NCBI RefSeq assembly: GCF_030378165.1
Contig: NZ_CP119766.1
Location: 2,728,001 to 2,792,000, forward strand
Reading direction: 5' to 3'
From: Flavobacterium panacagri
Lineage (GTDB): Bacteria; Bacteroidota; Bacteroidia; Flavobacteriales; Flavobacteriaceae
DNA: 64,000 nucleotides
The translations under genes were made by a program, and so were the position numbers. Below are positions 1-64,000 of the stretch, one piece after another. The notes below the pieces were generated by a model. The model searched no databases. It was given only the letters and a program-made list of their open reading frames with translations, and had not been told where the DNA came from. The first letter of the stretch is position 1; the number at the start of each line of letters is the position of its first letter.

Positions 1-569
1 CATTTGCTATGTCAGGAGCTTTAACAGCAATGCATAAAAAACTAGATCCGTTTGGGGTTTTTATTATTGCATTTGTTACAGCAGTAGGCGGTGGAACACT
101 TCGAGATGTGCTTATTGGAAGAACTCCAGTGGGTTGGATGCGTGACATACAATATGTTTACGTAATTATTTTAGGATTTTTTTTAGCCATTCTTTTTAGA
201 AAAAGATTTGATAAACTAAGAACTTCTCTATTTCTGTTTGATACAATTGGTCTTGGCGTTTTTACCTTAATTGGATTAGAAAGAGGAATTTTGACAGGTC
301 TTCATCCCGCAATTTGTATTGCTTTGGGAACTATGACAGCTTGTTTTGGAGGAGTGATCAGAGATATTTTATGCAATGAAATACCAAATGTTTTTAGAGA
401 AGAAATTTACGCGACAATCTGTATTTTTGGTGGAATTGTATTTTTTGGTTTGAGAAAACTAAATCTAAATGACGATATTGTATATCTCGTTACTTCACTG
501 GTAATTATTATAATCCGTTTGATGGCAGTTAAATACAAATGGCATTTAAAAGCATTCGATCATAAGTAA
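1..569 (+). CDS. Trimeric intracellular cation channel (TRIC, UPF0126/YicG) family protein, 5' end cut off by the window
   Basis: Predicted inner-membrane channel of the bacterial TRIC family. The visible part is hydrophobic throughout, and the family's internal duplication is plain: a GGGTLRDVL motif near residue 29 (counting from the ATG at 9) and a second FGGVIRDIL motif near residue 115. The frame stays open to base 3 and reads F-A before the Met at 9. Known members are about 205 residues with a further helix ahead of this point, so the Met at 9 is probably internal and the true start lies off the left edge. The next gene begins 7 bases after the stop, so co-transcription is possible, but the polysaccharide genes that follow have no obvious link. 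The family assignment is firm; the ion carried is not shown by the sequence. Confidence 0.9.
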   Translation, partial: FAMSGALTAMHKKLDPFGVFIIAFVTAVGGGTLRDVLIGRTPVGWMRDIQYVYVIILGFFLAILFRKRFDKLRTSLFLFDTIGLGVFTLIGLERGILTGLHPAICIALGTMTACFGGVIRDILCNEIPNVFREEIYATICIFGGIVFFGLRKLNLNDDIVYLVTSLVIIIIRLMAVKYKWHLKAFDHK

Positions 570-575
570 TCTAAA

Positions 576-1523
576 ATGACAAAGTTTACCATAAAAAGAT
601 ACAAAGAGAATGATTTTTCTATCTGGAACAACTTTGTTGCTCAAGCCAAAAATGCTACGTTTTTATTTCATCGCGATTTTATGGAATATCATAAAGATCG
701 ATTTGAAGATTTTTCACTTTTAATTTTTGAAGAAGATAAATTACGCGCTGTTCTTCCTGCCAATAAAAAAGAAAATACAGTTTTTTCACATCAAGGATTA
801 ACTTATGGAGGATTAATCTATACTGCCAAATTGAAAGTTGAAAAAGTAGAATCCATTTTAGATGAAATTTTGCTTTTTTTGAAGGAGAATCATATAAAGA
901 CTTTTTATTATAAACCAATTCCAAATTTTTATTTGTTGGAAGGAAATACAGCAATAGATTTTTTTTTATTGAAAAGGGGAGCAGTTTTAGAACGAAAAGA
1001 AATGAATTTAGCGGTTAATCTAGCTGCGCCCTTACAGATTTCAAAAAGTAAATTGAAACACTTTAGAAGAATTGAAAATCTTGATTTGGATATAATTGAA
1101 GAAGAAGATTTTGATTTATTTTGGGAAAAAATTTTAAATCCGAGATTACTGGAAAAATTCAATACGAAACCGGTGCATTCTAAAGAAGAAATGACGCTTT
1201 TAAAAGCTAAATTTCCTCAAAATATAAGACAGTATTCTGCATACAGAAATGATGAAATTATAGCAGGAATAACGATTTTCGAAACAAAAAATGTAGTGAA
1301 ATCACAATATGGAGCCACTTCAAAAATCGGAGAAGAATTTAGAGCACTCGATTTTTTATTCATCAACCTGATTCATAAATACAAACGAAAAGGAAAACAT
1401 TTTTTTGACATGGGAATTGTAAATTCAGATACCGAAGATTATAATGCGGGTCTTTTAAAACAAAAGGAAGAACTGGGTTGTACGGTTTACAGTCAGGATT
1501 TTTATAAAATTGAAATAAAGTGA
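576..1523 (+). CDS. FemAB/GNAT-like acyltransferase of a sugar-modification cluster
   Basis: A 315-residue protein with the look of the FemAB/GNAT superfamily. The C-terminal half has YGATSKIGEEFRALDFLF followed by the DMGIVNSD and GLLKQKEELGC stretch, the 'N-x-GL-x2-fK-x2-fG' ending of FemAB-like aminoacyl/acyl transferases. No signal peptide or membrane segment is visible, so it is probably cytoplasmic. Its stop codon overlaps the GTG start of the aminotransferase gene by four bases, implying translational coupling. Inference: it may N-acylate the 3-amino-3,6-dideoxyhexose nucleotide made by the FdtA and FdtB homologues of this cluster, in place of a standard FdtC. A role in transferring an amino acid or acyl group to another glycan is equally possible. 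Confidence 0.7.
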   Translation: MTKFTIKRYKENDFSIWNNFVAQAKNATFLFHRDFMEYHKDRFEDFSLLIFEEDKLRAVLPANKKENTVFSHQGLTYGGLIYTAKLKVEKVESILDEILLFLKENHIKTFYYKPIPNFYLLEGNTAIDFFLLKRGAVLERKEMNLAVNLAAPLQISKSKLKHFRRIENLDLDIIEEEDFDLFWEKILNPRLLEKFNTKPVHSKEEMTLLKAKFPQNIRQYSAYRNDEIIAGITIFETKNVVKSQYGATSKIGEEFRALDFLFINLIHKYKRKGKHFFDMGIVNSDTEDYNAGLLKQKEELGCTVYSQDFYKIEIK

Positions 1524-2620
1524 TACCATTTTTAGATCTTAAAAAAATAAACAAACCGTATGAAACTGCTTTTCGGGAAAAACTGGAATTGGTTTTAAAT
1601 AATGGCTGGTATATTTTAGGACAAGAAGTGGAAAATTTTGAAGAAGCATTTGCCCAATATTGTAATTCTAAATATTGTATTGGAGTTGGAAATGGTTTCG
1701 ATGCTTTAGTTTTAATTTTTAAAGGCTACATCGAACTCGGAAAACTAAAAAAAGGAGACGAAGTTATCGTTCCAGCCAATACATATATTGCAAGTATTTT
1801 AGCCATTCTACAGGCTGATTTAGTTCCTGTTTTGGTCGAGCCAAGATTAGAAACCTACAATATAAATCCTGATTTGATTGAGGAAAAAATCACGTCAAAA
1901 ACAAAAGCAATTTTAGCAGTTCATTTATACGGACAATTGGCTGAAATGGAAAAAATAAATGAAATTGCAGCAAAACATAATTTAATTGTAGTGCAAGATT
2001 GCGCACAGTCTCACGGAATAATTAACAATAAACAATTAACAATAAACAATTTAAAAAGTGCTTCTGCATACAGTTTTTATCCTGGAAAAAATCTTGGTTG
2101 TTTAGGCGATGGCGGAGCGATTAGCACAAATGATGCGGAACTGGCAAAAGTGCTGTTATCTCTTCGGAATTATGGTTCTGAGAAAAAGTATCACAATGAA
2201 TTTATTGGCGTAAATTCTAGATTAGACGAATTGCAGGCTGGATTTTTAAACTTAAAATTACCAAATTTAGATGCTGATAACGAAAAGAGAAGAAACATTG
2301 CCAAACGCTATTTAACCGAAATTAGAAACGACAAAATAGAATTGCCTTTTTGGGATTTTTCAAATAATCACGTTTTTCATTTGTTTGTCATCCGAACACA
2401 AAACAGAGAAAAACTACAGGAATATTTAGCACAACACAATATTCAAACGGTTATTCATTATCCAATTCCGCCGCACAAACAAAAAGCTTTTTCGGAATGG
2501 AATGATTTATCATTTCCTATTACCGAAAAGATTCATAAAGAAGTTTTAAGTTTACCGATTAGTCCTGTTTTAATGGAGCAGGAAGTCGATTTTATTATCG
2601 AAATTTTAAATCAATATTAA
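1520..2620 (+). CDS. fdtB: DegT/DnrJ/EryC1/StrS family sugar aminotransferase (FdtB/QdtB type)
   Basis: PLP-dependent aminotransferase of 366 residues, the usual family length. The PLP-binding Asp160 lies in VQDCAQSHG and the Schiff-base Lys190 in SFYPGKNLG, followed by the conserved GDGGAI. Members act on dTDP-3-keto-6-deoxyhexoses to give dTDP-Fuc3N or dTDP-Qui3N when paired with an FdtA/QdtA ketoisomerase, and such a gene is present at 6969. The start is GTG inside the preceding stop region (four-base overlap). The loop before the active-site lysine is encoded by a 14-base direct repeat (ATTAACAATAAACA twice, near 2021-2048) that adds no length. Galactose versus glucose configuration cannot be told, so the symbol is by family and partner gene. 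Confidence 0.85.
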   Translation: MIPFLDLKKINKPYETAFREKLELVLNNGWYILGQEVENFEEAFAQYCNSKYCIGVGNGFDALVLIFKGYIELGKLKKGDEVIVPANTYIASILAILQADLVPVLVEPRLETYNINPDLIEEKITSKTKAILAVHLYGQLAEMEKINEIAAKHNLIVVQDCAQSHGIINNKQLTINNLKSASAYSFYPGKNLGCLGDGGAISTNDAELAKVLLSLRNYGSEKKYHNEFIGVNSRLDELQAGFLNLKLPNLDADNEKRRNIAKRYLTEIRNDKIELPFWDFSNNHVFHLFVIRTQNREKLQEYLAQHNIQTVIHYPIPPHKQKAFSEWNDLSFPITEKIHKEVLSLPISPVLMEQEVDFIIEILNQY

Positions 2621-2623
2621 TTC

Positions 2624-4123
2624 GTGTCTGATAAAAAATCATATCAGCAAATTTTTAAAATGACTTCTCTTTTTGGTGGAGTTCAGTTTTTTTCGATTAT
2701 AATTTCGATTATCAGAACCAAATTAATTGCTGTTTTTATAGGCCCGGCCGGAATGGGAATAATTGCGTTGTTGAATTCGACTTTAGGTGTTTTAAGTAGT
2801 ATTTCTGGTTTAGGAATTGAAACCAGTGCTGTAAAAAATATCTCTGAAAACTTTAAAAATGAAGATTTAAAAACGGTTGCCAAAACGATTCAAATTGTAA
2901 AAAAGATTGTTTTTTTTACTGGAATTTTAGGAATGGTTTTGACTTTTGTTTTTTCAAAAGCTTTGAGCATAATTACGTTTGGAAATGCGGATCAGACATT
3001 TTCTTTTGCAGTTCTTTCAATTACTGTTTTGTTTAAATTGTTAAGCTCTGGCCAGCTTGCGGTTTTACAAGGTTTACGATCTTTTCGTTTTCTAGCCAAA
3101 GCCAACTTATATGGAAACATTTTTGGACTTTTTTTTTCGATTCCCTTGTATTATTTTTTTAAAATAGATGCCATAGTTCCTACTATAATTATAACCTCTC
3201 TATCATCTGTAATTTTTTCTTTTTACTATTCAAATAAAATTAAAATTGAAAAAGAAAAAATATCAAATGCAGTACTTTTATTAGAAGGGAAATTGATTGT
3301 AAAACTCGGTTTTATGCTGACCATAAGTAGTCTTTTAACGCTTTTATCAGCTTATTTAGTTCAAATTTATGTGGGCAAAACAGGAGGACTGGAGCAGGTT
3401 GGTTTTTATAACGCGGGTTTTACATTGTTGAACTCTTATGTTGGAATCATTTTTACAGTGATGAGTACCGATTATTTTCCAAAGCTTTCGGCTATTAATA
3501 CTGATAATGAAAAAGTTAGAGAAAGTGTTGAGCAGCAGGCTTATGTTTCTGTTTTAATTATAATGCCTATTATTGTTTTGTTTTTGGCACTAAGTCCATT
3601 GATTATAAAAATCATCTATACTTCAAAATTTTATGAAATAATACCAATGATAAACATTGGAATTTTAGGAATGCTTTTTCGAGCAGTTTCCTGGTCGATG
3701 GGATTTATTTTAATTGCAAAGGGCGATTCAAAAATGTTTGTCAAAACTGCTATTGGTTTTAATGTTTTGTTTTTGATACTAAATGTTCTAGGGTATTATT
3801 TTGGAGGTTTAGAAGGTTTGGGTATTAGTTTTACATTTTACTTTTTTATTCATTTTATTGGACTAAAACTCATTACCCAAAAGCGATACGGATTTTATTT
3901 TGGTAATCAGTTTTACAAAATATATTTAATTTGCATTGCGATTTGTGCTTCGGCATTCTTGATTCAATACATTATAAATCCAGTTTTGCAATTCGGATTA
4001 ATGATTCTTGTAATTTTGATTTCAGTTCTCTTTAGCATCAGCCAAATTCATAAAAAAATAAATTTAAGGGAAATTATCACGTCATTTGTAAAGCGAAAAA
4101 AAGATAAAAATGATTCAGAATAG
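2624..4123 (+). CDS. wzx: O-antigen/oligosaccharide flippase (Wzx-like, MOP superfamily)
   Basis: A 499-residue polytopic membrane protein with roughly twelve to fourteen hydrophobic helices and the N-terminal FGGVQFFSIIISIIRTKLIA start typical of RfbX/Wzx translocases. These move undecaprenyl-diphosphate-linked oligosaccharide repeat units across the inner membrane. The start is a GTG three bases after the aminotransferase stop; no in-frame ATG nearby gives as complete a first helix. The last 14 bases overlap the following acyltransferase gene, so the genes from 576 to 4856 form one tight transcription unit. A Wzx implies a Wzy polymerase, which is not in this window. Confidence 0.85.
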   Translation: MSDKKSYQQIFKMTSLFGGVQFFSIIISIIRTKLIAVFIGPAGMGIIALLNSTLGVLSSISGLGIETSAVKNISENFKNEDLKTVAKTIQIVKKIVFFTGILGMVLTFVFSKALSIITFGNADQTFSFAVLSITVLFKLLSSGQLAVLQGLRSFRFLAKANLYGNIFGLFFSIPLYYFFKIDAIVPTIIITSLSSVIFSFYYSNKIKIEKEKISNAVLLLEGKLIVKLGFMLTISSLLTLLSAYLVQIYVGKTGGLEQVGFYNAGFTLLNSYVGIIFTVMSTDYFPKLSAINTDNEKVRESVEQQAYVSVLIIMPIIVLFLALSPLIIKIIYTSKFYEIIPMINIGILGMLFRAVSWSMGFILIAKGDSKMFVKTAIGFNVLFLILNVLGYYFGGLEGLGISFTFYFFIHFIGLKLITQKRYGFYFGNQFYKIYLICIAICASAFLIQYIINPVLQFGLMILVILISVLFSISQIHKKINLREIITSFVKRKKDKNDSE

Positions 4124-4856
4124 TTATAGAAAATGCCGTTCATTTTATCATAAATTCAGATTTTACTACGCAGTAAACTGGACAAAAACATTATATTTTA
4201 ATTTTAAGAAACTGCCTTTTCAAACTGCAAAGAAACTACCGATTTTCTTTTACGGAAAAGTAAAATTTAGTTCTTTAGAAGGACAAATTCAAATTGATGG
4301 ACAAATTCAAAAAGGAATGATTGGTTTTGGTCAGCCTTATGAATTGAATAAGGCACACAAAGGAACTGCCGAAGTTACTATTTTGGGTAAGTTAATTTTT
4401 AAAGGAAAATTCCAATTTGGTAAAGATTGCTTTGTTTTCATTGGCGAAAATGCTGTATGCCAATTGGGAAACATGGCTTCATTAGCCTCAAGCGGCAAAA
4501 TAATTTGCACTGAAAAAATTGTTTTAGGAGATTATGCCCGTTTTGGATCAGAATGCCAGATTATCGATACTAATTTTCATGATTTGATAGACAAGCAAAC
4601 TGGAGAAAAATTACCCAAATCAGCTCCAATTTATATCGGAAATTATAATTTTATGAGCAACAGAGTTTCTATTCTAAAAGGAACTAAAACACCCGATTTT
4701 TGCACTATTGCTTCTAATAGTTTAGGAACAAAAGATTATACTTTGCTTGGTGAAAATATTCTAATAGGCGGCGTTCCTGCTAAATTGATCAGAAATAATG
4801 TTTCTAGAGACTGGCAGGGAGAAAAAGAACTATTAGATGATTTTCTAACGATTTAA
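4110..4856 (+). CDS. Left-handed beta-helix (hexapeptide repeat) acyltransferase
   Basis: A 248-residue protein whose central and C-terminal part is a run of imperfect hexapeptide repeats (for example GKLIFKGKFQFGKDCFVFIG and GDYARFGSEC), ending in the IGGVPAKLIRNN motif common in WcaF/NodL/LacA-type O-acetyltransferases. The His of IDTNFHDL is in the place of the catalytic His of this fold. It is the last gene of the 576-4856 unit and overlaps the flippase gene by 14 bases. Inference: it O- or N-acetylates a sugar of the surface glycan. It could be the acetyltransferase (FdtC-like) for the aminodeoxy sugar, but it looks closer to generic WcaF-type enzymes. Confidence 0.75.
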   Translation: MIQNSYRKCRSFYHKFRFYYAVNWTKTLYFNFKKLPFQTAKKLPIFFYGKVKFSSLEGQIQIDGQIQKGMIGFGQPYELNKAHKGTAEVTILGKLIFKGKFQFGKDCFVFIGENAVCQLGNMASLASSGKIICTEKIVLGDYARFGSECQIIDTNFHDLIDKQTGEKLPKSAPIYIGNYNFMSNRVSILKGTKTPDFCTIASNSLGTKDYTLLGENILIGGVPAKLIRNNVSRDWQGEKELLDDFLTI

Positions 4857-4860
4857 AATA

Positions 4861-4918
4861 GCCACGAATTCACAAATTATTTTGACAATCTTAAGATGAA
4901 AATTCGTGAATTCGAGGT
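4861..4918. repeat. GCCACGAATTCAC-type inverted repeat (hairpin copy)
   Basis: The left arm 4861-4878 (GCCACGAATTCACAAATT) pairs with 4901-4918 (AATTCGTGAATTCGAGGT) with a few mismatches. The same arm sequence recurs at 16425-16474 and 61552-61800. It lies between convergent genes and may also act as a bidirectional terminator. Confidence 0.7.
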
Positions 4919-4923
4919 TGCTT

Positions 4924-5823
4924 TTATTTATAAAGTATTTTAATTCGCTGTTTAAGTTCTAATAAAATATACTTAAAAACCAATTTAAAATTAGATGTTT
5001 TAAAAGCCAGGATCAACTCAAAATGCATGCGTTTTAGAATCGCTTTATGTTCTTCTTTCGTTCTATTTAAGTGAATTGCTTTTTTGATAATCAAATAAGT
5101 CGAGTAATTTATTTTTTTTGATCTTTCGTCGTTTTTAAGATGAAAATGAGTTCCAAGAGAATTTGAAGATGTTCTTTTCTGAATTAGAATTTCATCAATA
5201 AAATCGAAATTATATTTTCGCGAAGCACGAATCCAGAAATCAAGATCTTCATAAGCAAGGTTTTCATCATAACCTTGTAAATCATCGAAAACAGATTTTT
5301 TTACCATCGAAGAAACGGAGCAGATGCTGTTTCCGCCAGAAATCACACTTAAATAAATATCTTCCGTTTGGCGTTTTTCGATTGTTTTTTTTGATTCGTT
5401 TACAGCAAAATAGTAAGAATCATGCTGACCTTCTTCAGTAATCAATTCGGCATTTCCATAAACGACGCCAAGATTTTTAAACTGGCTTTCCTGAAAAGCT
5501 TTTAACTGTAATGAAATGCAATTTGGCAGTAAAATATCATCACAGGCTAAATCGATAATATATTGCCCTTTAGCCAGTTTCAGGGCTTTGTTAAACGATT
5601 TGGTACTTCCTAGATTAGTTTCGTTTTCAATAAACTGAATCTGCGGATAATTAATCAGCCAATTTTTTATGACTTGCCTAGAATTATCTGTACTAAAATC
5701 ATCCACAATAATAACTTCTATAAAAGAATAATCCTGATTTACAGCAGACATTAAAGAGGCTGTGACAAAATTTTCATGATTGTAGCACAAGCAAATAATG
5801 GTGACCAATGATTTATCCTGCAT
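4924..5823 (-). CDS. Glycosyltransferase family 2 (GT-A)
   Basis: A 299-residue inverting glycosyltransferase of the GT2 fold. The N-terminal strand VTIICLCYN is followed by VDDFSTD (Asp41-Asp42), with the DxD-like DLACDD at residues 91-96 where the nucleotide-sugar metal site is expected. No N-terminal membrane helix is seen; the C-terminal region is basic and hydrophobic, compatible with peripheral membrane attachment. It is encoded against the direction of the surrounding polysaccharide genes and diverges from the next glycosyltransferase across only 45 bases. It probably adds one sugar to the lipid-linked repeat unit; donor and acceptor are unknown. Confidence 0.85.
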   Translation of the reverse strand: MQDKSLVTIICLCYNHENFVTASLMSAVNQDYSFIEVIIVDDFSTDNSRQVIKNWLINYPQIQFIENETNLGSTKSFNKALKLAKGQYIIDLACDDILLPNCISLQLKAFQESQFKNLGVVYGNAELITEEGQHDSYYFAVNESKKTIEKRQTEDIYLSVISGGNSICSVSSMVKKSVFDDLQGYDENLAYEDLDFWIRASRKYNFDFIDEILIQKRTSSNSLGTHFHLKNDERSKKINYSTYLIIKKAIHLNRTKEEHKAILKRMHFELILAFKTSNFKLVFKYILLELKQRIKILYK

Positions 5824-5838
5824 TTTGTTTTAAAGAGT

Positions 5839-5846
5839 TATATTTG
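5839..5846 (+). promoter_or_regulatory. TAnnTTTG -7 box for the 5869 glycosyltransferase
   Basis: TATATTTG fits the Bacteroidota -7 consensus 22 bases before the ATG at 5869, in the 45-base divergent gap. No TTG lies at the ideal upstream distance, so support is partial. Confidence 0.45.
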
Positions 5847-5868
5847 ATACGAAAATAAGAAATCGTCA

Positions 5869-6966
5869 ATGATATTGTCTCACAAAAAAAAGAAAATTGC
5901 TTTAATAGGCTACCGTCTAAGCGGAGGTGGAAGTGATAAAGTAATGGCAAATTTGTCAATCTTTTTTGAGCGCAATGGATTTGAAGTGGATATTATTATT
6001 GTTTTAGACGAAGTCAGTTTTCCATATTCAGGGAAGCTTGTAAATCTTGGTCTCTTGAAAAATGAAAGTAACGGAATATTAAATAAAATTAAAAGGTTAC
6101 AGGCTTTAAGAACCTATTTGAATAAAAATAAATTCGATTTTATAATCGATTTTCGTTTTAGGACAAAGATAATTCAGGAATTAATTTTGGCTCGATTTAT
6201 TTACAATACCCAAACTATTTTTACGGTTCATAGTTTTTTGATTGATCACTATATGCCAAATAATTCGTGGTTAACACGATTGATGTATAACCACTGTCTG
6301 GCAAATGTTGTGATTACGTATGAAATGAAAACACTTATTGAAAATAAACATCATTTAAAAAATGTGTTTACAATTCATAATCCCCTAAATCTTGAAGAAA
6401 TTAAGGAAAAACAAAACGAAGAAATTGATTTCGATTTTAATTTTATAATTGCAGTTGGGCAATATGAAAACGGAATTAAACAATTTGAGCAGCTCATTCC
6501 TAGTTATGCAAAATCTGATTTGCCTCAAAAACAAATTCATTTGGTAATTGTTGGAAATGGCGACCAGCCAAAACTTCAAAAACTTATTTTAGAATATAAA
6601 ATTCAAGACTTTTTGCATCTTACGGGCTATCAAAATAATCCATTTAAATACTTGAGAAAGGCTCAGTTTTTAGTTGTAAGCAGTAAAAATGAAGGTTTTC
6701 CAAATATTATTTTAGAGGCATTAGGTTCTGAAATTCCTGTTGTTTCATTTGATTGCGATTTTGGCCCGAGAGATATGATTTCTTCCTTTGAAAATGGTAT
6801 CTTAGTTGAAAATCAAAATTGGGAAAAGCTGACAGAAGCCATGAATTTATTAGCCACTGATGAAGATTTATATCAAAAATGCAAACAAAATACATTACAA
6901 AGCGTTGAGCCCTTTTTGCTTGATAAAATAGGGAAGCAATGGTTGAATTTAGTGCAGAAAGATTAG
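5869..6966 (+). CDS. Glycosyltransferase family 4 (GT-B)
   Basis: A 365-residue GT4-type enzyme. The N-terminal LIGYRLSGGGSDKVMANL loop is the acceptor-side glycine-rich motif of this family. The C-terminal Rossmann half carries the EX7E pair at Glu275 and Glu283 (in EGFPNIILEALG) and the FDCDFGP sequence common to Bacteroidota polysaccharide GT4 proteins. It heads a second plus-strand unit: the ketoisomerase gene starts 2 bases after its stop. It resembles the gene at 7370 in its C-terminal motif. Linkage specificity cannot be inferred. Confidence 0.87.
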   Translation: MILSHKKKKIALIGYRLSGGGSDKVMANLSIFFERNGFEVDIIIVLDEVSFPYSGKLVNLGLLKNESNGILNKIKRLQALRTYLNKNKFDFIIDFRFRTKIIQELILARFIYNTQTIFTVHSFLIDHYMPNNSWLTRLMYNHCLANVVITYEMKTLIENKHHLKNVFTIHNPLNLEEIKEKQNEEIDFDFNFIIAVGQYENGIKQFEQLIPSYAKSDLPQKQIHLVIVGNGDQPKLQKLILEYKIQDFLHLTGYQNNPFKYLRKAQFLVVSSKNEGFPNIILEALGSEIPVVSFDCDFGPRDMISSFENGILVENQNWEKLTEAMNLLATDEDLYQKCKQNTLQSVEPFLLDKIGKQWLNLVQKD

Positions 6967-6968
6967 AT

Positions 6969-7373
6969 ATGACAACTATTCAAGATATAGAATTACTTAA
7001 AATTCCAGTTGTGGAAGACTTGAGCGGCAATTTGGCCTTTATTCAAAGCGGTGTTTTGCCATTTGAATTCAAAAGGGTTTACTATCTTTTTGATGTTCCC
7101 AGCAGTGCTTTTCGTGGCGGACATTCGCATATAGAACAGCATGAAGTTTTGATTGCTTTAAGTGGCAGTTTTGAAGTTACAGTAAATGACGGAAAAAACA
7201 AAAAGAGTTTTCTTTTGAACAAGCCAAATGTTGGCCTTCATTTGCCAAAAGGAATCTGGAGAGAATTAGAAAATTTTTCTTCAGGTGCAATCTGTTTGGT
7301 TTTAGCTTCAGATCTTTTTGAAGAAACCGATTATATTCGGGATTATGAAACTTTTTTGAATTCTAAAAAATGA
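6969..7373 (+). CDS. fdtA: FdtA/QdtA-like dTDP-6-deoxy-4-hexulose 3,4-ketoisomerase (WxcM-like cupin)
   Basis: A small cupin of the FdtA/QdtA/WxcM family, which turns dTDP-4-keto-6-deoxyglucose into the 3-keto sugar used by FdtB/QdtB. The family's RGGHSH motif is at residues 49-54 (catalytic His52 and His54), followed by the cupin strand IALSGSFEV. The reading frame is open back to an ATG at 6939, but that start would overlap the upstream gene by 28 bases. The ATG at 6969, just after the upstream stop, gives the normal family N-terminus and a 134-residue product. The last four bases overlap the next gene (ATGA). With the aminotransferase at 1520 it implies a Fuc3N- or Qui3N-type sugar. RmlA and RmlB, needed upstream, are not in the window. 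Confidence 0.88.
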   Translation: MTTIQDIELLKIPVVEDLSGNLAFIQSGVLPFEFKRVYYLFDVPSSAFRGGHSHIEQHEVLIALSGSFEVTVNDGKNKKSFLLNKPNVGLHLPKGIWRELENFSSGAICLVLASDLFEETDYIRDYETFLNSKK

Positions 7374-8455
7374 AACTCCTTTACATTGTTCCAAAAATAA
7401 AAAGTGCGGGAGGTGTTGCCCGAGTTTTGTCAATTAAGGCGAATTATTTTATTGAACAGTTTAATTATGAAGTACATATTTTATCTCAAAACGAAGAAGA
7501 AAACCTAACTTTTTACAGCTTTAATCCTAAAATTGTTTTTCATAATATTGCTTTAAACGGAAATGCTTTTCAGTTTTTAAAAGCATATAAAAAACAGCTT
7601 AACCAAAAAATAAGAGAAATTGATCCAGATGTAATTTTGATCGCTGACAACGGATTAAAAGCATTTGTTTTTCCGTTTTTAGTTAAAACCAAAAAGCCAA
7701 TTGTATTTGAAAGCCATGGTTCTAAATTTATTGAAGAAGAAAAACAAAAACAGGATTTTTTTTCAAAATCAATCCAGAAAATAAAATATAAATTTAAAGA
7801 TTTTGGAGCTCGGAAATTCACAAAAATAGTCGCTCTTTCGGAAGAAAATAAGAAAGAATGGAATGTGAAAAATGCAGTTGTGATTCCAAATCCTTCATGG
7901 ATTAAAACTAAAATAGTTTCAGATTTAAAAAATAAGAAAGTCATTGCTGTAGCAAGATTTTCATTTGAAAAAGGTTTGATTCGATTGTTGTTAATTTGGA
8001 GAGAAATCTATAAAAAACACCCAGATTGGATTTTAGAAATCTATACTGATGAGTCAGAAGCTTTAAGCAGAATTGTTTCAGATTTTAGATTGAAAGAAGC
8101 AGTTTTGGTTTTTCCTTTTGTGAAAAATATCGAAGAAAAATATTTAGGAGCATCAATTTATGCCATGACTTCAAGATCAGAAGGTTTTCCTATGGTTTTG
8201 CTGGAAGCGATGGCTTTAGGTTTGCCTTGTATTGCTTTCGATTGTCCAACGGGGCCAAGAGCTATAATTAAAAATAACACGAATGGATTTCTGATTCCAG
8301 ATAATGATGATGTATTGTTTGTTGAGAAACTTTCTGCTTTAATTGAAAATGAAAATTTAAGATTAGAGTTTGGAAAAAATGCTAAACAAACTTCTGAATA
8401 TTATGCTGAAGAAAAAATAATGGAACAGTGGAAAAATTTTCTTGAAAATGTTTAG
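7370..8455 (+). CDS. Glycosyltransferase family 4 (GT-B)
   Basis: A 361-residue GT4 enzyme. The N-terminus has YIVPKIKSAGGVARVLS, the GT-B acceptor loop. The C-terminal domain has the EX7E pair Glu271 and Glu279 within EGFPMVLLEAMALG, followed by FDCPTGP. The ATG overlaps the ketoisomerase stop by four bases, so the three genes 5869-8455 appear translationally coupled. It likely adds one residue of the repeat unit on the cytoplasmic face of the inner membrane. It differs enough from the 5869 enzyme to have a separate specificity, which the sequence does not reveal. Confidence 0.87.
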   Translation: MKLLYIVPKIKSAGGVARVLSIKANYFIEQFNYEVHILSQNEEENLTFYSFNPKIVFHNIALNGNAFQFLKAYKKQLNQKIREIDPDVILIADNGLKAFVFPFLVKTKKPIVFESHGSKFIEEEKQKQDFFSKSIQKIKYKFKDFGARKFTKIVALSEENKKEWNVKNAVVIPNPSWIKTKIVSDLKNKKVIAVARFSFEKGLIRLLLIWREIYKKHPDWILEIYTDESEALSRIVSDFRLKEAVLVFPFVKNIEEKYLGASIYAMTSRSEGFPMVLLEAMALGLPCIAFDCPTGPRAIIKNNTNGFLIPDNDDVLFVEKLSALIENENLRLEFGKNAKQTSEYYAEEKIMEQWKNFLENV

Positions 8456-8464
8456 TTCGACTGT

Positions 8465-8491
8465 CCTGCAAGGTTTCCAAAACCTTGTAGG
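8465..8491. repeat. Hairpin repeat between convergent genes (possible terminator)
   Basis: CCTGCAAGGTTT at 8465-8476 pairs with AAAACCTTGTAGG at 8479-8491, with one mismatch and a very short loop. A further related stretch (ACCTTG/AAGGTC words) follows to about 8555. There is no clean T-run, so it is better called a repeat that could terminate both converging transcripts. Confidence 0.55.
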
Positions 8492-8558
8492 TTTAAAAAC
8501 CACGTTGGATTTAAAATAATATGCTTAAAAGGTCTTGTGAAACTTGCAATAATGCAAT

Positions 8559-9419
8559 TTATCTAGCCGAATAGAGAACACAAAAATATCCCAATTTATA
8601 AAGATCAAAATAAAAGAGTGAAGGATTTTCAGAAAGTAAATTTCGTTCTATTCGTTCTTTATTTTTATTGAAAACAAATCTGGTAAAAGTTATTAATTTG
8701 AGACTTTTAAGAACTTCAAAAGCTTTGATAATTTTACTATCCGTTTTTGAGATTTTATTCGAATTATATAATAAAACCAAATTTTCTAAAGCCGTATTAG
8801 TTTTGCTTAAAAATTGCTCTGAAGTTTCTAAATTAAGATGAAACGTTGGATTTTGTATTTGAAGGATTTCAAAATGATTCTTTTTTAAACTAGAAAAGAA
8901 AATCACATCTTCATAACCATATTTAGTAATCGATTCGTCAAAAGGATATTCAATGAAAATGTCTTTTCTAATTAATAAATTGGAGCTTAAAAGAGAAGCT
9001 GTTTCTCTTTTTTGTCCATAAATCCATCTCAAGAGCTGTTCTTTTGGCGGTTTTTTCTCTTCGTAAATAATGCCTCCAAAAATGATATTTATATTTTTTG
9101 AAAGTGCATTAACATAGTTTTGAATGAAATTATTTTGTGCAGGAAAAGTATCGCAATCTAAAATCAGCAACCAGTCGTATTTTGCTTTTTGGGCTAAAGA
9201 ATTAATGTTTTTTCCTCTTCCTAAATTAAATTCATTTATAAAAAATGAAACATAAGGAAAAGAATTAACTTCTTGATTTTTAGTGTTTATTGTAGATTTT
9301 GAAGCATCATCCTGACAAAGAATTTCATGTTTAATTCCTAAATTATCAGCCTGATGCTTAAGCTCTAAAACAAGTTTAGAAACATCATAATTGTAAACCG
9401 GAATTAAAATAGAAAGCAT
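8559..9419 (-). CDS. Glycosyltransferase family 2 (GT-A)
   Basis: A 286-residue GT2 enzyme with the N-terminal ILIPVYN strand, the DDAS nucleotide-binding motif at residues 37-40 and a clear DxD (DCD, residues 87-89) for metal and nucleotide-sugar binding. The NLGRGKNIN segment at 64-72 is typical of GT2 proteins of Bacteroidota. Its start codon overlaps the ftsE stop by a single base, so it is probably expressed from the ftsE promoter rather than with the polysaccharide genes. The product could act in the same surface glycan or in a separate constitutive one. Confidence 0.83.
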   Translation of the reverse strand: MLSILIPVYNYDVSKLVLELKHQADNLGIKHEILCQDDASKSTINTKNQEVNSFPYVSFFINEFNLGRGKNINSLAQKAKYDWLLILDCDTFPAQNNFIQNYVNALSKNINIIFGGIIYEEKKPPKEQLLRWIYGQKRETASLLSSNLLIRKDIFIEYPFDESITKYGYEDVIFFSSLKKNHFEILQIQNPTFHLNLETSEQFLSKTNTALENLVLLYNSNKISKTDSKIIKAFEVLKSLKLITFTRFVFNKNKERIERNLLSENPSLFYFDLYKLGYFCVLYSAR

Positions 9420-10102
9420 TACACGCTTCTTTGCACCACTTCGAAGATTCTTTCATCTTCGCATTTCAGAGTTTTAGAAGGGAATTTCATCAATAAAGCA
9501 TAATCGTGCGTTGCCATGATTATGGTTTTTCCGTTGGCATTGATGTTTTTTAATACTTCTAAAACCTCAGAACTTGTCTGTGGATCAAGGTTTCCTGTTG
9601 GTTCGTCTGCCAATATAAATTCAGGATCATTCAACAAAGCTCTTGCAATAGCAACACGCTGCTGTTCACCACCAGAAAGCTGATGAGGCATTTTGTTTAG
9701 GAAATTAATCATTCCAACTTTGTCCAAAACTTCATCAATTTTGTATTCCATTGCTTCTTTTTCTGTCCATCCAGTTGCTTTTAGAACAAAAAGCATATTG
9801 TCTTTAATAGAACGGTCTGGAAGCAGTTTGAAGTCCTGAAATACAATTCCAATTTTACGTCTCAAGTACGGAATATCTTTTTCTTTTAAAGTAGCCAAAT
9901 CAAATTCTACAATATGTCCTTCTCCTTCAACTAACGGTAAATCAGCATATAGAGTTTTTAAAAAACTACTTTTTCCAGAACCTGTTTTACCGATGATGTA
10001 GATAAATTCACCGTGGTTAACATCCAAATTAATGTGAGAGATAATTTTTCTTCCTTCTTGATATATAGTGACTTCTTTGAGAGATAGTACGGTTTCTGAC
10101 AT
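9419..10102 (-). CDS. ftsE: Cell-division ABC transporter ATP-binding protein FtsE
   Basis: A 227-residue ABC ATPase with Walker A GKTGSGKS at 38-45, Q-loop Gln89, signature LSGGEQQ at 142-148 and Walker B ILADE ending at Glu167, followed by PTGNLDP. Length, the VFQDFKLLPDRS segment and the short C-terminus match FtsE, which with the membrane protein FtsX controls septal peptidoglycan hydrolases. ftsX is not adjacent; from memory, in Flavobacteria it often lies elsewhere. A LolD/MacB-type ATPase is the main alternative, but the FKLLPDR motif favours FtsE. The gene is first in its unit, with the glycosyltransferase at 8559 read from the same strand with a one-base overlap. The 292-base gap upstream shows no good minus-strand TAnnTTTG. 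Confidence 0.88.
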   Translation of the reverse strand: MSETVLSLKEVTIYQEGRKIISHINLDVNHGEFIYIIGKTGSGKSSFLKTLYADLPLVEGEGHIVEFDLATLKEKDIPYLRRKIGIVFQDFKLLPDRSIKDNMLFVLKATGWTEKEAMEYKIDEVLDKVGMINFLNKMPHQLSGGEQQRVAIARALLNDPEFILADEPTGNLDPQTSSEVLEVLKNINANGKTIIMATHDYALLMKFPSKTLKCEDERIFEVVQRSV

Positions 10103-10367
10103 AATAAAATTGATTTGAATGGTAAAAGTAATAAGTTAACGGTTCTATTCAAAATAAATTTCAATCATTTCTGTGAGAAATTTCAAAAATTGAAAATAGT
10201 TTCAAGCGTTTAGAAAAAATGGAATAATAGTTGTGTGCAAAAAATAATCTTTTTAGAAAGTTTGAGAACCAATCTTTTGAAGTTTTAGAGCAGCAAAAAT
10301 CACAGCAGTTTAAATTTTTGTTTATAATAAAACGGCAAAACGTTTCGTTATAAACCGTATAAAATGA

Positions 10368-10375
10368 TACATTTG
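10368..10375 (+). promoter_or_regulatory. TAnnTTTG -7 box for the TPR protein gene
   Basis: TACATTTG lies 19 bases before the ATG at 10395. About 20 bases upstream is a TTTCG rather than a clean TTG. The rest of the 292-base gap 10103-10394 is A/T-rich, and I see no other gene or structure in it. Confidence 0.5.
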
Positions 10376-10394
10376 AATACTAAATATAACTAAA

Positions 10395-13300
10395 ATGCGT
10401 AAACTTTCCTGGTTCTTTTTATTCCAAATCATCCTTTTATCGACGACAGTTTCGGCACAAAAATCAGCTATATATACTTACGATTTAAAGGATTTTGACA
10501 AAGCACTGGCTTTATATAATGATAAACAATATGCTTCGGCACAGCTCATTTTTGAGCATGTTAAAAATACTGAAGTTACCGAAGAAGTAAAGTCAGATTG
10601 TGCGTTTTACATCGCCAATTGTGCGATAAGAACCAACAAAGCAAACGCCGATGCATTGGTGGAAAAATTCGTTAACGATTATCCAACCAGCACTAAACAA
10701 AATCAAGCTTACATAGAAGCAGCCCAGTTCTTTTTTGAGCAGGGAAATTATCCAAAAGCATTGCAATGGTTTGATAAAGTAGATGAAAGTTATATGAGTA
10801 AAGCCGAATCGGATAAGTTTAATTTCATGAAAGGCTACAGCTATTTTAACGCTAAAAAGAAAAAAGAAGCGACTAACTATTTTAATAAAGTGGTAAATTC
10901 TAAAGAATATGGTTCTCAAGCCAAATATTATTTAGGATTCATGGCCTATGAAGGCGACGATTACAAAGAAGCAACCAAATATTTTGATGAGGTTTCTGGA
11001 GAAGAAAAGTACAAAGAAAAACTTTCATACTATCAAGCAGATATGAATTTCAAACTTGGTAATTTTCAAAAAGCAATTGATTTAGGGCAGACAGCAATGG
11101 CTAAATCAAATGAACTGGAAAAATCGGAATTGAATAAAATTATTGGAGAAAGTTATTTCAATTTGAAGCAATACGAGAAAGCCATTCCTTATTTAGAAAA
11201 ATATGCAGGTAAAAAAGGAAAATGGAACAATACCGATTTTTATCAGTTAGGATATGCTTATTATGAGCAGAAAAACTACGAAAAAGCAATTTCTCAATTT
11301 AATAAAATTATCGAAGGAAAAGATTTCGTAGCACAAAATGCTTATTATCATTTAGGTTTGAGTTATTTGAATATTGGTAAAAAGCAGGAAGCTTTAAACG
11401 CGTTTAAAAATGCTTCAGAAATGGATTTCAATGCGCAGATTCAAGAAGATGCAGCTTTAAATTATGCTAAATTAAGTTACGATATTGGAAATGCGTATCA
11501 AGCCGTTCCTGGAATTTTGTTAGATTTCTTAAAAAAATATCCAAACAATTCAAGTCGTGCCGAAGTAGAAAAACTATTGGTGGATTCTTATATTTCTTCT
11601 AAAAACTACAAAGAAGCTTTAGCTTTATTAGAAAAAAACAGAACTGCAGAAAACAAAGCGGCTTATCAAAAAGTATTGTTTTATCGTGGCGTAGAATTGT
11701 ACAACGAATCGAATTATCAGGAAGCAGGTAAAATGTTCAAAAGCGCTATCAGCGAACAAAAAACACCTGAATTTACTGCTCGTGCCACTTTCTGGAAAGC
11801 AGAAACAGAATATTTAAACGATGATATGCAGAATGCTTTGCTAACTTATAAGCAATTTGCCGGAATGTCTGCTGCAAAATCTACAGACGAATATAAAAAC
11901 ATCAATTATAATATTGGTTATACTTATTTTAAGTTGAAAGAATATGATCAGGCTGCGAATTCTTTTCAGGCTCAAATTGATAATTCTCCATCAGATAAAG
12001 TTCGTTTAAACGATTCTTATCTTCGTTTAGGAGATTGCCGTTTTGTAACTTCAAAATACAGCGCAGCAAACGAAGCTTATGGAAAAGCAATCGCAGCAAA
12101 AGGCGTTGATGCCGATTATGCTCAGTTTCAAAAAGCACTTTCTTACGGATTCATGTCAAACAATGCTAAGAAAGTAGACGAATTGAACAACTTCCTTCAG
12201 ATGTATAAAAAATCGTCTTATCGTGACGACGCTTTGTTTGAATTAGGAAATACTTATGTTGCTGAAAAGAAAAATGATCAGGCAATCAAAACCTACGATC
12301 AGTTGATTTCAGAATTCCAAAATGGATCTTTTACTTCAAAAGCAATCTTAAAACAAGGTTTGATTTATTACAATTCAGATAGAGATCAGCAGGCTTTAAC
12401 GAAATTCAAAAAAGTTGCTGCTGAGTTCCCGAAAACACCGGAAGCTTTAGAAGCAGTTGCAACAGCAAGATTAATTTATGTGGATTCTGGAAAAGTAGAT
12501 GAATACGCAACTTGGGTTAGAACTTTAGATTTTGTTGAAGTTTCAGATGCTGAATTGGATAATGATACTTACGATGCAGCTTTCAAACAATACAGTCAAA
12601 ACAATAGCAAAGCAGCAATTACAGGATTTTCGGGTTATGTGAGCAAATTCCCAACAGGATTACATGCTCTAGAGGTGAATTTCTATTTAGGACAGCTTTA
12701 TTATGCTGAGGGTTCTGAGACAAAATCAACATCAAATTATCAATATGTTGCAGATCAGCCAAGAAATGAATTTACAGAGCAGGCTTTGAATAGACTGGCT
12801 CAGATTTATTTAAAAGCGAAAGATTGTGATAAATCAATTCCAGTTTTAAAACGTTTAGAAAACGAAGCAGATTATCCGCAGAATAAAACTTTTGCTCAGG
12901 CGAACTTAATGAAATGTTATTATGACAAAAAAGATTATGATAACTCCGTTGTTGCTGCTGAAAAAGTTTTAGAAAACCCAAAATCGGATGCTGGAGTAAA
13001 AGCCGATGCTCAGATTATTGTAGCACGTGCCGCAATTCAAACCGGAAATGAAGATAAAGCAAAAACAGCTTACGCTAAATTAATGACAACTTCTAAAGGA
13101 GAATTAGCAGCAGAAGCGTTGTATTACGATGCTTATTTTAAAACAAAAGAAGGCAAGTACGATGCTTCAAATATTGCAGTTCAGAAATTAGCTAAAAGTT
13201 ATTCTGCTTATAAATACTACGGAGCAAAAGGTTTGGTTTTAATGGCGAAAAACTTCTACGGATTAAAAGACAGCTATCAGGCAACTTATATTTTGGATAA

Positions 13301-13409
13301 CGTAATCAACAATTTCACAGATTATCCAGATGTGGTAGAAGAAGCGAAAAAAGAATTGAGTGCTATTAAAGCGGAAGAATCAAAAACGAATTCGTCGATT
13401 AATAGATAA
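10395..13409 (+). CDS. Large exported tetratricopeptide-repeat protein
   Basis: A 1004-residue protein beginning with a signal peptide (hydrophobic core FFLFQIILLSTTVSA, cleavage before QKS) and then built almost entirely of TPR-like helix pairs. Repeated patterns such as 'Y-x2-A-x-x-F-x-K' recur through residues 30-990 (for example NYPKALQWFDKV, KYDASNIAVQKL). It carries no catalytic motif. It is likely periplasmic or attached to the outer membrane, acting as a scaffold. From memory, Flavobacteria commonly carry such a long TPR protein close to a plug-less outer-membrane barrel, as here (14606), suggesting a shared envelope complex; in this genome phzF sits between the two. No terminator is seen after the stop; repeats follow instead. 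Confidence 0.85.
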   Translation: MRKLSWFFLFQIILLSTTVSAQKSAIYTYDLKDFDKALALYNDKQYASAQLIFEHVKNTEVTEEVKSDCAFYIANCAIRTNKANADALVEKFVNDYPTSTKQNQAYIEAAQFFFEQGNYPKALQWFDKVDESYMSKAESDKFNFMKGYSYFNAKKKKEATNYFNKVVNSKEYGSQAKYYLGFMAYEGDDYKEATKYFDEVSGEEKYKEKLSYYQADMNFKLGNFQKAIDLGQTAMAKSNELEKSELNKIIGESYFNLKQYEKAIPYLEKYAGKKGKWNNTDFYQLGYAYYEQKNYEKAISQFNKIIEGKDFVAQNAYYHLGLSYLNIGKKQEALNAFKNASEMDFNAQIQEDAALNYAKLSYDIGNAYQAVPGILLDFLKKYPNNSSRAEVEKLLVDSYISSKNYKEALALLEKNRTAENKAAYQKVLFYRGVELYNESNYQEAGKMFKSAISEQKTPEFTARATFWKAETEYLNDDMQNALLTYKQFAGMSAAKSTDEYKNINYNIGYTYFKLKEYDQAANSFQAQIDNSPSDKVRLNDSYLRLGDCRFVTSKYSAANEAYGKAIAAKGVDADYAQFQKALSYGFMSNNAKKVDELNNFLQMYKKSSYRDDALFELGNTYVAEKKNDQAIKTYDQLISEFQNGSFTSKAILKQGLIYYNSDRDQQALTKFKKVAAEFPKTPEALEAVATARLIYVDSGKVDEYATWVRTLDFVEVSDAELDNDTYDAAFKQYSQNNSKAAITGFSGYVSKFPTGLHALEVNFYLGQLYYAEGSETKSTSNYQYVADQPRNEFTEQALNRLAQIYLKAKDCDKSIPVLKRLENEADYPQNKTFAQANLMKCYYDKKDYDNSVVAAEKVLENPKSDAGVKADAQIIVARAAIQTGNEDKAKTAYAKLMTTSKGELAAEALYYDAYFKTKEGKYDASNIAVQKLAKSYSAYKYYGAKGLVLMAKNFYGLKDSYQATYILDNVINNFTDYPDVVEEAKKELSAIKAEESKTNSSINR

Positions 13410-13595
13410 GAATGGAGAGAATAGAAAAAAGATTATAGAGAAAAGAATATAGAAAATAGAGAAAAGAAAATAGATTGAGTCAAAGATTAGAAAGTCTATT
13501 CTCTTTATTCGATGTTCTATTTTCTAAAAAAGTACAAAGATTGGAAAGTCTATTCTTTATATTCTATGTCCCATTTTCTAAAAATAAATAAATAA
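13410..13595. repeat. A/T-rich inverted and tandem repeat block before phzF
   Basis: A purine-rich half built on AGAATATAGAAAATAGAG-like words (13420-13475) is followed by a pyrimidine-rich half that contains two tandem units of 54 bases, starting at 13481 and 13535. Each unit begins CAAAGATT(A/G)GAAAGTCTATTC and ends near TTTTCTAAAA. The two halves are roughly complementary, so the block can fold. A third copy of the pyrimidine half lies at 14550-14600. Confidence 0.7.
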
Positions 13596-14459
13596 ATGAG
13601 TTTACCTTTTTACATAGTTGATGTTTTTGCCGATAAAAAATATGCTGGAAATCAGCTGGCAGTTTTTATGGATGCAGAAAATCTAAAGACAGAACAAATG
13701 CAGCAGATTGCACGAGAAATTAATTTTGCAGAGAGCACTTTTGTTACAAAGCTAGACAGAGAAAATAATAAAGCGGAAATTAGAATATTTACACCAGCAC
13801 ACGAAATGCAGTTTGCAGGACATCCAATAATTGGAACTTCATGGGTTTTGATAAACAAGATTTTTGAAAATGCTCCATCTGAAATGAAAGTAGAAGTTCC
13901 TATTGGGCCAATTGCAATTCATAAATCAGAAGATTTGATTTGGTTAAAAGCAGCGCAACCAAAGTTTTGGGATGTTTTTTCAAAAGAAGATTTTACACAT
14001 TTCAGTAATCTGCAAGTAAGCGATTTTGAAAATCAATTTCCTGTTCAAGAAGTAACAACAGGAAGCGCTTTTGTAATGGTTCCGCTCAGCAGTAGAAGAG
14101 CTTTAGAAAATTTGGTTTTGGATAAAGACAAAGCGGGTCTATGGATGAAACAGCATTGTAAAACCGATCACCAAGGTTTATATTTTTACTATTTTGAAGG
14201 AACAAAAGTAACCAGCAGATTATTGTACATTGAACACAATCAGTTAATGGAGGATGCTGCGACAGGAAGTGCCAGTACATGTTTGCAAGCCTCTTTGTTA
14301 AAATACAATACCAAAGAAATTGAACTAATCAACTTTCAGGGCGAGTTTATAAACAGACCTTCTGAAATCTATTTTAAAGGAAAATTAGTTGACGATCAGT
14401 ATGATATCAATATCGGAGGAAAAGCTCAGTTTGTTGCCAAAGGAGAATGGGAAGCTTAA
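13596..14459 (+). CDS. PhzF family isomerase/epimerase-like protein
   Basis: A 287-residue protein of the PhzF/diaminopimelate-epimerase fold. The N-terminus VDVFADKKYAGNQLAVF, the catalytic Glu46 in NFAESTF and the C-terminal DAATGSAS motif are all present, and length is normal. In phenazine producers PhzF isomerises trans-2,3-dihydro-3-hydroxyanthranilate, but no other phz gene is near and most PhzF homologues have no known substrate, so no pathway is assigned. The gene is bounded on both sides by related A/T-rich repeat blocks, which separates it from the envelope genes on either side and suggests it entered or was shuffled here as a unit. Confidence 0.9.
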   Translation: MSLPFYIVDVFADKKYAGNQLAVFMDAENLKTEQMQQIAREINFAESTFVTKLDRENNKAEIRIFTPAHEMQFAGHPIIGTSWVLINKIFENAPSEMKVEVPIGPIAIHKSEDLIWLKAAQPKFWDVFSKEDFTHFSNLQVSDFENQFPVQEVTTGSAFVMVPLSSRRALENLVLDKDKAGLWMKQHCKTDHQGLYFYYFEGTKVTSRLLYIEHNQLMEDAATGSASTCLQASLLKYNTKEIELINFQGEFINRPSEIYFKGKLVDDQYDINIGGKAQFVAKGEWEA

Positions 14460-14605
14460 GCAAGAACATAGAATATAGAATATAGAACAAAGAAAAAAGA
14501 TTTTAGAATATAGAAAGAGAACAAAGGGGTTTTAGCATAAGAATTAAGAAATAGCAAAAGTCTATTCTCTATATTCTTTTCTCTATACTCTTAAAAAGAA
14601 GAAAT
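14460..14605. repeat. A/T-rich inverted repeat block after phzF
   Basis: A purine-rich half (AGAATATAGAATATAGAAC words, 14465-14525) is followed by a pyrimidine-rich half (AAAAGTCTATTCTCTATATT and on, 14556-14600). It resembles the block at 13410-13595 in sequence and polarity. Confidence 0.7.
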
Positions 14606-16360
14606 ATGAAATTAAATTGCCAGTATAAAATTATCGTTTTACTAGTATTATTTGCTGTCCAGCTTTCGTTTTCCCAAGTTAAGAAAAATGAAAGTATCGG
14701 AACGGAAACCGTAAATGTTGTAAAACCGTATTCGCCGACTATTTCAGATGCTTTTAAAGTAAAAGAAAATCCTTCGCTTGATGACAGCGGTAATCAGCCA
14801 AAGGAAGTAATTAAATACAGTATTTTATCTGTTCCTGTGGCTTCTACGTTTACGCCTTCTAAAGGAAAAGCAGAAGGCGTTGAAAAAGCCAAAAAAGAAA
14901 GATTATTTAATAACTACGCCACTGTAGGAGTTGGAAATTATGGTACTTTGAATGGAGAATTATTTATAAATCAGGATTTAGGAAATAACGATTATGTGGC
15001 GGGAATGTTTCGCCATCATTCTTCGCAGGGCGGTATTAAAGATGTTGAGTTAAATGATGAATTTTATGATACTGCAATTAATGTTGGCTACGGTCAAAAT
15101 AACAGAGATAACAATTGGAATGTCGATTTAGGATATCAAAACCAAATCTACAATTGGTACGGACTTCCAGCTGATTTTGGTTCGACAATTCCGGCACAGC
15201 GTTATGATTTAATAAACAGTATTAATTCTGATCATTCATATAACACGATTTGGTTAGGCGGAAATGCAGAATTTACAGAGAGTATTTTTAGTAATCTTGC
15301 AGCAAAATTTACTCATTTTTCAGACAGTTATTCTTCATCAGAAAATAGATTTTTTGTAAAACCGACTTTTACTGTTGACGTAATGGATCAGGCAATTAAA
15401 ACCAATGTAATTGTAGATCACGTAAGCGGTTCTTTTAAAAATAATTATTTGCAGAATAATACAGAAGCTGTTAAATATGGTTTTACAAATGTTGGAATCG
15501 AGCCAAGTTTTGTAATTCATGAAAATGACTGGACGTTAGAATTGGGAGCTGGAGTTTTTTACAGCGGAGATTCTGAAAACAGTGGCAATAAATTTTATTT
15601 GTATCCAAAAGTAAATGCTTCTTATAAATTGGTGGGAGATTTAATGATTTTCTATACAGGAGTTGATGGAGGTTTAAAACAAAACTCTTATGCTGACTTT
15701 GTGACTGAAAATCCGTTTTTATCACCGACTTTAAATATGCGTCCGTCAAGCACGCAGTACAATGTTTTTGCAGGTTTAAAAGGAAAACTGGCAAACAATG
15801 TAAATTATAATTTGACAGGTTCATATTTGAATGAAAAAGACAAAGCGTTGTTTAAAGCAAATGATTACACAGAAGTAATTACGAACGAAGATTATGCTTT
15901 TGGAAACTCATTTGGAGTAGTTTATGAAGATATTAGAACTTTACGATTTTACGCAGAATTAAAAGCCGATTTCTCTCAAAATGTAACATTCGGAATCGAC
16001 GGAACGTTTAATAGTTACAATACAGATAATGTAGTTGAAGCATGGAATTTACCAACAATGAAATTAAGTTCAACTTTAGACGTTACTATTACTAAGCAAT
16101 GGTATGCAGGATTGAATGTGTTTTATGTTGGCGAAAGAAAAGATATGCAGGCAAATTCGGGTATTGCAGCTAATTATGCTCCGATAACTTTAAAAAGTTA
16201 CTTTGATGCCAATGCGCATTTGGGATATAAATTCAACGAACGTTTGACATTTTTCTTAAAAGCGAATAATATAGGAAATCAAGCATATCAAAAATGGTTG
16301 AATTACCCAGTGCAAGGATTCCAGATATTAGGAGGAGCAAATTATAAATTTGATTTTTAG
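14606..16360 (+). CDS. TonB-receptor-like outer-membrane beta-barrel lacking a plug domain
   Basis: A 584-residue protein with a signal peptide (cleavage near residue 23-24), then a short segment containing VNVVKPYSPTISDAFKVKEN (residues 36-55), then alternating aromatic/polar strands typical of a barrel, ending in the aromatic C-terminal residue (YKFDF) of outer-membrane proteins. Homologues are often named TonB-dependent receptor, but I see no plug domain and no carboxypeptidase-like N-terminal domain, so active TonB-driven uptake is doubtful. The conserved VKPYSPTISDAFK peptide just after the signal peptide looks like an interaction site, conceivably for the TPR protein at 10395. Function unknown. 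Confidence 0.8.
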   Translation: MKLNCQYKIIVLLVLFAVQLSFSQVKKNESIGTETVNVVKPYSPTISDAFKVKENPSLDDSGNQPKEVIKYSILSVPVASTFTPSKGKAEGVEKAKKERLFNNYATVGVGNYGTLNGELFINQDLGNNDYVAGMFRHHSSQGGIKDVELNDEFYDTAINVGYGQNNRDNNWNVDLGYQNQIYNWYGLPADFGSTIPAQRYDLINSINSDHSYNTIWLGGNAEFTESIFSNLAAKFTHFSDSYSSSENRFFVKPTFTVDVMDQAIKTNVIVDHVSGSFKNNYLQNNTEAVKYGFTNVGIEPSFVIHENDWTLELGAGVFYSGDSENSGNKFYLYPKVNASYKLVGDLMIFYTGVDGGLKQNSYADFVTENPFLSPTLNMRPSSTQYNVFAGLKGKLANNVNYNLTGSYLNEKDKALFKANDYTEVITNEDYAFGNSFGVVYEDIRTLRFYAELKADFSQNVTFGIDGTFNSYNTDNVVEAWNLPTMKLSSTLDVTITKQWYAGLNVFYVGERKDMQANSGIAANYAPITLKSYFDANAHLGYKFNERLTFFLKANNIGNQAYQKWLNYPVQGFQILGGANYKFDF

Positions 16361-16424
16361 GCTTATTGCCACAAAGACACAGAGGCACTAAGATTTTATA
16401 AAAAAATAAAGTACCTTTTTTTTT

Positions 16425-16474
16425 CAGCCATGAACTCATGAATTTTTTGGAGTAGATTCGTGAATTCGTGGCTG
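16425..16474. repeat. GCCACGAATTCAC-type inverted repeat, diverged copy
   Basis: CAGCCATGAACTCATGAATT (16425-16444) faces GATTCGTGAATTCGTGGCTG (16455-16474), followed by a T-run, so it can also terminate the barrel gene. Just upstream (16367-16395) is GCCACAAAGACACAGAGGCA, another intergenic word I associate with Flavobacterium genomes. Confidence 0.65.
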
Positions 16475-16493
16475 TTTTTTTAATTTTATATTT

Positions 16494-17024
16494 ATGGAAG
16501 TTAAATTACGTCAGGAAAATAAAAATGACTTTGAAAGTGTTTTTCAATTAATAGAAAAAGCTTTTGAAAAGGAAGAATTCAGCGATCATAAAGAACAATT
16601 TTTAGTAGAAAGATTAAGGGATTCCGATGCTTTTATTCCAGAATTATCTATTGTTGCTGAAATTGATGATACAATCGTTGGACATATTTTATTTACCAAA
16701 CTGGAAATAAAGAATGAAACTCAAGCCTTTCAATCATTGGCGCTTGCCCCAGTTTCGGTTTTACCTGAATTTCAAGGAAAAGGAATTGGTTCCAAACTTA
16801 TTCTGTATGGACATGAAGTGGCAAAAAGCTTAGATTATAAATCGATTATTTTGCTAGGACATAAAGATTATTATCCAAGATTCGGATACGAACTTTGTAA
16901 AAAATACAATATCAAAATGCCTTTTGATATTCCTGCTGAAAACTCTATGATAATTGAGCTTGCGAAAGATGGCTTAAAAGATGTAAGTGGAGAAGTAGTA
17001 TATCCAAAAGCTTTTTTTGAATAA
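16494..17024 (+). CDS. GNAT family N-acetyltransferase (YhbS-like)
   Basis: A 176-residue single-domain GNAT protein. The acetyl-CoA pyrophosphate-binding loop QGKGIG is at residues 94-99, preceded by the beta-strand LAPVSVLPEF and followed by HKDYYPRFGYE, the ending shared by YhbS-type acetyltransferases. It is likely a cytoplasmic acetyltransferase of a small molecule or protein; the substrate is not apparent. It stands alone, with repeats upstream (16361-16480) and another repeat-like stretch downstream (17030-17085). Confidence 0.87.
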   Translation: MEVKLRQENKNDFESVFQLIEKAFEKEEFSDHKEQFLVERLRDSDAFIPELSIVAEIDDTIVGHILFTKLEIKNETQAFQSLALAPVSVLPEFQGKGIGSKLILYGHEVAKSLDYKSIILLGHKDYYPRFGYELCKKYNIKMPFDIPAENSMIIELAKDGLKDVSGEVVYPKAFFE

Positions 17025-17089
17025 AAATTTAGACAAAGAAGAAAAACCTTAGCATCTTTGCACCTCAGAATCTCAGTACCTCAAAAAAA

Positions 17090-17539
17090 ATGACCTTCAA
17101 AGAAAAAATATACACTCACTACACACAAATGGTTCAAGATCGAATAGATGTTTTTAGAGACATGATTTCCAACTTGACCGAAGATTCAAAAAACGATGCC
17201 AAAGGTTCTGCCGGTGACAAACACGAAACTGCATTGTCGATGATGCATATCGAGCAGGAAAAATTGACTAATAAACTGAAAGAAGCGATTGAGCAAAAAA
17301 GCATTTTAGATAAAATCGATTCGTTGAAATCTACTGAAAATATTGTTTTGGGAAGTTTAGTAAAAGCAAACGGCATCTATTTATATGTTAGTGTCGCTCT
17401 TCCTAAAATAGCAATTGATGGAATCAATGTGATTGCACTTTCTCCGCAATCTCCTTTAGGAAATCATTTAATGGGAAATAAGGCTGGATTTCAGTTTGAA
17501 ATTAATAAGACGCATTATACGATTCAAAGTGTTGAGTAA
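17090..17539 (+). CDS. Coiled-coil protein with GreA/GreB C-terminal-like domain
   Basis: A 149-residue protein with an acidic/basic helical N-terminal half (residues 15-80, heptad-like, probable coiled coil) and a C-terminal beta domain ending SPQSPLGNHLMGNKAG, then a strand. The 'SPLG-x-x-L-x-G-x-K-x-G' pattern is the signature of the GreA/GreB C-terminal domain, and the overall coiled coil plus FKBP-like domain layout matches a small Gre factor. Homologues in this group are often labelled 3-oxoacyl-ACP synthase, which the sequence does not support: it is far too short and has no ketosynthase Cys or His motifs. Inference: an RNA-polymerase secondary-channel-binding protein. The two N-terminal acidic residues that Gre factors need for cleavage stimulation cannot be identified with certainty. 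Confidence 0.65.
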   Translation: MTFKEKIYTHYTQMVQDRIDVFRDMISNLTEDSKNDAKGSAGDKHETALSMMHIEQEKLTNKLKEAIEQKSILDKIDSLKSTENIVLGSLVKANGIYLYVSVALPKIAIDGINVIALSPQSPLGNHLMGNKAGFQFEINKTHYTIQSVE

Positions 17540-17604
17540 TCTTATTTACTAAGTCTAGAACTTTGACAAAGTTGAATTAACCTCAAAGTATTCTCCATAA
17601 TCTT

Positions 17605-17690
17605 GTCATTTCGGAACGAGACCCGAGCGATAGCGAATAGGCGAAGCAAAGCTTCGCAAGTAACTCCGCATAGTATATTGCCAATCTTTG
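17605..17690. repeat. Degenerate copy of the 'GTCATT..GGAACGAG' dispersed repeat
   Basis: GTCATTTCGGAACGAG at 17605-17620 and CCAATCTTTG near 17681-17690 match, respectively, the arm and the inner part (reverse-complemented) of the inverted repeat at 45361-45458. A small perfect palindrome, GCGAAGCAAAGCTTCGC, lies at 17641-17657. Confidence 0.55.
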
Positions 17691-17699
17691 TTTTTTGTT

Positions 17700-17735
17700 A
17701 AATATAGCCCGTGGTTGAAACCACGGGCTATATTT
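17700..17735. repeat. Perfect 17-bp stem hairpin in the asnB upstream gap
   Basis: AAATATAGCCCGTGGTT (17700-17716) pairs perfectly with AACCACGGGCTATATTT (17719-17735) around a two-base loop. It may terminate the upstream gene. From 17740 to 18052 the gap is A/T-rich; I see no gene and no convincing TAnnTTTG promoter, although asnB must have one. Confidence 0.8.
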
Positions 17736-18052
17736 GATAAACAATTGTGGAATTTATAATTTTAGAACAGTTTGATGTTGGCTCTTTACGAATTCTTCAT
17801 TGATGTTGAAATAACTCAAAATTTAATTCAAAAAATCGTTCTGAACTTTCATTTTTAAAGCGTTTTTTGGTTCCAAATTAAAATTTTCAAGTTTCAACCT
17901 CATTTTTACTTTTAAATTTTACATTTTTAATGTAAATTGATGTTTTTGATTAATAATTGTAATTGATATTGAGGTTTGTGTTTTTCAATTGTAACTAATA
18001 TTACATCTTTGCCTTATCAAATTAAAAACTTAAAATTAAAATATAGAATATT

Positions 18053-19729
18053 ATGTGTGGAATTGTATGTGCCTTTGATCTTAAACAAAAAGCCGAAGCG
18101 TTAAGACCTCAAGTATTAGAAATGTCAAAAATCATTCGTCACCGCGGGCCAGACTGGAGCGGTATTTACAGTAATGATAAAGCGATTCTTTCTCATGAGC
18201 GTTTGGCAATTGTAGATCCAGCTTCAGGAAAACAACCTTTATTTACAGAAGATAAAAAATTGGTTCTAGCTGCAAACGGTGAAATTTACAATCACAGAGA
18301 TTTGCGTAAACAATTTGAAGGAAAATATAACTTTCAAACTGAAAGTGACTGTGAAGTTATTTTAGCTTTATATAAAGAAAAAGGAGTAAGCTTTGTTGAC
18401 GAATTAAACGGAATCTTCGGTTTTGCAATTTATGATGTAGATAAAGATGAGTATTTTGTTGCTCGCGACCACATGGGAATTATTCCATTGTACATTGGAT
18501 GGGATCAGCATGGAACTTTCTATGTAGCTTCTGAATTAAAAGCATTAGAAGGATACTGTACAAAAATCGAATTATTTCCTCCAGGACATTATTTATCAAG
18601 CAAAGATGGTGAATTTGTACAATGGTACAAAAGAGACTGGGTTGATTATGATGCGGTAAAAGACAACGAAACAAGTATTCCTGAAATCAAAAAAGCATTG
18701 GAAGCGGCAGTTCACAGACAATTAATGAGTGATGTTCCTTACGGAGTTTTACTTTCTGGAGGTTTAGATTCTTCTATTACTTCGGCTGTAGCCAAAAAAT
18801 TTGCACAAAAAAGAATTGAGTCAGATGATACTACAGATGCTTGGTACCCACAATTACACTCTTTCTCAGTTGGATTAGAAGGTTCGCCTGATTTAGCGGC
18901 AGCAAGAAAAGTAGCAGATCATATCGGAACTATTCACCACGAAATTAAATTTACTATTCAGGAAGGTTTAGATGCGGTTCGTGATGTAATTTACAACCTT
19001 GAAACGTATGATGTAACTACAGTAAGAGCTTCGACTCCAATGTGGTTAATGGCAAGAGTGATTAAATCAATGGGAATCAAAATGGTTCTTTCGGGAGAAG
19101 GAGCAGATGAATTGTTCGGAGGATATTTATATTTCCACAAAGCACCAAACGCAAGAGAATTCCACGAAGAAAACGTTCGTAAATTAGGAAAACTACACAT
19201 GTACGATTGTTTACGTGCGAACAAAAGTTTGGCAGCTTGGGGAATTGAAGGTCGTGTGCCATTCTTAGATAAAGAATTTATGGATGTTGCGATGCGTATC
19301 AACCCACAAGATAAAATGATCAACAAAGAGCATCCAATGGAAAAATGGGTAGTTCGTAAAGCTTTTGAAGACATGCTTCCAGAAAGTGTGGCTTGGAGAC
19401 AAAAAGAGCAATTTTCTGATGGAGTAGGATACAGCTGGATTGATACTTTGAAAGAAGTGGTAGCCAGAGAAGTTTCGGATGAGCAATTAGCAAATGCTAG
19501 ATTCAAGTTCCCATTACAGACACCAACTTCAAAAGAAGAATATTACTATCGTTCAATCTTTACAGAGCATTTTCCAAGTGATGCAGCGGCATTATGCGTG
19601 CCTCAGGAAGCAAGTGTGGCTTGCAGCACAAAAATCGCTTTGGAATGGGATGAAGCTTTCAAAAACATGAACGATCCATCTGGAAGAGCAGTAGCAAGCG
19701 TTCACGATGATGCTTATGAAAAAGCCTAA
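18053..19729 (+). CDS. asnB: Asparagine synthetase B, glutamine-hydrolysing
   Basis: A 558-residue enzyme that makes asparagine from aspartate, ATP and glutamine. The N-terminal Ntn-hydrolase (glutaminase) domain is complete: Cys2 nucleophile (MCGIV), Arg50 in HERLAIVD, Asn75-Gly76 in AANGEIYNH and Asp99 in ESDCE. The synthetase domain has the PPi-loop SGGLDSS from residue 235, then GEGADELFGG and WRQKEQFSDGVGYSW. Length is normal. A strong terminator follows at 19768, so it is transcribed apart from the paralogue at 20046, which lacks the glutaminase residues listed here. This gene is therefore the one expected to supply glutamine-dependent activity. Confidence 0.96.
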   Translation: MCGIVCAFDLKQKAEALRPQVLEMSKIIRHRGPDWSGIYSNDKAILSHERLAIVDPASGKQPLFTEDKKLVLAANGEIYNHRDLRKQFEGKYNFQTESDCEVILALYKEKGVSFVDELNGIFGFAIYDVDKDEYFVARDHMGIIPLYIGWDQHGTFYVASELKALEGYCTKIELFPPGHYLSSKDGEFVQWYKRDWVDYDAVKDNETSIPEIKKALEAAVHRQLMSDVPYGVLLSGGLDSSITSAVAKKFAQKRIESDDTTDAWYPQLHSFSVGLEGSPDLAAARKVADHIGTIHHEIKFTIQEGLDAVRDVIYNLETYDVTTVRASTPMWLMARVIKSMGIKMVLSGEGADELFGGYLYFHKAPNAREFHEENVRKLGKLHMYDCLRANKSLAAWGIEGRVPFLDKEFMDVAMRINPQDKMINKEHPMEKWVVRKAFEDMLPESVAWRQKEQFSDGVGYSWIDTLKEVVAREVSDEQLANARFKFPLQTPTSKEEYYYRSIFTEHFPSDAAALCVPQEASVACSTKIALEWDEAFKNMNDPSGRAVASVHDDAYEKA

Positions 19730-19767
19730 ATAAGAGTTTAATTTTTAGAATTAGTATATATATTGCC

Positions 19768-19797
19768 GAAAGACGTTCTTGAAAAAGAACGTCTTTC
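19768..19797 (+). terminator. Intrinsic terminator of asnB
   Basis: GAAAGACGTTCTT (19768-19780) pairs perfectly with AAGAACGTCTTTC (19785-19797) around a GAAA loop, followed by a short T-containing tail. Confidence 0.85.
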
Positions 19798-19845
19798 TTG
19801 TCTAAAATTGTTAAATTCTAGATTTCAGTTCTTTATAAAAAGTTT

Positions 19846-19879
19846 TTGGTAATTGGTAAGCTTACTTTTTTTATATTTG
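19846..19879 (+). promoter_or_regulatory. Candidate promoter of the asnB paralogue, with long leader
   Basis: TTG at 19846-19848 and TATATTTG at 19872-19879 are 23 bases apart, at the outer edge of the accepted Bacteroidota spacing. This would give a leader of about 160 bases before the ATG at 20046. A second -7-like TAGTTTTG occurs at 19953-19960 without a matching TTG, and would give a leader of about 80 bases. Confidence 0.45.
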
Positions 19880-20045
19880 GCATTCTCCGAAATAAAATTG
19901 AATCCCCGAAGATTTTAATATGGAAAGTATTAGGAAAGCAAAAAATAATCTTTAGTTTTGCTTTTAGTGAAAATTTTTAATGATTTTTTAATGTACAGCT
20001 TGCTTTGAGTTTTGTACAATACAATATAATAATAAATAGAATAGT

Positions 20046-21662
20046 ATGTCTGGATTGTTAGCCGTAATTGGTAAAGGAAAAGACCCCAAACTTGTTAAAG
20101 AACTTTCAGAAAGAATGTCATATCGAGGCCCTGATGAAAGTGATGTTCATATTATGGAAAATGGCAGTATATTGTGTCATGAAAGTCTATCAATCATTGA
20201 TCTTAATTCGGGAAAGCAGCCAATTCAAGGCACTAATAAAGCTTGGATGGTTCATGATGGTGAGATTTACAATTATAAAGAACTTAAAGAAACGGTTTTA
20301 AAACATCATACTTTTAGAACAGAATCGGATTCAGAAGTGATTGTGCGTCTTTATGAAGAATTTGGTTATGATTTTTGTAACAAACTCGATGGTGATTTTG
20401 CTTTTGTGGTAATTGATGGTGACAAATATATTGCAGGTCGTGATCCAATTGGTGTGAAGCCTTTATATTATGGTTTGGACGAAAGAGGACGTATTTATTT
20501 TTCTTCAGAAATGAAATCTATTGCAGATCAGTGCAAATCGTTTTCAACTTTTCCTCCAGGACATTATTATACAGCAAAAACGGGTTTTGTAAAATATTAC
20601 CGTCCAGAGTACGAAGATCATAAAAATGCAGACCAGCCTTTAGATCTAAATGTAGTTCGTCAGAGTTTAATCGATGCAACAAGTAAACGTTTGTTGGCAA
20701 ATGTTCCTGTTGGAGTAATACTTTCGGGAGGATTGGATTCGTCTTTAACGTCTTCTATCGCTTGTCGTATATTAAAAGAAAACGGACAAAAACTGCATTC
20801 TTTTTCAATTGGTTTAGATGCAGATTCTCCAGATAATATTGTGGCGCGAAAAGCAGCTGAATTTTTAGGAACAGAGCATCATGAAATTCATTTTTCTGTA
20901 GAAGAAGGAGTCCAGATTTTAGAAAAAGTAATTTATCATATCGAAACGTATGATATTATTTCGGTAAGATCCGGAGTGCCGATGTATTTGCTTTCTAAAG
21001 CGATTGCTGAGCAAGGAATAAAAGTAATTTTGTCAGGAGAAGGAGCAGATGAGGTTTTTGGAGGTCATTTGTATTTTAGAAATGCGCCTTCAACAGAGGA
21101 ATTTCAAGATGAAACAATAGAAAGAGTTCAGAAGTTGTTTACGGCAGATTTACTTCGTGCGGACAAAACCACAATGGCTCACGGATTGGAAGTGAGATTC
21201 CCGTTTTTGGATACCACATTCCTAGATACAAATATCCGAATCAAAACAGAGGAAAAACAACCTAAAACATACGATGGAATTGAAAAATACATTCTAAGAA
21301 AAGCTTTTGATACACCAGAAGATCCTTATTTGCCTTCAGAAGTTTTATGGCGTCAAAAAGAGCAATTTTCTGATGGGGTAGGTTACAATTGGGTTGATGA
21401 ATTAATTGAATATTGTGCTTCTCAAGTTACAGACGAACAATTAGCGGGTGCAAATGCAGAATTTCCGTATAATTCTCCAACGACAAAAGAAGCTTATTTG
21501 TACCGCTCTATTTTTCATAAATATTATCCACAGGTCAGTGCAGCACAAACTGTGCGTAAATGGATTCCAAAATGGCAGGAAAATCTTGATCCAAGTGGAA
21601 GAGCAAATGCAGCACACTTACAGGGAAATTTTGAAAGTGTAAAATCTGGAGTGGTAGTTTAA
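20046..21662 (+). CDS. Asparagine synthetase paralogue with a disabled glutaminase domain
   Basis: A 538-residue homologue of the neighbouring AsnB. The synthetase half is intact: the PPi-loop SGGLDSS from residue 227, GEGADEVFGG, and WRQKEQFSDGVGYNW. The glutaminase half keeps its fold-level sequence but has lost key residues: the nucleophile Cys2 is Ser2 (codon TCT at 20049), the glutamine-binding Arg of HERL is Ser47 (HESLSIID), and the oxyanion Asn of NGEIYN is Asp71 (HDGEIYN). Only Asp95 (ESDSE) remains. An in-frame TAG at 20037 rules out an upstream start carrying a Cys. Inference: it uses free ammonia, takes ammonia from a partner, or amidates a different acceptor. It has its own promoter region and terminator. 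It is not a pseudogene, since the frame is full-length and motifs elsewhere are conserved. Confidence 0.9.
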   Translation: MSGLLAVIGKGKDPKLVKELSERMSYRGPDESDVHIMENGSILCHESLSIIDLNSGKQPIQGTNKAWMVHDGEIYNYKELKETVLKHHTFRTESDSEVIVRLYEEFGYDFCNKLDGDFAFVVIDGDKYIAGRDPIGVKPLYYGLDERGRIYFSSEMKSIADQCKSFSTFPPGHYYTAKTGFVKYYRPEYEDHKNADQPLDLNVVRQSLIDATSKRLLANVPVGVILSGGLDSSLTSSIACRILKENGQKLHSFSIGLDADSPDNIVARKAAEFLGTEHHEIHFSVEEGVQILEKVIYHIETYDIISVRSGVPMYLLSKAIAEQGIKVILSGEGADEVFGGHLYFRNAPSTEEFQDETIERVQKLFTADLLRADKTTMAHGLEVRFPFLDTTFLDTNIRIKTEEKQPKTYDGIEKYILRKAFDTPEDPYLPSEVLWRQKEQFSDGVGYNWVDELIEYCASQVTDEQLAGANAEFPYNSPTTKEAYLYRSIFHKYYPQVSAAQTVRKWIPKWQENLDPSGRANAAHLQGNFESVKSGVVV

Positions 21663-21714
21663 GAGCTAAATTCAAAAAAATAAATTCCAAATTCCAAGAT
21701 TGGAGTACATATAG

Positions 21715-21751
21715 AAAAGCCGAAATGCATTCAAATGTAGTTTCGGCTTTT
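21715..21751 (+). terminator. Intrinsic terminator of the asnB paralogue
   Basis: AAAAGCCGAAA (21715-21725) pairs with TTTCGGCTTTT (21741-21751), with a partly self-complementary loop and a T-rich tail. Confidence 0.85.
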
Positions 21752-21908
21752 TAATTTTTTACGTTATTTCCAGTTTTATAATTTATAATTTAAGAAAATT
21801 AGAATTTAAAGTTCGCTTTTGGATTTTTTTTTGGGTTTTTCAGACAATTGTGTTGATAACTTAAGTGCTTTATGTGGTATTTTACTGGGTATATAGCCTG
21901 CGTTTTCA

Positions 21909-21916
21909 TATATTTG
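21909..21916 (+). promoter_or_regulatory. TAnnTTTG -7 box of gyrB
   Basis: TATATTTG followed by C, 38 bases before the gyrB ATG. No TTG sits at the ideal distance upstream. Confidence 0.5.
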
Positions 21917-21924
21917 CCTGTTAG

Positions 21925-23895
<1,971 letters not shown>

Positions 23896-23914
23896 AATGA
23901 AAAATTAATAATTT

Positions 23915-23959
23915 CAATTCGTTTAATTGTTTAAATTTACTAGACAATTAAACGAATTG
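23915..23959 (+). terminator. Intrinsic terminator of gyrB
   Basis: CAATTCGTTTAATTGT (23915-23930) pairs perfectly with ACAATTAAACGAATTG (23944-23959), followed by CCTTTTT. Confidence 0.85.
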
Positions 23960-24005
23960 CCTTTTTAAAGAATAGGCAGTATTAATAACCGATAAAGTAT
24001 AAAAT

Positions 24006-24941
24006 ATGAAAGTTACCATTGTAGGAGCAGGAAATGTTGGAGCTACATGTGCAGATGTTATTTCTTATAGAGGAATTGCAAGCGAAGTAGTATTGTTGGA
24101 TATTAAAGAAGGTTTTGCAGAAGGAAAAGCACTGGATATTACACAGTGTGCTACAAATACTGGTTTTAATACCAAAGTATCAGGTGTCACCAACGATTAT
24201 TCTAAAACTGCAGGAAGCGATGTAGTTGTAATTACATCAGGTATTCCAAGAAAGCCCGGAATGACAAGAGAAGAATTAATAGGTATAAATGCAGGAATTG
24301 TAAAAGCAGTTGCTGAAAATGTATTAAAATATTCTCCAGATACAATTATTGTCGTAGTGTCAAATCCAATGGATACGATGACGTATTTGGCTTTAAAAGC
24401 AACAGGTCTTCCAAAGAATAGAATTATAGGTATGGGTGGCGCTTTAGACAGCTCACGTTTTAGAACTTATCTTTCTCTGGCTTTAGATAAACCTGCAAAT
24501 GATATTTCGGCAATGGTAATTGGAGGTCATGGAGATACAACTATGATTCCGTTAACTCGTTTAGCATCTTATAATGGAATTCCAGTTTCAGAGTTTCTTT
24601 CAGAAGACGTGCTTCAAAAAGTAGCAGCAGATACTATGGTAGGAGGAGCGACACTTACAGGATTGCTTGGAACTTCTGCTTGGTATGCTCCTGGAGCTTC
24701 AGTAGCTTATTTAGTCGATAGTATTTTGAACGATCAAAAGAAAATGATTGCTTGTTCTGTCTTTGTGGAAGGAGAATATGGTCAAAATGATATTTGTATA
24801 GGAGTTCCATGTATAATTGGTAAAAATGGTGTGGAAGAAATTTTAGATATTAACTTAAACGATCAGGAAAAAGCATTATTTGCGAAAAGTGCAGATGCAG
24901 TTCGCAGCATGAATGATGCCCTAAAAACGATTTTAGTATAA
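24006..24941 (+). CDS. mdh: Malate dehydrogenase (NAD-dependent)
   Basis: A 311-residue LDH-like malate dehydrogenase of the TCA cycle. It has the Rossmann GAGNVG at 7-12, the substrate-specificity loop SGIPRKPGMTREEL whose Arg binds the dicarboxylate, NPMDTMTYLA, the GGALDSSRFRTYL segment and the catalytic His175 in GGHGDTTM. The length and the Arg in the mobile loop favour malate over lactate dehydrogenase. It stands alone between gyrB and secDF, with its own terminator. No TAnnTTTG promoter is obvious in the 46 bases after the gyrB terminator, so the promoter may overlap that terminator. Confidence 0.95.
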   Translation: MKVTIVGAGNVGATCADVISYRGIASEVVLLDIKEGFAEGKALDITQCATNTGFNTKVSGVTNDYSKTAGSDVVVITSGIPRKPGMTREELIGINAGIVKAVAENVLKYSPDTIIVVVSNPMDTMTYLALKATGLPKNRIIGMGGALDSSRFRTYLSLALDKPANDISAMVIGGHGDTTMIPLTRLASYNGIPVSEFLSEDVLQKVAADTMVGGATLTGLLGTSAWYAPGASVAYLVDSILNDQKKMIACSVFVEGEYGQNDICIGVPCIIGKNGVEEILDINLNDQEKALFAKSADAVRSMNDALKTILV

Positions 24942-24960
24942 TAAAAACCGCAAAAAAGAG

Positions 24961-24986
24961 AAAAGGCTGCACTTTTGCAGCTTTTT
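24961..24986 (+). terminator. Intrinsic terminator of mdh
   Basis: AAAAGGCTGCA (24961-24971) pairs with TGCAGCTTTTT (24976-24986, one G-T pair) around CTTT, running on into T's. Confidence 0.85.
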
Positions 24987-25010
24987 TTTTGAGATTAATT
25001 AATAAATAAA

Positions 25011-25041
25011 TTGGTTAATATTTTCGTTAATTATATATTTG
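25011..25041 (+). promoter_or_regulatory. Promoter of secDF
   Basis: TTG at 25011-25013 and TATATTTG at 25034-25041 (followed by C) are separated by 20 bases, a good match to the Bacteroidota consensus. The leader to the ATG at 25167 would be about 120 bases. Confidence 0.65.
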
Positions 25042-25166
25042 CTCGGTTTAAAAAAAAATTGGTAATTCGTGATCTCGTATTTTTGTTTTAAAAAATCATG
25101 TCAGGGCTTATTTTATGGGACTTTAAAACAAAAACAAAAATAAAACATAATTAATTTTTAGTAATA

Positions 25167-28160
25167 ATGCAGAATAAAGGACTTATTAAATTTTTCGCAA
25201 TTCTATTTGCATTGGTAAGTATTTACCAACTATCATTCACTTTTGTGGCAAATGGCGTCAAAAGTGAAGCCAAAGCTTTTGCAGGAGATAATCCAGATAA
25301 AGAGCTGAAATATTTAGATTCTATTGGTAAAGAAAAAGTGTTAAACCTTGGTTTTACTGATTTCACTTATAATGAAGTGAAAAACAAACAGCTTAATAAA
25401 GGTCTTGACTTAGAAGGAGGAATCAACGTAATTCTTCAAATTTCTATTAAAGATGTATTAAAAGGTTTGGCTAATAATTCTAAAAATCCAGTTTTTAATA
25501 AATCATTAGCTGATGCATCTGCAAATTTAGAAGGAAACAAAACATATTTAAATAAGTTCTTTGAAGCTTTTGAGGCAAATTCAAAAGGAACTGTGAAATT
25601 GGCATCGCCAGATATTTTTGCTAACAGAAGTCTTCAAGGAGATGGAGGGGTAGATTTTCAAATGTCTGATGCTCAGGTTCAAAAAGTAATCAAAAGAAAA
25701 GTTGACGAGTCTGTAGAAAGTGCTTTTAAAGTATTAAGAGAGCGTATCGACAAATTTGGTGTTACACAACCAAACATCCAAAAATTAGGAGAAACAGGAA
25801 GAATCTTAGTGGAGCTTCCAGGTGCTAAGGATGTAGATAGAATTAAAAAATTATTAGGTGGAAAAGCTCAATTAGAGTTCTGGGAAACTTATAAAATTGA
25901 AGAAATTGGAAACTTCTTAGTTGCGGCTAACGAAGCATTAAAGAAAACTGAAGTTAAGAAAGTAGAAACTAAAACTGTTGCTAAAGATTCATTGAATGCC
26001 TTGTTGACAGATGATGCTAAAGATTCTACTGCAGCTAAAAAAGGAAACAATCCTTTATTTGACAAAATTGTTGGTCAAGGTGGTGGACCAGTTTTAGGTT
26101 ATTTTGCACCAAAAGATACAGCAGCTATTAATGCTTATTTTAAAAGACCAGAAATTAGAGTTTTATTGGCAGCTGATCAACATTATGCAAAATTTGTTTG
26201 GAGTAAGCCAACTACTATAAAAGATCAAAAAGCAAAAGATTTAGCAAGTGCAAAAGATATTGAAGTTGTTGAATTATATGCTTTAAAAGGAAACAGAGAC
26301 AATAACCCAGCAATGAGCGGTGGTGTTGTTACTGATGCAAAAGATACTTTTGACCAAATGGGTAAACCTGCAGTTTCTATGCAGATGAACAGCCAAGGTG
26401 CTAAAGTTTGGGAAGAATTAACAGGTAGAGCTTTTGCTCAAAAAAGTTATATTGCTATTGTTCTTGATGACATCGTATATTCTGCGCCTGGTGTTACAAG
26501 TGGTCCAATCGCTGGAGGAAGATCTGAAATTACAGGTTCTTTTGATGTTGCTGAGACTAAAGATTTAGCTAACGTATTAAATGCGGGTAAATTACCAGCT
26601 TCTGCAGATATTATTCAGTCAACAGTTGTTGGTCCATCTTTAGGACAAGCGGCTATTGATGCAGGTACAATTTCTTCTGTATTAGGATTCTTATTAGTTT
26701 GTGTTTGGATGGTGTTCTATTATGGTAAAGCAGGTTGGTATGCAAACCTTGCGTTATTATTGAACTTACTATTCTTATTCGGAATTATGGCAAGTTTTGG
26801 TTTTGTATTAACATTGCCAGGTATTGCAGGTATCGTGTTAACATTAGGTACTGCGGTAGATGCTAACATTATTATCTACGAAAGAGCAAAAGAAGAATTG
26901 CGTGAAGGAAAATCGCTTTCTGAAGCTGTTCAAGCTTCTTACGGATGGCATGGTGCAATGCGTTCTATTATTGATGCTAACGTTACTCACGTTTTAACTG
27001 GAGCGATCTTGTTTATCTTTGGAACAGGACCAATTAAAGGTTTTGCATTAACGTTATTAATCGGTATCGTAACTTCATTGTTTACTTCTATCTTTATCGC
27101 TAGAATTTTTATCGACAGAAATATTTTAGGAAAAGCAGATTTAACTTTCTCTACAAACATTACTAAAAACTGGTTTACTAATTTCCACTTTGACTTTATT
27201 AAAGTTAAAAAATTCACTTATATCTTCTCTTCTATTGTAACTGTAGTAAGTTTAGTTTCTATCTTCTTCGTTAACGGATTAGATGAAGGTGTTGATTTTG
27301 TTGGAGGAAGAACTTTCCAAGTTAAATTTGAGAAAGCAGTAGATGCTACTGCGGTTTCAGATGAATTATCTGCTGCTTTTGGTACTCCAGTTGAAGCTAA
27401 AATTTTAGGAGATGATGATCAATTAAAAATCACAACTAAATATAAAATTAAAGAAGATGGTGTCGCTATCGATGAAGAAGTAAACCAAAAATTATACGCT
27501 GCTTTACAGAAATATTTCCCAAATACTTCTTATGATAAATTTATCAACTCTTATAATGGTAAAACAGTTGGGGTATTGCAAGCATCTAAAGTTGGAGCTT
27601 CTATCTCTGAGGATATCAAGACAAACTCATACTGGGCAGTTCTTGGAGCAATGGCAGTTATTTTCTTATACTTAATGGTGTCTTTCCGTAAATGGCAGTA
27701 TTCATTAGGTGCGATTGCAGCTGTTGCGCACGACGTTGTGTTTGTATTAGGAGTTTATTCATTATGTTATAAATTCATGCCTTTCCACATGGAAATGGAT
27801 CAGCACTTTATTGCTGCGATCTTGACTGTAATTGGTTACTCAATGAACGATACTGTAATTGTATTTGACAGGGTTAGAGAGTTTATCATCGGAAACCGTA
27901 AAGGAAGTTTTGAAGATATCGTAAATGCTTCTATTAATACTACATTATCAAGAACATTGAATACTTCATTAATGATGATCATTGTATTATTAACAATGTT
28001 TATCTTTGGTGGAGAATCTATCAGAGGATTCATCTTTGCAATGTTAATCGGTATTATTGTGGGTACTTATTCTTCATTATTTATCGCAACTCCAGTATTG
28101 GTTGATACGATTTCAAATGATGAAAAACATACAATTGAAGACAAACACAATAAGGCATAA
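25167..28160 (+). CDS. secDF: Fused protein translocase subunit SecDF
   Basis: A 997-residue fusion of SecD and SecF, the usual arrangement in Bacteroidota. The SecD part (to about residue 640) has an N-terminal helix, the GLDLEGGINVIL motif, a large periplasmic region (P1), and a block of membrane helices with GTAVDANIIIYERAKEELR. The SecF part begins near NWFTNFHFDFIKVKKF and has its own helix block with YSMNDTVIVFDRVRE. It uses the proton gradient to help pull proteins through SecYEG. It is expected to matter for the many exported proteins of this organism, including T9SS cargo, which first crosses by Sec. It is monocistronic, with a promoter and terminator visible. Confidence 0.96.
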   Translation: MQNKGLIKFFAILFALVSIYQLSFTFVANGVKSEAKAFAGDNPDKELKYLDSIGKEKVLNLGFTDFTYNEVKNKQLNKGLDLEGGINVILQISIKDVLKGLANNSKNPVFNKSLADASANLEGNKTYLNKFFEAFEANSKGTVKLASPDIFANRSLQGDGGVDFQMSDAQVQKVIKRKVDESVESAFKVLRERIDKFGVTQPNIQKLGETGRILVELPGAKDVDRIKKLLGGKAQLEFWETYKIEEIGNFLVAANEALKKTEVKKVETKTVAKDSLNALLTDDAKDSTAAKKGNNPLFDKIVGQGGGPVLGYFAPKDTAAINAYFKRPEIRVLLAADQHYAKFVWSKPTTIKDQKAKDLASAKDIEVVELYALKGNRDNNPAMSGGVVTDAKDTFDQMGKPAVSMQMNSQGAKVWEELTGRAFAQKSYIAIVLDDIVYSAPGVTSGPIAGGRSEITGSFDVAETKDLANVLNAGKLPASADIIQSTVVGPSLGQAAIDAGTISSVLGFLLVCVWMVFYYGKAGWYANLALLLNLLFLFGIMASFGFVLTLPGIAGIVLTLGTAVDANIIIYERAKEELREGKSLSEAVQASYGWHGAMRSIIDANVTHVLTGAILFIFGTGPIKGFALTLLIGIVTSLFTSIFIARIFIDRNILGKADLTFSTNITKNWFTNFHFDFIKVKKFTYIFSSIVTVVSLVSIFFVNGLDEGVDFVGGRTFQVKFEKAVDATAVSDELSAAFGTPVEAKILGDDDQLKITTKYKIKEDGVAIDEEVNQKLYAALQKYFPNTSYDKFINSYNGKTVGVLQASKVGASISEDIKTNSYWAVLGAMAVIFLYLMVSFRKWQYSLGAIAAVAHDVVFVLGVYSLCYKFMPFHMEMDQHFIAAILTVIGYSMNDTVIVFDRVREFIIGNRKGSFEDIVNASINTTLSRTLNTSLMMIIVLLTMFIFGGESIRGFIFAMLIGIIVGTYSSLFIATPVLVDTISNDEKHTIEDKHNKA

Positions 28161-28186
28161 TTGAAAACCTTATTTTAAATAATTAG

Positions 28187-28212
28187 AAAGACCCAGTGAA
28201 AACTGGGTCTTT
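28187..28212 (+). terminator. Intrinsic terminator of secDF
   Basis: AAAGACCCAGT (28187-28197) pairs perfectly with ACTGGGTCTTT (28202-28212), followed by more T's. Confidence 0.9.
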
Positions 28213-28246
28213 TTTTTATGTTTGTAATTACTTTCAAAAATGATTT

Positions 28247-28861
28247 ATGAGTCAAAAATGGATATTCTTTATTATTTTATTATTTACTCTGATGCGGTTT
28301 AAAGCGCAGGAGATTAATAACAAAGGTAGAATAGGTGTGAATTATGGTTTTGGAAGAGAATTCAATAATAAGGATTACACATTTACAAATCGTTTTTATA
28401 AAGTGCAGTTGTATTATAAACTTAAAGAAACTGGAAGTTTTCAATATGAAGTTTTAATACAGCCAGAGGTTAATTTCGGAAAACATCAATTGCTTAATTT
28501 GTATTTTGTAAAACCTGAAGTATTCAATTTTGAGCAGAAACGTATTGAATATATGAGGCTGAAGAATGTTAATGAATATGTTCTTAATATTGGTTTTCTT
28601 GTTAGAAAGCCCATTAGTAAGATTTTTTCTTGTTATGCGTTGGGAAGTATTGGTCCGATGCTTGCAGATGCTGAAACAGAACGTATGTCTAAAGGTTTTG
28701 CCTTTGCGGATGTTTTTGCTGTTGGATTTACTCTTGATTATAAGGAATTACAATTTGATGTTCGTCCTAGTCTGCGTCATGTTTCTAATGCAGGATTAGG
28801 AAGTTCAAATGCGGGCTATAATTCAAAAAATATTGAGTTTGGTATTTCGTGCCAATTATAA
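28247..28861 (+). CDS. PagL-like acyloxyacyl hydrolase / lipid A deacylase family outer-membrane protein
   Basis: A 204-residue protein with a signal peptide (about residues 1-20, cleavage before QEINN) and a small beta-barrel pattern. Near the C-terminus it has RHVSNAGLG (His178, Ser180, Asn181), the 'H-x-SNAG' motif of the PagL lipid A 3-O-deacylase family, where His and Ser are catalytic. The usual third residue, a Glu some 14 residues later, is not obvious; Glu197 is 19 residues after His178, so activity is uncertain. It would act in the outer membrane on lipid A acyl chains. It converges with lgt and shares a bidirectional terminator with it. Confidence 0.7.
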   Translation: MSQKWIFFIILLFTLMRFKAQEINNKGRIGVNYGFGREFNNKDYTFTNRFYKVQLYYKLKETGSFQYEVLIQPEVNFGKHQLLNLYFVKPEVFNFEQKRIEYMRLKNVNEYVLNIGFLVRKPISKIFSCYALGSIGPMLADAETERMSKGFAFADVFAVGFTLDYKELQFDVRPSLRHVSNAGLGSSNAGYNSKNIEFGISCQL

Positions 28862-28866
28862 AAGAA

Positions 28867-28896
28867 AATGCCCAATATCGGCTGATATTGGGCATT
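28867..28896. terminator. Bidirectional terminator between the PagL-like gene and lgt
   Basis: AATGCCCAATATC (28867-28879) pairs perfectly with GATATTGGGCATT (28884-28896). A T-run follows on the plus strand and an A/T-rich tail on the minus strand. Confidence 0.85.
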
Positions 28897-28919
28897 CTTT
28901 TTATTTTTAAAAATATATT

Positions 28920-29879
28920 TTAGGATTCGGCCAAAGGATTTCTTTGCGCTCTAATCATGAAGAATAATCCGATGATAATGAATGGAATACTCAGCCATTG
29001 TCCTGTAGAAAAATAACCTAAGTTCTTTTCGATTCCCCCTTGGCTTTCTTTTACAAATTCAACAATAAATCGAACTACAAACAAAAGAACTAAAAATAAT
29101 CCAAATAAATAGCCAGACTTAAGCCTTGTATTTGTTTTCCAGTATAAGAAATATAAAATGGCAAATACAAAAATGTAAGAGAACGCTTCGTATAATTGTG
29201 CTGGATGCCTTGCAGGGACTTCTGCTAGTAAATTAGCAAACTTTGGGTTTGTAGCAATAGCATTGTATGCTTCTTTTGGATCGGCGATTCCTGTTTTTTG
29301 TACAGCTTCATTTTTGTTGATTGCATCATGTAAAAAACGAATTCCGAACGCAGATGTTGTTTCGTTGCCAATAATTTCTGAGTTAAAGAAATTACCTAAA
29401 CGTACAAAAATAGCACCGCTTGCAACAGGGATTACAATACGATCCAAAATCCATAAAAGCGAACGTTTTAAAATCTTTTTACTATAATAATACATTGCAA
29501 CAATAATAGAAATTGCTGCTCCGTGACTAGCTAATCCTTGGAAACCTGTAAATTCCCATCCTTTGATAAAGCCAAAAAGAGTTTCGGTTTCGCTTTCTTT
29601 AATTGGTAAAACGATTTCAATTAAATGATTTCTAAAATATTCCCAATCATAAAAGAAAACATGGCCTAAACGCGCTCCGATTAAAGTAGCAAGTACTGTC
29701 CAAACAAATAAGGAATCTAATTTTTCTATTGATTCATTTTCTCTTTGGAAAATCTTTTTCATTAAAAACCAACCTAAAAGAAAGGCAATTACAAACATTA
29801 AGCTGTAATAACGAATCATAAAAAATCCTAGATTTATTCCTTCCGAAGGATTCCAAACAAAATTTAAGGCGTGTGTCAT
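28920..29879 (-). CDS. lgt: Prolipoprotein diacylglyceryl transferase
   Basis: A 319-residue inner-membrane enzyme that adds diacylglycerol to the lipobox cysteine of prolipoproteins. It has seven or so hydrophobic helices, the GARLGHVFFYDW segment, GLASHGAAI (equivalent to the HGGL region) and the Lgt signature RLGNFFNSEIIG, with the conserved Arg, Asn and Glu. Length is slightly above the E. coli enzyme because of an insert (residues ~185-225), which from memory is typical for Flavobacteria. It forms a minus-strand group with yidD, cysS and folE. The window encodes several lipoproteins that would be its substrates. Confidence 0.95.
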   Translation of the reverse strand: MTHALNFVWNPSEGINLGFFMIRYYSLMFVIAFLLGWFLMKKIFQRENESIEKLDSLFVWTVLATLIGARLGHVFFYDWEYFRNHLIEIVLPIKESETETLFGFIKGWEFTGFQGLASHGAAISIIVAMYYYSKKILKRSLLWILDRIVIPVASGAIFVRLGNFFNSEIIGNETTSAFGIRFLHDAINKNEAVQKTGIADPKEAYNAIATNPKFANLLAEVPARHPAQLYEAFSYIFVFAILYFLYWKTNTRLKSGYLFGLFLVLLFVVRFIVEFVKESQGGIEKNLGYFSTGQWLSIPFIIIGLFFMIRAQRNPLAES

Positions 29880-29940
29880 GTAAAATGTTTTATATATTGT
29901 AAAAATAAATATTTAATGTAAAGTACCGCTTTGTAAAAGG

Positions 29941-30189
29941 TTAATGTTTGTGATTGCATTTCTTTTCTGGTACAGGGTCATAACCGCTTCTTCCCCAAGG
30001 ATGACAACTCAAAATGCGTTTAATTCCTAAAAAACCGCCATAAAACAATCCATGCATTTGTAAAGCCTGTATCATGTAAGTAGAGCAGGTGGGTTCAAAT
30101 CTGCAAGACGCCGGAGTAAACGGGGAAATTGCAGTTTGATAAAAACGCACTAAGAGTACAAAAGGGTATATTAGAATTTTGGATAACAT
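29941..30189 (-). CDS. yidD: Membrane protein insertion efficiency factor YidD
   Basis: An 82-residue protein of the YidD family: a short N-terminal amphipathic segment, then [15 protein letters not shown] and the C-terminal [14 protein letters not shown]. All the conserved Cys and the HPWG motif are present. YidD assists YidC-dependent insertion at the inner membrane. The gene lies between lgt (61 bases downstream) and cysS; the 105 bases before it hold a long inverted repeat. Its C-terminus is Lys/His-rich (KKCNHKH). Confidence 0.95.
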
Positions 30190-30198
30190 ATTTTTTTT

Positions 30199-30293
30199 AA
30201 GTGTTCAGTGTTCGGTTTTTAGTATTCAGTTTTTTACTTTTCAGATTTAAACTTTTGCCTAACTCAACACTAAAAACTGAATACTGAACACTT
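30199..30293. repeat. Long imperfect inverted repeat with 28-base arms between yidD and cysS
   Basis: The arm 30199-30226 (starting AAGTGTTCAGT) pairs with 30266-30293 (ending ACTGAACACTT) with four mismatches. The loop contains further TTCAG words. It probably folds in the RNA and may terminate the cysS transcript. Confidence 0.8.
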
Positions 30294-30294
30294 T

Positions 30295-31776
30295 TTATTG
30301 TATGCTAAATGAAGTTCCTTCTTTTCCGTCTTTTAGCTGAATTCCTAAAGCAATTAATTGATCTCTAATTTGATCAGAAAGCGCGAAGTTTTTGTCTGCT
30401 CTGGCTTGGTTTCTCATTCCAATAAGCATATTTACTACACCTTCTAATTTGTCATTATCACCATCAGCATTTTTCTCGTCATTAAGACCTAAAACATCAA
30501 ATACAAATGCTTTTACTGCTGTTGTAAAATCTGCTAAATCAGCTGTGGAAATAGTTTCTTTGCCATCTTTTAATAAATTAATGTAACGAACAGCTTCAAA
30601 TAATTGTGCAATTAAAATCGGCGTGTTGAAATCATCATTCATTGCATCGTAGCAAAGTTGTTTCCATGCTGCAAAATCAATAGAGCTTGTATTTCCAGCT
30701 GTAATGTTTGGTAAAGCCTCAACAGCTTCCATTAATCTTTTATAGCCTTTTTCAGCAGCAACAATAGCATCGTCAGAAAAATCCAAAATACTTCTGTAAT
30801 GTGCCTGAAGCATAAAGAACCGTGTCACAGACGCGGAAAACGGTTTGCTTAAGATATTGTTATCACCGCTAAGGATTTCGCCTGGTAAGATATTATTTCC
30901 AGTCGATTTAGCCATTTTCTTTCCATTTAAAGTCAGCATATTGGCATGCATCCAGTAATTTACCGGAGCTTGACCAGTACAAGCTTCATTTTGAGCAATT
31001 TCACATTCGTGATGAGGAAATTTTAAGTCCATTCCACCTCCGTGAATATCAAAATGATTTCCAAGATACTTGGTGCTCATAGCGGTACATTCTAAATGCC
31101 ATCCAGGGAAACCATCACTCCAAGGCGAAGGCCATCTCATAATGTGTTCTGGCTCGGCTTTTTTCCAAAGTGCAAAATCCTGTGGGTTTCTTTTGTCAGA
31201 TTGTCCGTCAAGATCACGTGTGTTGGCAAGCATATCATCGATATTTCTACCGCTTAGGATGCCATAATTATTAGTTTCGTTGTATTTTACAACATCAAAA
31301 TACACAGATCCGTTAGCAACATATCCAATGCCTTTATCAATTATTTTTTTGATGATTTCGATTTGCTCAATAATATGTCCAGTAGCAGTTGGTTCAATAC
31401 TTGGAGGCAAGAAGTTGAAAGCTTTAAGAATATTATGAAAATCTACAGTATAACGCTGTACTACTTCCATGGGTTCCAATTGCTCTAAACGTGCTTTTTT
31501 AGCAATTTTATCTTCACCTTCATCAACGTCATCTACGATATGCCCCACGTCAGTAATATTACGAACATAACGAACTTTATAATCCAGATGAAGAAAATAT
31601 CTAAAGATTACATCAAAAGACATAAAAGTTCTAACATTTCCTAAGTGAACATTACTATATACGGTAGGGCCGCAAACATACATTCCAACATTTCCATCAT
31701 GGATGGGTTTGAAATCTTCTTTTTCACCAGATAGTGAATTGTATATTTTTAAGGGTTGACTGCTATATAGTGGCAT
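30295..31776 (-). CDS. cysS: Cysteinyl-tRNA synthetase
   Basis: A 493-residue class I synthetase. It has the N-terminal zinc-binding Cys in [17 protein letters not shown] (which includes the HIGH-type HLGN), then the [10 protein letters not shown] and [15 protein letters not shown] zinc/active-site segments, and KMAKSTGNN (KMSKS-type loop). The C-terminal anticodon-binding part is complete. It charges tRNA-Cys. It belongs to the minus-strand housekeeping group and is separated from folE by a dispersed repeat element. Confidence 0.96.
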
Positions 31777-31800
31777 ATTTTTAACTTAATTGTTTGTTTT

Positions 31801-31880
31801 AGGAGCTAATCCTGCTATCCGCTGTATCTTTTATGGCGAACCCCGCCATAAAAGGATGCCGCTTCTATCAGGGCTAGATC
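31801..31880. repeat. Dispersed hairpin element between folE and cysS
   Basis: The core stem CTTTTATGGCG (31828-31838) pairs with CGCCATAAAAG (31844-31854) around AACCC. Flanks AGGAGCTAATCCTGCTATCC and GCCGCTTCTATCAGGGCTAG are imperfectly complementary. I recall near-identical elements in many Flavobacterium intergenic regions. Confidence 0.7.
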
Positions 31881-31909
31881 ATAAATATAATAGAAATAAT
31901 TGTAAAAAA

Positions 31910-32581
31910 TTAAAACTGAGTGTCTAGTTTAATGTAATCAAGAAATTCTCTTTTTGTTTGTGGATCTTTAAATTTTCCACCGAATTCAGATGTTACTGTA
32001 CTGCTTTCGATATCTTTAATTCCCCTTGAATTTACACAAAGATGTTTTGCATCAATAACGCAGGCAACATCTTCTGTCCCTAAGGCTTTTTGGAGTTCTT
32101 GAACAATCTGCATTGTCAAACGCTCTTGTACCTGTGGTCTTTTAGCATAATATTCAACAATACGGTTCATTTTGGATAAACCAATAACTCTTCCGCTTGA
32201 AATGTAAGCTACATGTGCGCGCCCGATGATTGGTAATAAGTGGTGTTCACAAGTAGAATAAACAGTGATGTTTTTCTCTACAAGCATTTCTCCGTATTTG
32301 TAGTTGTTGTCAAAAGTTGAAGCTTTTGGCTGTTTTGCTGGGTTTAAACCTCCAAAAATCTCTTTTACAAACATTTTTGCAACTCGGTTTGGAGTTCCTT
32401 TGATGCTGTCGTCTGTCAAATCCATTCCAAGAGTCTGCAGAATGTTTTCAACATCTTTTTTTATTTTTTCTATTTTTTCTTCGTCAGTGATATCAAAAGC
32501 ATCTGCTCTTAAAGGGTTTTTTGCATTACTGCTGAAGTGACTGTCACCAATTTCGTCTAAAAAATCTTCGTTATTTATCAT
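31910..32581 (-). CDS. folE: GTP cyclohydrolase I
   Basis: A 223-residue type I GTP cyclohydrolase, the first step of tetrahydrofolate synthesis. The zinc ligands are visible in STCEHHLLPIIG (Cys and His) and in IDAKHLCVNSRG (second Cys), along with the GRVIGLSKMNR motif. The N-terminal 40 residues are a variable, charged extension, as in other members. It starts the minus-strand group that includes cysS, yidD and lgt. No TAnnTTTG promoter is evident in the 130 bases upstream. Confidence 0.96.
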   Translation of the reverse strand: MINNEDFLDEIGDSHFSSNAKNPLRADAFDITDEEKIEKIKKDVENILQTLGMDLTDDSIKGTPNRVAKMFVKEIFGGLNPAKQPKASTFDNNYKYGEMLVEKNITVYSTCEHHLLPIIGRAHVAYISSGRVIGLSKMNRIVEYYAKRPQVQERLTMQIVQELQKALGTEDVACVIDAKHLCVNSRGIKDIESSTVTSEFGGKFKDPQTKREFLDYIKLDTQF

Positions 32582-32711
32582 TAAAAACTACTATTATAAT
32601 GGGTATATCTTTTTAAGGCGGTAAAGATAATTAATAAATGGGAAACCTTTTCTATGGTTTTTACGATTTAATTGTTCCTTTTTGGATATAATTTAAAATT
32701 GATTCTAAAAA

Positions 32712-32746
32712 CAAAAGACAATAACGAAAATAGTTATTGTCTTTTG
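32712..32746 (-). terminator. Intrinsic terminator of the aminotransferase gene
   Basis: CAAAAGACAATAAC (32712-32725) pairs perfectly with GTTATTGTCTTTTG (32733-32746). On the minus strand it follows the stop of the gene at 32767. Confidence 0.85.
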
Positions 32747-32766
32747 AAAGTTATGTTTGAATATTT

Positions 32767-33963
32767 TTATCTATTATTATAAACCAATAAAGCTTCTTTT
32801 AAGATGTTTACGGCTGTAATTAAATCTTGTTTGTTTAGAACATAAGCAATACGAACCTGATTTAATCCCATTCCTGGTGTCGAATAAAAACCTTTTGCCG
32901 GTGCAATCATTACGGTTTCGCCATTTAAATTGTAGCTTTCTAAAAGCCACTGTGCAAAATCATCTGAGTTTTCTATTGGTAATTCTGCAATGCAATAAAA
33001 AGCACCTTTTGGTTTGGTAACAATAACTCCGTCAATTTTATTTAATTCTGCAATCAAAGTATTGCGTCGTTCTTTGTATTCTGCAATAACTTCGTCAAAG
33101 TAACTTTGAGGAGTGTCTATTGCAGCTTCACAGGCAATTTGTTCAATGGTTGGCGGACTCAAACGGGCTTGAGCAAATTTCATTACTGTTGCTAGAACTT
33201 CTTTGTTTTTCGTAACCAGACAGCCAATTCTTGCGCCACACATACTGTAACGTTTAGAAACAGAATCGACCATGATTACATTTTGCTGTACATGTTCTAG
33301 ATTCATTACAGAAAAATGTACATCATCTCCGTCATATAAAAATTCGCGATATACTTCATCAGCAATTAGATATAAATCGTGTTTTTTAATTAGACTCGCT
33401 AATTGCTTAATTTCTGCTTCAGAATATAAATATCCAGTCGGATTTCCAGGATTGCAAATCAGAATGGCTTTTGTTTTAGGTGTAATTAGTTTTTCCACTT
33501 CTTCGATGCTTGGTAATGCAAAAGCAGTTTCGATAGTAGAAACTAACGGAACAACAGTTGCACTTGTTGAAGATGCAAAGGCATGATAATTAGCATAAAA
33601 AGGTTCCGGAATAATGATTTCATCTCCTGGATCTGTAATTGTGGCCAGCGCAAATAGTAAGGCTTCAGAACCACCAGTTGTTACAATGATGTCTTCTGTG
33701 TTAACGTTTACATTTTGGCGCTGGTAAAATTGTGCTAATTTTTTTCTATAGCTTTCATATCCGGCAGACGGACTGTATTCTATAAGAGTCAAATCAATAT
33801 TTTTTACCGCCTCGATGGCCACTTCCGGTGTCTTGATATCCGGTTGACCAATGTTTAAGTGATACACCTTGTGTCCTTTTTTCTTTGCTAAATCAGCAAA
33901 AGGAGCCAGCTTGCGTATCGGAGATTCAGGCATGTTTCTGCCTTTGTGTGAAATTGTTGGCAT
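32767..33963 (-). CDS. Pyridoxal-phosphate-dependent aminotransferase, class I/II (AspC-like)
   Basis: A 398-residue fold-type I aminotransferase. Visible motifs are LNIGQPDI near the N-terminus, VTTGGSEALLFAL (phosphate cup), ICNPGNPTG with the conserved Asn, ADEVYREF with the Asp that pairs with the pyridine nitrogen, and the Schiff-base Lys237 in SVSKRYSMCGARIG, where the later Arg binds the substrate carboxylate. The group includes aspartate and broad-range aromatic/branched aminotransferases; the sequence does not decide which. It is monocistronic, with a perfect terminator. Confidence 0.9.
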   Translation of the reverse strand: MPTISHKGRNMPESPIRKLAPFADLAKKKGHKVYHLNIGQPDIKTPEVAIEAVKNIDLTLIEYSPSAGYESYRKKLAQFYQRQNVNVNTEDIIVTTGGSEALLFALATITDPGDEIIIPEPFYANYHAFASSTSATVVPLVSTIETAFALPSIEEVEKLITPKTKAILICNPGNPTGYLYSEAEIKQLASLIKKHDLYLIADEVYREFLYDGDDVHFSVMNLEHVQQNVIMVDSVSKRYSMCGARIGCLVTKNKEVLATVMKFAQARLSPPTIEQIACEAAIDTPQSYFDEVIAEYKERRNTLIAELNKIDGVIVTKPKGAFYCIAELPIENSDDFAQWLLESYNLNGETVMIAPAKGFYSTPGMGLNQVRIAYVLNKQDLITAVNILKEALLVYNNR

Positions 33964-34053
33964 GAGTATAAATTATTGAAGTGCAAATTTGCATTTTTTT
34001 TTCCAATTTAACGTAAACAATAAGGGTACTTCTAAAAATGTAACAATAATAAA

Positions 34054-34061
34054 TATATTTG
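34054..34061 (+). promoter_or_regulatory. TAnnTTTG -7 box of the retropepsin/PDZ gene
   Basis: TATATTTG followed by C, 25 bases before the ATG at 34087. No upstream TTG at the usual spacing. Confidence 0.5.
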
Positions 34062-34086
34062 CTAATTTTATAATAAAATATTGTCA

Positions 34087-35412
34087 ATGAAAAAATATAT
34101 AGTATTGTTTTTTGGGTTATTCTTACCTTTTTTGCTTTTTGGACAAGGCGATTTTTTATTACAAAACAATGCAGCTAAGGCTACAGTGCCCTTTAAATTG
34201 ATTAATAACCTTATTTTTATTCCGATAAAAGTTAACGGAATAGAACTTAATTTTCTATTAGATTCTGGTGTCGAAGAAACTATTTTATTCAGCATGGAAG
34301 AAAAGCAGGAAGTAAGCTTTAATAATGTTGAAAAAATCAAACTCCGTGGATTAGGAAGTGAAGAAGAAATTGAAGGTTTGAAGTCCACCAAAAATATTTT
34401 AGAAACTCATGGCCTAAAATCTAGTGACCATATGGTTTATATTATTTTGGATCAAAGTTTTAATTTGTCTTCTCATATCGGAATTCCTGTTAATGGAATT
34501 ATTGGACATAAATTCTTTAAAAATAATTTGGTTGAAATTAATTATCAAAAAAAGAAAATTATAGTTCATGCCAAGAATAATAAATTTCAAGAAAAGCTAG
34601 ACAAGAAATTTAGAAAGATTCCGATAACTATAGAAAGATCAAAACCTTATTTAATAACCACAGCGACGGTCAACAATGTACAAGTACCTGCAAAACTGCT
34701 AATTGATATAGGAAACAGTGATGCTTTTTGGATTTTTGAGAATGATAAGATTAAACTTCCAGATCGAAACTTTCCAGACTTTTTAGGAAAAGGATTTAGC
34801 GGTGATATTGAAGGACACCGAGCTAAAATCGATAAATTTTCTATTGATGAATTTGATTTTAAGAAACCCATTGTATCCTTTCCCGATTCCATTTCTATTA
34901 GAAATGTAAAGATGGTTCCAGGGCGTATCGGCTCAGTTGGAGGAGAAGTTCTTAAGCGCTTTACTTTAGTTTTGGACTATAAAAATAAAGAATTATATTT
35001 AAAGAGAAACAGCAAGTTTGGAGAACCTTTTACTTACAATAAAAGTGGTATTACAGTACAGCATAATGGATTGCAATGGGTCCAGGAAACGGTTAATATG
35101 GAGACAGTCCGAGTAGCATCTTCAATTGACGAAATACAGGAGAGAGAAAGAAATAACAATAATTTTAAGTATAAATTTGCTCTTAAACCGGTCTATGAAA
35201 TTGTTAATGTAAGAAAGAATTCTGCAGCAGAAAAATGCGGTCTTCGTAAAGGAGATATTATTGTAAGCATAAATAAAATACAGCCTTACAGATACACTTT
35301 ACAGCAGATAAACAATCTACTAAAATCAGAAGATGATGTATGGATAAACTTGGAAGTGGAACGTAATAGTTTAGTGTTGAAATTCAGGTTTAAATTAGAA
35401 GATGAGCTTTAA
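34087..35412 (+). CDS. Exported retropepsin-like aspartic protease with C-terminal PDZ domain
   Basis: A 441-residue protein with a signal peptide (cleavage near FG-QGDF). Two aspartic-protease hemidomains follow, one with LLDSG (Asp59) and one with LIDIGNSD (Asp207), together forming a single-chain retropepsin-like active site. A PDZ domain occupies roughly residues 365-430 (NSAAEKCGLRKGDIIVSIN). A TTG at 34081 extends the frame by two residues, but the ATG at 34087 gives the normal signal peptide. The second site reads D-I-G rather than D-S/T-G, so catalysis is plausible but unproven. It is probably periplasmic or cell-surface; the substrate is unknown. It stands just upstream of the T9SS triad but with a 135-base gap. 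Confidence 0.82.
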   Translation: MKKYIVLFFGLFLPFLLFGQGDFLLQNNAAKATVPFKLINNLIFIPIKVNGIELNFLLDSGVEETILFSMEEKQEVSFNNVEKIKLRGLGSEEEIEGLKSTKNILETHGLKSSDHMVYIILDQSFNLSSHIGIPVNGIIGHKFFKNNLVEINYQKKKIIVHAKNNKFQEKLDKKFRKIPITIERSKPYLITTATVNNVQVPAKLLIDIGNSDAFWIFENDKIKLPDRNFPDFLGKGFSGDIEGHRAKIDKFSIDEFDFKKPIVSFPDSISIRNVKMVPGRIGSVGGEVLKRFTLVLDYKNKELYLKRNSKFGEPFTYNKSGITVQHNGLQWVQETVNMETVRVASSIDEIQERERNNNNFKYKFALKPVYEIVNVRKNSAAEKCGLRKGDIIVSINKIQPYRYTLQQINNLLKSEDDVWINLEVERNSLVLKFRFKLEDEL

Positions 35413-35547
35413 GAATTTATAAATGGCTTGGATTAAAATAAGTTTTTACTCTAATTTTGAGATATATTTTATTTTTTTGTGAAAAAATGTTTGTTAAAAT
35501 TAGTTTTTTGCCTAGATAATTTATTATGTTTAACAAAAATTTAATCT

Positions 35548-38172
35548 ATGGTAAAAAACTACATTAATTTCTTACAATTTTTATTTGTTTTTACTTTCTT
35601 TTTGATCTTCTCTGCAAAAATCAATGCACAATGTGCAGGATCTAACGCACAATTAGATTTATGTACAACTATTGCGGATCCTGCAAATCAAAACATTTCG
35701 TTGTTTTCTTTATTAGGTGGAAATCCTGTTCCAGGTGGAACTTGGACTGCCAATACAAATCCACGTGGATTAACTGCTGCAACTGGAATGCTGAATGCGC
35801 AGCTTCTCAGTCAAGGAGGTGTTTATAATTATACTTATACAGCACCTGCAACAGCAGGCTGTACAAATAACAAAGCAATAGTAACTGTAACTATTGGTGC
35901 CTATGCGGGTGTTGCGGCTCCATATGCGACGGTATGTAGTGATGAAAATATTTTCAACCTCTTTACTGCTTTCAACGGTACTGTTATGGCTCCTCATACA
36001 AATGGAGTTTGGACGGATGTTGATGGAAATGTTGTGCCTCAATCAACAATTGGAGTGACTAATAAAAATGGGCAATATCAGTATACTTACACTGTTCCGC
36101 CAGTTCTTGCTTGTTCTAACGCTTCACCTTCTTCTACCGTAATTATAACGGTAGTTAGAGCACCTAGAGAAGGAACGCCTAACAATTTACTTATTTGTGC
36201 TGATACTCAGATTTCACAATATACTGCTTTAGACTTAGATACTAGACTTTCCGGGCAAGACAGCGGAGGAGAATGGAGCGGACCAGGAATAGTCTCTCCA
36301 ACAGATCATATTGTGAATCTGGAAGAACAATATAATTTAAACGGACCAGGCGACTACGAATATAATTATATAGTTTATGCTACTCCTAATAATAAAGTCT
36401 GCCCAGACAAAATTGCTACAGTTAGGGTTACTATAGAACAACGTCTCGATTTTACAGGAGCAAAAGTTGATGTGGTTAAAGATATTTGCGAGCCCGAAAT
36501 ACCAACCGCTAGATATTCAGCTACCTTAACACAAGGAGCACAATCTATTTCTGATGGACAATATGAAGTAACTTTTAATGTATCGGGGCCAAATGGAGGT
36601 TCGCAAACCATTACTTCTAGTTTTGTAAATGGTGTACTTACTTTTCCAGTTTCGCCTTCTTATTTTAGACAAGTTGGAAAATTTACTCTAACCATTACAA
36701 ATATTATTTCAACTTTAAGTAAAGGAGCCTGTGCTAATATTATTAATGATTTATCAGATATTCTAGAGATTCATCCAATTCCGCGTTTAGATGGAGCCTT
36801 GCTTACATTTGATCCGACTTGCCAAAATAAAGATGCTCAAGCTCATTTAACAAATGCAGCCCTACTGCCAGATGGAAATTATGATATTGTTTATAATGTT
36901 ACAGGAGACAATTTTACATTAGGACAGAGACAGAATATTACAGTTACTGGAGGTATTTCAGATTTTATAATTCCTGGAAATTTAAGTGTAAATAGTGGAG
37001 CATCGACTATTACGATTACTAATATTACCAATACTGCTACAGGCTGTACCAATACTGCTAATATAAGAGGAAATTTAATTATAAATCCGCTTCCAAATGC
37101 TGCAACCGTGAGTGTTGTTGTAAACGATCGTTGTCTTAATGATCCCGTTACTGCAACAATTTCAGGATTAGGCAGTCTGACGGATATAACAATTACCTAC
37201 ATGCTATTGGGAGATAACATAGCTTCTGAAATGATAACTCTTACTGCCGCAGGAGGGAAAGCTGAATTTCAGATTCCTCCTGGATTGCTTTTAAACACTG
37301 GTTCTACAATTATTTCACTAACCAATTTAAAGAACAATGTGACAAGTTGCGATAGTAACTTGAATAATGTGTTAGATAGTTTTATTATAAATCCAATTCC
37401 AGTTGCACCAACCGTAAATCCACAATCATTCTGTAAAGTAGACGAAGCAGCAGTTTCCAATCTAGTTCCGAATGGGAATCAATTTAAATGGTATGAATCT
37501 GCAACAGCAGCAACACCGCTTGCGGGTACTGTACTTTTGCAATCCAAAACATATTATGTTAAAGAAACGTCTGCCGCAGGCTGTACGTCAGAAGCAGCAG
37601 CGGTTACAGTTACTATAGACGATTCTCCTGTTCCAGTATTAAATTCGGATGGACAGAATTTCTGCGGACTAAATAATCCAACTATTGCAGATTTGTCCAA
37701 TAATACCAATGTGCCAGCAACAGTAGTTTGGTATGATGCTCCAAATGGGAATTTATTATCGCCTACAAAACCTTTGGTCGAACAAGGGAAATATTACGGA
37801 TATAATTTTCCAAGCACAAACTGTTTTTCTTCAGAATATATAGAAGTCACAGTAACCTTGACAGAATGTGATAATGTGCCAAATGACTTTTTTGTGCCTG
37901 ACGGATTTTCTCCAAATGGTGATGGTGTCAATGATTCATTTGTAATAAAAGATATTGAATTTTTATATCCAAATTATACTCTTGAAATTTATAACAGATA
38001 CGGAAACGGAATGTATAAAGGGGATAAAAATAAACCAGCTTGGGATGGTATGAATTACGAAAAAAGCGGCATCGCTGGCGGAATTGCACCCAATGGAGTT
38101 TATTTTTATGTATTGCATTTCAATAAGGACAACAAACCGTCGAAGCAAGGCCGTCTTTATTTAAATCGATAA
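35548..38172 (+). CDS. Secreted adhesin-like protein with gliding-motility (type B) T9SS C-terminal domain
   Basis: An 874-residue protein with a signal peptide (cleavage after INA, before QCAGS) and a series of immunoglobulin-like modules, seen as repeats of 'P-T-C/R-C...LPDGNYDIVYNVTGDN'-type strands with paired Cys. The last ~85 residues are the gliding-motility-associated C-terminal domain (CHU_C): DGFSPNGDGVNDSF, IYNRYGNGMY, WDG, then GVYFYVLHF and the basic end GRLYLNR. This is the type B signal for export by the type IX system to the cell surface. The genes for its likely partners, a SprF/PorP protein and an OmpA-family protein, follow within 40 bases each, so the three form an operon. 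It resembles small SprB-like adhesins in domain plan only. Confidence 0.88.
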   Translation: MVKNYINFLQFLFVFTFFLIFSAKINAQCAGSNAQLDLCTTIADPANQNISLFSLLGGNPVPGGTWTANTNPRGLTAATGMLNAQLLSQGGVYNYTYTAPATAGCTNNKAIVTVTIGAYAGVAAPYATVCSDENIFNLFTAFNGTVMAPHTNGVWTDVDGNVVPQSTIGVTNKNGQYQYTYTVPPVLACSNASPSSTVIITVVRAPREGTPNNLLICADTQISQYTALDLDTRLSGQDSGGEWSGPGIVSPTDHIVNLEEQYNLNGPGDYEYNYIVYATPNNKVCPDKIATVRVTIEQRLDFTGAKVDVVKDICEPEIPTARYSATLTQGAQSISDGQYEVTFNVSGPNGGSQTITSSFVNGVLTFPVSPSYFRQVGKFTLTITNIISTLSKGACANIINDLSDILEIHPIPRLDGALLTFDPTCQNKDAQAHLTNAALLPDGNYDIVYNVTGDNFTLGQRQNITVTGGISDFIIPGNLSVNSGASTITITNITNTATGCTNTANIRGNLIINPLPNAATVSVVVNDRCLNDPVTATISGLGSLTDITITYMLLGDNIASEMITLTAAGGKAEFQIPPGLLLNTGSTIISLTNLKNNVTSCDSNLNNVLDSFIINPIPVAPTVNPQSFCKVDEAAVSNLVPNGNQFKWYESATAATPLAGTVLLQSKTYYVKETSAAGCTSEAAAVTVTIDDSPVPVLNSDGQNFCGLNNPTIADLSNNTNVPATVVWYDAPNGNLLSPTKPLVEQGKYYGYNFPSTNCFSSEYIEVTVTLTECDNVPNDFFVPDGFSPNGDGVNDSFVIKDIEFLYPNYTLEIYNRYGNGMYKGDKNKPAWDGMNYEKSGIAGGIAPNGVYFYVLHFNKDNKPSKQGRLYLNR

Positions 38173-38202
38173 ATCTTTTTATGTTTTTAATATAATTTTC
38201 AA

Positions 38203-39129
38203 ATGAAAAAAATACTACTCTTTATAAATTTCCTTTTCTATTTATCAGTTGGCGCACAGCAAGATCCAGAGTATACACATTATATGTATAATATGAGTGC
38301 AGTCAATCCAGCATACGCGACAGGAGTACCCGCTATGATGAATTTTGGAGGACTGTATAGAACACAATGGGTTGGAGCGGTAGGAGCTCCAAAAACATTT
38401 ACTTTTTTTGCACATAGCGCGATTACAGAAAAAATTGAGGCTGGAGTTTCATTTATATCTGATGATATTGGAGACGGTGCTAAAAAAGAAAATAATGTTT
38501 ATGCTGATTTTGCGTATGTCTTAAAATTGGGAGGACAAAATAAACTTTCATTAGGATTAAAAGCTGGGTTTTCTTCCATACAGAGCAATTTTAATGGTTT
38601 TCGTTTTACAGATCCGCAGACCGATTTTGCTTTTTCAGAAAATATAAATGCAACCAAACCTAATATTGGAGTTGGAGCTTATTATTTTAGAGATAATCTT
38701 TATGTTGGATTATCCGTTCCAAATTTGTTGAAATCAAAATATATTCAAGAAAAATCAGGAATCAATGCTTTTGGCTCAGAAGAAATACATACTTTTTTAA
38801 CAGCAGGTTATGTTTTTCAGCTGAATGATGCACTGAAATTAAAACCAGCATTTATGTCAAAATTTGTCAAAGGAGCACCAATAACTTTAGATGTAACTGC
38901 CAATGTTTTATACAACGAAAAGTTTGAATTTGGTGCAGCATATAGAATTGACGATTCTGTAAGTGCCTTGTTTAATATCAATGTAACGCCTACTTTGAGA
39001 GTGGGTTATGCTTATGATTATACATTGACAAATTTCGGTCAGTTTAATTCGGGAACACATGAAATTATGTTGTTGTTCGATTTAGATTTGTTAGGAAAAG
39101 GTTTTGATAAATCACCAAGATTCTTCTAA
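38203..39129 (+). CDS. Type IX secretion outer-membrane protein of the PorP/SprF family
   Basis: A 308-residue outer-membrane barrel with a signal peptide (cleavage before QQDPEY). It has the PorP/SprF N-terminal motif YTHYMYNMSAVNPAYA, then repeated amphipathic strands such as SLGLKAGFSS and VGYAYDYTL. Known: SprF helps the secretion of the adhesin SprB in Flavobacterium johnsoniae, and type B substrates are often encoded beside a SprF-like gene. It starts 30 bases after the adhesin stop and ends just before the OmpA-family gene, so it is probably dedicated to the adhesin at 35548. Confidence 0.9.
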   Translation: MKKILLFINFLFYLSVGAQQDPEYTHYMYNMSAVNPAYATGVPAMMNFGGLYRTQWVGAVGAPKTFTFFAHSAITEKIEAGVSFISDDIGDGAKKENNVYADFAYVLKLGGQNKLSLGLKAGFSSIQSNFNGFRFTDPQTDFAFSENINATKPNIGVGAYYFRDNLYVGLSVPNLLKSKYIQEKSGINAFGSEEIHTFLTAGYVFQLNDALKLKPAFMSKFVKGAPITLDVTANVLYNEKFEFGAAYRIDDSVSALFNINVTPTLRVGYAYDYTLTNFGQFNSGTHEIMLLFDLDLLGKGFDKSPRFF

Positions 39130-39130
39130 A

Positions 39131-41269
39131 ATGAAAAATATGAAAAAACTACTCGTTATTATATTCGTATTTTCAATACAGTTTATAAAGGCTCAAAATC
39201 AGGAATTGGTAAGAGCTAAGAAATTCTTTGATAGAACTTATTATACCGAAGCAATTGTTTTGTATGAAAGACTTGCAGAAGAAAAACCTTCACAGGAAGT
39301 AATAAAAAACTTGGCCGATTCTTATTTCTACACCAACAATTTGGTTAAAGCACAACGTTATTACCGACTTTTGGTTAATAGCTACAGCAATAATTTAGAT
39401 CGCGAATATTATTTTAGATATGCACAAACTTTAAAAGCAACCAATAGTTATGATGATGCAAACGTCGCTTTAAAAGAATATTATTCAAAATCGGCTAATA
39501 CCGAGGATCTTGTCAATTTTGAAAAACAACTAAAAACGCTGGAAAACGTATCGGCAATTGGGAAAAGATTTGACATAAAAAATCTTCCGATAAATACGCC
39601 TAATTCAGAATTCGGTGCAGTAAAATACAATGATAATTTGGTTTTTGCAGGTGTTAAATTGAAACCTAATCTGTTTGATAAAAAGTACAAATGGGATAAT
39701 GCAACTTATTTAAATTTAGTTACAATTCCACTGAAAAATATTAATTCTTCAGATTCGATTGTACATTATTTTGCTAAAGAATTAAAAACAGGAATGCATG
39801 AGTCTAATGCCGTTTTTACAAAAGATGGAAAAACGATGTATTTTACTCGAAACAATTCTAAAAACGGAAGAAAAAAGAGAGATGATAAGAAAATCTCAAG
39901 CCTTCAGATTTTTAAAGCAGAACTGGTAAATGGTAAATGGACAAATGTAACATCACTTCCATTCAATAGTCCGAATTATTCAACGGAACATCCAGCTTTA
40001 AGCGCTGATGAAAAAATCTTGTATTTTGCTTCAGATATGCCGGGATCTTTAGGATCTTTTGATATTTATTCGGTCAATATTAATAGAGGAGCATTTGATA
40101 CGCCAAAGAATTTAGGTCCAGAAATTAATACAGATAAAAGAGAACAATTTCCTTTTGCTTCTTCGGATAATAAACTTTATTTTTCTTCAGATGGACATTT
40201 AGGCTATGGCTCTTTAGATGTTTTTGTTTCTGAAATAAACGGAAACGAGTATTCAAAACCAGTAAATATTGGACTGCCTTTAAACTCTAATTCAGACGAT
40301 TTTGCTTTTAATGTTGATTCGAATACGAAAGAAGGTTTTTTTGCGTCCAACAGAGAGGGAGGAAAGGGAAGTGACGACATTTATCAATTCAAAGAAATCA
40401 AAGATTTAATTGTAGAGGATTGTAAACAATTCATTGCAGGAACAATTACAGATGTTGACACTCAATTGGCACTAGAAAACGCCACTGTAATTCTGCAAGA
40501 TTCAGAAAATAAGACCTTAAATACAATAACAACTGCTGCTGATGGAAAATTCAGTTTTACTGTTGCCTGCGAAGCTTCTTATAAAGTTTCGGCTTTTAAA
40601 GAAAAATATACAAACGAGTCAAAAACATTAACTTTAGATAAAACAAGAGATAAAACAAATGATGCTTCATTGGCTTTAAAATCTTTAGAAGCTATCAAAC
40701 TGGAAGAGAAGGAAAAAGCGGAAAAGAAAAGACAGCAGGAAATTATTATAGAAGAAGAAAACAAGAAAAAAGCTGAACTTGTTGCAATTGAATTAAAACA
40801 GAAAGAGAAAAAAGCCAAAGAGCAAGAAATTGCAGCAACTGAGGCTAAAAAGCAAGAGAAAGTAAAAGAGATTTTAGCACAGGAAAAAGATGTAATAAAA
40901 GATAAAGACCGACTAATCATCAAAACAGATCCAATTTACTTTGACTATAATATGTGGTACATCCGCAAAGAATCAAAAGTGGTCTTAGGAAGAGTAGTGG
41001 AATTAATGAAAAAATATCCAGGAATGGTAATCGAAATTGGTTCACATACAGATTCAAGAGGAAATGCTAAATTCAATGAAGATTTATCTCAAAAAAGAGC
41101 CAATTCAACTAGAGAGTTTATCATTCAATCTGGAATAGATGCTAAAAGAGTTTCTGCAAAAGGATACGGAGAATCGGTTCCAATTATAAAATGTAAAACG
41201 GATGAAGCTTGTTCTGAAGAAGACCATGAGTTAAACAGAAGATCTGAATTTGTAATTAAGAAATTATAA
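39131..41269 (+). CDS. OmpA-family protein with TPR, WD40-like (PD40) and carboxypeptidase-regulatory-like domains (PorE-like)
   Basis: A 712-residue envelope protein. After the signal peptide come TPR-like helices (to about residue 130), a PD40 beta-propeller region (about 140-420, with LSADEKILYFASD and FASSDNKLYFSSDGH), a carboxypeptidase-regulatory-like beta domain, a Lys/Glu-rich coiled-coil stretch, and a C-terminal OmpA peptidoglycan-binding domain (EIGSHTDSRG, NEDLSQKRA, VSAKGYGES). This plan matches PorE, which links the type IX machinery to peptidoglycan. The frame opens earlier at 39104, but that would overlap the SprF-like gene; the ATGs at 39131 and 39140 are the sensible starts. 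It is third in the adhesin operon and ends at a good terminator. Confidence 0.9.
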   Translation: MKNMKKLLVIIFVFSIQFIKAQNQELVRAKKFFDRTYYTEAIVLYERLAEEKPSQEVIKNLADSYFYTNNLVKAQRYYRLLVNSYSNNLDREYYFRYAQTLKATNSYDDANVALKEYYSKSANTEDLVNFEKQLKTLENVSAIGKRFDIKNLPINTPNSEFGAVKYNDNLVFAGVKLKPNLFDKKYKWDNATYLNLVTIPLKNINSSDSIVHYFAKELKTGMHESNAVFTKDGKTMYFTRNNSKNGRKKRDDKKISSLQIFKAELVNGKWTNVTSLPFNSPNYSTEHPALSADEKILYFASDMPGSLGSFDIYSVNINRGAFDTPKNLGPEINTDKREQFPFASSDNKLYFSSDGHLGYGSLDVFVSEINGNEYSKPVNIGLPLNSNSDDFAFNVDSNTKEGFFASNREGGKGSDDIYQFKEIKDLIVEDCKQFIAGTITDVDTQLALENATVILQDSENKTLNTITTAADGKFSFTVACEASYKVSAFKEKYTNESKTLTLDKTRDKTNDASLALKSLEAIKLEEKEKAEKKRQQEIIIEEENKKKAELVAIELKQKEKKAKEQEIAATEAKKQEKVKEILAQEKDVIKDKDRLIIKTDPIYFDYNMWYIRKESKVVLGRVVELMKKYPGMVIEIGSHTDSRGNAKFNEDLSQKRANSTREFIIQSGIDAKRVSAKGYGESVPIIKCKTDEACSEEDHELNRRSEFVIKKL

Positions 41270-41292
41270 AGTTTATTTTTAAGACATTAAGT

Positions 41293-41323
41293 AAGCCTGA
41301 GAAGATTGAATTTTCTCAGGCTT
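41293..41323 (+). terminator. Intrinsic terminator of the T9SS triad
   Basis: AAGCCTGAGAA (41293-41303) pairs with TTCTCAGGCTT (41313-41323), followed by TATTTTT. Confidence 0.88.
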
Positions 41324-41415
41324 TATTTTTACAGAAAAATTTTGCCAAAACATTTTAGTTGTTTTCTTTTTTATTTAATTTTATAAAATAACCTTGAAAC
41401 ATAAATAAAGAAAAT

Positions 41416-41898
41416 ATGAAAAATCTAGTTTTACCTTGCCTGCTTGTAATCTGTATCGGATTTCAAAGTTGTAAAAATGAAGAAAAACAAAAAGAAGCTG
41501 CTACGGCAAAAGCTGAAGGAGAAACAGTTGTAAGCACAGAATGCTACAAAGCGATCTACGAAAAAGATACGGTTGATTTGAAACTGAATACTTTGAAGAA
41601 CGGAAAGTTATCAGGTGAAATGGTTATGAAAGTTGCGCCTTCAACAGTAAGAACTGGAGAAGTAGCGGGAGAATTTCACGGAGATACTTTATTTGTAGAT
41701 TATACTTTTAAAGACTCGGCTACAAAAAATACTACATTTAAAAACCCAATGGCACTTTTAAAACGTGACAAACAGCTTATTTTAGGAAACGGAACTATGC
41801 AGACTACAATGGGAGTTACGTATTTGGTTAAAGACAAACCAATCGATTTTGAAAAAGTAAAATATAAATTTGATGCCGTTGAATGTACTGCTAAATAA
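41416..41898 (+). CDS. Small lipoprotein of unknown function
   Basis: A 160-residue predicted lipoprotein with a short hydrophobic leader and lipobox GFQSC (Cys19), then a Lys/Glu-rich linker (KNEEKQKEAATAKAEG). The mature domain has two Cys (in ECYKAIY and VECTAK, the second near the end) that could form a disulphide closing a single beta domain. No catalytic motif is recognised. It is monocistronic between two terminators. Similar small beta lipoproteins are common in Flavobacteria; I do not recognise a named family. Confidence 0.75.
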   Translation: MKNLVLPCLLVICIGFQSCKNEEKQKEAATAKAEGETVVSTECYKAIYEKDTVDLKLNTLKNGKLSGEMVMKVAPSTVRTGEVAGEFHGDTLFVDYTFKDSATKNTTFKNPMALLKRDKQLILGNGTMQTTMGVTYLVKDKPIDFEKVKYKFDAVECTAK

Positions 41899-41967
41899 TA
41901 AAAACAACAACAATTTAGTAAACCGACATTTTTTTTAAACCTGTCGTGTTTAACTTAGAAAGATAAA

Positions 41968-42000
41968 AAAAAGCCGTTTCTTCAATAGAAACGGCTTTTT
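41968..42000. terminator. Bidirectional terminator between the lipoprotein and DUF1573 genes
   Basis: AAAAAGCCGTTTCT (41968-41981) pairs perfectly with AGAAACGGCTTTTT (41987-42000), with A- and T-runs at both ends. Confidence 0.9.
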
Positions 42001-42022
42001 ACAATTTATAAATTTAAGTTTT

Positions 42023-42403
42023 TTACAAAACTTCACCTTTAATTTTAAGAGCTACACGCCCGTCAGGATAATTTACTGCATTTGTTTCAACAGTAATGGT
42101 TTTACGAATTGGTCCTGAAACCATATTGTATTTAACATCAATTTTTCCTTTTTTGCCCGGCTGAATTGCAGCAGCAGGTTTTGTAACAACAATAGAGCTT
42201 ACAGTTGATTCTGCACCTGTAATTAATAAAGGAGCGTCTCCAGTATTTGTAAATTCAAAGGAACGCAGTCCGTTATCAGTTTTAGAAATTTTTCCATAAT
42301 CAATTGTATTGTCTGGGGCTGCAAATTCAATTTTAGGGCCATTTTGTGCATAACCTATTGCGCTAAACAATAAGACTGCAATAAAAGAGGCTGCATTTTT
42401 CAT
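42023..42403 (-). CDS. DUF1573 domain protein, exported
   Basis: A 126-residue protein with a signal peptide (cleavage before QNGPKI) and one DUF1573 immunoglobulin-like domain: IDYGKISKTDNGLRSFEFTN, then GDAPLLITGAEST and the PGKKGKIDVKYN strand. DUF1573 proteins are small periplasmic or surface proteins, common in Bacteroidota and resembling ASPM/SPD-2/Hydin-type Ig folds; their role is unknown. The gene converges with the lipoprotein gene at 41416 and diverges from valS. Confidence 0.85.
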   Translation of the reverse strand: MKNAASFIAVLLFSAIGYAQNGPKIEFAAPDNTIDYGKISKTDNGLRSFEFTNTGDAPLLITGAESTVSSIVVTKPAAAIQPGKKGKIDVKYNMVSGPIRKTITVETNAVNYPDGRVALKIKGEVL

Positions 42404-42493
42404 ATGAAATCAGTTTTTAATTGTAAGTAAATATACATTCTTTTAATTAACACACAAATTATTATTTCTCTTTTTATAGTCTACTTAATTATT

Positions 42494-42501
42494 TACTTTT
42501 G
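42494..42501 (+). promoter_or_regulatory. TAnnTTTG -7 box upstream of valS
   Basis: TACTTTTG followed by C, 143 bases before the valS ATG. The leader is A/T-rich with repeated AATTAA/TTGTTTAA words. No TTG at the ideal distance. Confidence 0.4.
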
Positions 42502-42644
42502 CTGTCAATTATAATTACAAAAATTGAACCAAAGTTTTGGTTTATTTGTTTAACTGTATAATCGTTTAGCTGAAATATTCAAAACGATTAAGCAACAAAA
42601 CAAATTGATAATTAAACAAATTAACGATTAAACAACCCTAGTAA

Positions 42645-45278
42645 ATGACAATTCCAGCACAATTTGACGCTAAAGCGATCGAGAACAAATGGTATGATTA
42701 CTGGATGAAAAATAACTATTTTCATTCAGAACCTGATCATAGAACACCTTATACAATTGTAATCCCGCCGCCAAACGTCACTGGAGTCCTTCACATGGGA
42801 CATATGTTGAACAATACGATTCAGGATGTTTTAATTCGTCGTGCACGTTTAAAAGGTTTCAACGCTTGTTGGGTTCCGGGAACGGATCACGCATCGATCG
42901 CTACTGAAGCAAAAGTGGTAGCGAAACTAAAAGCAGAAGGAATCAACAAAAATGATTTAACCCGCGAAGAATTCCTAAAACATGCTTGGGAATGGACAGA
43001 TAAATACGGCGGAACAATCTTAGAACAGCTTAAAAAATTAGGTGCTTCTTGCGATTGGGAACGCACCAAATTTACTATGGATCCAGATATGTCGGCTTCT
43101 GTAATTAAATCGTTTGTTGATTTATACAACAAAGGATTAATTTACAGAGGATACCGTATGGTAAACTGGGATCCGGAAGCTAAAACAACACTTTCTGACG
43201 AAGAAGTTATTTACGAAGAACAACAAGGAAAATTATTTTTCTTAAAATATAAAATCGAAGGTTCAGAAGATTTCTTGACGATTGCAACGACACGTCCTGA
43301 GACTATCTTTGGAGATACTGCTATCTGTATTAATCCAAACGATGAGCGTTTTACACATTTAAAAGGGAAAAAAGCGATTGTTCCAATCTGCGGAAGAGTA
43401 ATTCCAATTATTGAAGATGAATATGTAGATGTAGAATTCGGTACAGGATGTTTGAAAGTAACACCTGCGCACGATATGAACGATAAAACTTTAGGTGAAA
43501 AACACAATCTTGAAATCGTTGATATTTTTAATGAAGACGCGACTTTAAACAGCTTCGGATTACATTATCAAGGAAAAGATCGTTTTGTGGTTCGTACTGA
43601 AATCGCAAAAGAACTAGAAGAAATTGGAGCTTTGGCGAAGACCGAAATCCATTTAAATAAAGTGGGAACTTCTGAAAGAACCAAAGCCATAATCGAACCA
43701 AGATTATCAGATCAATGGTTTTTGAAAATGGAAGATTTAGTAAAACCAGCAATTAAATCGGTTTTAGAAACAGGAGAAATTAAATTACATCCAAAACGTT
43801 TTGAGAACACTTATGCACATTGGTTAAACAACATTCGCGATTGGAATATTTCTCGTCAATTATGGTGGGGACAACAAATCCCAGCATACTATTATGGAGA
43901 CGGAAAAGAAGATTTCGTAGTTGCAGAAAATATTGAAGATGCATTAGCTTTAGCAAAAGAAAAAACCAAGAACCAACAACTAACAACCGACAACCTTAAA
44001 CAAGATGTTGATGCGTTAGATACCTGGTTTTCATCATGGTTATGGCCAATGTCTGTTTTTGGTGGAATTATGGATCCAGAAAGTCCAGATTTCAAATATT
44101 ACTATCCAACAAATGACTTGGTTACTGGTCCGGATATTTTATTTTTCTGGGTTGCGAGAATGATTATTGCAGGTTACGAATATGCTGGTGAAAAACCATT
44201 TACAAATGTGTATTTGACGGGATTAGTTCGTGATAAGCAACGTCGTAAAATGTCTAAATCATTAGGGAATTCTCCTGATCCTTTAGATTTAATCGATGCT
44301 TTTGGAGCTGATGGAGTTCGTGTAGGATTGCTTTTAAGTGCTTCTGCAGGAAACGATATCATGTTTGATGAAGAATTATGTAATCAAGGAAAAGCGTTCT
44401 CAAACAAGATTTGGAATGCATTCAAATTGATTAAAGGTTGGGAGGTTTCAGAAACTATCGCGCAGCCAGAATCATCAAAAGTAGCAATCGAATGGTACGA
44501 AGCGAAATTACAGCAGACTTTAGTTGACATTGAAGATAATTTTGACAAATACAGAATTTCAGATTCACTAATGGCGATTTACAAATTAGTTTGGGATGAT
44601 TTCTGTTCTTGGTTCTTAGAAATGATTAAACCGGCTTATCAACAGCCAATTGACAGCGTAACTTTCGCGAAAGCGATCGAAATGTTAGAAAGCAACTTGA
44701 AGTTATTACATCCTTTCATGCCTTTCTTGACAGAAGAGATTTGGCAGTTAATTGCTGAAAGAACGCCAGAACAAGCTTTAATCGTTTCAACTTGGCCAGA
44801 ATTAAAACCATTTGACGCTAAATTAATTGCTGATTTTGAAAATTCAATTGAAGTAATTTCTGGAATCAGAACAATCAGAAAAGACAAAAATATTCCGTTT
44901 AAAGATGCAATCGAATTAAAAGGAATCAATAGCGAAAATCTTTCGACTTATTTTGATTCAGTTGTAACGAAATTAGGAAACGTTTCGGCTTTCGAATATG
45001 TTTCTGAAAAAGTAGACGGCGCCTTATCTTTCCGTGTAAAATCAAATGAATATTTCATTCCGATTACAGGAAATATCGATGTTGAAGCTGAAATTGCAAA
45101 ACTGACAGAAGAATTGAATTACACAAAAGGATTCTTAAAATCTGTTGAAGCAAAACTTTCAAACGAGAAATTCGTAAACGGAGCTCCGGAAAAAGTTTTA
45201 AATATAGAAAAACAAAAACAAGCTGATGCTTTGGCAAAAATTGCTACAATTGAGCAGAGTTTGGCTGGTTTGAAATAA
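42645..45278 (+). CDS. valS: Valyl-tRNA synthetase
   Basis: An 877-residue class I synthetase. It has PPPNVTGVLHMGHMLN (HIGH), the editing (CP1) domain with ATTRPETIFGDTAI, the WFSSWLWPMS segment, RRKMSKSLGNSPDP (KMSKS), the anticodon-binding helical region and the C-terminal coiled-coil arm (residues ~815-877). All are in the expected order and length. One oddity: the stretch before WFSSWLWP (codons near 43965-44000) is built of AAC-rich repeats that read TKNQQLTTDN, without adding length. Confidence 0.97.
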   Translation: MTIPAQFDAKAIENKWYDYWMKNNYFHSEPDHRTPYTIVIPPPNVTGVLHMGHMLNNTIQDVLIRRARLKGFNACWVPGTDHASIATEAKVVAKLKAEGINKNDLTREEFLKHAWEWTDKYGGTILEQLKKLGASCDWERTKFTMDPDMSASVIKSFVDLYNKGLIYRGYRMVNWDPEAKTTLSDEEVIYEEQQGKLFFLKYKIEGSEDFLTIATTRPETIFGDTAICINPNDERFTHLKGKKAIVPICGRVIPIIEDEYVDVEFGTGCLKVTPAHDMNDKTLGEKHNLEIVDIFNEDATLNSFGLHYQGKDRFVVRTEIAKELEEIGALAKTEIHLNKVGTSERTKAIIEPRLSDQWFLKMEDLVKPAIKSVLETGEIKLHPKRFENTYAHWLNNIRDWNISRQLWWGQQIPAYYYGDGKEDFVVAENIEDALALAKEKTKNQQLTTDNLKQDVDALDTWFSSWLWPMSVFGGIMDPESPDFKYYYPTNDLVTGPDILFFWVARMIIAGYEYAGEKPFTNVYLTGLVRDKQRRKMSKSLGNSPDPLDLIDAFGADGVRVGLLLSASAGNDIMFDEELCNQGKAFSNKIWNAFKLIKGWEVSETIAQPESSKVAIEWYEAKLQQTLVDIEDNFDKYRISDSLMAIYKLVWDDFCSWFLEMIKPAYQQPIDSVTFAKAIEMLESNLKLLHPFMPFLTEEIWQLIAERTPEQALIVSTWPELKPFDAKLIADFENSIEVISGIRTIRKDKNIPFKDAIELKGINSENLSTYFDSVVTKLGNVSAFEYVSEKVDGALSFRVKSNEYFIPITGNIDVEAEIAKLTEELNYTKGFLKSVEAKLSNEKFVNGAPEKVLNIEKQKQADALAKIATIEQSLAGLK

Positions 45279-45307
45279 AATCTAGAGTTTCTATTAATTT
45301 ATAGAAT

Positions 45308-45339
45308 TAAACCCGACAGATTTTAAAACCTGTCGGGTT
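45308..45339 (+). terminator. Intrinsic terminator of valS, CCCGACAG type
   Basis: AAACCCGACAG (45308-45318) pairs with CTGTCGGGTTT (45329-45339), then a T-rich tail. The same stem sequence is reused at 48962-48994. Confidence 0.85.
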
Positions 45340-45360
45340 TCTTGTTTTTATATGCAATTT

Positions 45361-45458
45361 GTCATTCCGAGGAACGAGGAATCACACTAGTGGATCGACA
45401 AAGATTGGCGACTTTCTTTGTGGAATTTCGCGTGTGATTCCTCGTTCCTCATAATGAC
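45361..45458. repeat. Large inverted repeat with 27-base arms
   Basis: The arm 45361-45387 begins GTCATTCCGAGGAACGAGGA and the arm 45432-45458 ends in its near-exact complement (two mismatches). The 44-base middle carries CAAAGATTGGC. A degenerate relative lies at 17605-17690. From about 45465 to 45609 the gap is A/T-rich with no gene seen. Confidence 0.8.
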
Positions 45459-45609
45459 AGAAGCATTGTCTTCTTCTTTATTGACAATCAGATTTATTGT
45501 TTTTACATGTCCCATTTTTTCTAAAAAATAGTCTGATTTTTTTGATTTTTGTATTTCAAAAAGATATAAATTTAATACGATTTTACGCTATCTAAATTTT
45601 CTTTTTCAA

Positions 45610-46635
45610 ATGAAAAAAATCTTGTTTTTTGCATTCATTTTTACTCTTTTTTTCTCTTGCTCCAACAAAATTGAGAATGTTGAGAAATCTTTTTATTACT
45701 GGAAAAGTAACAGCTGGAGTTTGAATTCAAGGGAAAGCCAGGTTTTAAAAGATTTAAAAGTCAGGAAATTGTACATTAAGTTTTTTGAGATTGATCATAA
45801 TGAAGCTTATGGGGATTTTCCTGTTTCCAAAACGTCTTTGCGTTTTTATCAAAAGGAAGATTTTCTAATTGTTCCAACAGTATATATTAAAAACGAGGTT
45901 TTTAAAAATACGAATAGGGAAAGGATGGATACACTGGCCAATAATGTTGCTTTTTTGATTAATAAATATGCTAATGAAAGATTTGAAGGAGCTATTGCGA
46001 CAAAGGAATTTCAAATGGATTGTGACTGGACTTTGACAACAAAAGATAATTATTTTTATTTTTTGAAGAAATTGAAGGCCGTTTCCAAAAAAGAAATTAG
46101 CTGTACGTTGAGATTATATCCTTACAAATATCCCGAAAAAATGGGCATTCCTCCTGTAGACAAAGCAACTTTAATGTGTTATAATTTGATAAATCCTTTA
46201 GGGAATCATTCTAAAAACTCCATTTTAGATATTGAAGAATTAAAACTATATCTCAATAAAAAACGAAAATATCCCTTGCATTTAGATATTGCACTTCCTA
46301 CTTATTCTTGGATGCAGGTATATAAAAACGATCATTTTTATACAGTGATTTACGACGGACAGAAAGAGATTTTAAAATCTTTGAAAGAAATTAAACCTTT
46401 ATGGTATGAAGTCACAAAAGATACAGTAGTTGATAATTTTTATTTAAGAATTGGAGATAAGATTAAATATGAAAATCTGACTTCAGAGAAAATTAATGAA
46501 GCCATCAAAGTAATTAAAAAAAATGTAGACTTTGATATGAACACTACAGTAACATTATTTCATTTAGACGAAGAACAATTAAGCAATTACAGCAATGAAG
46601 AACTTTCTGGGTTTTATACTAATTTTAGTAAGTAA
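45610..46635 (+). CDS. Putative lipoprotein with TIM-barrel (DUF3142/GH-like) features, unknown function
   Basis: A 341-residue protein. The N-terminus is a short hydrophobic leader ending FFSC (Cys17), a probable though non-ideal lipobox with Phe at -3. The body alternates strands and helices. The segment EFQMDCDWTLTTKDNYFYFL followed by a helix, a strand (SCTLRLYP) and ATLMCYNL resembles the 'Q-x-D-x-D' strands of glycoside-hydrolase-like TIM barrels such as DUF3142; this assignment is tentative. The gene overlaps the next by 41 bases, the overlap encoding its own C-terminal tail and the partner's signal peptide, so the two are almost certainly co-expressed. Confidence 0.7.
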   Translation: MKKILFFAFIFTLFFSCSNKIENVEKSFYYWKSNSWSLNSRESQVLKDLKVRKLYIKFFEIDHNEAYGDFPVSKTSLRFYQKEDFLIVPTVYIKNEVFKNTNRERMDTLANNVAFLINKYANERFEGAIATKEFQMDCDWTLTTKDNYFYFLKKLKAVSKKEISCTLRLYPYKYPEKMGIPPVDKATLMCYNLINPLGNHSKNSILDIEELKLYLNKKRKYPLHLDIALPTYSWMQVYKNDHFYTVIYDGQKEILKSLKEIKPLWYEVTKDTVVDNFYLRIGDKIKYENLTSEKINEAIKVIKKNVDFDMNTTVTLFHLDEEQLSNYSNEELSGFYTNFSK

Positions 46636-48946
46636 TAGCATTTTTGCTTGTGGTTTTTATCCGTTTGGAGAAGAAATCCGATATTCATTTTTTAATCCTT
46701 CCAATTTTAATTACTATTCTTATTCAGAATTTAATTATTCTTATAATTCATTCTACCCAAATATAGACGGAGTGTATCCAGAAGGCTCAATCGATGAGAA
46801 TGAAAACCTTTGGATAAAATATTGTCGGAATAAAGTTTCTATCGAAGCTATACGAAGCATTTTATATGATTTTAATGAAGAAGAGATTAATGAAAAATCT
46901 TCGAATGAAATGCTTCTGTATTTTTATAAAACTAAAAATATAGAAGCTATAAATTATTTGAAGTTTGCTAAAAACTGCGAACCTCTTAATGGAATGTATG
47001 GCGATCCATGGGAAAAAAAGGAAGGAGCTGCAATGCCAAAGAGAAAAGATCTAATAGATAAAGCAGTAGCGATTTCTAACAAGGTTAAAGATAAAGAAAT
47101 CCAATTGCGATATACTTTTTTGGCTATTAGACTGGCTTATTATAATAATGATTTGGAACAAATCAAATCATTGTATGATACTATTTTTAAAAACCAAAAA
47201 AAGAAAGACATCCTTAATTACTGGAGTTTATATTTTAGGACACTTGTAGAAACTGATAAAGCTTTAGCAAATTTTTATGCGGCACAGGTTTTTGTAAAAG
47301 CCCCAGATAAACGTTTTATGATTTCTCAGGTTTTCAACTCCAAAATTTCATTGGAAGATGTTTTAAAGTATGCTAAAAATGATGAAGAAAGAGCCAATGT
47401 TTACTTTTTAGCAGGTGTAAAAAAGAGCGATCAAGCCTTGTTTTGTTTAGAGAAAGTCTATCAATACAATCCAAAATTTGAAGGCCTTTCTTTTTTGTTG
47501 CTGAGAGAAATTAATAAAATTGAGGATTGGGTTTTTACACCTTATTATTCTTTATTTAATCCAGCAGTTTCAAAATATGATTATTGGTCAGACGATGCAA
47601 ATAATTCGATAAAAGATGTTTTAAATAGAGTTGAAAATGATAGGGTTTATGCTGGCAAAGTGTTGCAATTTGTAAGCAATGTAAAACTTAAAAAAATCAA
47701 TGACCCAATTTTATGGAAGTTAGGAAAGTCTTATTTATCTTTTGTAACAAAAAACAACCAAAGCTGTTTGAATGAAATTGCCGTTGTAGAAAAGGAAATT
47801 TCGAAAACAGATCCTCTTTATAATCAAATAAAAATTATAAAAGCATTAGCCTTAACTGCCAATCAGGAAAAAGGAAAAGCTGTTATTTTAGATGCAGTAA
47901 AACCAATTCTGCTTGAAAATCAAAAAAATAGAAAATTTTTATTTGCTATTGGAAGGGAATTAGAATACAAACAGAATACATTGGATGCCGCTTTTTTATA
48001 TTCAAAGCTCAATGAAGTTGTGACAGAGCCTCGTGATTATTCTGAAAATAATACAGCGGTTTGGAAAACTTTAAAAAACAAAAGCAATTCGTATAGAGAT
48101 TTTTATTCTGATTATTTCGAATATATAGATGTGATTTATTCGCCAGAACAAGTACGGGAAATAGTAGAACAGATTGAAAATAAAAGAGAGAAGCTAGATT
48201 CATTTTCAGAATGGAAGCAAAGCTATCTTAAAAAAGAAATTTCAAGATTATACGATTTGATTGGAACAAAATACATCCGTCAGAACAATCTCAAACTAGC
48301 CTCTGAATATTTTGGAAAATTGGATATTGAAGAAGTTGCCAGTTACGCAGATTGTTTTTGGGAAAAGCCAAATTGCAAAGAATCAGATATGTTTGATGCA
48401 AATCCGTTTTTTGTCCTTAAGTATACTCCTGAGTTTATTAAGCAAGAAAAGTTCTTTAGATTAAATAAAAGAAGCATTACGGAACATTTGATGTTATATC
48501 TTAAAAAGGCTTCTGATCCTAAAGAATTGAATAAGGACTATTATTATTTTTTAGCAGCGAATGCTTATTATAACATGACACAAAATGGAAATTCATGGAT
48601 GATGCGCCGTTATAATTGGCATCATTATGTTGATGATACTCCTTTTGAAGATGAGAAAGAATATTTTCAAGGTAATTTAGCACAGCAATATTATCTTTTA
48701 GCGTTAAAGCATGCTAAAAATGATAAATTTAAAGCCTTATGCTTGAGAATGATAGGAAGATGCGAAAAAAACAAATTACAATATCAATACCCTGATGATT
48801 ACGATAGCAAAATTGAAAATTATGATGATTTTCTTTTAAGTAAAAATAAATACTATCAGGATTTAAAATCAAAATATGCAGATGATTATGTTGATCTAAT
48901 GTCTGATTGCAGTTCTTTTGAAGAATATTTTAAGGCGAGAAGATAG
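46595..48946 (+). CDS. Large exported alpha-helical repeat protein, unknown function
   Basis: A 783-residue protein beginning with a signal peptide (MKNFLGFILILVSNSIFA) and then CGFYPFGEEIRYSFFNP, an unusual Cys/aromatic-rich segment with many Tyr, Phe, Asn and Ser (residues 19-60). The rest is helical, with TPR-like pairs such as ANVYFLAGVKKSDQALFCLEKV and YYLLALKHAKNDKFKALC. The Cys directly after the leader (FAC) could be lipid-modified, but -2 is Phe, so signal peptidase I cleavage is as likely. The start is fixed by the signal peptide even though it lies 41 bases inside the upstream gene. It forms a two-gene module with the putative lipoprotein; no named family is recognised. Confidence 0.7.
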   Translation: MKNFLGFILILVSNSIFACGFYPFGEEIRYSFFNPSNFNYYSYSEFNYSYNSFYPNIDGVYPEGSIDENENLWIKYCRNKVSIEAIRSILYDFNEEEINEKSSNEMLLYFYKTKNIEAINYLKFAKNCEPLNGMYGDPWEKKEGAAMPKRKDLIDKAVAISNKVKDKEIQLRYTFLAIRLAYYNNDLEQIKSLYDTIFKNQKKKDILNYWSLYFRTLVETDKALANFYAAQVFVKAPDKRFMISQVFNSKISLEDVLKYAKNDEERANVYFLAGVKKSDQALFCLEKVYQYNPKFEGLSFLLLREINKIEDWVFTPYYSLFNPAVSKYDYWSDDANNSIKDVLNRVENDRVYAGKVLQFVSNVKLKKINDPILWKLGKSYLSFVTKNNQSCLNEIAVVEKEISKTDPLYNQIKIIKALALTANQEKGKAVILDAVKPILLENQKNRKFLFAIGRELEYKQNTLDAAFLYSKLNEVVTEPRDYSENNTAVWKTLKNKSNSYRDFYSDYFEYIDVIYSPEQVREIVEQIENKREKLDSFSEWKQSYLKKEISRLYDLIGTKYIRQNNLKLASEYFGKLDIEEVASYADCFWEKPNCKESDMFDANPFFVLKYTPEFIKQEKFFRLNKRSITEHLMLYLKKASDPKELNKDYYYFLAANAYYNMTQNGNSWMMRRYNWHHYVDDTPFEDEKEYFQGNLAQQYYLLALKHAKNDKFKALCLRMIGRCEKNKLQYQYPDDYDSKIENYDDFLLSKNKYYQDLKSKYADDYVDLMSDCSSFEEYFKARR

Positions 48947-48961
48947 ATTTGCTTTATGATT

Positions 48962-48994
48962 AAACCCGACAGGTTCTAAAAATCTGTCGGTTTT
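48962..48994. terminator. Bidirectional terminator, CCCGACAG type
   Basis: AAACCCGACAG (48962-48972) pairs with CTGTCGGTTTT (48984-48994) between convergent genes. Same stem as behind valS. Confidence 0.8.
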
Positions 48995-49621
48995 TTATAT
49001 TTCGTAAAAATTATCTTTTATATAGAAAACGGTATCTATAAATTGAAGAATGCCATTTTCGGTCAATACATTTTCGTCGTGAAGATCTTCAAGAATAATC
49101 CCTAAATCAGGATTATAGTAGTCGTTATTTTTTGTATTAAAAAATCCGTTTACAAGCATAAACTTTTTTACAACTTCTAGATCTGTTGGCTCAGTTGCTT
49201 TAACAAAAGGTTGTTCAACAACTGCATATATGATGTCTTCATTTTTGAAAAAGCCTAATAAATTGTATGCTGTGTCTGGGAAAAAGAAGTTATTTAACAA
49301 TAAATTATTGAAGTAATCTATCCAAGAATGATAATAAATAGAGTCATTAAGTTTGATTACATGCTTTCCATCTTTTAAATAGACTTTTTGTTCTGCTCCT
49401 TCAGAAATATAATTATCAAGATTGATATCTAAAATCCAAAGACTGTTTAATTCTATAAACTTTTCTAAGGTCTCTTTTTCTTGTTTTTTGAAATGCTTGA
49501 ATTCTTTAGCCATTGTACTTGCGCTTTGGCTTCTTCTAAGGTAACTGGCTGCTGCTTGGATAGTTGTTCCATGCTTAACTTTGCTCTTTCCTGAAATGAT
49601 AAGTTGTAATTCATGTTTCAT
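48995..49621 (-). CDS. Orphan kinase-fold protein resembling the polyvalent-protein kinase domain
   Basis: A 208-residue protein. The C-terminal two thirds read as a compact protein-kinase-like fold: a glycine-loop-like SEGAEQKVY (73-81), Lys90 in HVIKLND (ATP-binding Lys position), the hinge-like AVVEQPFVKA (133-142), the catalytic-loop-like EDLHDENVL (Asp179, His181, Asp182, Asn184) and a metal-binding-like FIDT (Asp196). This order is that of the serine/threonine/tyrosine kinase domain found in polyvalent proteins of phages and plasmids, which also occurs alone in Bacteroidota. The N-terminal 60 residues are basic and helical. The frame extends to 49708, but that would overlap the permease gene; the ATG at 49621 gives a clean start. 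Substrate unknown. Confidence 0.65.
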   Translation of the reverse strand: MKHELQLIISGKSKVKHGTTIQAAASYLRRSQSASTMAKEFKHFKKQEKETLEKFIELNSLWILDINLDNYISEGAEQKVYLKDGKHVIKLNDSIYYHSWIDYFNNLLLNNFFFPDTAYNLLGFFKNEDIIYAVVEQPFVKATEPTDLEVVKKFMLVNGFFNTKNNDYYNPDLGIILEDLHDENVLTENGILQFIDTVFYIKDNFYEI

Positions 49622-49632
49622 ATTGTTAAATA

Positions 49633-49666
49633 CAAAAATAGTGCATTTTATCAAAAAATAAAACAA
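49633..49666 (-). promoter_or_regulatory. Promoter of the kinase-like gene
   Basis: On the minus strand, TTG (49666-49664) and TATTTTTG (49640-49633) are 23 bases apart, the -7 box 11 bases before the ATG at 49621. A second -7-like TACTTTTG is at 49671-49664. The true start site could use either. Confidence 0.45.
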
Positions 49667-49680
49667 AAGTAAGTTTTGTA

Positions 49681-50997
49681 TTACTTTTTGTTTTTGTCCA
49701 AAACCCAAAACAAAGGATAAGAAACAATCGTAATCGCAACAATAATAATAAAACTTTTAGGATCGCTGTAAATGAAACCTGCCAGTAATGCGATAGAAAA
49801 TATGATCGCTAATATCGTTGTCCACGGATACCAGAATGATCGGTAAGGTCTTGGTAAATCTGGTTCAGTTGTTCTTAGTCTTAAAAGGGAATAATAGGCG
49901 AGTCCCCAAACAATTATAGAGATAAAAGCGGCGAAAGAAAACAACACTTCAAAAGAACCAATACAGATTAAAAACAAACTAAAAAGAGATGAAACCAAAA
50001 GCGCTACAATTGGTGTTCCGCCTTTATTGACTTGTGTTCCCTCTTTGATGAAAAATCCGTCTCGGCTCAATCCGTAGAGAATTCTTGGCGGAATCATCAT
50101 AAACGCGTTCAGAATACTTATTAAAGAGAAAATAGAAATTATGGTAACGATTTTAGCACCATTTTCTCCAAAAAGTATTTTAGCAACATCGGCTGCAGCC
50201 AAATTTGATTTTGCCAAAGTTTCGATTGGCAATACATGAAAAAATGCAGCATTTACTAGAATATAAATTACGACAACGAGTAAAACTCCGCTATATAAAG
50301 ATTTCGGAATGTTTTTGCTTGGATTATCATTTTCTTCAGCAAAAAAGCAAACGGCATTCCAGCCGTTATAAGTTCCTATAATAAGCTGTAATGACTTAAA
50401 AAAGCCAAAAATAATTCCGATTTGAAAGAAGGAACTATTGGTTTTGATTTTTGGAACTTCAACTCCTGAATACATAAAACATGCAATTACCAAAGCCACA
50501 AAACAAATCACTTTTAAGAAACTTGTGATTTGCTGAATCACACTTCCATTTTTGACACCGCTTAAGTGCAACAAAACAAATGCGACTAGTAATGAGATTG
50601 AAATTACGATGGAATAATTGGCAAGTGATGGAAATAGAATTATAGTATATTCACTAATTACAATACAGTAAAAAGCAGGAGGGATGGCATTGACAATATA
50701 ATCAAACCAGCCAGATAAAAATCCAGCATATTCGCCCATAGCCCTTTTGATATAATTATAAGAACCACCAGCTTTTGGTAACATTGTTGCCAACTCAGAA
50801 TACGAATTAGCTCCCAATAAAACATATAAACCTCCAAAAAGCCAAGAAGCAAGAATTAGCCAGTAATTATCTAATAGTCCTGCGATAGAACCCGGCGTAC
50901 GCAGAATCCCGACACCAATTGTGCCACCAATTAATACAGCAATGTTAAAACTTAAACCCAGTGTTTTTTTTAATTGGTTTTCTTTGGAATGGGACAT
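49681..50997 (-). CDS. APC family amino acid permease
   Basis: A 438-residue inner-membrane transporter with about twelve helices. The APC signature is clear in the first helix (VLIGGTIGVGILRTPGSIAG, with the GxGI unwound region), then KAGGSYNYIKRAMGEYAGFLSGW in helix 3 and YNGWNAVCFFAEE. Related proteins are amino acid/polyamine antiporters or LAT-type exchangers; the substrate cannot be set. A -7-like TACTTTTG lies at 51038-51031 on the minus strand, 33 bases before the start, with a TTG 25 bases further up. No terminator is visible between its stop and the kinase-like gene, so some read-through is possible. Confidence 0.9.
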   Translation of the reverse strand: MSHSKENQLKKTLGLSFNIAVLIGGTIGVGILRTPGSIAGLLDNYWLILASWLFGGLYVLLGANSYSELATMLPKAGGSYNYIKRAMGEYAGFLSGWFDYIVNAIPPAFYCIVISEYTIILFPSLANYSIVISISLLVAFVLLHLSGVKNGSVIQQITSFLKVICFVALVIACFMYSGVEVPKIKTNSSFFQIGIIFGFFKSLQLIIGTYNGWNAVCFFAEENDNPSKNIPKSLYSGVLLVVVIYILVNAAFFHVLPIETLAKSNLAAADVAKILFGENGAKIVTIISIFSLISILNAFMMIPPRILYGLSRDGFFIKEGTQVNKGGTPIVALLVSSLFSLFLICIGSFEVLFSFAAFISIIVWGLAYYSLLRLRTTEPDLPRPYRSFWYPWTTILAIIFSIALLAGFIYSDPKSFIIIVAITIVSYPLFWVLDKNKK

Positions 50998-51072
50998 ATG
51001 GGGAATTTAAAATTAAAATGGTTTTAAAGACAAAAGTACTTATAAATGAAGAACATTTTTTGACAAAATAAA

Positions 51073-51100
51073 AAACCTCACCTTTTGCAAGATGAGGTTT
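51073..51100 (-). terminator. Intrinsic terminator of the first TonB receptor gene
   Basis: AAACCTCA (51073-51080) pairs with TGAGGTTT (51093-51100), with further pairing inside (CTT/AAG). It lies just past the receptor stop. Confidence 0.8.
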
Positions 51101-51141
51101 GACCTTTAAAAAAAAATCTAGAAAAATACTAATTCAATATT

Positions 51142-53370
51142 TTAGAACTTATAACGCAAACTTGTCATAACCTGACGAGGCGCTATTGGGTTCACACTGT
51201 AATTTTCGTGAACAGTATAGTTTAATTCGTTTGTGATGTTTGATAATTTACATAAAATAGAGATTTTTCTCCAAGTATATCCTGCCGAAGCATCGATTGT
51301 AGTGTATCCTTTCAATGGAATTTCTCTGTGGTAGATTCCGTCAGGATATTTGGTAAGATCTGTGCTGTATTGATCATTCCAGCCGCCCAAACGATCACCA
51401 ATATAATTTCCTATTGCTCCAACAGAAACACCTTTAAGAAAACCATCTGGTATGGTGTAATAGAAGCTTAAATTTGCTGTATTTGCTGGAGTTCTTACAA
51501 GACGATCACCCTCAATAAAACTTCCGTTTAAACCAGATGTTTTAGTATAACGCATATCATTATAGCTGTAACCAGCAACAATACTTAAACCTTCAACAGG
51601 TCTTGCAGTTACATCAATTTCGACACCTTTACTTTTGGTTTCACCGCTTAACACTTTTACATTTGTATCCGTATTTAAACTTCCGTCGGCTTTAAATTCA
51701 GCTGTTTGTGCTAGATTGCTATTTGTAATTTGATAAACAGTAACGTTTGTGCTTAACATTCCTTCTAAGAAATCTGTTTTAATACCAGCTTCATATTGGT
51801 CAATAATAGATGGCTCAATTGGTTTTAAATCAGCTGTAGTTCCTGTGTTTGGAGTAAACGATGTAGAATAACTTGCAAATAACGAAACATCTTTTCTTGG
51901 CTGATAGATCAAACCAAATTTTGGAGAAAATGCATTGTCTAATTTCTTAGCACCCACTGTTGGTACTGCATTTTCAGGACTTACTGTTTGTTTTCCTGAA
52001 ACCAAAGTTTCTTTATAAGTCGTAACTTCAGCTTCCTGCCATGACCAGCGTATACCAGCTAATACTTTAAATTTTTCTGTAATTGAAATCAGATCTTGGA
52101 AATAAACACCAAAACGATTGGTTTCTGTTTTTGCAATTTGAGTTGCCCTAGCATTAGGAATATCATTTCTCTGTGTTGATGGGTCAAAATTGAAAAGATT
52201 GATTGTATCATAATTCGCAGGAGTAAAAGCAAAAGTGTAAGCCGTTGCAAAAGAGTTTTCCCAGTCGGCACCTGTAAAAATTTGATGTTTGACAGATCCT
52301 GTATTAAAATTCCCCTGAAGACTTAATTGATCTCCTAATATTTGTTCTAAGTTATCATTTTGAACTAATGGTCTTGTCCAATCACCGCTTGCACTTACTG
52401 AAGATAGTTGCGCTGTAGATTTTGATGCTCTATCATAGCTTTGGAAAGAAGAGTTAAAGTTTAATTTCCAGTTTTTATTGAAATCATGATTTAATAATAC
52501 AGAAGCACTTGACGATTTAGTTGTACCATTAGACCAAAGAGATCCATAAAATGTATTACGAGGTAAATCCAGAATTTTTGTGCCAATAATTCCTGTTCCA
52601 AAATCTGGAGTCCAATCTGCACTTAAATAATCTCCTTGAAGAGTAATTTGTGTTTTAGGATTGATTACGAAAAGTAAGGAAGGGTTTATATACAAACGCT
52701 CGTTTTTTACAACATCTCTAAAACTTTCCGAATTTTCATAAGAACCATTAATTCTAAAAGCAATAGATTTAGTAAGACCGCCATAAAAGTCAAAAGCTGG
52801 TTTATAATAAGAAAAGCTCCCCATTTGCATTGATACTTCGCCACCAGTTTTAAATTGAGGAGTTTTAGTAACAAGGTTAAGGATTCCCCCTGGAGCTACA
52901 TTTCCAAATAATAGGGCAGAACCTCCTTTAAGAAATTCTACTTTATCTAAACCGGATACATCTGGAATTGATCCTGCATTATAGCGGAATCCATTTTTAA
53001 ACATATTATTGGCAGACATATCATAACCTCTTGAGAAAAAAGATTCCTGAGCGCCACCTCGAGCAGAACCCACATAAACACCATTAGCATTTTTAAGAAC
53101 TTCACTTAATCGGATAGCTTGTTGCTGCTCGATAACTTCAGAACCAATAACTTGTATTGACTGTGGATTGTCCATTGGTTTTAATCCAGAACGAACTGCC
53201 GTTACAGGTTTAGGTTCTTTGGTTTTGGTAACCACGACCTCATTCAGAATTTCTCCTTTTTTATTTTTTACAGTATCGGTTACTGAAGAAGTAGTTTCAT
53301 TACTTGAATAATCTTGACCGTAAGAGACAAAGCTCAATAATCCTAGTGCTAATAGTAAATTATATTTCAT
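51142..53370 (-). CDS. TonB-dependent siderophore receptor
   Basis: A 742-residue outer-membrane receptor with a signal peptide (cleavage before QDYSS) and a short linker. The plug domain (about 60-165) has MDNPQSIQVIGSEVIEQQQA and FKNGFRYNAGSIPDVSGLDKVEFLKGG, and GNVAPGGILNLVTK closes the plug. A 22-strand barrel follows, ending in the aromatic SLRYKF. The 'N-PQSIQV' start and the plug layout fit the siderophore-receptor subfamily (FhuA/FoxA-like). There is no carboxypeptidase-regulatory N-terminal domain, unlike the receptor at 55781. It has its own promoter with an 11-base-spaced repeat operator and its own terminator, so it is monocistronic. The ligand is unknown; ferric siderophore is the likeliest. 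Confidence 0.92.
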   Translation of the reverse strand: MKYNLLLALGLLSFVSYGQDYSSNETTSSVTDTVKNKKGEILNEVVVTKTKEPKPVTAVRSGLKPMDNPQSIQVIGSEVIEQQQAIRLSEVLKNANGVYVGSARGGAQESFFSRGYDMSANNMFKNGFRYNAGSIPDVSGLDKVEFLKGGSALLFGNVAPGGILNLVTKTPQFKTGGEVSMQMGSFSYYKPAFDFYGGLTKSIAFRINGSYENSESFRDVVKNERLYINPSLLFVINPKTQITLQGDYLSADWTPDFGTGIIGTKILDLPRNTFYGSLWSNGTTKSSSASVLLNHDFNKNWKLNFNSSFQSYDRASKSTAQLSSVSASGDWTRPLVQNDNLEQILGDQLSLQGNFNTGSVKHQIFTGADWENSFATAYTFAFTPANYDTINLFNFDPSTQRNDIPNARATQIAKTETNRFGVYFQDLISITEKFKVLAGIRWSWQEAEVTTYKETLVSGKQTVSPENAVPTVGAKKLDNAFSPKFGLIYQPRKDVSLFASYSTSFTPNTGTTADLKPIEPSIIDQYEAGIKTDFLEGMLSTNVTVYQITNSNLAQTAEFKADGSLNTDTNVKVLSGETKSKGVEIDVTARPVEGLSIVAGYSYNDMRYTKTSGLNGSFIEGDRLVRTPANTANLSFYYTIPDGFLKGVSVGAIGNYIGDRLGGWNDQYSTDLTKYPDGIYHREIPLKGYTTIDASAGYTWRKISILCKLSNITNELNYTVHENYSVNPIAPRQVMTSLRYKF

Positions 53371-53405
53371 GATATTTATTTAGATTCAATAAAAATTATT
53401 GACTG

Positions 53406-53413
53406 CAAATATA
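53406..53413 (-). promoter_or_regulatory. TAnnTTTG -7 box of the 51142 TonB receptor
   Basis: On the minus strand this reads TATATTTG, 36 bases before the ATG. There is no good TTG at the -33 position, which fits a promoter that needs an activator. Confidence 0.55.
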
Positions 53414-53457
53414 AATACACATGATCTTTAACATGAAATTATGAAGTGGTTTTCTTA

Positions 53458-53506
53458 CTTAAACCTTGCTTAGTTCTTTCTTAAGATTTGCTTAATGTTT
53501 TTCTAA
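53458..53506. promoter_or_regulatory. Four CTTAA-type boxes at exact 11-base spacing upstream of the 51142 receptor
   Basis: On the plus strand, CTTAA 53458, CTTAG 53469, CTTAA 53480 and CTTAA 53491 are each 11 bases apart; a weak fifth (TCTAA, 53502) keeps the phase. Direct repeats spaced one helical turn apart are the hallmark of OmpR/PhoB-family sites; the PmrA box (YTTAAK-N5-YTTAAK) is nearly the same. The array lies 45 bases upstream of the -7 box. Confidence 0.75.
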
Positions 53507-53538
53507 TGATATTTTAATTTTGTATTAATTTTCAAAAA

Positions 53539-53562
53539 AAACCTTGCCGTTAAGCAAGGTTT
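53539..53562 (-). terminator. Intrinsic terminator of the DUF4198 gene
   Basis: AAACCTTGC (53539-53547) pairs with GCAAGGTTT (53554-53562); on the minus strand it is followed by a T-run. Confidence 0.85.
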
Positions 53563-53602
53563 ATTGAATTGAAATTAAATCTAAGAATGAAATTTTCTAA
53601 AA

Positions 53603-54328
53603 TTATTTTACTGCAATTTGGTAAGTAGCCATTTTCCAGATTTCATCGTATTTTTTACCATTATGATCTCCAGAAGCTTTATCAGTGTGGGCATATTCTA
53701 CCATGTAATTTCCTGACCAGATTGGAGTAAAAGAGAACTCTCCTTTATCGTTTGTCCATAGTTCTTTTTCCCATCCGTTTGGAGCAATTACTTTAATCTT
53801 TGCTTCTTTGGCTATAGCACCTTCATAAGAAGCTACTCCTGTAATTTTAGTATCTTTTTTAGCTGCATCTGCATTTTCTGAGAAAACGGCAATTTTGTTT
53901 GTGTTAGCTGTAATATTATTTCCTGCAGCTTTGTTTCCAACAACTACAGTTGCACTTGAGTTATAATCTAATTTCATTGTGCCATAAACATCTTTTACAG
54001 TATGCTGCATTACAATAGTGTAAACTCCATCTTCTGTTGGAGTAAAGAATGCTTGGTATTTATTGTCTAAAGCCTTAGAAGTAAGTTTAGTTTCTTTTTT
54101 TGAAGGAGAAATAACGACTAAAGTGAAATCTTTTAAATCTGAAAACCATTTATCGGCTTTTGTAATGTCATTATCAGAGAATTCTCCAAAGTAAATAGAA
54201 ATTTCCTGAGCTTTACCTTTTGTTCCTGTAGCTTTTGTTTCAATCCAAAGTGCATGAGCAAAGATTTGAGGTGTGGCAAAAAGCATTAAGAATAAAAAAG
54301 TTAATGTTTTTAGTGTATTTGATTTCAT
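53603..54328 (-). CDS. DUF4198 domain protein, exported, possible metal-binding partner
   Basis: A 241-residue protein with a signal peptide ending FA, so the mature protein begins His25-Ala-Leu-Trp (HALWIETK). DUF4198 proteins commonly begin with such an exposed His and are found beside metal or cobalamin transport genes. The N-terminal part is an Ig-like beta domain; the C-terminal part (about 160-241) is a second, carboxypeptidase-regulatory-like domain (GEFSFTPIWSGNYMVEYAH) with several His. It lies between two TonB receptors and a PepSY protein. Inference: a periplasmic protein that binds or delivers metal. A -7-like TATGTTTG lies at 54372-54365 on the minus strand. Confidence 0.85.
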   Translation of the reverse strand: MKSNTLKTLTFLFLMLFATPQIFAHALWIETKATGTKGKAQEISIYFGEFSDNDITKADKWFSDLKDFTLVVISPSKKETKLTSKALDNKYQAFFTPTEDGVYTIVMQHTVKDVYGTMKLDYNSSATVVVGNKAAGNNITANTNKIAVFSENADAAKKDTKITGVASYEGAIAKEAKIKVIAPNGWEKELWTNDKGEFSFTPIWSGNYMVEYAHTDKASGDHNGKKYDEIWKMATYQIAVK

Positions 54329-54364
54329 AAGATCAAGTTTAAATTAGTACAATGATATTTTTTA

Positions 54365-54372
54365 CAAACATA
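54365..54372 (-). promoter_or_regulatory. TAnnTTTG -7 box of the DUF4198 gene
   Basis: TATGTTTG on the minus strand, 36 bases before the start codon; no TTG within the usual range. Confidence 0.45.
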
Positions 54373-54409
54373 AGTGTTATTTAGAATAATTAAAAATAAA
54401 AGACAAGAA

Positions 54410-54451
54410 AAAACCTCAAAATCATTTAGTACTAATGAATTTTGAGGTTTT
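54410..54451 (-). terminator. Intrinsic terminator of the PepSY gene
   Basis: AAAACCTCAAAAT (54410-54422) pairs perfectly with ATTTTGAGGTTTT (54439-54451), and the loop itself contains the near-palindrome CATTTAGTACTAATG. Confidence 0.88.
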
Positions 54452-54551
54452 TGTTGAAAATAAAAAATGGACTTAAAGTTTATTTTATGACCCTATAGAT
54501 TTGAAACTAAAAACAGCAATTATAACGTTTTTATTAATAATTGCTTATTTC

Positions 54552-55703
54552 TTAATTATTAACAATAGATTTCTTTTTCTTGTTATTTCTTCCCCACCAA
54601 ATTAGAAAGCCTGTTATAGGTAAACTAGCACAAATTAAGCTGGCAAAAAAGGCAAGTACTTTTCCTGGAAAACCTAATATGCTGCCAACATGCAGATCGT
54701 AATTTAGGAATCTGAATTTCTCACCGTTGCTTTTGTCTTTATACTTTATTGTTCGAAGAGGTTTCGCAGTATATTGATCATAATCTGTAGCGGTATCATC
54801 AAAGCGGCTTTTGTATCTGATAAAGGTGTTGTAAGTCGCAAGTGAATCAGTTTCTTTTGGAAGAAAGAAATAATAGCTTTTGGCCTCAGGATGAGTTTCT
54901 TTTACAGATGCATAAATTTTGTCAAGCGGTCTATTTTTGTTGTATTGAGTAGTATCAGAAACTACTTTTTCTCTTTTGAATGTTTTTCCTCCATTAAATA
55001 ACCATTGCAAACCTTTATCATAAGATTGAAATGCCCAAACCAATCCTGTAAGTGCAATCAATAACGCAAAAAACATAGAATAAAACCCAAGAATATTATG
55101 TAAATCGTAGTTTTTTCGTTTCCATTTTGTACTGTTTTTCCATTGAAACCAAAAACGCTGTTTAACAGCCTGTTTATTTTTTGGCCACCAAAGAATAAGC
55201 CCGGTAATTAAAGAAATGATAAAGATAATGGTAGCTGTTCCTGTAATGGGATCTCCAATTTTGCTGTTTAGGCATAATGTCTGATGCAGCATTCGAACAA
55301 AAACAAAAAACTCGAAATTAACATTTTCCTGTTTTTTAACCGCTCCACTATAAGGATCTACATAGAGATAAGTGCTTTGATATTGGTTCCAATACCAAAA
55401 GGCATCTGGATTTAATTCTTCATAAAACCAGACAATTATGGTGCGGTCATCTTCATTCAGGATTCGGCATCCTGAAATAGATTCTTTTGGGTTTTTGTTG
55501 GCTTTTTTTGCAATTTCTATGATTTGGCTCAGAGGAAGTTTTTTTTCTTTTACCTGATCTACGTGATAGTAATCATGAACAATAGGACGCAGTTCCTCTT
55601 CAAAAGAATACAAACATCCCGTAATACCCAATATAACTACAATTAAGCCAGATGCTAATCCCAGCCATAAGTGAATTTTAAGAATGAGTTTTTTAAAAGT
55701 CAT
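54552..55703 (-). CDS. PepSY-associated TM protein (PiuB-like, iron-uptake linked)
   Basis: A 383-residue inner-membrane protein of the PepSY-associated transmembrane family. It has a first helix preceded by KIHLWLGLASGLIVV with the conserved His, two central helices (IIFIISLITGLILWWPK and FYSMFFALLIALTGLVWAF), PepSY-like periplasmic segments, and a final helix with LHVGSILGFPGKVLA ending in ITGFLIWWG and a basic tail. Such proteins sit next to TonB siderophore receptors, and some are thought to reduce ferric siderophore at the membrane, with the His in the helices binding haem. Here it follows the receptor at 55781 by 77 bases, with a hairpin between. Confidence 0.9.
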   Translation of the reverse strand: MTFKKLILKIHLWLGLASGLIVVILGITGCLYSFEEELRPIVHDYYHVDQVKEKKLPLSQIIEIAKKANKNPKESISGCRILNEDDRTIIVWFYEELNPDAFWYWNQYQSTYLYVDPYSGAVKKQENVNFEFFVFVRMLHQTLCLNSKIGDPITGTATIIFIISLITGLILWWPKNKQAVKQRFWFQWKNSTKWKRKNYDLHNILGFYSMFFALLIALTGLVWAFQSYDKGLQWLFNGGKTFKREKVVSDTTQYNKNRPLDKIYASVKETHPEAKSYYFFLPKETDSLATYNTFIRYKSRFDDTATDYDQYTAKPLRTIKYKDKSNGEKFRFLNYDLHVGSILGFPGKVLAFFASLICASLPITGFLIWWGRNNKKKKSIVNN

Positions 55704-55733
55704 AAAAGTAATTCTGATTGTTATAATTAAAAG

Positions 55734-55758
55734 CGCCTCAATTTTATAAATTGAGGCG
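55734..55758 (-). terminator. Hairpin between the 55781 receptor and the PepSY gene
   Basis: CGCCTCAATTT (55734-55744) pairs perfectly with AAATTGAGGCG (55748-55758) around a three-base loop. It can end the receptor transcript, or let part of it through to the PepSY gene, which has no clear promoter of its own. Confidence 0.85.
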
Positions 55759-55780
55759 TCAGTTTAATTGTTTTTAGGTC

Positions 55781-58099
55781 TTAAAATTTGATTGTCAGGT
55801 TTGCTAACAAGTTGGCTGGTGCCATTGATGAACCCCAGAAATCCCAGTATTTTTCGTTTGTAATATTGTTGAATTTTAAACCTAATCTCCATGTTGGTTT
55901 TTCATAATATACAGTTGCATTGTAAACGGTATAAGAAGGCATATAAATTAAATTATTTGCAGTAAAGTAATTCTTGTCGATATAGTTTGCACCTGCACCA
56001 ATACCTAATCCTTTCAATTTATTTTGGAAAGTATAAGTAGTCCAGAAGTTAACTACATTCTCAGGAGAACTTGTCGCTTTTTTTCCTTCAATAGTTGGAT
56101 CAGATGCTCGTACAATTCGGTTGTCATTATAAGCATATCCACTTACAATACTAAGTCCGTTAAATGGAGTTGCCATTAATTCAAAATCAACACCTTTGCT
56201 TACTTGTTTACCATCTTGGATAGTATATCCAGCATCAACTCTTGTAGCATTATCAATGGTAATGTTGTAGTAACTAATAGAGCCGCTTAATTTCTTATTA
56301 GACGTTTCGGCTTTTAAACCTCCTTCATATTGTACCGCATAAATTGGATCTAAAACTAATAAGGTTTGATCAGGCTGTGTCACAGGTGCCATATTCTGGA
56401 AACCATTCATGTAATTTGCGAATACAGAAACTTGACTTTTTACAATTTCATATACTAATCCAAATTTTGGAGAAAGTGCTGTTTGGCTGTAACCCTCAAC
56501 AGTTCCCACTTTTGCTCTTTCAAAATTATCCAAACGCAAACTTAACATTGCGGAGAATTTGTCTGTAAAATTGATAACATCACAAGAGTAAGCACTAATT
56601 GTTTTTTGGTCAGCAACCGCAGAAGTTGTCAGGTTAAGACCAGCATCAACTGCTTTTCTTCTAATAGGAGCAAAAGGAGTTGTAATATCAATATTATCAA
56701 GTGTAAAAGTTGATCCGCCTGAGAAGTTTGAAGTATAAAGTCTGTAGTTTACACCAGCAAGGAATTTATGTTTGATGCTTCCAGTTGAAAACTGTCCGTT
56801 AATGTTTTCCTGAATATTAGTATAGTTATTAAAGATAGGTCCCCAAAGTCCAACTCTTCTGGCTACTTGTGTTGGTGAACTCCATACTGCATAACTTTGA
56901 TAACTGCGTTCTACATCTTCCCCTACAAAAGAGAATACAGTTGTAGATTTCCAGTTTTCAGATATTTGATATTCAGCTTGCCCAAAGAATTTTGTAGCCG
57001 TTGATTTGGCATCGTTATCATCATGGAACATAGACTTTTTGTAATCGATTTGAAGTTGGCTAGGGTTTGTTATCCCAGAATTTGCGTCATAAGTATTATA
57101 TGTACGTCTGGTGTTGTTTACATTGTAAAGTTCTGCATCGAAGTTAAAAGTAAGTTTTTCCGATGCTTTATAAGTTAAGCTAGGAGCGAAAAGAAGCGTA
57201 TTGTTGAAACCATAATCAAGGAAGCTTTTTTCTCTGTGAACTCCCATATTGATTCTGAATAAAACTGTTTTTTCCTGATTTAAAGGAGTGTTAACATCTA
57301 CAGTTAATCGGTTTAAATTGTAGCTTCCAGCCGTGTAAGATACTTCGGCAGCAGTAGTTTCAAAAGGTTTTTTTGTAACAAGATTCACTACACCTCCAAA
57401 AGAAGACACTGAAGAACCAAATAAAGTTCCAGAAGGGCCTTTCATGATTTCAATACGCTCTACGTTACCAAGATCAACAGAAGAACGTCCAGAAACTGTT
57501 TCCATTCCGTTACGAGCATTAACTCCAATAGAAAATCCTCTGAAAATCATTCCAACTCCACCAGATGGGTAACTAATTGACACAACCCCTGGTGCGTTCA
57601 TAACAGCGCCTTTTATATCTACGGCAACCTGCTGTAATAAAAGTTCTTTTTGGATTACACTGTAGACCTGCGGGTTTTCAATGTTGGTTAAAGGCATTCT
57701 GGCAACATAATCTGTTTTTTTAGATAATATGCTTTTTTTGCCATTTACAACAACTTCTTTTAATTCTTTGTTAGAAACTTTTAGCTGTAAATTAATATTT
57801 GATGTCTCACTTTCTGCTACAATTACTTCACTTTCTGAAGTTTCGTAACCCGTTAAGGAAACTTGTAAAGTATAGGTGCTTGGTTTAACTCTGTTGAATT
57901 CGAAGTTTCCATTTTCGTCAGAAACAGTCCAATATTTTGAGTTTTTTAAGATCACATTAACTCCAGCAGCTAATTCGCCGTCTGAAGTGGTGATGGTTCC
58001 TTTAATTTTTCCATTTTGTTGGGCAGATACGATTAAGAACGAAAAGACAAAACTAATTGTCAATAGAAGACGTAATGTCTTCGGATTAAAATATTTCAT
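55781..58099 (-). CDS. TonB-dependent receptor with carboxypeptidase-regulatory-like N-terminal domain
   Basis: A 772-residue outer-membrane receptor. A signal peptide (cleavage before QQNGKI) is followed by a carboxypeptidase-regulatory-like domain (about 30-115: GKIKGTITTSDGELAAGVNV to GYETSESEVIV), a plug domain (about 135-245, with NAPGVVSISYPSGGVGMIFRG and ERIEIMKGPSGTLFGS), and a barrel ending LTIKF. The plug and barrel resemble siderophore receptors (FhuE/FecA-like), and the neighbouring PepSY gene agrees with ferric-siderophore uptake. It has a textbook promoter and a four-box operator upstream. The ligand is unknown. Confidence 0.92.
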   Translation of the reverse strand: MKYFNPKTLRLLLTISFVFSFLIVSAQQNGKIKGTITTSDGELAAGVNVILKNSKYWTVSDENGNFEFNRVKPSTYTLQVSLTGYETSESEVIVAESETSNINLQLKVSNKELKEVVVNGKKSILSKKTDYVARMPLTNIENPQVYSVIQKELLLQQVAVDIKGAVMNAPGVVSISYPSGGVGMIFRGFSIGVNARNGMETVSGRSSVDLGNVERIEIMKGPSGTLFGSSVSSFGGVVNLVTKKPFETTAAEVSYTAGSYNLNRLTVDVNTPLNQEKTVLFRINMGVHREKSFLDYGFNNTLLFAPSLTYKASEKLTFNFDAELYNVNNTRRTYNTYDANSGITNPSQLQIDYKKSMFHDDNDAKSTATKFFGQAEYQISENWKSTTVFSFVGEDVERSYQSYAVWSSPTQVARRVGLWGPIFNNYTNIQENINGQFSTGSIKHKFLAGVNYRLYTSNFSGGSTFTLDNIDITTPFAPIRRKAVDAGLNLTTSAVADQKTISAYSCDVINFTDKFSAMLSLRLDNFERAKVGTVEGYSQTALSPKFGLVYEIVKSQVSVFANYMNGFQNMAPVTQPDQTLLVLDPIYAVQYEGGLKAETSNKKLSGSISYYNITIDNATRVDAGYTIQDGKQVSKGVDFELMATPFNGLSIVSGYAYNDNRIVRASDPTIEGKKATSSPENVVNFWTTYTFQNKLKGLGIGAGANYIDKNYFTANNLIYMPSYTVYNATVYYEKPTWRLGLKFNNITNEKYWDFWGSSMAPANLLANLTIKF

Positions 58100-58154
58100 T
58101 GGTTTGTAAAATTGGTTTATAAAGATATTTTATTTAGAATAAATAAAAATAACA

Positions 58155-58184
58155 CAAATGTATAGATAATATTTTCTTTAACAA
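58155..58184 (-). promoter_or_regulatory. Promoter of the 55781 TonB receptor
   Basis: On the minus strand, TTG (58184-58182), exactly 19 bases, then TACATTTG (58162-58155) followed by T: the best fit to the Bacteroidota consensus in the window. The ATG is 55 bases downstream. Confidence 0.75.
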
Positions 58185-58193
58185 ATATTATTT

Positions 58194-58231
58194 TTAAGGA
58201 TTCACTAAGCATTTGTTAAGATTATTTTAAG
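58194..58231. promoter_or_regulatory. Four TTAAG-type boxes at exact 11-base spacing upstream of the 55781 receptor
   Basis: On the plus strand, TTAAG 58194, CTAAG 58205, TTAAG 58216 and TTAAG 58227 are each 11 bases apart. The minus strand reads CTTAA, CTTAA, CTTAG, CTTAA, the same boxes as at 53458-53495 but in the opposite orientation relative to the gene. The array begins 10 bases upstream of the -33 TTG. Confidence 0.75.
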
Positions 58232-58325
58232 AAAAGCAAGAATATTCTTCAGGTCTTAATTGGAAAAGAAATTCAAGTTTTTGTGAAAAAAGAAAAAAGT
58301 AGAATGCTTCCCCCTAAAAAAGCCT

Positions 58326-58333
58326 TAATTTTG
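58326..58333 (+). promoter_or_regulatory. TAnnTTTG -7 box of the MFS gene
   Basis: TAATTTTG followed by C, 19 bases before the ATG at 58353. There is no TTG at the proper distance. Confidence 0.45.
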
Positions 58334-58352
58334 CAGTCTGAAAAACAATTTC

Positions 58353-59513
58353 ATGATTTTATCTTTCTTTAAAAAAATTCAAAATACACCTAGAGGATAT
58401 CGTATTGCTAATACAGTCTTTTTCTTTCTTTCTGGTTTTGGATATTCTTCATGGGTATCGAGAATTCCACATATTCAAGCCCAATTGCATTTATCAGAAG
58501 CTCAATTTGGAGCTGTTTTATTTGCCTTTCCAATCGGATTAATGCTGACAATGCCATTTACAGGAAAGCTTTTAAATAAATATAGCAGTCGTTATATTAT
58601 GCTGTTGGGAGCAATTATGTTTAATATTGTATTGTCTCTGCCTGGATTAGTCGCTTTTGTCTGGCAGTTGGTAATTGTGCTTTTAATTTTTGGTGCTTCT
58701 CGTAATATTTTCAATTTATCGATTAATGCACAATCGCTTGAAGTACAGAAATTATATCCAAAATCGATTATTACTCGTTTTCATGCGGTTTGGAGTATTG
58801 CCGTTTTTTCAGGAGCTGGTTTGGGGTATGTTATGGTAACGCAGAAAATTGCACCCTCTCATCACTTATTAGGAGTGAGTGTTTTTATGCTGGCACTGAC
58901 AGCTTGTTTTTATCCAATGAGTATTCATAATGAACCAGTACCAGTCAAAAAGAAATTCTTTTCGATGCCGGAAAAAAACTTGGTTAAGTTTGCCTTGATT
59001 TGTTTTGTTTCTATGGCCTGCGAAAATACGATGTACGATTGGAGTGGTATTTATTTTGAAAATATTTTAAAAGCTTCTCCAAAATTAACCAGTGCTGCTT
59101 TTGTATTTTTTGCTTCGGCAGTTACCTTGGGACGTATATTTGGAGATTATGGTGTAATGAAGTTTGGAACTAAAAAAATCCTTCTTTATAGCGGAATCTT
59201 AATTACCGTCGGTTTCGGAATTTGTTTTATTCTGCCTTACGCTTATCCTACTATTTTCGGATATGTACTAATCGGATTTGGAGTTTCTTGTGTAGTTCCT
59301 TTAGTGTTTAGTATTGCCGGAAGATCATCAAAATTAAGCAGTGGTTCTGCCTTGACTTCTATTTCTACAATTGGTTACCTAGGTTTTTTATTAGTACCGC
59401 CAATGGTTGGGTTTATTTCTGAATATTTAAGTATGAAATGGGCCTTTTTAATTATGGCAGTCTTAGGTATACTTATGATTTTTATGGTGAATAAGATTGG
59501 GGAGAATGAGTGA
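58353..59513 (+). CDS. Major facilitator superfamily transporter
   Basis: A 386-residue membrane protein with twelve hydrophobic helices. The MFS inter-helix motif GKLLNKYSSRYIM follows helix 2, and a weaker repeat (GDYGVMKFGTKKIL) follows helix 8. SWVSRIPHIQAQLHLSEAQFG in the first loop matches a group of sugar or drug MFS proteins (YbjJ-like). The substrate is not set by the sequence. It is divergent from the TonB receptor at 55781 and shares the 253-base intergenic region holding the 11-base repeats; co-regulation is possible but the repeats are about 95 bases from its -7 box. Confidence 0.88.
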   Translation: MILSFFKKIQNTPRGYRIANTVFFFLSGFGYSSWVSRIPHIQAQLHLSEAQFGAVLFAFPIGLMLTMPFTGKLLNKYSSRYIMLLGAIMFNIVLSLPGLVAFVWQLVIVLLIFGASRNIFNLSINAQSLEVQKLYPKSIITRFHAVWSIAVFSGAGLGYVMVTQKIAPSHHLLGVSVFMLALTACFYPMSIHNEPVPVKKKFFSMPEKNLVKFALICFVSMACENTMYDWSGIYFENILKASPKLTSAAFVFFASAVTLGRIFGDYGVMKFGTKKILLYSGILITVGFGICFILPYAYPTIFGYVLIGFGVSCVVPLVFSIAGRSSKLSSGSALTSISTIGYLGFLLVPPMVGFISEYLSMKWAFLIMAVLGILMIFMVNKIGENE

Positions 59514-59591
59514 TTTTTAAGGTTCTGAGATGCTGAGATGCTGAGTTGCTAAGTTTTTTTGCCACTAAGGCGTAAAGTTTTTTAAGATTAA

Positions 59592-59677
59592 GTTCCATTA
59601 GGAACGAATTATTTTGTAGCAACGGATTTCAATCCGTTGAAATCAATTTGTAAAAAGCTAATAGTTCCGTAGGAACG
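59592..59677. repeat. Dispersed repeat 'TAGGAACGAATTATTTTGTAG', copy A
   Basis: Bases 59592-59638 match 60433-60479 almost base for base, including GCAACGGATTTCAATCCGTT, whose ends pair as a hairpin. AGTTCCGTAGGAACG (59663-59677) is repeated identically at 60506-60520. It sits directly 3' of the DUF6265 gene. Ahead of it, 59522-59580 holds GAGATGCTGAGATGCTGAG and GCCACTAAGGCGTAAAG words. Confidence 0.8.
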
Positions 59678-59709
59678 ATTCATATTAATATTTTTGTTCG
59701 CTATCAGGC

Positions 59710-60213
59710 TCATCGCTTTTTCATGACAAATCGTTCTGTATTGGGTTTGCCTTTTTTCAAACCAGAGATTTCTGCGATTAATGAATCTTTTGCGACAAGA
59801 TTGTAAATGATTTTGTTTGGATAATCGTGTTTTGGATTTTCAAAAACGATTTGATTTTCGCTTGCTGAGGTCATTTCGAAACTTACAGGTAATTCTTGAT
59901 TCTGCCCAGGAACGGTTACGATGTAAGAGAGTTTTCCGTTGGCTTCTTCTAATCGAACATGTTCAGCAAAAACAATATCATTTTGACCAACAACAAAATA
60001 GGATTCACCACGATAAACGGAATCATTTTCTTTTTTCCATCGTTCGGTAAGTTCTCCTTCGGCCGATTTATTTCCCCATTCCCCAATAAACCACTCTGCT
60101 TTGGCAAGATTTGGATATGTTTTTACTGGAGCTTCGGTTTTGATTTCTTTTTTACAAGAAGATAAAACTACAATAGTAAAGATTGTGGAAAATAGAATAC
60201 CTTTTGTTTTCAT
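59710..60213 (-). CDS. DUF6265-type lipoprotein (paralogue 1)
   Basis: A 167-residue predicted lipoprotein with leader and lipobox VLSSC (Cys20). The mature domain is a small beta-barrel-like fold with EWFIGEWGNKSAEGELTERW near the start, then IVFENPKHDYPNKI and AEISGLKKGKPNTERFVM, the pattern of DUF6265. Its paralogue at 61031 keeps the same three motifs (WLIGNWENTS, LVFENAKHDYPQKI, AEISG..GKPSSEKFVM). No catalytic residues are recognised; lipocalin-like small-molecule binding is a guess. It is bounded at its 3' end by repeat copy A and upstream by copy B. Confidence 0.8.
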   Translation of the reverse strand: MKTKGILFSTIFTIVVLSSCKKEIKTEAPVKTYPNLAKAEWFIGEWGNKSAEGELTERWKKENDSVYRGESYFVVGQNDIVFAEHVRLEEANGKLSYIVTVPGQNQELPVSFEMTSASENQIVFENPKHDYPNKIIYNLVAKDSLIAEISGLKKGKPNTERFVMKKR

Positions 60214-60370
60214 GATTTGTTTATTTAAAAAAATATAAAGGTAATTTAAATATTTGTTTTTTAGGTTGTTGTATTGGTTTTGGATGATTTCTAACTCAAT
60301 ATTTACAATTCTATTCCATATAAATTAACCGAACCTACGGCTCTTTAAAAAACTAGAATAATCTCGTTAT

Positions 60371-60400
60371 AACCGGATTAAAATCCGGCCCTACAAAATA
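60371..60400. repeat. Diverged inverted copy of the dispersed repeat core
   Basis: AACCGGATTAAAATCCGG followed by CCCTACAAAATA is close to the reverse complement of the core of copies A and B. It lies in the 324-base gap 60214-60537, which holds no gene that I can see. Confidence 0.6.
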
Positions 60401-60432
60401 GGTAGAACCGATGGTTCTTTTTTTGTATTTAA

Positions 60433-60520
60433 AATTCCGTAGGAATGAATTATTTTGTAGCAACGGATTTCAATCCGTTTAAGAATAGACGTACGGGGAA
60501 TCCAAAGTTCCGTAGGAACG
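60433..60520. repeat. Dispersed repeat 'TAGGAATGAATTATTTTGTAG', copy B
   Basis: Direct copy of the element at 59592-59677, in the same orientation, again immediately 3' of a minus-strand lipoprotein gene (60538). The terminal AGTTCCGTAGGAACG word is identical. Confidence 0.8.
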
Positions 60521-60537
60521 GTATATGTTAATTTTGT

Positions 60538-60996
60538 TTATTGTAAGGATTGACAATTTTGGTCTATATGAGATTTTATTCGTTTTTTGAATTCTAAAGG
60601 CAATTGTAATTTTACAGAACAAAAATCTTCAACTGTAAATTGTTGTGTTTCTTCATTAAAGAGAATTGCTTTTGAAGAAATATAGTCACTGTTATAATAC
60701 CATACATTTGCATTGTTGTCTACATATAACATCCAATAATGATACGGACTAAAAGTTTCGTCTAAGGATTGTTGAAAAAGGATTTTGGATTTTGAGTTCC
60801 TTATAGCAAATAGTAATGATCCGTCTTTTAATTCTTTTATTAATATATTTCTGTTTTTACTAGGAATAGTATAGATTCCCGCTTCATATAAAAAGCCCGA
60901 TTTGATATTTTTGAGTATTAATTCATCGTTTTTACAAGATATAAGAATCATGAATAGTAACGGAAAGACTAAATAGATAAATGTTTTTTTTCTCAT
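60538..60996 (-). CDS. Small lipoprotein of unknown function
   Basis: A 152-residue predicted lipoprotein with a basic start, hydrophobic leader and lipobox ILISC (Cys21). The mature part is mainly beta, with aromatic-rich segments (SPYHYWMLYVDNNANVWYYNSDY) and two Cys near the end. I recognise no family. It lies between the two DUF6265 paralogues on the same strand, 34 bases after the start of paralogue 2's neighbourhood and with repeat copy B at its 3' end, so it may be read together with the gene at 61031, whose stop is 35 bases from its start. Confidence 0.7.
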   Translation of the reverse strand: MRKKTFIYLVFPLLFMILISCKNDELILKNIKSGFLYEAGIYTIPSKNRNILIKELKDGSLLFAIRNSKSKILFQQSLDETFSPYHYWMLYVDNNANVWYYNSDYISSKAILFNEETQQFTVEDFCSVKLQLPLEFKKRIKSHIDQNCQSLQ

Positions 60997-61030
60997 TTTA
61001 GATCTTTTACTTTTTACAACGACAACTTAT

Positions 61031-61507
61031 TTACTTTTTCGTCATCACAAACTTCTCCGAACTCGGTTTCCCGTTCAAATTCCCTGAAATCTCAGCTGTC
61101 AAAGTATTATTAGCGCCTTTTGTATAAGTGATTTTTTGAGGATAATCGTGTTTAGCATTTTCAAAAACTAATTGTTTATCCGATTCAGAAGTCGCAGGAA
61201 AGGAAACAGGTTTATCGTTATTCTGTCCTTTTACGGTTGCTTTGTAAGTTAATGTTTCGCCAAGCTGTGCTAGGATAATAGTTTCAAAATGAAGTGTATC
61301 TTTTCCTTTTATAAAATAAGAAGAAGCACTAAAAGTACTGTCATTTAGTTTTTGCCAGTTTTCACTTAGAACACCTTCTGGAGAAGTATTTTCCCAGTTG
61401 CCAATAAGCCAATCTGCGATTTTGATTTTATCTTTTTCTACAGATTCTTTTTTCTGGCAGGAAACGAAAGCAATGATAAGTGCAATAAGAGTAATTTTCT
61501 GAAACAT
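61031..61507 (-). CDS. DUF6265-type lipoprotein (paralogue 2)
   Basis: A 158-residue predicted lipoprotein. The frame is open to 61564, but the added 19 residues have no signal character; the ATG at 61507 gives a standard leader and lipobox AFVSC. The mature domain matches the gene at 59710 (WLIGNWENTSPEGVL, LVFENAKHDYPQKI, GKPSSEKFVMTKK), so the two are paralogues separated by one unrelated lipoprotein gene. Function unknown; probably located at the outer membrane or facing the periplasm. Confidence 0.8.
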   Translation of the reverse strand: MFQKITLIALIIAFVSCQKKESVEKDKIKIADWLIGNWENTSPEGVLSENWQKLNDSTFSASSYFIKGKDTLHFETIILAQLGETLTYKATVKGQNNDKPVSFPATSESDKQLVFENAKHDYPQKITYTKGANNTLTAEISGNLNGKPSSEKFVMTKK

Positions 61508-61551
61508 ATTTTGTAAGGTTTTGATTGTACTAATGTATGAAAAAAATGGTT

Positions 61552-61800
61552 GCCACGAATTCACGAATTTATTTTTGAAAATTGGTGCGATGTATTGTTT
61601 CTAAACGCACGAAATTAAATTTGAAACATTTTTTGCCACTCCAGATCGCTATCGAGATAAGCTGATTAAAACAATTTTTAGCAAAGATTTATATAATTAA
61701 AATTGAGATTTGATTTTCCAAACTTGTGAAAATAAAAACAATGATATTTCGTGTAATTAAAGACAAAAATAGATTAAAGAATAATTCGTGAATTCGTGGC
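61552..61800. repeat. Perfect 18-bp inverted repeat of the GCCACGAATTCAC family bracketing 213 bases
   Basis: GCCACGAATTCACGAATT (61552-61569) and AATTCGTGAATTCGTGGC (61783-61800) are exact inverse copies, 213 bases apart. The enclosed DNA is A/T-rich and carries no gene that I can see. Other copies of the family (4861-4918, 16425-16474) are short hairpins, so this one may have been opened by an insertion or may be two half copies. Confidence 0.75.
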
Positions 61801-61813
61801 TAAAAAAAAAAGT

Positions 61814-64000
61814 TTAAACGCTTTCCTTCAAAATAGAATACACCAATTCCTTGGTAGGTTTTTGATTTTGAAGTTTGGCTCTTACTTCATCAAAAGTAAC
61901 TTTAAAATCACAGCCCGATTTGTATTCTGCACAGCCGTAAGCTGTTTTGCCTTTTAAAATAGTTCCTTTATTACATTTTGGACATACTAAAGAATCTGAA
62001 GTTTCTTCTTTTACAGCTGTTTTAGGTGCTGTTTTCTTAGGTTCTAACTTGAGTCTGTAGTTTTCTTCAAAACGAATCAAACCTTCAACTGCTCCCGTAT
62101 CTGTTTTAAAACCTTTAATATTTACTGTTGAACCTTTTTGAAGCAATCTTAAATACTGCGGTTCTGTAATTTTTTTATCGTGAAAGACATAAGGAAGTAC
62201 AAAGTCACAACCCGATTTATACTCGCTGCAACCAAAAGCTGATTTTCCTTTTATAAAATTTCCTTTCTGGCATTTCGGACAGGTTTCTGCCAAAATTCCG
62301 CCTGAAGCTTTCTTTTTCTCTGTTTTAACTACAGGTTTCTGAACTGATGCTGCATACGAAATATTGGCGCGAGTAGTCTCGCTTCGAACTTCGTAGACCA
62401 AAGCTTCCACCATTTTTTTCATGTTCCGAATAAAAGCAGCAGCGGTAAAAGTACCTTTTTCAATGTCTTTTAACTGTTTTTCCCAAGACCCCGTAAGTTC
62501 AGCCGATTTGATCAATTCATTTTGAATCGTATCAATTAGCTGAATTCCTGCTATAGTGGGTAAAATCTGTTTTTTATTACGAACAATATACTGGCGTTTA
62601 AAAAGCGTTTCGATAATGTTAGCACGAGTTGACGGACGACCAATTCCGTTTTCTTTCATCAATTCACGTAAATCCTCGTCATCGACTTGTTTTCCTGCCG
62701 TTTCCATTGCCCTAAGCAAAGTAGCTTCGGTATAATAATTAGGTGGCTTGGTTTCTTTTTGAAGAAATGAAGGTTCATGCGGCCCTTTTTCGCCAACAAC
62801 AAAACTCGGTAATAAATCGGGTTCTTTTTCCTTCGCATTCGGATCTTCAAAAACGACTCTAAAACCTTTTTTCAGGATTTCTTTTCCGGTGGCTTTAAAA
62901 GTTACATCGGCTGCTTTTCCTATCACTGTCGTATTGGCAACAAGACAGTCATCATAAAAAACAGCAATAAAACGTTTTACGATAATATCATAAACCTGCT
63001 GCTGATTATGAGGCAGATTGATTTCAATTCCTGTTGGAATAATCGCGTGGTGATCGGTTACTTTTTTGTCGTTGAAAACCTTTGGCGATTTTTTGATTTT
63101 TTTGCCTAAAAGCGGTTCTGTCAAATGAGAATAATTGGTCAGTTTTTGCAGAATTCCTGGTACTTTTGGATAAATATCTCCAGGTAAGAAAGTCGTATCA
63201 ACTCTTGGATACGTGATGGCTTTCTGCTCATATAAAGTCTGTGCAATTTTAAGTGTCTCTTCTGCCGAGAATCCAAACTTTTGATTGCAATAAACCTGTA
63301 AACCTGTTAAATCAAATAGTTTAGGAGCATATTCGTTTCCGTTTTTTTTATCTACAGAAACAATTTCGAAATCACTTTCTTTAACTTTTTCAGCCAGAAT
63401 TTCTCCGTCTTCTTTTTTTAAAAAGCGGCCTTCTTCGTAGCTAAAAAGTGTTTCTCTGTACAGAGTCTGCAATTCCCAATACGGTTGAGGTTTAAAGTTT
63501 TCAATTTCTTTAAATCTTTCTACAACCATTGCGAGCGTTGGTGTCTGCACGCGTCCAATAGACAAAACCTGTTTGTAACCGCCGTGTTTTACGGTGTACA
63601 AACGAGTAGCGTTCATTCCTAAAAGCCAATCACCGATTGCTCTAGAAAATCCGGCATAGAATAAATTATCGTAGTTTTCAGAAGGTTTCAGATTGTCAAA
63701 ACCTTCTTTAATAGCTTCGGTAGTAAGTGACGAAATCCATAAACGTTTGATTTCGCCTTTATAGTGCGCTTCGTTCATTACCCAGCGCTGGATCAATTCT
63801 CCTTCCTGCCCGGCATCCCCGCAATTAATGACCATTTCGGCTTTTTCGAAAAGGGTTTTTATGATTTTAAACTGTTTTTGGATTCCGGAATTCTGAACTA
63901 CTTTAGTCTCGAATTTTTCAGGAAGCATAGGAAGGTTATTCAAATCCCAGCTTTTCCAGTGCGGTTTGTAATCGTTGGGTTCTTTTAAGGTGCATAAATG
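61814..64000 (-). CDS. topB: DNA topoisomerase III, N-terminus beyond the window
   Basis: Type IA topoisomerase of the TopB group. The frame is open through 64000 (it reads ...LKEPNDYKPHWKSWDL before the first Met at 63943), so the true start is outside and the Met is internal. Visible parts are the end of the TOPRIM domain (NCGDAGQEGELIQRW, a DxDxEG-type segment read as GDAGQEGE), GRVQTPTLAMV, the active-site Tyr in ITYPRVDT (codons near 63197-63217), and IGRPSTRANIIETL. The C-terminus has two C-x2-C-x13-C-x6-C zinc-ribbon-like repeats separated by a linker. TopB decatenates and relaxes DNA. Such genes occur both in chromosomes and in mobile elements; nothing else mobile is seen here. Confidence 0.92.
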   Translation of the reverse strand, partial: HLCTLKEPNDYKPHWKSWDLNNLPMLPEKFETKVVQNSGIQKQFKIIKTLFEKAEMVINCGDAGQEGELIQRWVMNEAHYKGEIKRLWISSLTTEAIKEGFDNLKPSENYDNLFYAGFSRAIGDWLLGMNATRLYTVKHGGYKQVLSIGRVQTPTLAMVVERFKEIENFKPQPYWELQTLYRETLFSYEEGRFLKKEDGEILAEKVKESDFEIVSVDKKNGNEYAPKLFDLTGLQVYCNQKFGFSAEETLKIAQTLYEQKAITYPRVDTTFLPGDIYPKVPGILQKLTNYSHLTEPLLGKKIKKSPKVFNDKKVTDHHAIIPTGIEINLPHNQQQVYDIIVKRFIAVFYDDCLVANTTVIGKAADVTFKATGKEILKKGFRVVFEDPNAKEKEPDLLPSFVVGEKGPHEPSFLQKETKPPNYYTEATLLRAMETAGKQVDDEDLRELMKENGIGRPSTRANIIETLFKRQYIVRNKKQILPTIAGIQLIDTIQNELIKSAELTGSWEKQLKDIEKGTFTAAAFIRNMKKMVEALVYEVRSETTRANISYAASVQKPVVKTEKKKASGGILAETCPKCQKGNFIKGKSAFGCSEYKSGCDFVLPYVFHDKKITEPQYLRLLQKGSTVNIKGFKTDTGAVEGLIRFEENYRLKLEPKKTAPKTAVKEETSDSLVCPKCNKGTILKGKTAYGCAEYKSGCDFKVTFDEVRAKLQNQKPTKELVYSILKESV

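Follow-up and report, generated by a model that had tools for sequence, protein, structure and literature searches.

Phased CTTAA-box arrays upstream of TonB-dependent receptor genes in Flavobacterium panacagri: likely operators of an uncharacterised two-component system

Two phased arrays at receptor promoters

The window analysed here, a 64,000-nucleotide stretch of the Flavobacterium panacagri genome, holds two genes for TonB-dependent receptors of the siderophore type, each preceded by four CTTAR boxes in exact 11-base steps. The features of this region are as follows.

51142..53370, minus strand: TonB-dependent siderophore-type receptor behind array 1 (PF00593, PF07715; TIGR01783 300.3 bits, cut-off 223.5)
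53378..53396, no strand assigned: weak Fur-box-like site between the −7 element and start codon of 51142 (5 mismatches)
53406..53413, minus strand: −7 element TATATTTG of the predicted 51142 promoter (same letters in 8 aligned loci)
53458..53495, plus strand: array 1, four CTTAR boxes (53458, 53469, 53480, 53491)
53603..54328, minus strand: gene for a DUF4198 protein, located between arrays 1 and 2 (PF10670 40.7 bits, cut-off 34)
54379..54397, minus strand: Fur-box-like site ahead of the DUF4198 gene (the window's best, with 2 mismatches)
54552..55703, minus strand: PepSY_TM membrane protein gene directly downstream of 55781 (PF03929 223.4 bits)
55781..58099, minus strand: TonB-dependent siderophore-type receptor behind array 2 (TIGR01783 248.3 bits, cut-off 223.5)
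58132..58150, minus strand: Fur-box-like site between the −7 element and start codon of 55781 (differs from the Riemerella consensus by 3 mismatches)
58155..58162, minus strand: −7 element TACATTTG of the predicted 55781 promoter (TTTG 19 bases upstream)
58194..58231, minus strand: array 2, four CTTAR boxes (58194, 58205, 58216, 58227)

The boxes of array 1 read CTTAA, CTTAG, CTTAA and CTTAA on the plus strand. Those of array 2 read TTAAG, CTAAG, TTAAG and TTAAG on the same strand, corresponding to CTTAA, CTTAG, CTTAA and CTTAA on the minus strand. Both are direct repeats with a period of about one helical turn, as in a direct-repeat operator. Array 1 carries CTTAA on the strand opposite to receptor gene 51142, array 2 on the strand of receptor gene 55781 itself. 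The TAnnTTTG elements of the predicted promoters lie 44 bases downstream of array 1 and 31 bases downstream of array 2, and the −33 range of the 51142 promoter contains no TTG. A sequence-only reading had reported these letters and positions, the opposite orientations, the location upstream of TAnnTTTG and the missing TTG; all are accurate, the boxes to the base. It had also noticed the arrays nowhere else in the window, and a three-box pattern allowing up to two mismatches indeed matches only at these two spots. A four-box weight matrix trained on loci L007-L009 and L073-L115, minus L096 and L107, scores them at 42.2 and 29.6, while the rest of the window reaches 7.2 at most; both arrays belong to the training set.

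The divergent MFS gene at 58353 (plus strand) also has array 2 upstream, along with its own TAATTTTG at 58326-58333. The PepSY_TM gene is perhaps co-transcribed with 55781, judging from their adjacency on one strand. PepSY-like proteins are implicated in reducing iron outside the cytosol in the available text of PMC8238504.

The Fur-box-like sites were scored against the published Riemerella Fur consensus as given in PMC5609570. The ATTTAGAATTATTCTAAAT-like sites at 54379 and 58132 are the window's best two. Five mismatches are common in the window, so the site at 53378 rests on conservation: all 8 aligned loci retain its AATCTAAATAA. Fur function at all three is putative. The sequence-only reading had proposed that uptake is not governed by Fur alone, and this fits, since Riemerella-type Fur-like sites accompany the receptors.

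Arrays elsewhere in the genome

The 5.98-Mb genome contains six exact three-box matches, at four places, against none for the reversed pattern. Three of these places precede genes for siderophore-type TonB receptors: the two arrays of the window and one place 1.3 Mb away. The fourth is a six-box array between an operon encoding an OmpR/PhoB-family regulator and a kinase and a divergent LTA-synthase-like gene. The regulator gene (genome 4045264-4045923), 1.26 Mb from the window arrays, directly precedes its histidine kinase gene, and its product scores above cut-off for the receiver (PF00072) and winged-helix (PF00486) domains. The places are thus not random, in keeping with the operator proposed from the sequence alone.

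Loosening the four-box pattern to three mismatches yields 19 matches, fewer than the 32 of the reversed control; only the three places with at most one mismatch are therefore informative. There is nonetheless a two-mismatch site upstream of a gene row encoding ankyrin, DUF2271 and PepSY proteins (L029 4645-4682), followed by an ApbE match at genome 4648447. An array scoring at least 17.5 lies upstream of this row in 6 of 30 homologue loci, all from close relatives, and is lost in the others; TAnnTTTG and a Fur-like TTCTAAAT are present in all 17 aligned loci. The row is a weak candidate for a fifth target.

Distribution across the genus and phylum

The 11-base period stands out among 81 genus genomes, where it gives 50 places, compared with 9 for a 10-base and 8 for a 12-base period. 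Of the 46 places outside the own genome, 39 adjoin the same few recurring gene families. Exact arrays occur in 29 of 62 genomes with the regulator and in 2 of 19 without it (Fisher p = 0.0034); the other 33 regulator-bearing genomes have no exact three-box match. Regulator-bearing genomes tend to be larger, a confounder of this association.

At the level of the phylum, 24 of 395 sampled genomes have any exact four-box match. The forward pattern gives 30 matches in these 24 genomes, the reversed control 58 matches in 9 genomes, mostly clustered. The reversed pattern is a loose control, outnumbering forward matches at periods 10 and 12. Arrays also accompany regulators about 47–65% identical in other Bacteroidota, and at least one Ignavibacteriota record is among the occurrences.

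Conservation of the arrays

The sequence-only reading had made conservation at orthologous loci a test of its proposal, and the outcome is weaker for array 2 than for array 1. Array 1 is present in all eight aligned genus loci, from the own genome and seven others. Its boxes 3 and 4, CTTAAGATTTGCTTAA, recur unchanged in L256 and L257, where they separate a related regulator/kinase pair from a CusA-type pump gene. Sixteen aligned regulator loci keep TATCTTTG, with the array about 10 bases from the −7 element of the LTA-synthase-like gene. All of these aligned loci except the own ones were found through their arrays, so they give no unbiased conservation rate. Array 2 is intact upstream of a 97%-identical receptor orthologue in the close relative G042, the sole relative found with it, and is absent from the 400 bases upstream of six receptor homologues of 63-67% identity.

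This restricted occurrence, together with spacers that differ from the CTTAAGATTTG core, favours a reading that confines function to array 1 and the regulator's array and makes array 2 a recent or fortuitous arrangement. We regard this as unlikely: exact four-box matches are as rare as the phylum sample indicates, and array 2 stands at the promoter of a TonB receptor, 5 kb away from array 1, with its boxes preserved in G042.

Association with one regulator

Arrays are also present at loci picked by the regulator alone. Among the best 30 of 65 genus matches, 25 have an array; for loci from genomes outside the matrix training the count is 5 of 10. A class search, scoring 12 candidates per genome, found arrays in 9 of 11 new loci, two of them marginal (L304, L305). 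Of 80 loci fetched from named contigs, the first 29 (L148-L176) were scanned and 23 have an array; the remaining 51 are at most 43% identical. The weaker array test failed at 5 of 30, 2 of 11, 5 of 15 and 6 of 29 regulator loci. The set of 15 (L281-L295) comprises 14 of the 33 regulator-bearing genomes without an exact three-box match plus G011, whose sole exact match is a simple repeat elsewhere. Some loci were counted twice as the same place, for example L158/L285, L163/L293 and L134/L281. The association with the regulator, like the arrays, their phasing and their genomic distribution, is a direct result of computation.

The arrays might instead bind another CusR-like paralogue, or be shared by several, so that the regulator at 4045264 is not their (only) partner. 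A second regulator-kinase pair of the genome (L031), preceding an OEP-adaptor-CusA-type operon, has CTTAA repeats spaced 10, 12 and 11 bases apart, and this irregular series suggests that related regulators might cross-bind. Furthermore, L262, a 37%-identical regulator that groups with the own paralogues, has a four-box array behind its kinase gene. It is the exception in the regulator tree, where 24 of 25 labelled array-bearing regulators fall in one clade that excludes those paralogues. The weight of evidence makes sharing or substitution by a paralogue a distinctly poor prospect: none of the genome's other 10 OmpR-type regulators passes the array test within about 1.5 kb on either side, in all eight other genomes where one of the three receptors has an exact array this regulator's gene has one too, and genomes lacking the regulator rarely have exact arrays, as counted above.

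Genes beside the arrays

In relatives, the arrays adjoin a CusA/CzcA-type metal pump, the LTA-synthase-like enzyme and a thioredoxin/ApbE operon, which in one checked case also encodes the flavinylation substrate DUF3570. In many relatives the next gene after that for the kinase encodes a pump of the CusA/CzcA family (in L089, TIGR00914 1186.5 bits, cut-off 701.45). The two nearest CusA-type pump genes of the own genome have no array, so the metal link derives from relatives. Array-linked families include ApbE, thioredoxin-like PF13899, DUF3570, PepSY_TM, DUF4198 and DUF4405.

These neighbours bear on a reading of the arrays as Pho boxes, with receptors that answer to phosphate starvation. PhoB likewise binds direct repeats 11 bases apart. 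Four-box arrays of CTTAACA type in other families (L277-L280) lie by TonB-receptor-like genes or, in L280, by a marginal phosphate-porin match (Porin_O_P, 21.9 of 20.9 bits), and PhoB acts on iron genes in Synechocystis according to the part of PMC11126600 available. The array-bearing regulator does not reach the cut-offs of the PhoB models (TIGR02154, 205.1 of 296.2 bits; NF053854, 177.8 of 270), however, and what recurs beside the arrays is genes for metal and flavin-redox functions. The Pho-box reading was rejected on these grounds as highly improbable. A few matches elsewhere (L107, L116, L276) are low-complexity tandem repeats, but that chance or simple repetition without a regulatory role explains the window arrays is scarcely credible and was rejected, since their boxes are copies of one another and their spacers are not, the boxes of array 1 and of the regulator's array are kept in other species, and period 11 exceeds periods 10 and 12 in the genus genomes.

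Proposed mechanism

Sequence comparison makes it likely that an uncharacterised two-component system of CusR/PmrA-like type, which regulates its own gene, uses the arrays as operators superimposed on Fur-like sites; they have the look of genuine binding sites for a hitherto undescribed signalling system. The original proposal, an undescribed operator of an OmpR/PhoB-family regulator at both receptors, is supported by the genome-wide distribution, with weaker evidence for array 2.

One response regulator, the product of 4045264-4045923, would act on all arrays. Its molecules would line up head to tail along one helix face, one CTTAR box after another at 11-base intervals, at the receptor promoters and at the six-box promoter of the regulator itself. 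Binding would most likely activate transcription, as the sequence-only reading had proposed. Array orientation differs between the receptors and the distance to the −7 element is 44 bases at one and 31 at the other, which a single fixed geometry of activation does not accommodate. At the receptors, the regulator would add a layer over iron control exerted by the putative Fur sites near the start codons. As the signal, a metal or redox state of the cell envelope is probable, because relatives' arrays adjoin the metal pump, the LTA-synthase-like enzyme and the thioredoxin/ApbE operon. The system's regulon probably comprises its own gene and iron-siderophore receptors, joined in relatives by genes of metal efflux and surface redox.

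A broader proposal is offered tentatively, as somewhat doubtful. An unrecognised two-component system of Bacteroidota, and of at least one Ignavibacteriota record, might use arrays of four to six CTTAAG boxes to govern electron transfer outside the cytosolic membrane, coupling flavinylation-linked redox proteins (ApbE/DUF3570/PepSY), ferric-siderophore receptors, metal efflux and the LTA-synthase-like envelope enzyme, all in response to a single metal or redox signal.

To our knowledge, OmpR-type operators and regulons are poorly mapped in Bacteroidota. The analysis yields a precise, scannable operator, a likely regulator gene and a short list of targets. With these in hand, non-Fur control of ferric-siderophore uptake and of flavin-based surface redox in Flavobacterium can be put to a direct test.

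Comparison with known systems

A close likeness in operator design is the PmrA (BasR) box, an 11-base direct repeat bound by an OmpR/PhoB-family regulator. Array 1 contains CTTAAGATTTGCTTAAT, which fits the half-site pattern CTTAAG-N5-NTTAAT. PmrA boxes consist of two half-sites, however, whereas the arrays here have four to six, and we know of no TonB receptor among PmrA targets. The PmrA half-sites CTTAAG/NTTAAT or CTTAAT/CCTAAG, five bases apart, are bound head to tail in the account available from PMC3973317. The PmrA/PmrB models failed for both regulator (NF007928, 155.9 of 330 bits) and kinase (NF008025, 156.8 of 314).

CusR/CzcR-type systems provide the best-scoring NCBIfam models for both proteins, and in relatives a CusA/CzcA pump adjoins. 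These models nevertheless fell short of their cut-offs (regulator TIGR01387, 215.2 of 279.2 bits; kinase TIGR01386, 194.1 of 292.55). CusR sites are inverted repeats, in contrast to the direct-repeat array described here.

Within the Flavobacteriales, Riemerella PhoP is an autoregulated OmpR-type regulator with TonB receptors among its DAP-seq targets. It gave 583 peaks, and its most conserved letters, TTTAACA, were likened to ArcA; as far as the motif is described in the available text (PMC9603813), it differs from CTTAR in 11-base arrays. The Shewanella DNA-binding response regulator SO2426 is reported, in the portion of PMC3127752 available, to regulate siderophore expression positively, but it is an orphan acting on siderophore synthesis, in another phylum. 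In the accessible text of PMC5399024 and PMC8115612 no binding motif was found, and in the open-access literature available no description was found of the array or of a two-component regulator for this gene set. The families of the array-linked genes are named in work on the flavinylation-associated PepSY/DUF3570 clusters. The papers on these clusters, in the parts available (PMC8238504, PMC11334425), treat gene clusters and chemistry and name Fur but not a two-component regulator.

Arrays and promoters in the window

The two arrays described in the sequence-only reading were borne out exactly: four CTTAR boxes (CTTAA or CTTAG) in 11-base steps at 53458-53495 (+) and 58194-58231 (-). They stand alone within the window, in line with that reading, with four-box scores of 42.2 and 29.6 versus 7.2 for the best background. 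The two TonB receptors downstream, 51142-53370 (-) and 55781-58099 (-), both pass the siderophore-receptor model TIGR01783. Array 1 lies on the upstream side of the 51142 promoter, 44 bases from the -7 element TATATTTG; the reported lack of a TTG in the -33 range of this promoter is correct. The weakness is not universal, because three aligned relatives (G075, G052 and G400) have such a TTG. The 55781 promoter is TTTG-N19-TACATTTG. Array 2, which beyond this genome was found only in G042, has its final box ending 8 bases ahead of the TTTG. Orientation and distance vary from promoter to promoter. Other genes of the window include:

48995-49708 (-), small ORF with Kinase-PolyVal (PF18762, 214.7 bits), a kinase domain that takes its name from polyvalent proteins; an amino-acid permease gene is adjacent
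59710-60213 and 61031-61564 (-), two DUF6265 proteins near each other, a probable local duplication

Array places in the genome

The proposal of an operator withstood a scan of the whole 5.98 Mb genome, in which the exact three-box pattern gave six matches at four places and the reversed box pattern, a loose control, gave none. Two places lie outside the window:

L007 5173-5199, third-receptor array, preceding a siderophore-type receptor gene (2563-5043); a PepSY_TM gene is located beyond it
Regulator array, between a regulator-kinase operon (OmpR/PhoB-type, L008 5265-7330) and a divergent sulfatase-fold gene

The sulfatase-fold gene resembles phosphoglycerol transferase and LTA synthase. The regulator array has six boxes (ATTAA, ATTAA, CTTTA, CTTAG, CTTAA, CTTAA), recognisable in 16 aligned loci, with the first boxes degenerate in several. 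The OmpR-type DNA-binding family has 11 matches in this genome; none of the other 10 loci passes the array test within about 1.5 kb on each side, and arrays are also absent from the genome's two closest pump genes.

Three further loci were observed. At L031 8657-8694 (genome 3844656-3844693), CTTAA repeats spaced irregularly by 10, 12 and 11 bases accompany a second, paralogous regulator-kinase pair ahead of an OEP-adaptor-CusA-type operon, and may represent a related operator that serves a paralogue. A degenerate four-box array at L029 4645-4682 (genome 4643644-4643681), kept in only 6 of 30 homologue loci, precedes an ankyrin-DUF2271-PepSY/flavodoxin gene row and then an ApbE match; this locus also has a Fur-like site with two mismatches. 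The CusA-type pump gene of L311 (genome 4491693-4494890) has four internal stops and is probably a pseudogene.

Distribution in the genus and phylum

Exact three-box matches occur in 31 of 81 genus genomes (64 matches at 50 places). The same genomes hold 21 reversed-control matches (17 genomes), 24 matches with period 10 at 9 places, for the most part simple repeats, and 8 with period 12 at 8 places. Neighbours were tallied at the 46 fetched places outside the present genome. Fifteen have the regulator on one side and the LTA-synthase-like gene on the other; seven precede that gene or a 144/328-aa pair (thioredoxin-like and ApbE in L084), one of them, L096, assigned from size alone. Another four are flanked by the kinase gene and by a 1444-aa pump (CusA/CzcA-type in L089), five precede 51142 orthologues, one a 55781 orthologue and seven third-receptor orthologues. 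The last seven have other neighbours (L072, L075, L077, L107, L109, L116, L117), L107 and L116 being simple repeats. None of the genus arrays sits deep within a gene, with an overlap of as much as 40 bases allowed.

Across the phylum, exact four-box arrays gave 30 matches in 24 of 395 genomes; the reversed control gave 58 in 9 genomes, mainly clustered. Ten of the 25 places in other genomes have a regulator homologue (37-70% identical) within the fetched stretch, separated from the array by a DUF4405 gene in L269. Two precede 51142 orthologues and one an efflux adaptor-pump pair. Six belong to family f18, whose assorted neighbours include DUF3570, a protein for cytochrome assembly and, next to a multihaem cytochrome, a ferric-reductase-like protein that scores below its cut-off. 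Four (L277-L280), in other families, are of a CTTAACA type with four boxes and period 11, adjoin TonB-receptor-like genes and a marginal phosphate-porin match, and are perhaps bound by PhoB, as Pho boxes of Bacteroidota. One place is a simple repeat and one is unplaced.

Association with the regulator

The regulator, called at E up to 1e-60, is present in 62 of 81 genus genomes. Exact arrays occur in 29 of these, one (G011) with a simple repeat only, versus 2 of the 19 without it (Fisher p 0.0034, with genome size a possible confounder). The other 33 have no exact three-box match; at 10 of 15 regulator loci lacking one nearby, a weight-matrix array scored above all 40 shuffles. Three locus sets were chosen by the regulator alone, not by the array. 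Arrays accompany it in 25 of the 30 best among 65 genus matches (5 of 10 when only genomes not used for training are counted), in nine of the 11 class loci that are new, two of these nine being marginal, and in 23 of 29 named contigs scanned. Among the records that carry arrays are Dysgonomonas sp. BGC7, Dyadobacter fermentans and a Melioribacteraceae MAG. Another Dysgonomonas (L170) did not pass the array test. The regulator is patchy, found in 13 of 247 class-sample genomes at 1e-65, four of them from this genus. L162, on a contig titled Klebsiella pneumoniae MAG, has a 70%-identical Flavobacterium-type regulator with an array, which suggests a wrong title or a contaminated bin.

In a tree of 45 regulator rows chosen and labelled by the analyst (a duplicate row of this genome omitted from the count), 24 of 25 array-bearing rows fall inside a clade of 34 (support 93/96), with L262 the sole exception and ten paralogues from this genome outside. 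Boxes 3-4 of array 1 recur as the same 16 letters ahead of a pump gene in L256 and L257, which links the arrays of the receptors with regulators of this type.

Proposed mechanism

Most likely, the kinase would activate the OmpR/PhoB-type regulator, which would fill the boxes head to tail at its own promoter and its targets; for PmrA, head-to-tail occupancy of two half-sites has been shown (PMC3973317). About 10 bases separate the array from the -7 element of the LTA-synthase-like gene, and the regulator would thus occupy the usual -33 contact position. This distance, together with the placement of array 1 ahead of a -7 element lacking a proper -33, suggests activation. The company of the arrays (metal pump, thioredoxin/ApbE, DUF3570 in L284, and PepSY genes) suggests that the signal is metal or redox stress of the envelope; two papers connect such families with electron transfer by flavins and with the reduction of iron (PMC8238504, PMC11334425). 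Fur-like sites were compared with the Riemerella consensus:

58132, three mismatches
54379-54397, best in the window, two mismatches, directly upstream of a DUF4198 gene
53378, five mismatches

Because these resemble a consensus whose fragments were gel-shifted by Fur (PMC5609570), the receptors probably respond to both low iron and the regulator's signal.

Comparison with known systems

Text searches of open-access papers yielded no account of this operator. The regulator falls below the cut-offs of the PmrA, CusR/CzcR and PhoB models; it would therefore operate in the same way without being classified under any of the three. The arrays are a predicted operator of the known OmpR/PhoB-type direct-repeat kind, unusual in box number and target set.
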